Virus record (IMG/VR): IMGVR_UViG_3300047310_000535
Location: 1 to 24,427 of that record
Length of the DNA: 24,427 nt
Origin: a virus
Direction: 5' to 3' (one strand)
Shown: positions 1 to 24,427 of the stretch, piece by piece
Layout of the letters: the number at the start of each line of letters is the position of its first letter
How positions within the stretch are numbered: the first letter of the stretch is position 1
Program-made: the position numbers and the translations under genes
Notes under the pieces: model-generated
Databases searched by the model: none
Told to the model about the DNA's origin: nothing
The model's input: the letters and a program-made list of their open reading frames with translations, nothing else

Positions 1-1
1 G

Positions 2-166
2 TTTTTTGGGAATCTTCGGAAGGGAACCGTCGATGTCGATTTGGGCGGGCGAGTTCGGAAGCTACGCGCGGTAGCGGCCAAAATGTCGTTACCCGGGATC
101 GCGTCGGCCGAGAATCAGGTGCTCGAAGATCTCGCTTCCAAACTCCAGATCCGGCGTCATCCGTAG
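2..166 (+). CDS. 3' end of an unknown upstream gene (5' partial)
   Basis: A reading frame is open from the window edge to a TAG at 164-166 and translates to 54 residues ending in KLQIRRHP. Its codon choice resembles that of the neighbouring genes, with mostly G or C at third positions. It is in the same frame as the helicase gene, which begins 4 bases downstream, so the stop at 164-166 separates two genes and need not be read as a mutation in the helicase. The fragment is too short to assign a family and I do not recognise it. An internal ATG at 83 would give only a 27-residue peptide and has no ribosome binding site. Confidence 0.5.
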   Translation, partial: FFGNLRKGTVDVDLGGRVRKLRAVAAKMSLPGIASAENQVLEDLASKLQIRRHP

Positions 167-169
167 CGG

Positions 170-1606
170 ATGCCCCGTGAAGCTCCGAAGGCTGGCGAAG
201 CGACTCTTGAAGTAGACTCGCTGAACGAGGTCGTGATTGTCGCGGCCGCGTGCGCGTCCCCCGAGCTCCGCCGGGTTCTCGTCTCGCGAGTCCCGTCTGA
301 CTACTTTCACGATCCGAAGAACGCTGCGATCTGGTCGGCCATTCGGGAGCTCGAACGCCGGCACCTCGGGTTCGACGTCGCGACGCTCGCGACGCTTTCG
401 GCCGGCGTCGATTCGACTTATCTGGCGCAGCTGATCGAGCTCCGGCCGGCCCCTCCCCCGAACATCGAGCATCACGTCCGGACGCTCGAGTGGGACCGCG
501 CACGAGTAAATGTTTGGATCGGACCCCTTCAGGGACTCGTGACCGCGATGCGGGATCCCCGGACGGAGCCCGATAAGGTAAGGGCGCTCGCGCTCCAGGT
601 CGCGAGATCGTTCGACGGATTCGGTGATCGCGGTCTTCTGCTCGACCCCCAGCAGCTCGTGCGCGACCAGATGGAGGATCTCCGGAAGCGTCGCGCCGGC
701 GCCGCCATCTATCCGTTTGGGATCCGGTCGCTCGACGATCTCGTCGATCAAAAAACCGGCAAACCGCTCCTGATCCCGGGCGCCGCCCCCGGCAAGATCA
801 CGTTCATCACGGGCGTCTCGGGTTCCGGGAAGTCCCTGATGGGGGCTCACTTTATCCTCGGGTCGGTCCGACAACGACGTCGTGTTCTGGTCGGCGCGTG
901 GGAACCCCAATCAGGAGAGCTCCTCGAGTTCCTTGCGTGCGTCTCGCTGAAGTGGAGCCGCTCCGACGTGAAGCTCGGTCGCGTCACGGACGAGCAATTT
1001 GAACAACTCCGGGAGCGTGAGGAATTCATCTCGAAGTGGGTGAGGTTTCTCCCGAATCCCTTTCGACGTTCGACTTCGCGCGCGTCGAACGAGCGAAACC
1101 TCGACATGATCGAGGGCTACCTGAGCGACACCGGCTGCGACGTCTTTTACGCCGACCTCTGGGAGCGAGCGCTCGAGGAAGATTCACCGAGCGACGAGAA
1201 GCGGGCCCTGTATCGGCAGCAGGAGATGATGGAGAGGAGCCGATGTCACGGGATCTTCAATCATCAACAGAAGTTGAAGGACGTCGAAGAACGAGAGGAC
1301 AAGCGTCCGAATCGTTCGACCATGAAGGGATCGAGCGCCTACGTGGAGGTCGCGGACAACCTGTTCGGGACGCACCGCCCGGCGCTCTTCAAGTCGGTCC
1401 CGGACAACAAGTTTGAGCTCTTGGTGTTGAAGCAACGTGACGGGCGATGGCCGATCGCGCTCGAGTTCGACTTCGACCCCGACACCGCCCAGATCTGGAG
1501 CGGTCGCGAGGTTCCGTTTGGATCATCGGCGGAGTCGGCAGGGGGGCAGATGGAGGACTTCATCGCGGGACCGAAGCGCGAGAAGAAGTCCTGGAGGCGA
1601 GATTGA
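170..1606 (+). CDS. dnaB: DnaB-type replicative DNA helicase
   Basis: The 478-residue product has the two-domain layout of the hexameric DnaB/gp41 (SF4) helicases that unwind DNA ahead of the polymerase at the fork. Residues about 15-70 resemble the DnaB N-terminal domain, with a DYFHDPKNAAIWSAI segment. The RecA-like ATPase domain starts near residue 180. Its Walker A is GVSGSGKS at 215-222, followed by a Walker B-like strand ending in DVFYADL and a late KQRDGRWPIALEFDF segment like the arginine-finger and C-terminal region of DnaB. Length matches the family. The start at 170 keeps the N-terminal domain, but no good Shine-Dalgarno precedes it, so a slightly different start is possible. The primase gene overlaps its stop codon by 4 bases, which fits helicase and primase acting together as a primosome. 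Confidence 0.9.
   Translation: MPREAPKAGEATLEVDSLNEVVIVAAACASPELRRVLVSRVPSDYFHDPKNAAIWSAIRELERRHLGFDVATLATLSAGVDSTYLAQLIELRPAPPPNIEHHVRTLEWDRARVNVWIGPLQGLVTAMRDPRTEPDKVRALALQVARSFDGFGDRGLLLDPQQLVRDQMEDLRKRRAGAAIYPFGIRSLDDLVDQKTGKPLLIPGAAPGKITFITGVSGSGKSLMGAHFILGSVRQRRRVLVGAWEPQSGELLEFLACVSLKWSRSDVKLGRVTDEQFEQLREREEFISKWVRFLPNPFRRSTSRASNERNLDMIEGYLSDTGCDVFYADLWERALEEDSPSDEKRALYRQQEMMERSRCHGIFNHQQKLKDVEEREDKRPNRSTMKGSSAYVEVADNLFGTHRPALFKSVPDNKFELLVLKQRDGRWPIALEFDFDPDTAQIWSGREVPFGSSAESAGGQMEDFIAGPKREKKSWRRD
1593..1597 (+). promoter_or_regulatory. ribosome binding site fixing the primase TTG start
   Basis: GGAGG lies 5 bases before the TTG at 1603. This supports the TTG start, which overlaps the helicase stop as TTGA, over a start at 1447 that would add about 52 residues lying entirely inside the helicase gene. 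Confidence 0.75.
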
Positions 1607-2565
1607 GTTACGACCCCCTCGCGGTCGACGTTCCGAAGCTCCTCGCGGAGCTCGGGGTCGAGGCGACCCACGACGGCGACACCTGGCTCGCGACCTGCCC
1701 CGGGGGCCGTCACGCAGACCGTCGACCGTCCTGGCGAATCAAAGACGTACCGGGCCAGGAGAAACACGGGGTTCACTACTGCCACAGTTGTAAGTGGGGC
1801 GGGACCGCGATCGATCTCGTCGTCCGGATCTATGGGTTCTCGGGTCCCGGTGAGGCGGTTTCGTGGATCGAGCAGAACGCGATGGGGGCCGGCCAACGGG
1901 TCGAGCGTCTCATCGTGAACGTTCAGCCGGCAGTCGCGCCGCGGTTCCGGCTACCCGCGACCGTATTGGTTCTCCCGCTCGCGTCGTGGGCCCCAACGCC
2001 GCGTCGATACCTGGTCGAGCAGCGCGGGTTCGATGAACGCGACGTCGAACAGTGGGGGCTTGGCTACGCGGTCGAGGGGCGACTTCAGGGCCGGATCGTA
2101 TTCCCGGCTCGTGACGAACGGGGTCGGATTGGAAACTACACAGCCCGCACGTTCGTCGGCGCGATGGTCCGGTATCTGTCGGCTTCGGAGGAAGAAGGTC
2201 CCGACCACTCCTGTATGTTCGGCGAGCATCTCTGGCCCGACCGCGCCGCGCGGCGCGGTCAGACGGTCGTCGCGACCGAAGGAGCCCTTAACGCGATGGC
2301 GGCCCGTAGGGCGACGGGTCTCCCGGTGGCGGCCCTCTCGGGTTCGAAGGTTAATCTCGGCCAGATCCTCAAGCTTGCGCAGTTCGGACGAGTCCTGGCC
2401 CTTACGGATCCGGATCTCGCCGGCGAGGCGGCCGCCGACCGAATGAGGGCTGCGCTGATCCGACATGTCGAATTCGGACGCGTCGAACTCCCGAAAGGTT
2501 CCGATCCCGCAACGGTCGCGCCATCCTATCTAGGAGAACTGATCCGATCGTGTGGTCCTACCTAG
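1603..2565 (+). CDS. dnaG: DnaG-type DNA primase (zinc finger plus TOPRIM core)
   Basis: This 320-residue protein makes RNA primers for phage replication. A CHC2-type zinc finger occupies the N-terminus, with C32, H37, C60 and C63 as likely ligands. It is followed by the primase N-terminal core (YLVEQRGF through RIVFPARDERGRIGNYTAR). The TOPRIM domain has the expected acidic residues: E226 in the TEGALN segment, then D269 and D271 in the DPDLAG motif. The protein stops soon after TOPRIM and lacks the C-terminal helicase-binding domain of bacterial DnaG (about 580 residues), as in many phage primases. The TTG start overlaps the helicase stop (TTGA) behind a strong GGAGG. One copy of the window's palindromic repeat lies in the gene just before the TOPRIM domain and encodes DRAARRG. 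Confidence 0.88.
   Translation: MSYDPLAVDVPKLLAELGVEATHDGDTWLATCPGGRHADRRPSWRIKDVPGQEKHGVHYCHSCKWGGTAIDLVVRIYGFSGPGEAVSWIEQNAMGAGQRVERLIVNVQPAVAPRFRLPATVLVLPLASWAPTPRRYLVEQRGFDERDVEQWGLGYAVEGRLQGRIVFPARDERGRIGNYTARTFVGAMVRYLSASEEEGPDHSCMFGEHLWPDRAARRGQTVVATEGALNAMAARRATGLPVAALSGSKVNLGQILKLAQFGRVLALTDPDLAGEAAADRMRAALIRHVEFGRVELPKGSDPATVAPSYLGELIRSCGPT
2241..2260 (+). repeat. palindromic element, copy 1 (in primase gene)
   Basis: The 20 bases CCGCGCCGCGCGGCGCGGTC contain an 18-base perfect palindrome. In this copy the palindrome extends to a perfect 22 bases (2239-2260). It is read in frame as RAARRG, in the stretch between the primase core and the TOPRIM strands. Identical 20-base copies lie at 11580 and 18757. 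Confidence 0.85.
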
Positions 2566-2777
2566 GCAACTTGTTCGATGTTGATCCCGAAGCCGCTCGC
2601 CGATACGTGGTCGCCCAGTACGTAAAAGCAGGCTGCACATACAGCGGCGCGGCACGCCTGCTCGGACTTCATGAGAAGTACCTCCATGAGCTCGTGACTC
2701 GTAAAGGACTCCGGGCCGAGCTCGCGCGCCAAAAGGCGATCGTGACCGCCATGCTGGCTCCGCCGCGAGACACCTGA
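2550..2777 (+). CDS. small helix-turn-helix protein A
   Basis: This 75-residue protein starts at GTG 2550 inside the end of the primase gene. Residues about 28-60 (TYSGAARLLGLHEKYLHELVTR) resemble a Fis- or resolvase-type helix-turn-helix: an alanine-rich first helix, a glycine turn and a recognition helix. No catalytic motif is visible. Its stop overlaps the ATG of the next gene (TGATG), and the next protein aligns with it along most of its length, which suggests a tandem duplication. A role in regulating phage transcription or binding replication-region DNA is inferred from the fold and position only. The family is not recognised. Confidence 0.65.
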   Translation: MWSYLGNLFDVDPEAARRYVVAQYVKAGCTYSGAARLLGLHEKYLHELVTRKGLRAELARQKAIVTAMLAPPRDT

Positions 2778-2989
2778 TGTCGTACCGCCCGACCCCCATC
2801 GGCACGCTCGTTCGGTACGACCGACGGCAGGCCCGGAACGACGTTCTTGAACAGTACAGGCTCCTCGGTTGGATTACGTCCGATGTGGCAACGCACTTTG
2901 GCGTGAGCAGGCGGCAGATGATCAGGATCGCGAACGAGCTCGGGCTTGCCCGCGCGATCGCGATCGCACGAGCGAAGCTCGTCGGTTGA
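2777..2989 (+). CDS. small helix-turn-helix protein B (paralogue of A)
   Basis: This 70-residue protein contains a likely helix-turn-helix at residues about 32-56 (TSDVATHFGVSRRQMIRIANEL). The pattern R..V..QY...G, then A...G, then GL can be aligned by eye with protein A, giving two adjacent DNA-binding paralogues with different recognition helices. The ATG overlaps the stop of the preceding gene by one base. It is the last gene before the one clear intergenic region of the window, so it could bind that region, but this is inference. It has no other visible domain. Confidence 0.65.
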   Translation: MSYRPTPIGTLVRYDRRQARNDVLEQYRLLGWITSDVATHFGVSRRQMIRIANELGLARAIAIARAKLVG

Positions 2990-3034
2990 AAAAGAAACTT
3001 GCAGAGGTGTTAAGCGTTCGATTAGTTTAGGGGA

Positions 3035-3048
3035 AAGTCGCGAGACTT
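3035..3048 (+). repeat. short inverted repeat AAGTC-GCGA-GACTT
   Basis: Five-base perfect arms surround a 4-base GCGA loop in the intergenic region. It could be an operator half-site pair or a small RNA hairpin tip; it is too short to decide. Confidence 0.35.
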
Positions 3049-3092
3049 ACATAGGTACAGGGCGCGTCATGCTTGGCGCACTGGGACTTTTG

Positions 3093-3116
3093 GTCCTAGA
3101 GTTTTTTACCTAGGAC
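3093..3116 (+). repeat. 7-bp inverted repeat around a T-rich loop
   Basis: Arms GTCCTAG (3093-3099) and CTAGGAC (3110-3116) flank a 10-base loop containing six T residues. The T run is in the loop and not after the stem, which argues against a simple terminator. Its place just before the sigma-like gene suits an operator or an mRNA 5' hairpin. Confidence 0.5.
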
Positions 3117-3140
3117 GATTGTCCGGAGAAAGAGGATCAC

Positions 3141-3167
3141 GTGAACAATGTAGGCGCATTGTCATGA
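3141..3167 (+). CDS. possible 8-residue leader peptide
   Basis: GTG at 3141 sits 4 bases after AGAGGA (3131-3136), the only good Shine-Dalgarno in this stretch. It opens an 8-codon frame (MNNVGALS) whose TGA overlaps the ATG at 3164 of the sigma-like gene as ATGA, the coupling arrangement used by most genes here. This suggests ribosomes load at the leader and re-initiate on the sigma-like gene. Such a short frame could also arise by chance. Confidence 0.35.
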   Translation: MNNVGALS

Positions 3168-3850
3168 GGAGACGGTACGAACCCGGGGCGCGGGTAGCGC
3201 TCGACCGAGCTCTCAAAACCATCACGCCGGTCGGCGGTTCGTTCGAGGAATTAGCTCAAGCTTGTCTAGACGGCCGAATTACGTTCGAGTGTTTTTACAA
3301 GCAAACGCGTCCCGTGTTGGCGGCAAAAGCGGCCTGGATTCTACGGCGCTGGAAGGCCCCCACGGGTGCCGAGGACGTCGAGCAAGAGATGGCGGTGGCG
3401 GTCTGGCAGAAGTTCGCCGAATTCGATCCTTCGCGTGGTGTTTCGATCGGGCGGTTTTTACTTTATGGGGCGGGAGTTGTCGGCAAAGCGGAAGCCCACC
3501 GCGCCCGCCAGTGCAACAAGCACGGCACGCGCGACAAGAACCCATCGCGGTACGCGGTCCCGTTTTCGTCGATGCGGGGTGTCGATGAAGGGGGATTCGA
3601 TCCCGCCGACATGGTCGTCGCGGAACCGATCCAAGAACGGGTTGCGGAGGTTCGCGCCATACTGGCCCGGTGCAGAACGACGTTCGATCGCTCGATCCTC
3701 GAGGCCCTTGTAGCGACGGGTGGATCGGTGCGGGAGGTCGCGGGGAAGCTGTTCGCCGGAATCGACGGACCGATCGCGACCAGAATGATCAACCAAGCGC
3801 TGATCAATATCGGCTGCACGGTTTCGGACATCGAACGGATGGCGGCCTGA
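3164..3850 (+). CDS. sigma-70 region-2-like protein (putative phage sigma factor)
   Basis: The product has 228 residues from the ATG at 3164. Residues about 50-115 resemble sigma-70 region 2: a TGAEDVEQEMAVAVW segment like the core-binding helix, then FDPSRGVSIGRFLLYGA, close to the FDPxRGxxFxTYA pattern of bacterial sigma factors. Residues about 165-220 (RSILEALVATGGSVREVAGKL onward) could form a region-4-like helix-turn-helix. A sigma-like protein would let the phage redirect host RNA polymerase to its own promoters. A TTG at 3119 would add 15 residues but has no ribosome binding site, so I prefer 3164, probably coupled to the leader peptide. The gene stands alone after the intergenic region. 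It could instead be a non-sigma DNA-binding protein. Confidence 0.6.
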   Translation: MRRRYEPGARVALDRALKTITPVGGSFEELAQACLDGRITFECFYKQTRPVLAAKAAWILRRWKAPTGAEDVEQEMAVAVWQKFAEFDPSRGVSIGRFLLYGAGVVGKAEAHRARQCNKHGTRDKNPSRYAVPFSSMRGVDEGGFDPADMVVAEPIQERVAEVRAILARCRTTFDRSILEALVATGGSVREVAGKLFAGIDGPIATRMINQALINIGCTVSDIERMAA

Positions 3851-3875
3851 CGGGCCGGGAAGGTTTGGCAGACAG

Positions 3876-4952
3876 ATGAGTAGCGAAGCGATCGCGACGC
3901 CGGCGTTCCGGGTCGAACACATGAACGAGGCCCTCGTCGACGAGGCAATCAAGAAGTTCGGCGTGAAGGGAATCCCGCGCGGCGCGAAGTTCGCGAACCG
4001 AGCCGGTCTACTCCAGATCCACCTCCGGAACATCACGAACCCGGATAACTTCGTCGAGTGCGATCTCTGTCTTGCGGGTTCCGACGTTGACCTCCCGGGG
4101 TGTCCGTTTTGCGGCCGAGGCGACGATGAGGCGGGCGTTCCGGAGAAACCGAAGGAGCCCCAGAAGCTCACGCAGGTAAAGCGCCCGAAGCAGTCGAAAC
4201 CTTCGACCGAGATCGTGAAGAAACCCGAGCCGAAAACCGAACCGGCCCAGAAGGCCGACCTGACGGTCGACGAGGGGAATCTGCTTCGCCAACTCGACGA
4301 GGCGGTTCGCGATATTCTGGCGCTGAATGCGGGTGTCGAGGCGTCGAAGTGGCTCCTCGGTAAGAAGATCGCGGAAGTCTTTCACAGCGAGGGCTGGAGG
4401 CTCCGCCGTGACCAAGAAGGCGAGCAGTCGTACCGCGGGTTCAATCAATTCGTCGTCACCGAGATCGGGATCGACCCATCGACCGCGTACCGGTACATGG
4501 ACATCTCGAAGCGGTTCACGGAAGAACAGGCCAAGAAGCTCGGAACCCACAAGGTCGTCGCGCTCCTACGGGTTTCGGACGAAGCAGAACAAAAGAAGCT
4601 GATCGAGAAGATCGAGCGCGAAGGGCTATCGTCGCGCGAAGTTCAGGCTGAGGTAAAGCGGCTGAACCTTCCGCGGCGCGAGACTGGTCGGCGCGAGATG
4701 CCCGACGGAGCCCCCGGGCGCCGCGCGCTCCCGGCTGGCGCGATCGCGGCGGCCCTAACGCTCGGGGTGAAGAACCTCGGGTTGATGAAGCGCGACGACC
4801 CAACCCAGAAGGCGAAGGCGATCGTGGACCTTCCGACCTGCCGACTCGATCTCGACAACGGTGTCGTGATGGAGTTCACGATTCTCGAAGGAAGCGCCGG
4901 TCTTGTTTTGAAGGTCGACGTGAAGAAAGAAGATCCGCTCTCAGAGGTTTAG
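3876..4952 (+). CDS. zinc-ribbon and helical DNA-binding-like protein
   Basis: This 358-residue protein is of unrecognised family. The N-terminal part carries paired cysteines C62/C65 and C76/C79 (CDLC and CPFC), a likely zinc ribbon. A lysine-, proline- and glutamate-rich linker follows at about 88-130. Residues about 140-265 look all-helical, with a segment (GIDPSTAYRYMDISKRF) like a helix-turn-helix, followed by KKLGTHKVVALLRVS and REVQAEVKRL. The latter pieces resemble the helical part of KorB/ParB-type or plasmid DNA-binding proteins, but there is no ParB nuclease-like domain here. It lies between the sigma-like gene and the DNA polymerase and ends 5 bases before the polymerase GTG. A replication-accessory or regulatory role is inferred from context only. 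Confidence 0.6.
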   Translation: MSSEAIATPAFRVEHMNEALVDEAIKKFGVKGIPRGAKFANRAGLLQIHLRNITNPDNFVECDLCLAGSDVDLPGCPFCGRGDDEAGVPEKPKEPQKLTQVKRPKQSKPSTEIVKKPEPKTEPAQKADLTVDEGNLLRQLDEAVRDILALNAGVEASKWLLGKKIAEVFHSEGWRLRRDQEGEQSYRGFNQFVVTEIGIDPSTAYRYMDISKRFTEEQAKKLGTHKVVALLRVSDEAEQKKLIEKIEREGLSSREVQAEVKRLNLPRRETGRREMPDGAPGRRALPAGAIAAALTLGVKNLGLMKRDDPTQKAKAIVDLPTCRLDLDNGVVMEFTILEGSAGLVLKVDVKKEDPLSEV

Positions 4953-4957
4953 TCGCC

Positions 4958-7372
4958 GTGGTGATTCCGGCGCTGACGACCGCGTTCGTAGAGCAGGACC
5001 AGTTGGTCCTGCTCTACCGGAACGATGCAAACGCCCTGATGCAGCGTCGACTCCCGGCGGAGTGGTCGAGCTTCTACAGGAGGGCCGAGATCGAACCCCA
5101 TCTGCGGGAACTCTCGAGTTCGCGGTTCGTTCGTTCGGTCGCGGACGAGGGCGATTGGGTCCGGATCCGGTGGAGTGACCGATGGGTCCGGGAACGAGCG
5201 TGCTCGCCCGATAGCCCCCTAAGCCGCGCCGGCGTTGTCGCGTTCGAGGCTGATCTTTCACCGGTTCAGCGGTTTCTCGCTGACTCGGGTGCGAAGATCG
5301 CGCGGCCGAATTGGTGCGTGGTCGACTTCGAAACCGACTCGCGGGTATCGCCGCGCGAGGCCGCTATTGGGAATGCCCGCCTGCTCTCGTGGGTCATCAC
5401 GCGCCCGGACCTGACCGACATCACGGGAGTCCTGGAGGCCGATACGGACGAGGCGGAGCGGGATCTCTGGGAGGCGTTTTTTCTCGCGCTCGACGAGTTC
5501 GATCTCGTACTCGCCTGGAATGGCGATGACTTCGACTTCCAGCTGATGCCGGTTCGGGTTCAGAAGGTCCGGGCCCGCGTGAAGGACAAGCGCCGGTGGC
5601 TGTTCCTCGACTACATGGTGTTGTTCGAGCGGATGAACCGGAACGCCGCTGAGTCGGGTGACGAGAAGGTATCGCTGAAGCTGAACGTGGTCTGTGAGGC
5701 CATGATCGGGGAAGGGAAAGAAGAGTTCGATCCTCGCCGGACGTTCGAGGCTTGGGAGGACAAGGGCCGATACAAGTCGCGGGCCGAGATGGTTCGGTAC
5801 ATGCGGCAGGACTCCGCGCTCGTCGTGAAGCTCGACCGGAAGACCGGCTATCTGGCGCTTCACCAGACGATCTCGGAGGTCTGCGGGGTCTTCCCGGACA
5901 GCTACGGGATGAACCCAACCCGGTTCGTCGATGGGTTCATGCTCCGGGTGGCGGTCGAACGCGGGACCCACTTCCCGTCGAAGATCTGGGACCGCGAACC
6001 CGAGCAGCAGTTCGCCGGCGCCTGGGTAATGGAACCGAAGGACAAGGGGTTCATCGAGAACGTTCACGTCGGGGACTTCAAGAGCCTGTACCCGTCCATC
6101 ATGATCACGTGGAACATGTCGCCCGACACGAAGGTCGCGACACCGCCCGGTCAGCGGAGTTCCGAGAAGCAGCCCGAGGGATTCTGCCGGTCCCCCTCGA
6201 ATGGGGTCGTGTTCCGGACCGACATCGCCGGGATGCTGACGGACGCTCTCAAGGAGCTGATCCGGCTCCGCGACTTCTGGAAGAAACGTAAGAGCGAGCT
6301 GCCTCCGAATACGGACGAGTGGCGTGACGCTGACCGGAAGTCGATGGCCTACAAGGTCGCGGCCAATTCGTTCTACGGGGTCGTAGGGTCGATCTACTCG
6401 AGGTTTTTCGATCGCGATATCGCGGAGGGCGTGACGCAGAACGGCGTCTGGTTGATCAAGCGCACGTCGGATGCCGCGGAGCGACCCGGTCCCCATACCG
6501 GTAAGGGCCTCCGGACCACGTACGGCGATACCGATTCACTCTTTATCGTCGGCGGCACCGAACTCGAGTTCGATGCGTTCGCCCGATGGTGCAACGAGTC
6601 CCTCTATCCGGATCTCCTGAGGGGGTGCGGGTGTCAGGAGAACAAGATCTCGTTCGCGTACGAGAAGATGTTCGAGCGGATCGTCATCCTGTCGGCGAAG
6701 AAGTACGTGGGCCGGCTTCGTCACTACGGGTGGGACGCGAAGCGGGGCGATTGGAACTGGGCGACCGACAAGTCGAAGCCCGAAGTGAAGGGCCTCGAGT
6801 GGAAGCGCGGTGACGCGAACAAGATCGCGCGCGCGCTCCAGTACGAGGCGATCAAGATCGTATGCGCACCCGCGCGAGCTGACGCGATGGATCCGGCCCG
6901 GTACGTCGAGGTGGTGGAGTGCTACAAGCGCCACGTTCTCGAGGACCCCCTGACGGTCGACGACGTGAAGCAATCCCGGGCGCTCTCGAAGCGGACCGAC
7001 GAGTACGAGCAGAAACTGAAGAAGGACCAGACGCCGGCGGCGGTTCCGCCACACGTCACGATTGCGCGCTTACTCGAGGAGCGGGGCGAGCAGATCGTGA
7101 TTGGGTCGAAGATCGACTACGTGATCCAGGACGGGTCGAAAGATGAAGGGAATCTGAAGGCGATCCCGGCGTCCGAGTACGACGGGCAGAACGCCGATCG
7201 TCACTACCTCTGGGAGAAGATGATCTGGCCGCCGACTCAGCGACTCCTCGCGGCCGCGTTCCCGCTCCGGGATTGGTCGCAGTGGGACCGGACGCGCCCT
7301 CCGAAGAACCAACAGCTCCTCGAGAAAGCCGGCCAGGGTCGCTTCACGTTCGGACCGAAGTCGGCGCCATAG
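4958..7372 (+). CDS. family B DNA polymerase with 3'-5' exonuclease
   Basis: This is the 804-residue replicative polymerase. The proofreading exonuclease is complete: Exo I D123 and E125 (DFETD), Exo II N188 and D193 (NGDDFD), Exo III Y281 and D285 (YMRQD). Polymerase motif A is D373 with SLYPS at 376-380. Motif B is K466, N470 and Y473 (KVAANSFYG). Motif C is YGDTDS at 522-527, with catalytic D524 and D526. The KKY motif is at 581-583. All catalytic residues are present, so it should be active. No protein-primed (TPR) insert was noted, consistent with use of the primase upstream. It starts at GTG 4958; a second GTG at 4961 is an alternative. It ends 6 bases before the next gene. Confidence 0.95.
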   Translation: MVIPALTTAFVEQDQLVLLYRNDANALMQRRLPAEWSSFYRRAEIEPHLRELSSSRFVRSVADEGDWVRIRWSDRWVRERACSPDSPLSRAGVVAFEADLSPVQRFLADSGAKIARPNWCVVDFETDSRVSPREAAIGNARLLSWVITRPDLTDITGVLEADTDEAERDLWEAFFLALDEFDLVLAWNGDDFDFQLMPVRVQKVRARVKDKRRWLFLDYMVLFERMNRNAAESGDEKVSLKLNVVCEAMIGEGKEEFDPRRTFEAWEDKGRYKSRAEMVRYMRQDSALVVKLDRKTGYLALHQTISEVCGVFPDSYGMNPTRFVDGFMLRVAVERGTHFPSKIWDREPEQQFAGAWVMEPKDKGFIENVHVGDFKSLYPSIMITWNMSPDTKVATPPGQRSSEKQPEGFCRSPSNGVVFRTDIAGMLTDALKELIRLRDFWKKRKSELPPNTDEWRDADRKSMAYKVAANSFYGVVGSIYSRFFDRDIAEGVTQNGVWLIKRTSDAAERPGPHTGKGLRTTYGDTDSLFIVGGTELEFDAFARWCNESLYPDLLRGCGCQENKISFAYEKMFERIVILSAKKYVGRLRHYGWDAKRGDWNWATDKSKPEVKGLEWKRGDANKIARALQYEAIKIVCAPARADAMDPARYVEVVECYKRHVLEDPLTVDDVKQSRALSKRTDEYEQKLKKDQTPAAVPPHVTIARLLEERGEQIVIGSKIDYVIQDGSKDEGNLKAIPASEYDGQNADRHYLWEKMIWPPTQRLLAAAFPLRDWSQWDRTRPPKNQQLLEKAGQGRFTFGPKSAP

Positions 7373-7378
7373 GCCGGC

Positions 7379-7987
7379 ATGCGTAAGCGCAGCGAGGTCG
7401 TGGCGGCCCGGGTAGGCCCGCCGTTGGCCGAAGTGTCGAACGAGCCCGAAGCCCCCAAGACGGTCGCGGAAGCCTTCGTGACGGTAGTGCCGGACGGCAA
7501 GCCGCGGATGTCGGATGAATTCGAGAGAATCCTGACGCGGGTGCTCGACCTACCGAACGCGGAAGCTGAATACGACCGACTCGAGAAGGCCCTACGGGTA
7601 GGGGCCCAGCGGAACGACCTCGGGACCCTGATGGAGGCACTCGATCAGGCGGAAGACAACGCGCGGGTTGCGGATAAGATCGCGGTCAACGCGCAGGTCG
7701 AGCGCGACGCGTGTCTGAAGGAATTCGAGGTTTTTCAGGCTCCGATTTGGAGCGCGTGTTCGCTCTATCTGCAAGAGCAAAAGGACTCGGGAGTCCTGAA
7801 GTCGAAGAACATCACGGACGCTGACGTCAGGGCGGCGTGTGCGCAGCGTTACCCGGACGAGTACCGGGACTTCGCCCGCCGAGAGGCCACGCTCGACGCG
7901 ATGGTCCAACACACCAAAAAGCTCGCGGCGCTCTGGTCGAGCCGATGCGCGAGCCTCATGACGATGATCGCGAACAGGAGGAAGTAA
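7379..7987 (+). CDS. hypothetical helical protein
   Basis: This 202-residue protein is mostly charged and predicted helical by eye, with heptad-like stretches at about 55-105 (EYDRLEKAL, MEALDQAEDNARVADKIAV) and 160-200. No catalytic motif, signal peptide or membrane segment is visible. It lies between the DNA polymerase and the ssDNA-binding-like gene, and its TAA shares one base with the ATG of that gene. The position suggests a replication or recombination accessory, for example a helicase loader or mediator, but no such family signature is seen. The function is unknown. Confidence 0.6.
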   Translation: MRKRSEVVAARVGPPLAEVSNEPEAPKTVAEAFVTVVPDGKPRMSDEFERILTRVLDLPNAEAEYDRLEKALRVGAQRNDLGTLMEALDQAEDNARVADKIAVNAQVERDACLKEFEVFQAPIWSACSLYLQEQKDSGVLKSKNITDADVRAACAQRYPDEYRDFARREATLDAMVQHTKKLAALWSSRCASLMTMIANRRK

Positions 7988-9378
7988 TGGCCGGTACCGG
8001 GATGACGATGGACGAGTTTCTCAACCACTCCACGAGGGGCGGTCGAGGGCAGGTTCTGAAGAGCTGGAAGGACAAGGGGAAGATCCTCGTCTGGTTGTCG
8101 CGGAAGTCGCGCATCCACTGCCTCTGGCGTCACCAGTTCATGCGGGTCGCGGACCTGAAGGATAAGCCGGCCGAGATTTGGGGTGACAAGTTCGGGTGTT
8201 TCGAGACCGACGAGGACGTCCTGCGAAACCAGAACTTTCGCGACAAGGATACGAAACAGCGGAAGCACCCGCCGTCCTGCGGCTACTGCCGATTCCTCGA
8301 GGATCTCTACCAGGAGATCGTCGGGGGTAAGATGTCGTGGACCGAGCCGGTGTTTCGGTTCCGCACTCCCGACGGCCGAACCGAGCGCATCATGTACGCG
8401 GGTGGTCTCCTGGGGTTCTTCGGATCTCCGAAGCTCACGGACGACGAGAAGGGCGAGCTTCGCGACAAGGGCATCTTCGTCAAAGAGGCGTGGAAGCAGG
8501 TCTCGAAGCCGAAAGCCGAATACGTGTTCAGCGTCGTCGACGACTCCGACGTAAAGTCGGGCGTCCAGATCGCGGTCGAGACCTCCGGGCTCGGCGACAA
8601 GATGCGCCGGGTTCTGCGCGACCAGCTGAAGAGCCGGCGTGAGAAGGGGGACCCGTACCAGAATCCGTACCCGTTCCTGTGGGAGTACGACGACAAGGCG
8701 GAATCGTTCAACGAAGCCTATGGGGTTATCCCGATGGTGGAGGAGAAGCTAACGCCCGAGATCGCCAAGCTGATCGACGGTCCACCCCCGAACCTCGACC
8801 ACATCGTCGGTGGGAAGTCCCGAACGGCCGTGCGGGCGATGCTCGAGGAGCACTGTTGCCTCAGCGGAATCGACTGGACCTCCTACCTGCCCGATGAGGC
8901 AGCAGAGCGCGACTCGAAGGACAAGGACGCTCCGGAAGTCGGTCATCTCGCGGAAGATGAGCAGGACGACTCGCCCGAGGAAGCAGCGGCGCCCGAGGCA
9001 CCGCCGGCGTCGGAACCGGACGACATGGTCGCGTGCGACGGATGCGAGACACCGATGCCCGCAACTGCCCCGAAGTGTCTCGCGTGCGGGAAGGTGTACG
9101 AGGTCGAGCAGGCAGCTCCCGCGATTCCGCCACCCCCGCCACCCCCTCCGCTCAAAAAACGAAGCGAGGCAAAGCGTGAGCTCGCTCAGAAAACGTTTCC
9201 GATCCCGACCCCACCGCCCGCACCACCGCCGACCCAATCCGCTCAAACGGCTCCTGCAACGTCACCGGTATCGGCTGGGCTCGCGGCCGCGTTCGAAGGC
9301 AGTGACGACGAGATCCCCTTCATTTATTGCGACGTAGCCAGAATGACCGGTGAGCGTTGGTGGAGATGGGAATTCTAA
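7987..9378 (+). CDS. gp32/SSB-like single-stranded DNA-binding protein
   Basis: The product has 463 residues from ATG 7987, which overlaps the preceding stop. The N-terminal half has a gp32-like pattern: a zinc-site candidate formed by H94, C98 and C101 (HPPSCGYC) with C71 or nearby His/Cys. The conserved-looking NPYPFLWEYDDKAESFNEAYGV segment is of a kind seen in phage ssDNA-binding proteins. A second, CxxC-type zinc ribbon lies at C350, C353, C364 and C367 in an acidic and proline-rich C-terminal region with a run of eight prolines. Near the end is DDEIPF (440-445), matching the partner-binding tip of bacterial SSB, but 18 more residues follow it. It would coat ssDNA and coordinate the polymerase, RecA-like and SbcCD-like proteins encoded around it. 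The assignment rests on motifs and gene order. Confidence 0.65.
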   Translation: MAGTGMTMDEFLNHSTRGGRGQVLKSWKDKGKILVWLSRKSRIHCLWRHQFMRVADLKDKPAEIWGDKFGCFETDEDVLRNQNFRDKDTKQRKHPPSCGYCRFLEDLYQEIVGGKMSWTEPVFRFRTPDGRTERIMYAGGLLGFFGSPKLTDDEKGELRDKGIFVKEAWKQVSKPKAEYVFSVVDDSDVKSGVQIAVETSGLGDKMRRVLRDQLKSRREKGDPYQNPYPFLWEYDDKAESFNEAYGVIPMVEEKLTPEIAKLIDGPPPNLDHIVGGKSRTAVRAMLEEHCCLSGIDWTSYLPDEAAERDSKDKDAPEVGHLAEDEQDDSPEEAAAPEAPPASEPDDMVACDGCETPMPATAPKCLACGKVYEVEQAAPAIPPPPPPPPLKKRSEAKRELAQKTFPIPTPPPAPPPTQSAQTAPATSPVSAGLAAAFEGSDDEIPFIYCDVARMTGERWWRWEF

Positions 9379-9392
9379 AAGGCCTTATTCCC

Positions 9393-10610
9393 ATGCGAAA
9401 AAAGAAAGAAACGGCCGAGAATGAGACGCCGGTAGAGGCAACGCTTACTGCCGGCGACGGGGGCAACGGCGGCTCATCTGCCAGGAACGAACGACTGAAG
9501 GCACTCGCGGCCGTGTCGAAGCGCTTCAAAGCGTTTCGCCCGGCTCGCGACGTTCTGCTCAAGGTCGAGGCGGTTCCGACGATCTTCCCCTGGTACGACA
9601 TGGGGACGCGAGTCGGCGGTCATCCGCTCGCTCGGTTCGGGATCGTCCACGGTCCCTCGAATCATGGCAAAACGGCATTCGTCCTTGGATTAGGACTTTC
9701 GTTCCTGAATCGCGACCACTTCTTTGGTCTGATCGATGCCGAGAACACGACACCGATCGATTGGGTCGAGAAGCTGATGGGGCCGAACGCCGATCACCCC
9801 GGGTTCAGCGCGATTCGGCCGACCTCGTACGAGGAAACGGTCGACGCGACACGCGAGTATCTCGTCGGAATTGGTGAGGCCCGCGAGAAGGGTCAGATCC
9901 CGAAGGACACAACGGCTCTCGTCGTTGTCGACTCGATTCGAAAGCTCGTTCCCCAGAATATCTGGGACAAGATTCAGGACATCGGGGCCGAGGGCGAGAA
10001 GGGGAGCGTCGACGGCATGGGGGGCAGGGCCGCTCAGATAAAGGCGGCCATGAACGCGGCGTGGCTCGACGAGGTCACGATGCTGCTCCAGCAGACCAAC
10101 ACCGCGATGGTCGTGATCGCGCGCGAGTCGCAGGATGTCAACGCGGACGCGAACAAGCGGAAGTACGGGCAGGACTTCAAGATCACGGGCGGCGGGGCCC
10201 TCGTGTTCGATTCATCGCTCGGGATCCGGGTGACGCGGAAAGAGTGGACGCGGGTCGGCGCCTCCAAGACCGACGGCGGGACCGTCGTGGGGGAACAGCA
10301 TCAGGTCCGGATCTGGAAGACGAAGATCGGCGGCAAGGACGACAAGCATACCGACACGTACTTCCACACCTCGAACGGCGTTCAGACACCCGAGGGATTC
10401 GACCGCGCCCGCGACGTCCTGGAGCTCGGGATGGAGCTTGCGGTCGTGAAGTCGCCTGGCGGTGCGTGGCTCAGTTGGTCGACGCCGGGGAAGCGCTGGA
10501 ACGGCAAAGCGGCCGCCCTGAAGGCACTCGCGGGCGACCCCGAGATGCTGGGGGCCCTCGAGCGCGAGGTCCGGGGACAGTTCGGCGCCAAGCCGGAAGC
10601 GGCAGAATGA
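9393..10610 (+). CDS. RecA/UvsX-like recombinase
   Basis: The 405-residue product carries out strand exchange and recombination-dependent replication. It has a RecA-fold ATPase core: Walker A GPSNHGKT at 87-94 and a Walker B strand ending in D180 (TALVVVDS). There is also a conserved-looking GGGALVFDSSLGIRVTRK segment like the L2 and core-end strand of RecA, and a basic VRIWKTKIGGK segment. Length is close to UvsX and bacterial RecA. The first 35 residues are lysine-rich then low-complexity. The ATG at 9393 is preferred because TAAAAGG precedes it; TTG 9357 and ATG 9366 overlap the previous gene and are less likely. Its stop overlaps the SbcD-like start (ATGA), placing recombinase and end-processing nuclease in one coupled unit. 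Confidence 0.85.
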   Translation: MRKKKETAENETPVEATLTAGDGGNGGSSARNERLKALAAVSKRFKAFRPARDVLLKVEAVPTIFPWYDMGTRVGGHPLARFGIVHGPSNHGKTAFVLGLGLSFLNRDHFFGLIDAENTTPIDWVEKLMGPNADHPGFSAIRPTSYEETVDATREYLVGIGEAREKGQIPKDTTALVVVDSIRKLVPQNIWDKIQDIGAEGEKGSVDGMGGRAAQIKAAMNAAWLDEVTMLLQQTNTAMVVIARESQDVNADANKRKYGQDFKITGGGALVFDSSLGIRVTRKEWTRVGASKTDGGTVVGEQHQVRIWKTKIGGKDDKHTDTYFHTSNGVQTPEGFDRARDVLELGMELAVVKSPGGAWLSWSTPGKRWNGKAAALKALAGDPEMLGALEREVRGQFGAKPEAAE

Positions 10611-11344
10611 GATTCCTGACCACAGGTGACTGGCACGTCGACGCCGTGACGGCTGGGTATCGACGTGCCGGTGATGTTGAGCGAGCCGCGATGGCGACAG
10701 CCGAGCTCGCGGTCCGGGAAGGCGTCGATCTCTACTGCTTCAACGGTGACCTTTGCGATCCCGATCTATCGGCCGTCGGAACCATCCGGGGGATCGCGCT
10801 CTCATTGAAGATCGCCCGGTTCCTCGGACAGAACGGGATCCCGAACTTTTGGATCTCGGGTAACCACGACGTTCTCGAAGACGGTACCGGTAACACGACT
10901 CTAACGCCGCTCGCGGAGGCGAAGCTCGACAAGACGGTCGTGTTCGAGGAACCAGGTGCGCTCACGGTCCCTAACCGAGGTGGGGTCGAAGGAGGGTTTC
11001 TTTTTTGTGCACTTCCGTTCGTCGCACGTTCTCGCGCGTACGATCCGCACGCGGTCGTAAAGGGATTCGGGGAACGCTCCCGCGGGACCGATACGTTCCA
11101 CGTCGTGCTCGGCCACCTTCAGGTCGAGGGTGCTCTACTGGGGTCCGAGACGCTCGACATGCCGCGGGGTCGCGACGTTCGGTTCCCGGTAGAAGCGGTG
11201 AAGCTACTGCCTCGCCGGTTCTGCCTAAACGGCCACTACCACAAGCGACAGCAGGTCGGCGAAGTTTTCATGCCGGGATCTCTCGAGCGTCTTTCGTTCG
11301 GCGAAGAGCAGAACCAACCTGGCTGCGCGATCGTGGAGGTCTAG
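10607..11344 (+). CDS. SbcD/Mre11/gp47-like metallophosphoesterase nuclease subunit
   Basis: The product has 245 residues from ATG 10607, which overlaps the recombinase stop. Calcineurin-like phosphoesterase motifs appear in order: D8 and H10 (GDWH), D48 (NGDLCD), N86-H87-D88 (GNHD), H170 (LGHLQ), and H210 with H212 (GHYH). These bind the two catalytic metals. It should form a nuclease complex with the SbcC/gp46-like ATPase two genes downstream and resect or process DNA ends for the RecA-like recombinase. It is shorter than E. coli SbcD (about 400 residues), matching compact phage gp47-type proteins that lack the capping domain. It is followed immediately by the GTG of a small unknown gene. 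Confidence 0.88.
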   Translation: MRFLTTGDWHVDAVTAGYRRAGDVERAAMATAELAVREGVDLYCFNGDLCDPDLSAVGTIRGIALSLKIARFLGQNGIPNFWISGNHDVLEDGTGNTTLTPLAEAKLDKTVVFEEPGALTVPNRGGVEGGFLFCALPFVARSRAYDPHAVVKGFGERSRGTDTFHVVLGHLQVEGALLGSETLDMPRGRDVRFPVEAVKLLPRRFCLNGHYHKRQQVGEVFMPGSLERLSFGEEQNQPGCAIVEV

Positions 11345-11740
11345 GTGGCGAGGCGGAAACCGCAGCAGACCGTGAAGGTAACGGAGGTTCTGAACAAGCA
11401 CGCGCGCGAGGTCGTAACGATCTCGGCCGATAGCCCATTCTGGGATACCCACGATCGCGATCTCGTTCCGGTCGGGTCCCTCGTTCGCCTGTTTCCTCCC
11501 GCCGGCACCGGCGAGAAAGAGATCGAGCTTGCCCTGAAGGCCCTTGAGGGAATCGCGAAGGCCGTAAGGCCGATGCCGGCCGCGCCGCGCGGCGCGGTCC
11601 CGGTCGGCCAAACCGAACCGGCGGCCGAATGTCCTGGTGCGCGCGCCGTGATCGTCGCGATGGCGGCCGAGGTTCCGACGCAAAACCGACCGGCGCTCGT
11701 CGCGCTCTGCGAGTCCGTGATGACCGAGGTGAAGCTGTGA
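11345..11740 (+). CDS. hypothetical protein between the SbcD- and SbcC-like genes
   Basis: This 131-residue protein starts at GTG 11345, directly after the previous TAG. No family is recognised. The N-terminal 70 residues look folded, with a basic start (MARRKPQQTVKV) and a segment like a small beta domain (DLVPVGSLVRLFPP). Residues about 74-95 form an alanine- and proline-rich linker that contains the palindromic repeat, read as AAPRGAV. A short helical end follows. It is coupled to the SbcC-like gene through GTGA at 11737. The position suggests a partner of the SbcCD-like complex, but nothing in the sequence demonstrates this. Confidence 0.6.
   Translation: MARRKPQQTVKVTEVLNKHAREVVTISADSPFWDTHDRDLVPVGSLVRLFPPAGTGEKEIELALKALEGIAKAVRPMPAAPRGAVPVGQTEPAAECPGARAVIVAMAAEVPTQNRPALVALCESVMTEVKL
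11580..11599 (+). repeat. palindromic element, copy 2
   Basis: This is the same 20 bases as at 2241, with the 18-base perfect palindrome at 11580-11597. It is read in a different frame from copy 1, giving the residues of AAPRGAV, and lies in a low-complexity linker of the 131-residue protein. The outer pair that completes 22 bases in copy 1 would be G opposite T here. Confidence 0.85.
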
Positions 11741-13704
11741 TCGTCACCGAGATCGGACTTGAGAATTGGCTCTGCTACCGGGGCCAGCAGGTTCTGGCGC
11801 TGGAGCCGAAAGCGTACTCGATCGTCGCGCGTCGGCAGGACGAAGCGGACCGCTCGAACTGGCAGGGTAAAAGTTCGTTCGTCGAGTCGGTCTTGTTTGG
11901 TCTCTACGGACAGCACCGCAAGGAATACGAGGACGATTGGATCACGGACGGCGAACGGTCCGGTTCGGTCCGTCTGCTGCTAAAAGATGGCGACGAGCCC
12001 ATGACGGTAACGCGTTCGCGCCGGCGCGGAAGTCCGACGAAGCTCGTCGTCCAGATTCCGGGTATCGGCGAGGCGACCGGGGATGAGGCCCAACAGATCA
12101 TATGCGAGCGCGTTGGGCTTTCGCTACGGGACTTTTGCCGCGGCCCGTACGTCGAGCAGAAAAAGACGTCTTGGTTCGTTTCGGCGAAACCAGCCGACCG
12201 GATCGCGATCGTGGGTGAGTGGCTCAGGTTCGCACCCGTCCAGGAGGGCGAGAAGATCCTGAGGGCGAAGGCCGCAGGACTCGCGGATCTTCAGGACGCG
12301 GACCGGTCCGAGCTCAATCGGCTCACGGGGTCCGAACTGAAAGGCGACCCTGGTAGCGACCCGGTCGAGGTCGTGCAGGCTTCTTGGCAAAAAGCACTCG
12401 AGGATGCGTCCCGTTCGCTCGATGCCGCGGCCCGGGTAGTCCTGGAAGTATCGGGTCGTCGCGACGCAGCGGTCGCGGCCCGGACCGGTCAGCGCGACCT
12501 TGCGAGATTCCGAGAGGTGGTTGATCAAGGGACCGCGATGGCGACCGAGCTCGCCGCGATGCCGTCCGAGCTCGAAGTCACTACCGCCATCACGAAGGCA
12601 CGGGAGGCGCGAGACGCGTCGTTGGCGGTCGAGCGAACCCTTTACCAGGAGGTAAGGTCGAAAGACCAACTTTCCCGCGGGAAGTTCGACGGTGTATGCC
12701 CGGTTGCCGGCTGTGCGTGTCCGATCGAGAAACAGATCAATGCCGATAGGGCAGGGAATCTGAAGCTGCTCGAGGACGCGTCGGCCCGGTACGGGGTCGC
12801 GAAGAAACAGGCGAGCGACGACGCAACCACGTTGGTTCGCACAGAGGCCGTGCTGCGGAAGCGCGACGACCTGAAGGGACGAATCGAGGCCCATCGGGTA
12901 GAGGCACGACGGCTCAAACCGATAGCGAGAGCCGCGGCCGAACGGGAAGGCGCTGTCGATCTGACGGCACTCGACGATGAGCTCGGGAGCGTGAAGATCG
13001 TTGAGTCGGAAGCGCGCGAACGGGTCTGGCAGGCCAAACAGGCACTCGATGGGTTTGCGGAGCGGAAGCGACGCGCTGACGAGCTGGTTGGCCGAATCGC
13101 TGCCCGGGAAAAGGAACTCGCGACCGCGCGCGAGGCGCTTGCGATCTTTGGTCGCGGTGGAGCCCAGCGGAGGATCGCGGAGGGCGTACTCGGTGCGATC
13201 CAGGACGGGGCGAACGGGATGCTGGCGGACTGCGGCATGAGGCTCCGGATGGAGGTCCGGTGGGGGCACGAGGGCAAGGGTCTAGCTGATTCGTGTGAGG
13301 CCTGCGGGACTCCGTTCGGCAGAAGTGCCCGCGTGAAGGAATGCGCGCGCTGCGGGACCGCTCGCGGCCACAACGTCGAGCACAGGCTCGACCTAAAGCT
13401 TTCGGACAAGTCGGGGGGCGCGGATGATCTTTGCGGGATCGCGTTCCAACTATCGGCTGCCCGTTGGCTCCGCCGGGACCGAAGTGCGGCGTGGTCGACC
13501 TGCTTCATCGACGAACCGTTTGGGTCGCTCGACAGCGCGAACCAGCGGTCGTTATCGGCACACGTCGCGTCTCTTCTTTCGAGCCGGTACGGGTTCCGGC
13601 AGGCGTTCGTCATCACGCACCGACCCGAGACGAACGATGCTTTCCCTGGGAGGATCGAGATCGTCGGGACCGACCGAGGGTCAACCGCTCGGGTAGTGGC
13701 GTGA
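11737..13704 (+). CDS. SbcC/Rad50/gp46-like SMC-family ATPase
   Basis: The product has 655 residues from GTG 11737 (GTGA overlap). ATPase halves sit at both ends. The N-terminal P-loop is NWQGKSS at 41-47, followed by SFVESVLFGLYGQHR. The C-terminal half has an ABC-signature-like SGGADDL segment near 560, Walker B FIDEP at 590-594 (D592, E593) with GSLD after it, and a VITHRPE H-loop. Between them lies a coiled coil with a zinc-hook-like apex at C321, C326 and C328. An additional CxxC pair set (C520, C523, C536, C539) lies just before the C-terminal ATPase half, where most Rad50/SbcC proteins have no zinc ribbon. The P-loop lacks the usual GxNGxGK form but keeps GKS. It is the predicted motor partner of the SbcD-like nuclease. 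Confidence 0.88.
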   Translation: MIVTEIGLENWLCYRGQQVLALEPKAYSIVARRQDEADRSNWQGKSSFVESVLFGLYGQHRKEYEDDWITDGERSGSVRLLLKDGDEPMTVTRSRRRGSPTKLVVQIPGIGEATGDEAQQIICERVGLSLRDFCRGPYVEQKKTSWFVSAKPADRIAIVGEWLRFAPVQEGEKILRAKAAGLADLQDADRSELNRLTGSELKGDPGSDPVEVVQASWQKALEDASRSLDAAARVVLEVSGRRDAAVAARTGQRDLARFREVVDQGTAMATELAAMPSELEVTTAITKAREARDASLAVERTLYQEVRSKDQLSRGKFDGVCPVAGCACPIEKQINADRAGNLKLLEDASARYGVAKKQASDDATTLVRTEAVLRKRDDLKGRIEAHRVEARRLKPIARAAAEREGAVDLTALDDELGSVKIVESEARERVWQAKQALDGFAERKRRADELVGRIAAREKELATAREALAIFGRGGAQRRIAEGVLGAIQDGANGMLADCGMRLRMEVRWGHEGKGLADSCEACGTPFGRSARVKECARCGTARGHNVEHRLDLKLSDKSGGADDLCGIAFQLSAARWLRRDRSAAWSTCFIDEPFGSLDSANQRSLSAHVASLLSSRYGFRQAFVITHRPETNDAFPGRIEIVGTDRGSTARVVA

Positions 13705-14237
13705 TCGATTCCCGTTCAAAAGGCGCGAAGGCGGAGCTCGATGTCTGCCGCACGTTCGGAGATTGGTGGGGGCAGGTCGAGCCCGGGTGTATCTTCGTTC
13801 GCTCGCCCGGGAGCGGCGGCTGGGGGAACGCGAAGTCACGTGGTGAATTCGAGGCGTCCGGCGACATCATGACGTCTGCGAAGCGGTTTCCGTTCTGCGT
13901 TGAGGTAAAGCACCGCGAAGGGTGGGCTGAGTCGACGTTTCGGTCGGGCCGCCCCAGTCCGGTCTGGGGATGGTGGCGCCAGTGCCAGAGGGCTGCCGAC
14001 GAGATGGGGCGAGTTCCGATGTTGTGGTTTCGAAGGAATCGCGAAGCTTGGCGCGTAATGGTTCCGAGCGATTACGCGGGAGGTGGGTTCGTAACGATCG
14101 GTGGGGAAGGGTTAGAACCGAGTCGGTGGAACCCACGCCTGCTTCGTCGGCGTGGCGTCGATTACGGCAAGCGAGTTCCTGTTTGGTTCGGCGCCATTCA
14201 GCTCCTGACATGCCCCCCAGCAAGGTTCGCCCGGTAG
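13701..14237 (+). CDS. PD-(D/E)XK nuclease, Holliday-junction-resolvase-like
   Basis: The product has 178 residues from GTG 13701, overlapping the SbcC-like stop. The start resembles Hjc-type resolvases: SRSKGAKAELDV with E12. Then come FVRSPGSGGWG, D55 in SGDIM, and E68-V69-K70 in FCVEVKHREG, giving the E...D...ExK pattern of PD-(D/E)XK endonucleases. Tryptophan- and arginine-rich segments follow (WGWWRQCQRA, PMLWFRRNREAWRVM). It would cut branched DNA made by the recombination proteins upstream or debranch DNA before packaging. A restriction-type or repair nuclease of the same fold is the alternative. It overlaps the next gene by 28 bases. Confidence 0.65.
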   Translation: MIDSRSKGAKAELDVCRTFGDWWGQVEPGCIFVRSPGSGGWGNAKSRGEFEASGDIMTSAKRFPFCVEVKHREGWAESTFRSGRPSPVWGWWRQCQRAADEMGRVPMLWFRRNREAWRVMVPSDYAGGGFVTIGGEGLEPSRWNPRLLRRRGVDYGKRVPVWFGAIQLLTCPPARFAR

Positions 14238-14908
14238 CGAAGGGTAAGAAAAAGGATGCGGTTCAGTCGTTCGAAGAGAATTGGGCGCTCGCGGATCTGA
14301 AGCCCCACCCGAAGAACTATCGGTCACATCCGCAGGAACAGGTCGACCACATCGCGGCGTCGATCGGCCGGTACGGGATCTATCGCCGGGTCGTGGTGGC
14401 GCGGGACGGGACGATCCTGGCCGGGCACGGCATTGCGGAAGCGGCGCGGAAGCTCGGACTCGAACAGGTGCCGGTATTCCGGCTCGATATCGAGCCCGAT
14501 TCGCCCGCTGCCCTCAAGGTCATGACGGCCGACAATGAGCTCGGGAGGTTCGCGGAGTCGGACGACCGCGCGCTGACGGAGCTGCTTCGCCAGGTGAAGA
14601 ACGAGGATGAACTTGGTCTCCTCGGCACCGGGTTCGACGACCAGATGTTGGCGGGGCTCCTGATGGTAACGCGCCCCACGTCCGAGGTCGCGACGTTCGA
14701 TGCCGCGGCCGAGTGGGTTGGGATGCCCGAGTACGACCAGGGAGAACGCCAAGTGAAGCTCGTTGTGTCGTTCGCGTCCGAAGCAGACCGCGACGAGTTC
14801 GTTCGAAAAGCCGAACTTCGGATCGCGAAAAAGGTTCACGGGACCTGGGGGGCTCGATGGCCTTCCGTTGAAAATGAGGACGTCGGGGGGCTGAGGTTCG
14901 AGACGTGA
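14210..14908 (+). CDS. ParB-fold (ParB/Srx-like) protein 1
   Basis: The product has 232 residues from ATG 14210. Residues about 28-92 carry the ParB N-terminal nuclease-like fold: LKPHPKNYRSHPQEQVDHIA, a GIYRRVVVARDGTILAGHG core, and the motif GHGIAEAA at 72-79 corresponding to the phosphate-binding GERRxxA of ParB. There is no ParB-type helix-turn-helix or partner-binding domain, so a classical partition role is unlikely. The C-terminal half (VKLVVSFASEADRDEF) recalls extensions of phage ParB-like proteins. It directly precedes the glycosyltransferase gene (GTGA overlap), and a second ParB-fold gene follows the sugar enzyme. Free-standing phage ParB-fold proteins have been linked to nucleotide binding or DNA cleavage; which applies here is unknown. 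Confidence 0.75.
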   Translation: MPPSKVRPVAKGKKKDAVQSFEENWALADLKPHPKNYRSHPQEQVDHIAASIGRYGIYRRVVVARDGTILAGHGIAEAARKLGLEQVPVFRLDIEPDSPAALKVMTADNELGRFAESDDRALTELLRQVKNEDELGLLGTGFDDQMLAGLLMVTRPTSEVATFDAAAEWVGMPEYDQGERQVKLVVSFASEADRDEFVRKAELRIAKKVHGTWGARWPSVENEDVGGLRFET

Positions 14909-15804
14909 ACCCCCTTTACCCGGTGTACGTGATCTCGAAGGGTCGGGCCGAGCGATGCATGACGGCTCGGTTCCTCAGGCGAGATGGGGTGCCGTTCAGA
15001 CTCGTCGTTGAGCCGCAGGAGCGGGACCTTTACCTGAAGCACGGCGCTACCGCAGAAGAGATTCTCGAGACTCCGTTCAGCAATCTTGGAAAGGGAGGCA
15101 TCCCGGCGCGGAACTTCGTCTGGGAACACTCAGCCGCCACTGGGGCCGAACGCCACTGGATTCTCGACGACAACATCTCGGGGACCTACAGGCGTTGGAA
15201 GGCTCGTAAGATCCCGTGTAGCTCCGGTCCCGCACTCGCGACCTGTGAGCGATTCGTCGACCGATACCAGAACGTCGCGATCGCGGGTCTCAACTACTTC
15301 ATGTTCAGCGCGAACCGCACGGTTCAGCCGCCGTTCTATCTCAACGTCCGGGTGTACTCGTGCCTCTTGATCCGGAACGATCTCCCGTACCGGTGGAGGG
15401 GTCGATACAACGAAGACACCGACCTCTGCCTTCAGGTCCTGAGCGGCGGGTGGTGCACGGTTCTGTTCAACGCGTTCCTCGTCTGGAAGATGACGACTAT
15501 GACGATGAAGGGCGGCAACACCGCGGAGCTCTATCAGGGGGACGGTCGCCTCCGAATGGCGAGGTCGCTCGAGAAGGCATGGCCCGGGATCGTCGAGACG
15601 AAGCGCCGGTTTCAGCGCCCCCAACACGTCATCAAGGGGGCCTGGAAAGGGTTCGACACTGCCCTGAAGCTGAAGCCGGGAATCGATCGCGAGGCACTCC
15701 CGGCGGTTGATGAGCTCGGGTTCGAGCTCATTCAGTCGAAAGCGCCGAAGTCGCCGGAGGTTCGGAAGATGATCGAAGGACGAGCGAAACCGAGGGCCCG
15801 ATGA
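14905..15804 (+). CDS. TET-associated-type glycosyltransferase (TAGT-like)
   Basis: This 299-residue protein starts at GTG 14905. Its sequence fits a GT-A-fold family found in phages next to TET/JBP-type base hydroxylases. Recognised parts are YPVYVISKGRAER at the start, LVVEPQE, a GKGGIPARNFVWEHS block and HWILDDNI at 84-91 with the metal-binding DD (88-89). These are followed by GLNYFMF, IRNDLPYRWRGRYNEDTDLCL (E170, D171, D173) and TMTMKGGNTAELY. Such enzymes are proposed to move a sugar from a nucleotide-sugar onto hydroxymethylated bases in phage DNA. It overlaps the sugar-nucleotide enzyme downstream by 4 bases. No base hydroxylase, methylase or hydroxymethylase is visible in the window, so the acceptor is unproven. 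A virion or host-surface glycosyltransferase is less likely given the motif match. Confidence 0.75.
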   Translation: MNPLYPVYVISKGRAERCMTARFLRRDGVPFRLVVEPQERDLYLKHGATAEEILETPFSNLGKGGIPARNFVWEHSAATGAERHWILDDNISGTYRRWKARKIPCSSGPALATCERFVDRYQNVAIAGLNYFMFSANRTVQPPFYLNVRVYSCLLIRNDLPYRWRGRYNEDTDLCLQVLSGGWCTVLFNAFLVWKMTTMTMKGGNTAELYQGDGRLRMARSLEKAWPGIVETKRRFQRPQHVIKGAWKGFDTALKLKPGIDREALPAVDELGFELIQSKAPKSPEVRKMIEGRAKPRAR

Positions 15805-16766
15805 GGGCGATCGTCACCGGTGCGGCCGGGTTTCTGGGGTCTCATCTTTGCGACCGACTGCTCGCGGAGGGGCTTGAGGTCGTCGGGATAGACAACCTCA
15901 CGACGGGAAGTGAACGGAACCTCGAGGCTGCTGAAAAAAGCGGGCAGTTTCGTTTCGTAAGGGGGGACGTACGCAACCTCCCACCGTCGTTTTGGCAATT
16001 GTTCGGTTCCAGGTCCCTCGACTTTTTATTCAACCTCGCGTGCCCCGCTAGCCCGGTTCACTATCAGGCGGATCCGTACGGAACCCTGATGACGTGCGTG
16101 CTGGGGGCCTCGGAAGCCGCAAACGCGGCGCGGACGACGGGATGCCGGGTCATCCACGCGTCGACGTCTGAAGTCTATGGGGACCCGCTCATTCATCCCC
16201 AACGGGAGTCGTACTGGGGAAACGTGAATCCGGTTGGACCGCGGTCCTGTTACGATGAGGGGAAGCGGGCCGCCGAGACGCTTCTGCGCGACGCATCCGT
16301 GATGTGGGGAATCGACGTCCGGATCGCGAGAATCTTCAACACGTACGGCCCCCGGATGGCCCTGAATGACGGGCGGGTCGTTTCGAACTTCGTCCTTCAG
16401 GCGCTCTCGGGAAAGCGCCTGACCGTTTATGGCGACGGAACCCAGACGCGTTCGTTCTGCCACTGCTCCGACCTCGTCGATGGGTTGTGGAGAATGGCGA
16501 CGAAGCAACCGGGGTTAGGTCCCTTTATTGCCAATCTGGGAAACCCGGGTGAGTTCACAATCGAGGAATTGGCGGCAATCGTTTCAGAAGTAACCGGAGC
16601 ACCGCTCAGGACCGTAACGGAAGCCCTTCCGGTCGACGACCCGAAGATCAGGAGACCCGATATCGCGCTTGCGTCATCAGTCCTAGGGTTCCGCCCGACA
16701 GTGCCGCTACGGGAGGGGATCCAGACCGTAGTGGACGACTTCCGAAAGAGGCTTGGGAAAGCATGA
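15801..16766 (+). CDS. UDP-glucuronate decarboxylase-like (UXS) NAD-dependent SDR enzyme
   Basis: This 321-residue extended short-chain dehydrogenase would convert UDP-glucuronate to UDP-xylose with bound NAD. The Rossmann motif TGAAGFLGS spans 6-14 and the acidic D31 follows the second strand. Blocks typical of UXS are visible: LACPASPVHYQ, STSEVYGDPLIHPQ, YWGNVNPVGPRSCYDEGKR with catalytic Y151 and K155, RIFNTYGPRM, DGRVVSNF and TVYGDGTQTRSF. The ACPASP and SEVYGDP blocks favour UXS over generic NAD-sugar epimerases such as UDP-glucose 4-epimerase, though the two are close. Length matches the soluble bacterial enzyme. It is coupled by ATGA to the glycosyltransferase before it and the ParB-fold gene after it, so its product is the obvious candidate donor sugar. 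Confidence 0.82.
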   Translation: MRAIVTGAAGFLGSHLCDRLLAEGLEVVGIDNLTTGSERNLEAAEKSGQFRFVRGDVRNLPPSFWQLFGSRSLDFLFNLACPASPVHYQADPYGTLMTCVLGASEAANAARTTGCRVIHASTSEVYGDPLIHPQRESYWGNVNPVGPRSCYDEGKRAAETLLRDASVMWGIDVRIARIFNTYGPRMALNDGRVVSNFVLQALSGKRLTVYGDGTQTRSFCHCSDLVDGLWRMATKQPGLGPFIANLGNPGEFTIEELAAIVSEVTGAPLRTVTEALPVDDPKIRRPDIALASSVLGFRPTVPLREGIQTVVDDFRKRLGKA

Positions 16767-17443
16767 TGGAAAAGCAGGAGAAGAAGTTTGAGATCAAGTT
16801 GTTACCGGCGAGTTCGCTCGTTCCGGCCCCCTACAACCCGCGGAAGATATCGGCGGATGACTTCGAGCTCCTGAAGGACTCAATTCGCGAGCACGGGCTC
16901 GTCGAACCAATCGTGGTCCAGAAGTCGAACAACATGATCATCGGGGGGCATCAGCGCCTCAACGCGTTCGTAGAGGTCGAGCACGAGCAGGGGGTGAAGA
17001 ACCCGAAGACAACGTGCTTCGTTCTTGATTGCGACGACGCGACCGCCAAGCGTCTGAATCTCCGGTTGAATCGAATCGGCGGTGAGTTCGATCAAGATAA
17101 GCTTGGGCAGTTGTTCGAGTCAGAAGACTTCCCGGAGGGGTTCCGGTTCGAGGAGCTCGGGTTTTCGGCGAAGGAGATCGAGCGGGTCCTCAAGACGGTC
17201 GCTCCGCCGGCGCTCGACGACCCGAAGCCCGCGACGTTCGGGCGCTCCGTCACACTGAGCCTCGAGTTCGGCGACATCGAGGTCCGGGACCAGGTGAAGG
17301 AGTGGCTCATCGAGCGCGCGAAGCTGACGCAGAAGCGGACCGGCGATGTCGTCCAGGAGATGATCCGGAAGGGCGCGAAGCGGGAACCAAAAGAGCGAGC
17401 CGCCCCGAAGGGAGCCTCACCCACCGATGGTGCCGATCAATAG
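16763..17443 (+). CDS. ParB-fold (ParB/Srx-like) protein 2
   Basis: The product has 226 residues from ATG 16763, overlapping the UXS-like stop. It has a clear ParB nuclease-like domain at residues about 10-100: LLPASSLVPAPYNPRKIS (NPRK 25-28), SIREHGLVEPIVV, and the phosphate-binding loop GGHQRLNA at 61-68. The middle part (KRLNLRLNRIGGEFDQDKL) is typical of phage ParB-like proteins linked to DNA methylase or modification genes. A helical, lysine- and arginine-rich C-terminus follows (VVQEMIRKGAKREPKERAAP). It is only distantly similar to ParB-fold protein 1, so this is not a recent duplication. Its job is unknown; DNA or nucleotide binding is likely, and nuclease activity is possible. Confidence 0.78.
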   Translation: MMEKQEKKFEIKLLPASSLVPAPYNPRKISADDFELLKDSIREHGLVEPIVVQKSNNMIIGGHQRLNAFVEVEHEQGVKNPKTTCFVLDCDDATAKRLNLRLNRIGGEFDQDKLGQLFESEDFPEGFRFEELGFSAKEIERVLKTVAPPALDDPKPATFGRSVTLSLEFGDIEVRDQVKEWLIERAKLTQKRTGDVVQEMIRKGAKREPKERAAPKGASPTDGADQ

Positions 17444-17825
17444 GCTGCTCCGGAATCTATTCCAGCGGCTCCGTGGGACCTACTACGAGGGACCCGAGGC
17501 GCCGTCCCGGTTGGGTCAGATCGTCGAAGTCTTCGCGGCGTCTCGCCGGCGCGCGACACGCCGGCAGTGGATCGAGTTCGCGCGCTCGTTGGCCGAGGAG
17601 GCGTACCGGTCCGGGTACGTCCGAGGGTACGAGTGGGCCGAACGGGACCTCGACCGACGAGATCCGGCCATAGACCCAGAGGCGCTTGCGGCCGTAGAGG
17701 GGCACGAGTGGGAATGGTTAGATGGGGGGAGTGTTCCGACCCCGGAAGGACTCGACGAGGTCGTGGGCGAAGGAGATCCGGCGGCCGACCTGGCCGACGA
17801 GCTAAGGGAGATCGAAGATGGCTGA
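17427..17825 (+). CDS. hypothetical phage protein
   Basis: This 132-residue protein starts at ATG 17427 inside the end of the ParB-fold gene, behind GGGAG. The N-terminus is basic and helical (INRLLRNLFQRL). A central helix reads ARSLAEEAYRSGYVRGYEWAERDL, a pattern I associate with small uncharacterised phage proteins. The C-terminal third is strongly acidic (DELREIEDG). There is no enzyme motif or membrane span. It overlaps the next gene by 8 bases and belongs to a chain of five small genes leading to the small terminase gene. Confidence 0.6.
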   Translation: MVPINRLLRNLFQRLRGTYYEGPEAPSRLGQIVEVFAASRRRATRRQWIEFARSLAEEAYRSGYVRGYEWAERDLDRRDPAIDPEALAAVEGHEWEWLDGGSVPTPEGLDEVVGEGDPAADLADELREIEDG

Positions 17826-18177
17826 CGTTACGGCAGTGGCAGCGGGCTCGACGGGTTGGTTCTATCACCAGGGGGCGAACGTCGGGGGGAAGGTCAAGAA
17901 GTTCTGGGCCCCCGGGACCTACGTGGGGTCGACCGGCCCGATATCGGAGGAATGCGTCGAATTCGAGGATGGGAACGTCCTGTTGGTCCGGGAAGGCGAT
18001 ATGGTCCCGATGCGGGAAAACGAGATCGCGTTCATGAATCAAATGCAGGCGCTCGCGAACCACATGTGCCGGGAGGCGCTCCCGCTCGGGAAGGCGATCG
18101 GACTCGACGCGCCTGCCGTTACCGGGATCATATCGCGAGTTTTTGCCCGTACCGCCAGAACGCTTGGTGCCTCGTGA
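17818..18177 (+). CDS. hypothetical protein
   Basis: This 119-residue protein starts at ATG 17818 and overlaps the gene before it. The first 70 residues look beta-rich, with glycine turns (TGWFYHQGANVGGKVKKFW, DGNVLLVREGDMVPM), and the last 45 look helical. No family is recognised. It could be a small folded adaptor or DNA-binding protein. Its stop overlaps the next GTG (GTGA), so it is produced together with its neighbours. Confidence 0.55.
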   Translation: MADVTAVAAGSTGWFYHQGANVGGKVKKFWAPGTYVGSTGPISEECVEFEDGNVLLVREGDMVPMRENEIAFMNQMQALANHMCREALPLGKAIGLDAPAVTGIISRVFARTARTLGAS

Positions 18178-18446
18178 AGACGATCGTCGAGAAGATATTT
18201 GATCCGGTCCGCGAGGAACTCGAAGGGATCTCGAACAGCGTCGAGGGACTCCAACCAACGGCCGTGTTCGAGCGGTACGTCGAGCTCTACATGGCGATGA
18301 AGGCGTTCTCGGTCGTTGCCGACACGATGTTCGACATCCTGGTTCAGGGGATGGATGACGTCGCCCGGAAGGTCGCGAAGGAGGATTGTGACCGGATCGT
18401 GCGGGAGCTCGCGGCCCGCTACGCGCGGGAGATCTTTTCGACGTGA
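18174..18446 (+). CDS. small helical hypothetical protein
   Basis: The product has 90 residues from GTG 18174 (GTGA overlap). It appears entirely helical (VEKIFDPVREELEGI, VFERYVELYMAMKAFSVVADTMFDIL, DDVARKVAKEDCDRIVREL). The middle segment is hydrophobic, but charged residues interrupt it, so a membrane span is not convincing. No motif is recognised. Confidence 0.55.
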   Translation: MKTIVEKIFDPVREELEGISNSVEGLQPTAVFERYVELYMAMKAFSVVADTMFDILVQGMDDVARKVAKEDCDRIVRELAARYAREIFST

Positions 18447-18688
18447 CGTGGGTCGAGTGGTCCCCTGCGTTTGCCCCCCACGTCAGGGGCCGGTACCGGG
18501 AACCCAACCCAGAAGACTCGGAACCGGACCAGGTTCCGACCTGGAAGATCGAGGCGTCCTGCGGTTCCTGCGGGACCGCCTGGCGCGGTCAGTGTTCGAC
18601 CGGCAGCGGCGTCCGGGCCCAAATCGCCCGGTTCGGGTCGCTCCACCTTCACCGGGACCCGTTCGCGGCTCCCGACGGGGCGCGGTAA
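18443..18688 (+). CDS. small putative zinc-binding protein
   Basis: The product has 81 residues from GTG 18443 (GTGA overlap). The segment CGSCGTAWRGQC near residues 40-51 followed by HLH near 69-71 supplies enough Cys and His ligands for a small zinc finger. No DNA-binding family is recognised. It ends 16 bases before the small terminase start, and its position in the chain suggests co-expression with packaging genes. Confidence 0.55.
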   Translation: MTWVEWSPAFAPHVRGRYREPNPEDSEPDQVPTWKIEASCGSCGTAWRGQCSTGSGVRAQIARFGSLHLHRDPFAAPDGAR

Positions 18689-18704
18689 AGACATCAATCG
18701 ACCG

Positions 18705-19289
18705 ATGCGGCGCCGCCGAATAGACGCGAAACCCCCCCTACCGCCGGAGCCTTCTGCCGCGCCGCGCGGCGCGGTCCAGCTGTCGGAGGCCGACAAGAAG
18801 CTCCGGATGCGGTTCGTCGGGCAACTTCTCTGGAGGGGCTCGCCGGACGAGAAGGTCGTATCGTTCTGCCGGAACACCTGGGGTATGACCCGCCGGGCGA
18901 GCCTCCACATGATCGAGCGCGTAAAGCTCCGGTGGGTCGCGGAAGAAGAGCGAAACCGCCCGAAGGCGAAGGCGTGGGCGATCCAACGCCTTCTGAATGA
19001 CCTCTCGGAACTCCGGGCGGGTGAGTCGAAGACTTGGGACCACGGCGCGATCATGCAGCGTGAACGGCTCCTCTCGGACCTTCAGGGAACGAAGGAACCC
19101 ATCAAGGTCAACGTCGAGTTCGCTCAGGTCGAGGCAGTAGATCGCGTGATGCTCGAACTGACGCCCGAACAATTCCGGGCCGCTGTCGACATTGCGCTCG
19201 ACGAGAAGCGGAAGGCCCGTTTGTTCGAGGCCGGGAAGGTCGTCGCGACCCAGCAGGACGGGACCGAAGTCCTGACGCGGCCCCGTTGA
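18705..19289 (+). CDS. probable terminase small subunit
   Basis: The product has 194 residues from ATG 18705. After a proline-rich N-terminal tail that contains the palindromic repeat (read as AAPRGAV), residues about 35-75 look like a helix-turn-helix (SPDEKVVSFCRNTWGMTRRASLHMIERV). A helical segment follows (QRLLNDLSELRAGESKTWDHGAIMQRERLLSDLQGTKEPIKVNVEF). The pattern of E.LLSDLQGTKEPIKV is common in phage small terminase and small packaging subunits, which recognise viral DNA and load the large terminase. The last 50 residues would bind the partner. The large subunit gene lies 1.2 kb downstream, separated by three small genes. The call rests on pattern and position. Confidence 0.6.
   Translation: MRRRRIDAKPPLPPEPSAAPRGAVQLSEADKKLRMRFVGQLLWRGSPDEKVVSFCRNTWGMTRRASLHMIERVKLRWVAEEERNRPKAKAWAIQRLLNDLSELRAGESKTWDHGAIMQRERLLSDLQGTKEPIKVNVEFAQVEAVDRVMLELTPEQFRAAVDIALDEKRKARLFEAGKVVATQQDGTEVLTRPR
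18757..18776 (+). repeat. palindromic element, copy 3
   Basis: This is identical to the 20 bases at 2241 and 11580, with the 18-base palindrome at 18757-18774. It is read in frame as AAPRGAV, in the flexible N-terminal tail of the small terminase protein, the same peptide as copy 2. Confidence 0.85.
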
Positions 19290-19320
19290 CCAGCCCGGGG
19301 GGCCGCGATAGCGTTCTGGT

Positions 19321-19620
19321 ATGTCGGAACCCGAGACTGAAAACGGTAGGCATTCTGCTCCGCCCCCGGGGCTCGTACTCGAGGGAATCCCACCGACCGC
19401 CCAAGCGCTCCTCGAAGGGATAGCGGCAAAGGTCTCGTGTCTCGATTCCGAATTCGAAGGTATCCGGGAGGCTCAGCGGCTTCAGGATAAGCGGATCGAC
19501 ATGATGTCGGAAAAGCTCGACCAGTATCGGGCCGCGGTCGAGCGACAGACGGCCCTCTTGATGGCCGAGTTCCAACGCCACTTCAGCGTACCGGATCCGA
19601 CCAAGCCACAAGCCCCATAG
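19321..19620 (+). CDS. hypothetical coiled-coil protein
   Basis: This 99-residue protein starts at ATG 19321 after a 31-base gap with no strong Shine-Dalgarno. The first 25 residues are proline-rich and probably disordered. Residues about 30-85 form a long amphipathic helix (DSEFEGIREAQRLQDKRIDMM, EKLDQYRAAVERQTALLM) likely to make a coiled coil. The family is unknown, and the place beside the terminase genes is the only functional hint. Confidence 0.55.
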   Translation: MSEPETENGRHSAPPPGLVLEGIPPTAQALLEGIAAKVSCLDSEFEGIREAQRLQDKRIDMMSEKLDQYRAAVERQTALLMAEFQRHFSVPDPTKPQAP

Positions 19621-19644
19621 CGGGTTGCGCCATAGGGGGCCAGG

Positions 19645-19986
19645 ATGCCCCTGATTCCGCGAGGTCGACACCAGGAGGACGCTCAGATCGTCCACCCGTT
19701 GGCGAACCCGGTTTGGGTCGAGCGCACCCGTTGGGTAGTGGGGTTCCTGGTACGGGCGCGAGAATGGTCCGCGCTCGTCGCTCGCGCCCGCCAGGAAGGC
19801 GTTCAGGAGGCGATGCTACGCCAGCTCGTCGCGGCCCTTGAGGAGCTTGGCGAGGCTGAGGCGGTCCGGCATGGCCGTAGGGTGTTGTGGCGGCTCCGGG
19901 TCCGGCGGGAGCGCGAGTGGGCGGTCCCGCTGCCGGACGAGGAAGAAGAGAAAAAAGATGTCGCGACGTCCCCTGATCCTACTTGA
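19645..19986 (+). CDS. putative winged-helix DNA-binding protein
   Basis: The product has 113 residues from ATG 19645, behind CAGG. Residues about 38-90 have the layout of a winged helix: WSALVARARQEG, then EAMLRQLVAALEELGEAEAV as recognition helix and turn, then a short wing RHGRRVLWRLR. The rest is a basic start and an acidic tail (DEEEEKKD). It may bind DNA, possibly in packaging or late regulation. The call is by eye and the family is not identified. Its end overlaps the HAD gene by 29 bases. Confidence 0.5.
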   Translation: MPLIPRGRHQEDAQIVHPLANPVWVERTRWVVGFLVRAREWSALVARARQEGVQEAMLRQLVAALEELGEAEAVRHGRRVLWRLRVRREREWAVPLPDEEEEKKDVATSPDPT

Positions 19987-20524
19987 TTGCGATGGTCCGC
20001 TCGCGGACTTCGACAAGCGGATGCTCGACCAGGTCTACCGGGACACCGGGATCCGATACAGTCCCGCCGACATCACAGAATGGGGATTCGGAAACCTACC
20101 GGGGTGGGAGCGGGTCCAGAAGCTCGCGTGGGAGCGGGCTCGCGAACAGAACTTCTGCTTATCGATCGAACCCGTCGCGGGAGCGCTCGAGGGACTCGGG
20201 GAGCTCCGGAAGATCGCGGACGTCGAAGTTCTGACGAGTCCCCTGCACGGGAACCCGACGTGGGTTCACGAGCGCGACGAGTGGCTTCTGCGTCACTTCG
20301 GGTTTCACCACGGCGACGTACATCATTGCCGGAAGAAGTTCCGGATGGTCGGTGACTATCTGGTCGACGACCATCATCCGCACGTCGAGAAGTGGGCGGC
20401 CGCGCATCCCGCCGGTACCGGGATCGTCTGGGATAAGCCTTTCAACCAAGCGTGGCAGGGCGATCGTTGTCTTTCGTGGCCGCACTTGGTTCAGGTCATT
20501 TGGGAGCGGTTGCTTCACCCGTAG
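19958..20524 (+). CDS. HAD-family 5'-(deoxy)ribonucleotidase-like phosphatase
   Basis: The product has 188 residues from ATG 19958, behind a purine-rich GAAGAAGAG stretch. HAD motif I is LLDCDGPLADF with nucleophile D10 and acid D12. Motif II is in LTSPLHGNPTWV, and motif IV is VDDHH near 140. The SPLHGNPTWVHERDEWLLRHFGF region resembles the NT5C-type deoxyribonucleotidases, which remove the phosphate from dNMPs. It would tune or drain nucleotide pools and fits the MazG, dNMP kinase and dCMP deaminase genes downstream. It overlaps the previous gene and ends 3 bases before the large terminase GTG. A phosphatase for another small substrate is possible. Confidence 0.7.
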   Translation: MSRRPLILLDCDGPLADFDKRMLDQVYRDTGIRYSPADITEWGFGNLPGWERVQKLAWERAREQNFCLSIEPVAGALEGLGELRKIADVEVLTSPLHGNPTWVHERDEWLLRHFGFHHGDVHHCRKKFRMVGDYLVDDHHPHVEKWAAAHPAGTGIVWDKPFNQAWQGDRCLSWPHLVQVIWERLLHP

Positions 20525-20527
20525 GGC

Positions 20528-22234
20528 GTGTGCCCCAATAGGATCGTGGAGAATCCAACCGGGGACCTCTCGAAGGTCGACCAGTACAACCTCGTCCGGG
20601 CCCAGATAGCGGCCCGTGCGCTCGAGGCGTCTCGCGATCCGTGTTCGTTCATCAGCTTCGTCATGAAGCCTGAAGAAGAGTCTCGCGTTGGGGCTGACGG
20701 TGAGCATCAGCGGTTCTTCGATAGCCGTAATCCACTCGATTGCGTACGGGTTCCGCCGCACCAAAAGGTCACGGTCGAGTTCGCGCTTCACCACCCGTTG
20801 TCGGTCGTGATGCTTCCGGCGGACCACTCAAAAACGACCACGATGTCGATGCTGGGCCTCTTTCGGCTCCAGCGGGATCAGAGCCAGCGCGGCGCGGTCG
20901 TATCGGCGACTCAGACGCAGGCCGAGAAGGTCCTGAGGATCGTCAAAGACTACATCGAGGGGAGCTGGCGGCTTCGGGCAGTCGCGCCGAACCTGATGCC
21001 GTCGACCCGTCACGGCGACCCCTGGACCCAGACCGCGATCGTCGTCGAGCGACCGCCCGGCATCAAGGATCCATCGCTCGTCGCGCTCGGGATGGACGGT
21101 CCCATCATTGGGTCGCGCCTCGACTGGATCGTCGTCGACGACATCCTGACGCCCGAGAACACGCTGACGCAGGAGCAGCGTCAGAAGACGCTCAAGTGGT
21201 TCTTCACGGCGGTCGTGTCGCGCCTCGTGAAGGGCGGCACGATCGTGGTCTGCAATACGGCGTTCCATCCTGAGGACCTCCTGCACGAGCTCCGGAAGCG
21301 CGGGTTTCCGACTCTCCGGATGGATGTCCTGGGGAACGTGTACGTGTACGGCGATACCGACTTCGGGCTCGAGGGGAAACCGGGGGCTGATGATCTCCGG
21401 GACGCGACTCCCCGGGACGGGCCTGCGATTGAGGCAGGAGCCCTTAGGCTCGTCGGGAACGATCGTGAGCCGGCTGGCCGCCGAACCCTTTGGCCGGACC
21501 GTTACGACGAAGAGCGGGTCGAGCGGGACCTTCGGAAGAATATCCAGTTCAACCAGCTGTACCTGAATCTCCCGCGCGACGACGAGCAGGCGATGTGTAA
21601 AGCCGAGTACGTCGACCGCTGCAAGGAAGTCGCGAGGCTTTTCGGGATCGACGCGATGGTGTCGGGGGGGCCGCAGTTTCAGGACCGCCGGAACGCCTAC
21701 ACGTTCACGGGTGTCGACCTCGCGGTCGGGCGCGGTGAGGAGCACGACTTCACGAGCCTCACGACGATCGAGGTCCGGCAGTCAGGTCACCGGGTCGTAC
21801 TCGATGTCGACTACGGTCGTTGGGCCGGCCGCGAGATCGTTCAACGGATTCATCGGAAGCAGCGCGATTACGACTCCGTCGTGGCGGTCGAGAACAATGC
21901 CAGCCAGGACTTCCTGCTTCAGTGGGCGCTCGATCAGAACGTTTCGCTCCCGATCATGCCGTACACGACCGGGCGCTCGAAGGCGCATCCCGAGTACGGG
22001 ATCCCGGGGATCTTCGTCCAGATGGCGAACGGCGCGTGGGCGTTCCCGAACCGCGGCGGGGTCTGTCATCCCAATATCCAACGGCTGATCGACGATTGCC
22101 TCTACTACGTGCCGTCCAAGCACACGGGGGACGTCCTGATGTCGCTCTTTATCGCGCACGAGATCGCGAAGAAGTTCGGGATTCCGGACGCGCCCGGAGC
22201 CAGTCCCGCCGGAACCAACATCATGACCCGATAG
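20528..22234 (+). CDS. terL: terminase large subunit (packaging ATPase-nuclease)
   Basis: This 568-residue motor cuts concatemeric DNA and pumps it into the prohead. The N-terminal ATPase has an unusual P-loop-like segment, MLPADHSKTT at 95-104, with K102 in the Walker lysine position. It also has Walker B WIVVDD at 200-205 and a coupling-motif candidate VVCNTAFHPED. The RNase H-like nuclease has acidic residues D397 (GVDLAVG), E455 (VAVENN) and D535 (GDVLMSL), in the expected order and spacing. Length is normal. Start is GTG 20528; GTG 20546 behind AGG is also possible. A 13-base half copy of the palindromic element is read here as QRGAVV. Confidence 0.9.
   Translation: MCPNRIVENPTGDLSKVDQYNLVRAQIAARALEASRDPCSFISFVMKPEEESRVGADGEHQRFFDSRNPLDCVRVPPHQKVTVEFALHHPLSVVMLPADHSKTTTMSMLGLFRLQRDQSQRGAVVSATQTQAEKVLRIVKDYIEGSWRLRAVAPNLMPSTRHGDPWTQTAIVVERPPGIKDPSLVALGMDGPIIGSRLDWIVVDDILTPENTLTQEQRQKTLKWFFTAVVSRLVKGGTIVVCNTAFHPEDLLHELRKRGFPTLRMDVLGNVYVYGDTDFGLEGKPGADDLRDATPRDGPAIEAGALRLVGNDREPAGRRTLWPDRYDEERVERDLRKNIQFNQLYLNLPRDDEQAMCKAEYVDRCKEVARLFGIDAMVSGGPQFQDRRNAYTFTGVDLAVGRGEEHDFTSLTTIEVRQSGHRVVLDVDYGRWAGREIVQRIHRKQRDYDSVVAVENNASQDFLLQWALDQNVSLPIMPYTTGRSKAHPEYGIPGIFVQMANGAWAFPNRGGVCHPNIQRLIDDCLYYVPSKHTGDVLMSLFIAHEIAKKFGIPDAPGASPAGTNIMTR
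20887..20899 (+). repeat. half copy of the palindromic element (in terL)
   Basis: GCGCGGCGCGGTC is identical to the right 13 bases of the 20-base element at 2241, 11580 and 18757. It is read in the frame giving RGAV, as in copies 2 and 3. With only 13 GC-rich bases, chance is possible. Confidence 0.5.
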
Positions 22235-22265
22235 CGGTCCGCGCCATCCCTCGACCGGAGGCTGG

Positions 22266-22841
22266 ATGGAGACGATCGCGGACAACTCAAAAGCGTTTTG
22301 GGATGCGTTCCAGGACGAGAACGCCCGATGGGCAACAGCAAACTTCCCGGGTGCGATCGGGCACCCCGAACAACCGATGGTTGGGATCTTCGAGGAACTC
22401 GGGGAACTCGCGGAGGCGATCGAGCTGAAGGACCGCGACAAGGCGGTCGACGCTACCGCCGACGTCGCGATTTACGCGATCGACTTCTGTAACAAGCTCT
22501 CGATTTCGGCCGCCGAAGTCTTTGCGGAAGCAGCCGCGAGTGCGGCCGCGGATGACGTCGACGAGGAGCAGGAGTCGTCGGTCTTCAGCCGTCTGATGGC
22601 ATTGGTCGGGCGTCTTTCGCATCACTGGCTCAAGAAAGAGCAACGGATCCGTCGGAACGAGGACCACGACCTCGGTGCTCGCAAAGCTCTCGTCGGAATT
22701 CTGGCGATCGCGTGGGACGTTCACGACGAGGTTCGGCACGAACCAACCTGCACGTATCCCGAGACTATCTGGGGGGTTTGGCAACGAATCGTCTCGAAGC
22801 GCGATTGGGCGAAGTACCCGGGGAATGGAGGTCCACGATGA
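22266..22841 (+). CDS. MazG-like nucleotide pyrophosphohydrolase
   Basis: This 191-residue protein has the all-alpha NTP-pyrophosphohydrolase signature. A WATANFP segment and HPEQPMVGIFEELGELAEA carry E43, E44 and E47. Then come D62 and D66 in VDATADVAIYAIDF, giving the metal-binding ExxE...D/E..D pattern of MazG-type enzymes. These hydrolyse NTPs or dNTPs to monophosphates and pyrophosphate. Phage versions are thought to act on dNTP pools or on alarmones. ATG 22266 follows GGAGG (22257-22261) in a 31-base gap after the large terminase, so this may start a new translation unit. It is coupled to the dNMP kinase gene by ATGA. The C-terminal 100 residues are helical and not assigned. Confidence 0.75.
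   Translation: METIADNSKAFWDAFQDENARWATANFPGAIGHPEQPMVGIFEELGELAEAIELKDRDKAVDATADVAIYAIDFCNKLSISAAEVFAEAAASAAADDVDEEQESSVFSRLMALVGRLSHHWLKKEQRIRRNEDHDLGARKALVGILAIAWDVHDEVRHEPTCTYPETIWGVWQRIVSKRDWAKYPGNGGPR
22827..22831 (+). promoter_or_regulatory. ribosome binding site of the dNMP kinase gene
   Basis: GGAGG lies 6 bases before ATG 22838, inside the end of the MazG-like gene, and fixes the kinase start. An upstream in-frame start at 22712 would bury 42 residues in the MazG-like gene. Confidence 0.75.
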
Positions 22842-23494
22842 AGCTCGTCGGAATTTGCGGGAAGGCCAGCTCAGGCAAAGACACGCTCGCGGACTTTCTC
22901 GTTCAGAACCACGGGTTCGTAAAGGTGAGCTTCGCGGACCCACTGAAACGCATTTGCCGCGAAGTTTATGCGTTCAGCGATCGACAGCTCTGGGGACCGA
23001 GCGCGATGCGGAACGCTCAAGACGCCCGCTACCCTCGTCCGGGTCTCGACCCCGGACACCTGACGCCGCGACTCGCGCTTCAGATCCTCGGGACCGAGTT
23101 CGGCCGGTACTGCTACGACAATACGTGGCGCGACTACGCGCTCCGGATCGCGAAGCGTCTGCTGACCGAGCAAGAAGTCGCGTACACGAAGGAGCGAGGA
23201 CTCGAGCAGCTTTTCGATATCAACGATCGACCCTACGGCGAGGTACAGGGGGTCGTGATCCCAGACGTTCGGTTCCGAAACGAGGTCGGCGGGATCAACA
23301 ACGCACAGGGTCTATGCGTGCGGATTACGAGACCGGTAGAGGGACTCGTCGGCGCGGCTGCCCAACACGTTTCGGAAACCGAGCAGGACGGGATTCCGGC
23401 GGAGTTCTTTACGTCGTTCTACCAGAACGCCGGAACGCTCGAGGATCTTGCGGCGTACGCGCGGCACGTCGCGGGCCTCATGGAGGAGTTTTGA
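22838..23494 (+). CDS. deoxynucleoside monophosphate kinase (T4 gp1-like)
   Basis: The product has 218 residues from ATG 22838. The P-loop GKASSGKDT (8-16, K14) sits at the very N-terminus, followed by VKVSFADPLKRICREVY, as in phage dNMP kinases of the T4 gp1 type. A lid and substrate region follows (LTPRLALQILGTEFGR, NTWRDYALRIAKRLL), and then a DVRFRNEV segment typical of these kinases. It phosphorylates dNMPs to diphosphates. T4 gp1 is known to accept the modified hm-dCMP as well as dTMP and dGMP, which makes this gene relevant to the proposed base modification. Whether this enzyme accepts a modified substrate is not visible in the sequence. Confidence 0.82.
   Translation: MKLVGICGKASSGKDTLADFLVQNHGFVKVSFADPLKRICREVYAFSDRQLWGPSAMRNAQDARYPRPGLDPGHLTPRLALQILGTEFGRYCYDNTWRDYALRIAKRLLTEQEVAYTKERGLEQLFDINDRPYGEVQGVVIPDVRFRNEVGGINNAQGLCVRITRPVEGLVGAAAQHVSETEQDGIPAEFFTSFYQNAGTLEDLAAYARHVAGLMEEF
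23482..23487 (+). promoter_or_regulatory. ribosome binding site for the TTG-started gene at 23491
   Basis: GGAGGA ends 3 bases before TTG 23491. The spacing is short, but the site supports this start, which overlaps the kinase stop as TTGA. Confidence 0.6.
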
Positions 23495-23847
23495 AACTCT
23501 CGGATGCCGTCCGGATCCTCGAGGAGCAGCACGAGCAGCACGCGGCGCGGCAGCAGGAACTCCTGACCCGCAATGGAGAACTACTCGAGCGGGCCCGTCG
23601 GGCCGAGCAGGGACAGCAATCGTTTCAGGATCTCGCGATCGCGATCCTCACGAAGTGCCCCGAGCTCGGCGACGTCGTCACGGCACTCGACAACTACTAC
23701 CAGGATGCGTCGGCTGACAACTACAACGAAGTCGCGCTGACGCGCTCCGAAGACGCCCGTTCGTTCATCCGACTCTGCCGGGTCGCGTACGCGAAGGAAC
23801 CGGCTGACCCGAGGACACTGCGGGATCTGGCGGAGGCCGGCGCGTGA
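23491..23847 (+). CDS. hypothetical coiled-coil protein
   Basis: The product has 118 residues from TTG 23491. The N-terminal half is a glutamine- and glutamate-rich helix with heptads (VRILEEQHEQHAARQQELL, NGELLERARRAEQGQQSF), probably a coiled coil. The C-terminal half is a mixed, more globular segment (LGDVVTALDNYYQDASADN). No family is recognised. It is embedded between nucleotide-metabolism genes with 4-base overlaps on both sides. Confidence 0.6.
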   Translation: MKLSDAVRILEEQHEQHAARQQELLTRNGELLERARRAEQGQQSFQDLAIAILTKCPELGDVVTALDNYYQDASADNYNEVALTRSEDARSFIRLCRVAYAKEPADPRTLRDLAEAGA

Positions 23848-24062
23848 CGTTCTGCGCGACGTTCCTCCACGCGCCTTTTGGGCAACCAACCGAAGTGATC
23901 GGTGAGTGGGGACTGTGGTCGGTTCCGGCGCTTGGTGAGGTCGTGACGCTCTCGCGGGACGGCGGGGAATCAGCTTGGTTCGTCGTCCGGGTCGCGCATC
24001 ACGTCGGGAACGAGATCGGTCACAGCATCGACGTATTCGTCGAGCCGGCCGCGTTTGGCTGA
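23844..24062 (+). CDS. small hypothetical protein
   Basis: The product has 72 residues from GTG 23844 (GTGA overlap). It looks like a small beta barrel by eye (LWSVPALGEVVTL, AWFVVRVAHHV, HSIDVFVEP), a layout frequent in small uncharacterised phage proteins. No catalytic residues are evident. It ends 11 bases before the deaminase gene. Confidence 0.5.
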   Translation: MTFCATFLHAPFGQPTEVIGEWGLWSVPALGEVVTLSRDGGESAWFVVRVAHHVGNEIGHSIDVFVEPAAFG

Positions 24063-24073
24063 AAGGAAACGAG

Positions 24074-24427
24074 ATGGAGAAGCGTCCGGGTTGGGCCGAG
24101 TACTTTATGGGGATCGCGCGAGAGGTTTCGAAGCGCGCGACCTGCGACCGACTTCACGTCGGGGCCGTGATCGTCCGGGGTCACAACATCCTGGCGACCG
24201 GCTACAACGGTAGCGTCGTCGGCGAACCGCATTGTGACGAAGTTGGGCACGACATGGAGGACGGGCACTGCGTTCGGACCGTCCACGCCGAGGCGAACGC
24301 GATCTGCCAGGCCGCCAAACACGGCGCCCGGATCGATGGTTCGGCCCTATTCACGACCGCGTTCCCGTGTTGGCCCTGCTTCCGGCTCGCGCTCAACGCC
24401 GGCGTCCGGGCCGTCGTGTTCGGGAAT
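24074..24427 (+). CDS. dCMP deaminase-like protein (3' partial)
   Basis: The first 118 residues are present and the frame is still open at the window end. It matches zinc-dependent dCMP deaminases: WAEYFMGIAREVSKRATC, VGAVIV, ATGYNGS and HCDEVGHDMEDGHCVRTVHAEANAI. The catalytic H71-A72-E73 and the zinc-binding P98-C99-W100-P101-C102 are all visible. It converts dCMP to dUMP, the precursor of dTMP and of modified thymidines. AAAGGAA precedes ATG 24074. Fewer than 50 residues are probably missing. Confidence 0.9.
   Translation, partial: MEKRPGWAEYFMGIAREVSKRATCDRLHVGAVIVRGHNILATGYNGSVVGEPHCDEVGHDMEDGHCVRTVHAEANAICQAAKHGARIDGSALFTTAFPCWPCFRLALNAGVRAVVFGN

Follow-up and report, generated by a model that had tools for sequence, protein, structure and literature searches.

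A candidate coupled leader frame, or a candidate split ribosome-binding site, in front of a phage sigma-70-family gene

The leader peptide frames of plasmid repA genes (tap in IncFII plasmids) overlap the start of the replication gene and are needed to open structure there; they differ from the sigma leader described here in that the leader is longer, control is by antisense RNA and the product is a replication protein. For a sigma gene with a coupled leader peptide, rseD-rpoE is a related system. Among the papers listed in a literature search for such an arrangement, none presented a case by title or abstract. In Escherichia coli, translating a 27-codon overlapping frame (ORF27, or idlP) raises the translation of iraD, whose Shine-Dalgarno (SD) sequence is hidden by structure; the coupling was shown by a start-to-stop mutation, and CsrA controls iraD (PMC5574718). 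Termination-reinitiation at such overlaps is documented in bacteria and archaea (PMC6728339). Phage T4 uses split ribosome-binding sites, in which folding reduces the spacing between SD and start codon from 27 to 11 nt in gene 25 and from 22 to 5 nt in gene 38 (PMC3014915).

The locus studied here is a sigma-70-family gene of a phage, preceded by a frame of eight codons; sigma factors redirect RNA polymerase. The likeness to ORF27 lies in a short frame upstream, served by an SD and ending across the start codon of the next gene, in a structure (predicted here) that hides the downstream start region, and in a bearing on sigma-factor control. It differs in that ORF27 is 27 amino acids long, iraD encodes an anti-adapter and CsrA is involved, whereas here the leader has 8 codons, the product is a sigma factor and coupling is predicted. 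With T4 genes 25 and 38 it shares a phage gene, an SD more than 20 nt upstream and a hairpin between SD and AUG, with 10 nt left here once the hairpin is looped out; the T4 devices were shown by mutation and probing, whereas ours is predicted, and here a GTG stands right behind the SD. Both mechanisms are already known in kind, and the sigma arrangement would be a further example.

The window, the whole stretch of DNA that was analyzed, is a 24,427-base virus record. Its positions 1-14,279 are 100% identical to a 69-kb contig (G001) and positions 1-13,694 are 100% identical to a 96-kb sister contig (G002), while 13,701-19,000, as far as the comparison with G002 was taken, shows 95% identity. 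The drop to 95% at ~13,694-13,701 is abrupt, with ~200 extra bases in G002 at the junction, which could mark a mosaic contig or a point of recombination. By its genes the virus is a tailed phage: a DnaB-like helicase, a primase and two small helix-turn-helix (HTH) proteins are followed by the sigma-like gene and a ParB/zinc-ribbon-like protein, and further genes encode a family-B DNA polymerase and UvsX/RecA-like and SbcC-like proteins. Between the helicase/primase/HTH genes and the sigma gene lies an A+T-rich gap (2990-3140, + strand; 47.7% G+C against 63.1% for the window). Rfam covariance models gave no match at E<=5 in 2700-4200, and we found no tRNA genes in the 96-kb contig. Genes of G002 and of G003 were our own crude calls by length and codon-position G+C (129 and 74 genes, respectively) and do not amount to an annotation.

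The gene at 3164-3850 (+ strand) encodes 228 amino acids from ATG 3164, and its product is, by profile and predicted structure, a sigma-70-family factor. This bears out the earlier note, which had suggested a phage sigma factor: residues 45-99 match the region 2 family PF04542 just above its cut-off (E=1.5e-5; 25.1 bits against 24), two distant orthologues exceed the cut-off too (27.1 and 32.4 bits), and structure matches are mostly to sigma factors. NCBIfam models of ECF sigma factors matched weakly, far under their own cut-offs, and a profile of the window protein and one orthologue (L006) found ECF SigK among PDB sequences (E=0.00087). AlphaFold2 gives a model of only fair confidence (mean pLDDT 59.5), in which residues 21-120 reach 64-80 in blocks of ten. 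Foldseek with the full model gave no match at E<=0.001. Nevertheless, 49 of the 50 PDB matches listed are titled sigma factors or RNA polymerase complexes (the 15th is an unrelated designed protein, and the 1st, 29th and 39th are titled integrative models). Among the matches listed from a viral structure library, named sigma factors are frequent and include the top one, beside many nameless entries. The best VIA-align match was sigma-28 (Z 9.9 over 80 residues, rmsd 2.7, residues 36-116), a Z value that helical bundles can also reach. Phage sigma-70-family factors in BFVD, such as that of Synechococcus phage S-CBWM1, resemble the window protein in predicted fold, small size and region 2, at 16% identity and a Foldseek E of 0.0098.

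A check of the structure against sigma-70 regions, which the earlier note had proposed, held for region 2 (3296-3460, + strand, by PF04542; residues ~36-116 by structure) and left region 4 only suggested by the model. In sigma-70 factors, region 2 serves core binding and recognition of the -10 element, and the helix-turn-helix of region 4 recognizes the -35 element. Pfam does not recognize a region 4, as PF04545 gave no match at E<=1. The C-terminal 75 residues (3623-3847, + strand) are modelled as a helical bundle at pLDDT 65, a weak candidate for an HTH-like domain and possible region 4. Foldseek with this part reached a best E of 5.1, and VIA on 45 chains gave a weak likeness to LuxR/NarL-type HTH domains (Z 5.2 to 3.1) and a weak one to SigL region 4 (Z 3.7), the only sigma entry among the 15 matches listed, where the absence of others is no evidence.

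The best SD near the gene start is the stretch at 3125-3136 (+ strand), which consists of GGAG (3125-3128) and GAGGA (3132-3136). Five nucleotides behind GAGG begins a frame of 8 codons at 3141-3167 (+ strand; GTG AAC AAT GTA GGC GCA TTG TCA TGA, encoding VNNVGALS), whose TGA (3165-3167) overlaps the sigma ATG (3164-3166) in ATGA. This GTG frame and its overlapping stop had been described in the earlier note correctly to the base. The best anti-SD duplex is -6.6 kcal/mol at GTG 3141, -2.4 at ATG 3164 and -3.9 at TTG 3119, in a scoring that assumes an E. coli-type 16S tail, which may not be that of the host. The locus thus shows what is expected for a coupled leader, namely a short SD-served frame whose stop overlaps the start of the gene behind it.

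The leader layout is rare and, by these counts, more than a chance feature. At the 432 ATGA sites on both strands of G002, an ATG or GTG frame of at most 15 codons served by an SD occurs 7 times, and together with a weak SD for the downstream start 3 times (the sigma site included in both counts). Among weak-SD ATGs, the strict layout occurs at 3 of 1,087 in G002 (again including the sigma site) and a looser one at 14; in G003 the counts are 4 and 30 of 1,215. Such a mini-frame at a weak-SD candidate start is found for 2 of the 129 called genes of G002 and for 2 of the 74 of G003.

A predicted hairpin, absent from the earlier note, lies over the leader (3141-3165, + strand). In the full fold, 6 core pairs surround the loop UAGGCG, closed by one U-G pair, A3145 is bulged, and 4 outer pairs join the leader GUG with CAU 3163-3165, such that the A and U of the sigma AUG are paired with the leader GUG in the predicted best fold. 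The core alone (3145-3162, + strand) has 7 pairs and the loop AGGC (-5.1 kcal/mol), and the 3141-3170 fold reaches -7.9 kcal/mol at a z of -1.9. The predicted unpaired probability is 0.01 for the sigma AUG and 0.00 for the leader GUG, while the SD (3127-3136) is predicted to be unpaired at 0.81-0.87 in three of four contexts and at 0.41 in the fourth. When 3121-3156 was held open, as by a 30S subunit on the leader, the AUG bases became 0.78-1.0 unpaired in the prediction.

We tentatively prefer, at somewhat less than even confidence, a reading in which termination-reinitiation from the 8-codon leader controls translation of the sigma gene. Ribosomes would bind at the SD (3125-3136) and melt the hairpin as they read from GTG 3141 to UGA 3167; at the overlapping AUGA, a share of those terminating would restart at the sigma AUG. 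Sigma synthesis would in this way depend on initiation at the leader and stay at a modest level. The anatomy fits leader-dependent translation, as the earlier note had proposed: an SD-served frame overlaps a sigma AUG whose own SD is weak and which the predicted fold pairs. Such predicted coupling is plausible; timing control of a later gene set, which the earlier note also suggested, is a conjecture.

Several observations speak against the coupled leader. The leader GUG is itself predicted to be fully paired, so the hairpin gives the leader no advantage over the gene. Occlusion of the AUG as strong as this (unpaired probability of 0.05 or less) also arises in 64 of 1,000 sequences with a shuffled middle, and 15 of 111 called starts show it too. 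Junctions of the ATGA/GTGA kind are common in this phage (15 gene pairs, median SD -5.9), which speaks for coupling, but in 11 of the 15 pairs the second gene has an SD of at least -5 strength, which the sigma gene lacks. By codon usage the leader frame does not look coding (-3.6 bits), and the first 14 codons of the sigma gene itself reach just -0.4 against the window background and +6.5 against that of the gap. A frame shift from the leader into the sigma gene was set aside by eye, since the junction has no slippery sequence.

A good rival, which the earlier note's reading of leader coupling did not contain, is a split ribosome-binding site, in which GAGG (3132-3135) serves the sigma AUG directly and the GTG frame is incidental; we consider this less likely than not. 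Looping out the 18-nt hairpin at 3145-3162 would reduce the spacing from SD to AUG from 28 to 10 nt, and the earlier claim that the SD serves the leader and not the gene is insecure for that reason: the best duplex is indeed the one at GTG 3141, but the folded spacer could bring the same SD close to the AUG. The locus has the distant SD, the predicted intervening hairpin, the 10-nt effective spacing and no nearer good SD that such a site calls for, the device would be the one that T4 genes 25 and 38 employ, and among 41 called + strand genes with a weak-SD first ATG only the sigma gene shows the geometry. Opening the split site would also cost less (~11.3 against 13.0 kcal/mol for the leader site in the same context), in a comparison for which the open stretches were our own choice and of unequal lengths. 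On the other hand, the best predicted fold also pairs two bases of the AUG, its A and U, and two orthologues use a direct SD. On the two strands of G002, 17 of 1,088 weak-SD ATGs show the geometry, as do 15 of 1,215 in G003, which makes it commoner by chance than the strict leader layout. We prefer the coupled leader, narrowly: chance yields its layout less often, and the GTG that stands 5 nt behind GAGG would compete for ribosomes and would probably be used anyway. The sigma leader region offers a tidy test case for separating a coupled leader from a split site. Should either of the two, leader or folded spacer, prove real, it would be a case of translation setting how much of a phage sigma factor is made, alongside any control of transcription.

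About as doubtful is that the repeat further upstream acts in transcription, as an intrinsic terminator (3081-3107), as an exchanging-hairpin attenuator or as a DNA operator. The 7-bp inverted repeat with a T-rich loop that the earlier note had reported does exist (3093-3116, + strand; GTCCTAG 3093-3099 and CTAGGAC 3110-3116 around the 10-nt loop AGTTTTTTAC), with a predicted -12 kcal/mol. As an independent signal, however, it is at chance level: when the 174-nt stretch 2990-3163 was shuffled 2,000 times by single nucleotides, 109 of the shuffles contained a comparable repeat, and the contig-wide rate of inverted repeats predicts 0.37 per 174 nt. GTCCTAG and CTAGGAC have one further copy each in the 96-kb contig, within a called gene, which speaks against the arms as a phage-wide operator; neither recurs in other gaps. 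GGAC-N4/5-GTCC boxes showed no enrichment (5 and 3 copies, two of them in the sigma-gene gap).

In favor of a role in transcription, the A+T-rich gap also holds a terminator-like hairpin, CTGGGACT-TTT-GGTCCTAG (3081-3099, + strand), followed by AGTTTTTT, with AG and then T6 (3102-3107). It uses the left arm and the T-run of the inverted repeat, and the two hairpins are mutually exclusive because GTCCTAG is common to both; the T-run in the repeat loop may belong to the U-tract of the hairpin at 3081-3099. Of the 15 best among 23 terminator candidates on the G002 + strand, 4 lie between genes, and it ranks second in strength among these. A terminator scan of 2900-4000, however, found 1 against 1.2 expected in shuffles, which alone is not above chance. 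Moreover, the third arm (3110-3116) comes after T6 and is transcribed after the T-run, so an exchanging-hairpin attenuator in the usual order, with ordinary antitermination, is not what this arrangement offers. No promoter in the gap stands out, the best site of a matrix scan ranking 43rd on the + strand of G002. Nor did the motif search upstream of other genes, as the earlier note had proposed, uncover a common promoter: in a Gibbs search of 10 A+T-rich stretches, nothing was clearly above shuffles (information content 10.6, 12.9 and 17.0 against 10.1-10.5, 12.4-12.8 and 16.2-17.6). The plainest use of 3081-3107 is as a terminator for the preceding genes, because the last HTH gene stands in front of it; less securely than the leader itself, we infer that this hairpin and its T-run more likely would end transcription of the helicase-primase-HTH genes than regulate translation. 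Such a plain terminator is compatible with the leader model.

A less probable explanation is chance, with leader and hairpin irrelevant and initiation at ATG 3164 from a weak SD, as in other phage genes. A weak SD is unremarkable here, a point that also counts against the coupled leader: 26 of 86 genes have no good SD (no ATG or GTG better than -4 in the first 120 nt, compared with 9 of 17 in a gene-interior control). The z of the hairpin is a modest one, the looser rules noted above find a mini-frame at further weak-SD ATGs, and orthologues show no conservation. Against chance, just 1 of 1,087 weak-SD ATGs in G002, the sigma start, combines the strict leader layout with the hairpin bridge, and 0 of 1,215 do so in G003.

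Improbable, though of interest as a translational switch for the phage program, is a ribosome-binding site that works two ways with a single SD and a single hairpin. While the hairpin is open, ribosomes would take the GTG and reach the sigma gene by reinitiation only; while it is closed, the same SD would be placed beside the sigma AUG. The balance between the two states, and with it the sigma level, could depend on temperature, on the supply of ribosomes or on an RNA-binding protein from either phage or host. A narrow look at the literature found no precedent for such an SD/hairpin switch.

Translation from TTG 3119 (243 amino acids), which would leave no leader, is very improbable: although its frame is in phase with the sigma gene, has no stop after 3023 and has AGGA 3 nt ahead of the TTG (a short spacing for an SD), third-position G+C is 0.33 in 3119-3163 against 0.73 in the next 45 nt (3164-3208), codons 3122-3163 score -8.6 bits against phage codon usage where the gene body scores +54, and the orthologue starts, as placed here, lie still further downstream. 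These measures favor ATG 3164, the start assumed in the earlier note. In the sigma frame, no other ATG, GTG or TTG occurs between 3164 and the ITFxxFY block shared with the L006 orthologue, which begins at residue 39, so 3164 is the only start candidate besides 3119.

The leader region is identical in both sister contigs, so there is no substitution pattern with which to test the leader. The two sigma orthologues lie in distant phages (28 and 31% identity), in the contigs L006 and L027, which keep the order sigma, ParB/zinc-ribbon-like protein and family-B polymerase found at 2550-7372 of the window, with an extra gene in L006. The sigma family thus seems tied to a replication module, and its presence near replication genes in three uncultured phages is a useful annotation. 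In L006, AGGAG ends nine bases ahead of the ATG, with an own SD of -8.9 and a gap of 27 nt; in L027, where we placed the start at 4180, the own SD is -11.0. Neither orthologue has a mini-frame ending near the start, which counts against the coupled leader, and the sigma start is arranged differently here because both orthologues have a strong direct SD and no mini-frame. Queries with sigma, polymerase, ParB-like and terminase proteins against viral contigs found the sister contigs and distant relatives only, with no intermediate; a protein scan of genome contigs gave 388 pattern matches, none of which was confirmed as a relative. These scans rest on short peptide patterns and can miss relatives. 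Among 50,697 phage records none held a convincing relative (2 records matched, best tblastn E 0.2). As orthologues lack the mini-frame and no intermediates were found, the leader device, if real, would be young or lost elsewhere.

Two further motifs in the contig look more unusual than the leader arrangement. The first is a perfect palindrome, ACCGCGCCGCGCGGCGCGGT, at 2240-2259, 11580-11597 and 18757-18774 of the window and at 16 places in G002 (L011-L015), of which all 16 copies have 18 bp and 14 have 20 bp. Its copies are scattered over the 96-kb contig, within genes (in different frames) and in gaps, without common flanks. The 16-bp core is expected 0.0 times and is missing from G003, and the exact 20-mer occurs in 8 contigs of the viral collection, including the two sister contigs. 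It looks like a putative protein-binding site. ParB-like genes of the phage lie at 3876-4952 (below the cut-off) and 16763-17443 (by ParB_N) of the window.

The second motif, GTCTAGAC, occurs in 16 copies in the 96-kb contig against 1.05 expected, a count that is not unique, as two other palindromic 8-mers reach 14 and 13. Twelve of the 16 copies form six tandem pairs with copies 13-14 nt apart (811/825, 68940/68953, 85344/85357, 89051/89064, 93422/93435 and 94792/94805 in reverse-complemented G002), and lone copies lie at 283, 79321 and 82718 in the same coordinates and at window position 3264, within the sigma gene. Behind the right-hand copy of five of the six pairs come a -10-like hexamer (TAGAGT, TAGTAT, TAGTAT, TAGTGT and TATGAT) and, 6-7 nt later, an ATG, so that the pairs look like putative operator-covered promoters for leaderless messages. 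The 13-nt tandem pair occurs in 7 viral contigs and 5 bacterial genome stretches. When we searched six palindrome-sharing contigs and one sharing the tandem operator for a sigma orthologue, 0 of 7 had one; one of the seven gave a weak sigma match of 14.4 bits, which may be the second sigma gene described below, and DNA matching gave one 30-base match elsewhere.

The same phage carries a second sigma factor outside the window, at L011:7091-7912 on the minus strand, the annotation of which is useful in its own right. It has 273 amino acids and matches both sigma regions, region 2 at E=5.9e-9 and region 4 at E=1.2e-9. Its gene (own SD -1.7) overlaps both the preceding and the following gene in ATGA, and the gene after it starts right behind a tandem GTCTAGAC site.

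Follow-up and report, generated by a model that had tools for sequence, protein, structure and literature searches.

A phage operon of four genes, ParB1-TAGT-UXS-ParB2, encodes a glycosyltransferase of the TAGT family, a predicted UDP-xylose synthase (UXS) and two ParB-type proteins. We read it, with a rough probability of 0.5, as a unit in which TAGT, assisted by ParB1, attaches xylose or a xylose-derived pentose to the phage DNA. The products fall into recognisable families, catalytic residues are conserved, TAGT is tightly linked to a domain carried by ParB1, and its pairing with UXS, in one lineage together with a UDP-glucose dehydrogenase, is recurrent. The linked domain, of ~65 aa and accompanying TAGT in every locus checked, is undescribed and is the strongest new result of this work.

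In the proposed mechanism UXS would convert host UDP-glucuronate to UDP-xylose, and the donor used by TAGT would be this UDP-xylose or a derived pentose. ParB1 would be an accessory subunit, whose ParB/sulfiredoxin-fold domain, common to phage DNA methyltransferases, may bring TAGT to DNA and whose C-terminal ~65-aa domain may dock to TAGT or complete it. The product would be pentose-bearing phage DNA, probably protected from nucleases.

The operon and its two enzymes

The 24,427 bases of the window make up an entire IMG/VR virus record. Genes for replication (DnaB, primase, family B polymerase, RecA-like and SbcCD-like) come first, and after them the terminase and a nucleotide-pool cluster; a deoxynucleoside monophosphate kinase is found at 22838..23494 (+; PF21448, E=4.7e-10; phrog_139, E=1.5e-36). 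No close relative in culture turned up in a search with the DNA polymerase.

The four genes of the operon all lie on the + strand and each overlaps its neighbour by 4 bp: ParB1 (14210..14908, 232 aa), TAGT (14905..15804, 299 aa), UXS (15801..16766, 321 aa) and ParB2 (16763..17443, 226 aa), a second ParB_N-domain protein (PF02195, E=1.5e-7; phrog_620, phrog_498). The overlaps are GTGA at 14905 between ParB1 and TAGT, ATGA at 15801, where TAGT stops and UXS starts, and ATGA at 16763 between UXS and ParB2. The sequence-only reading had described TAGT and UXS as fused by translation coupling. Both frames are real, with 299 and 321 codons, and their stop and start do overlap, but they are separate overlapping genes and not one protein. 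The operon is also wider than was reported there, because the ParB1/TAGT and UXS/ParB2 junctions show the 4-bp overlap too.

By its sequence the 299-aa protein is a member of the TAGT family (PF20691), scoring 149.9 bits where the cut-off is 27.5 (E=1.2e-43), with the profile covered from 1 to 205 of its 205 positions. It also matches phrog_842, annotated as beta-glucosyl-HMC-alpha-glucosyltransferase (E=5e-37). The blocks from which membership had been proposed are all in place (VVEPQE at residue 34, PARNFVWEHS at 67, WILDDNI at 85, NEDTD at 169 and TMTMKGGNT at 198), and both HMM and structure comparison keep the protein in the family. An AlphaFold2 model built on 38 homologues (pLDDT 88.7) predicts a GT-A-type fold with conserved acidic motifs. 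In Foldseek searches the best match to this model (TM 0.81) was a phage protein of 890 aa that has no name; named phage TAGT models gave query-normalised TM values of about 0.5-0.75, and solved GT-A enzymes, COLGALT1 and majastridin among them, were matched weakly. Searching solved structures with TAGT, as single sequence or as profile, gave no significant match, and NCBIfam holds no equivalog for TAGT, UXS or ParB1.

Among the 38 homologues D88, D89, E170, D171 and D173 are invariant and N90 is nearly so. In the model D88-D89 come after a strand formed by residues 83-88. By analogy with GT-A enzymes, D88-D89-N90 (15166..15174, +) is the proposed metal/donor site, and by analogy with GT2-type enzymes NEDTD (residues 169-173; 15409..15423, +) is the proposed catalytic-base region; we infer that the invariant acidic residues serve donor/metal binding and catalysis.

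The gene after TAGT is, on sequence grounds, a UDP-glucuronate decarboxylase/UDP-xylose synthase (EC 4.1.1.35), nearer to characterised UXS than to other epimerases or dehydratases. Its closest solved relatives are the human UDP-glucuronate decarboxylase structures 4gll/2b69 (E~4e-88), and it scores about 299 bits against human UXS1 versus 151 against the next protein; NCBIfam had no model above cut-off for it. The blocks noted earlier are present (ACPASPVHYQ at 80, SEVYGDP at 123, YDEGK at 151). The ten catalytic and signature residues of the human enzyme tabulated in PMC12820599 (Lys151, Tyr147, Thr118, Tyr84, Glu120, Arg144, Arg277, Asn176, Ala79 and Ser119) are all kept in the phage protein, as A83, Y88, T122, S123, E124, R148, Y151, K155, N180 and R284. 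The likeness to human and bacterial UDP-xylose synthases thus extends to full-length homology and the ten signature residues; unlike them, the predicted UXS described here sits in a phage operon. Between the window and a close relative dN/dS is 0.02 for TAGT and 0.13 for UXS, so both genes are maintained under purifying selection.

ParB1 and the TAGT-linked domain

A profile of 28 ParB1 homologues matches Spo0J/Noc/ParB structures (6sdk, E=4.3e-10) and Foldseek finds ParB-N structures, while the single-sequence Pfam match is below cut-off (E 0.019); by profile and by fold ParB1 has a ParB/sulfiredoxin-fold N-terminal domain, whose nearest phage relatives are ParB-N DNA methyltransferases. The C-terminus (residues ~165-232; 14702..14905, +) is the adaptor-like domain of ~65 aa, with the signatures W-x-G-[ML]-P and W-[FYW]-P. 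Isolated, it gave no PHROG match, and its stand-alone versions matched no Pfam family. No match of ParB2 to the model of this domain was seen. The earlier reading had missed the ParB partner as well as the TAGT-linked domain which it carries.

In 80 TAGT loci taken from viral contigs a ParB-family ORF lies upstream of TAGT 79 times, mostly with overlapping start and stop; the sole other locus begins 90 bases into its contig. The TAGT-linked domain is present in 106 of 108 loci with TAGT (79/80 TAGT loci, 11/12 TAGT-bearing UXS loci and 16/16 other TAGT records) versus 0 of 68 loci without it, and both loci missing the domain are cut by contig ends. The model of the domain was trained on ParB C-termini only and then extended once with new matches; given this extension, and given that training drew on the 80 loci, the more independent count is 27/28 versus 0/68. 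When the domain of locus L078 was compared with 50,697 phage records, nine matched, and in each of them a TAGT domain, equally oriented, comes directly after it. Some matches in cultured phages are weak (L100, L101), and a scan of bacterial genomes gave eleven matches, all on MAG contigs.

The domain occurs as the C-terminus of a ParB protein, as a small separate ORF (L108, L146, L173, L193) or fused to TAGT (L174, POP12). In one bacterial MAG contig (L189) ParB, domain and TAGT are in one open frame and form a single chain, and in L076 the domain is kept and the N-terminal part is strongly diverged. That ParB is always required was rejected, since no ParB-type domain accompanies the adaptor domain of L108, L146, L173, L174 and L193. 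The TAGT-linked domain accompanies this TAGT clade obligately, which makes a docking or co-catalytic role likely.

Acceptor and donor

DNA is the likely acceptor of TAGT by analogy, because the T2/T6 TAGT has been assigned to DNA (PMC13216743) and ParB1 is akin to DNA methyltransferases. Enzymes which might prepare such an acceptor were looked for in the relative G001 (IMGVR_UViG_3300046837_000396; 96,181 bp), which matches the window at a nucleotide identity of 99.7% over an initial 13.7 kb and of 95.0% beyond, and which is treated as complete because its two ends carry the same 127 bases. G001 has no match to cytosine C5-methyltransferases (PF00145), to 2OG oxygenases (PF13640) or to thymidylate-synthase-type hydroxymethylases and 5-hydroxy-dCMP synthases (PF00303, a family that was matched in its control genomes); Tet_JBP gave no match in G001 and none in its control genomes either. 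No GT-B-type first DNA glycosyltransferase was among the Pfam matches of called ORFs in G001 and the window, many G001 ORFs matching nothing. G001 does have a D12 adenine methyltransferase. Among the records searched, a C5-methyltransferase was found only in G002, G015 and G026, and the only thymidylate-synthase-type gene is a partial one with a stop (G045); the sole Tet_JBP match, a sub-cut-off one in G017, was rejected, its place being that of an ordinary 2OG oxygenase (PF13640). Vibrio 1.076.O and 1.124.O are cultured phages which have adaptor and TAGT but no thymidylate-synthase gene.

The TET/5-methylcytosine setting assumed by the sequence-only reading thus finds none of its enzymes in G001, and a sugar on an oxidised methylated base is unbacked here, because no makers were found and the name TAGT also covers the TET-less T2/T6 transferase (PMC13216743). 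Fifty further ORFs of G001, mostly structural genes, matched only three Pfam families, and a diverged acceptor-making enzyme could hide in this genome because the Tet_JBP controls were silent and so few ORFs matched Pfam. Canonical DNA bases have no hydroxyl to glycosylate, which, with no acceptor-making enzyme and none of the usual TET or hydroxymethylase partners found in G001, speaks against DNA as acceptor. We consider it possible, if rather doubtful, that a ParB- or adaptor-guided TAGT xylosylates a base or another DNA group which is unmodified or prepared by an undescribed enzyme, no known acceptor-maker being needed. If true, this route would form a class of its own, new among DNA hypermodifications, and would explain part of the phages with a 'solitary TAGT'.

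The lack of a base-preparing enzyme in the complete relative also speaks for a protein acceptor, i.e. xylosylation of a packaging or virion protein by ParB1-TAGT-UXS. The gene neighbourhood is in line with this, the terminase genes being a few genes after the operon in the window and a terminase or portal gene being near many homologous loci. Such a target is nevertheless unlikely, since the characterised or assigned TAGT works on DNA (PMC13216743) and the partner ParB1 has a ParB-type domain common to DNA methyltransferases.

As regards the donor, UXS is present in 23 of the 80 TAGT loci. Taken from the other side, 13 of 80 viral UXS loci have a TAGT nearby and 67 have none in the fetched flank. 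The two genes come in the orders TAGT-UXS, UXS-ParB-TAGT, UXS-x-ParB-TAGT, methyltransferase-ParB-TAGT-UXS, domain-UXS-TAGT and TAGT-domain-UXS. Since 57/80 TAGT loci are without UXS, not every member of the TAGT family can have xylose as its donor, and since 67/80 viral UXS loci are without a nearby TAGT, UXS has other uses. The view of UXS as a general feature of viral genomes is to that extent partly true; UXS alone therefore proves nothing, and it is the pairing which counts.

These same counts suit the explanation that UXS is a metabolic or surface-glycan gene which landed in the operon, TAGT using host UDP-glucose, as does its composition, UXS scoring weakest for codon usage among the G001 operon genes and having a somewhat lower GC3. 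We regard this as improbable in view of the repeated association in several unrelated gene orders. The 38 TAGT records hold 17 epimerase-family genes, one per record (15 UXS and 2 of the L068/L070 type), and by locus coordinates each of these lone genes adjoins TAGT, in records of up to 192 kb; the chance that six lone epimerase genes would all fall within 3 kb of TAGT is, as a rough estimate, 1e-6. In the UXS tree, many inner branches of which are weak, seven label changes are required for the TAGT-linked sequences, and well-supported branches force at least two of these. Furthermore, a UDP-glucose/GDP-mannose dehydrogenase gene comes after UXS in L146, L155, L167 and L168, which are one lineage (families PF03721/PF00984 were scanned in L146 and L167), and together the two enzymes would complete the route from UDP-glucose through UDP-glucuronate to UDP-xylose. 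The earlier proposal that UXS tells the donor is strengthened by these recurrences, and UDP-xylose is well predicted, from gene content, as donor for this TAGT sub-group.

The donor might also be UDP-arabinose, an O-methylated pentose or another compound which tailoring enzymes of host or phage make from UDP-xylose or from its 4-keto intermediate. A methyltransferase with weak similarity to sugar O-methyltransferase models is beside or fused to TAGT in L068, L070, L078, L048 and L169, and arabinose is found on the DNA of RB69-type phages (PMC6024577, PMC13390438). The operon in the window shows no such 4-epimerase or methyltransferase, however, and we give this variant a small chance. Very improbable, finally, is glycosylation of oxidised 5-methylcytosine made by TET/JBP and a cytosine methyltransferase, which has in its favour the family's name and history and a C5-methyltransferase in the distant relative G002 (89 kb), against the lack of Tet_JBP matches above cut-off in 53 records including G001 (control genomes also silent) and of a C5-methyltransferase in G001.

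Relation to known phage DNA glycosylation

Xylosylation of phage DNA by the ParB1-assisted TAGT would make the operon a new variant of phage DNA glycosylation, with a putative acceptor. The T2/T6 beta-glucosyl-HMC-alpha-glucosyltransferase shares PF20691 and PHROG 842 with our TAGT and is assigned as a GT-A DNA-directed sugar transferase, adding a second glucose to glucosyl-hmC after hmC synthesis and the alpha-GT step in T6 (PMC13216743). T6-type phages depend on hmC, a first glucosyltransferase and UDP-glucose, the first two of which were not found here, and unlike theirs the TAGT of this phage is accompanied by UXS and ParB1. A 2026 survey reported TAGT homologues, without alpha- or beta-GT, in 288 of 753 GT-bearing phage genomes and called their function undefined (PMC13216743); for one sub-group of TAGT phages the donor is now predicted as UDP-xylose.

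In RB69 and NP a thymidylate-synthase relative and GT-B enzymes lead to DNA with arabinose on 5-hydroxycytosine (PMC6024577, PMC13390438). A pentose on DNA and phage genes for sugar supply are common to these phages and, as predicted from genes, to the one described here, whereas a GT-B transferase and 5-hydroxy-dCMP from a thymidylate-synthase relative were not found in the latter; in the work on RB69-type phages UXS was discussed only as a possible route (PMC6024577, PMC13390438). Shewanella phage Thanatos has a pentose-like sugar on cytosine and an enzyme which makes UDP-xylose in vitro (PMC12838424). That enzyme is a UDP-xylose pyrophosphorylase using xylose-1-phosphate, in distinction to the UXS described here, and Thanatos has a thymidylate-synthase-type gene. 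Krischvirus SAP, with glucosylated cytosines and no recognisable synthase or transferase, poses a parallel puzzle (PMC13390438). In the literature searched there was no report of TAGT paired with UXS or ParB, which is weak evidence, and T6, RB69, NP and Thanatos are without such a pairing.

If the proposed mechanism is true, the type of sugar could be read from the genome sequence, helping to predict phage resistance to nucleases, type IV restriction and glycosylase defences. The phage ParB-N DNA methyltransferases (phrog_498, e.g. in Gordonia phages) have the ParB-N domain in common with ParB1, which differs in joining it to the TAGT-linked domain and in pairing with a glycosyltransferase; ParB1 with this domain is a candidate accessory subunit for TAGT assays in vitro.

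Methyltransferases and paired genes at the TAGT loci

Two of the homologous loci, L068 (689-2446) and L070 (2196-3953), encode the TAGT glycosyltransferase and a class I methyltransferase domain in a single 585-aa ORF, which is overlapped downstream by an NAD-dependent epimerase/dehydratase gene. In three other loci (L078, L048 and L169) the TAGT is adjoined by separate methyltransferases akin to the domain fused in L068 and L070. These arrangements suggest methylation or other tailoring of the sugar. Two TAGT genes are found in tandem within the same operon in L059 (4452-6097) and in Vibrio phage Kuja (L103, 5578-8266), and such pairs may correspond to two sequential sugars.

Apparent recombination boundary beside the operon

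At window positions 13694-13701 identity to the close relative L003 falls abruptly from 99.7% to 95.0%, and the site is an apparent recombination boundary adjoining the operon. At this site, between the SbcC-like and PDDEXK genes, the close relative carries approximately 200 bases more than the window.

Nucleotide-pool, polymerase and sigma factor genes

A nucleotide-pool gene set occupies 19958-24427 of the window (NT5C 5'-nucleotidase, a weakly matched MazG-like protein, dNMP kinase and dCMP deaminase); such sets are frequent in phages with modified bases, yet are also found without them. The family B DNA polymerase (window 4958-7372) shares only about 23-26% identity with the listed cultured phage polymerases, and by this comparison the phage is without a close cultured relative in the collection. 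Sigma-70-like factors are encoded at window 3119-3850 and, beyond the range covered by the window, at 7091-7912 of L083, a locus of the close relative G001 (IMGVR_UViG_3300046837_000396). The same locus, again beyond the window, carries a D12-class N6-adenine DNA methyltransferase (18942-19775).
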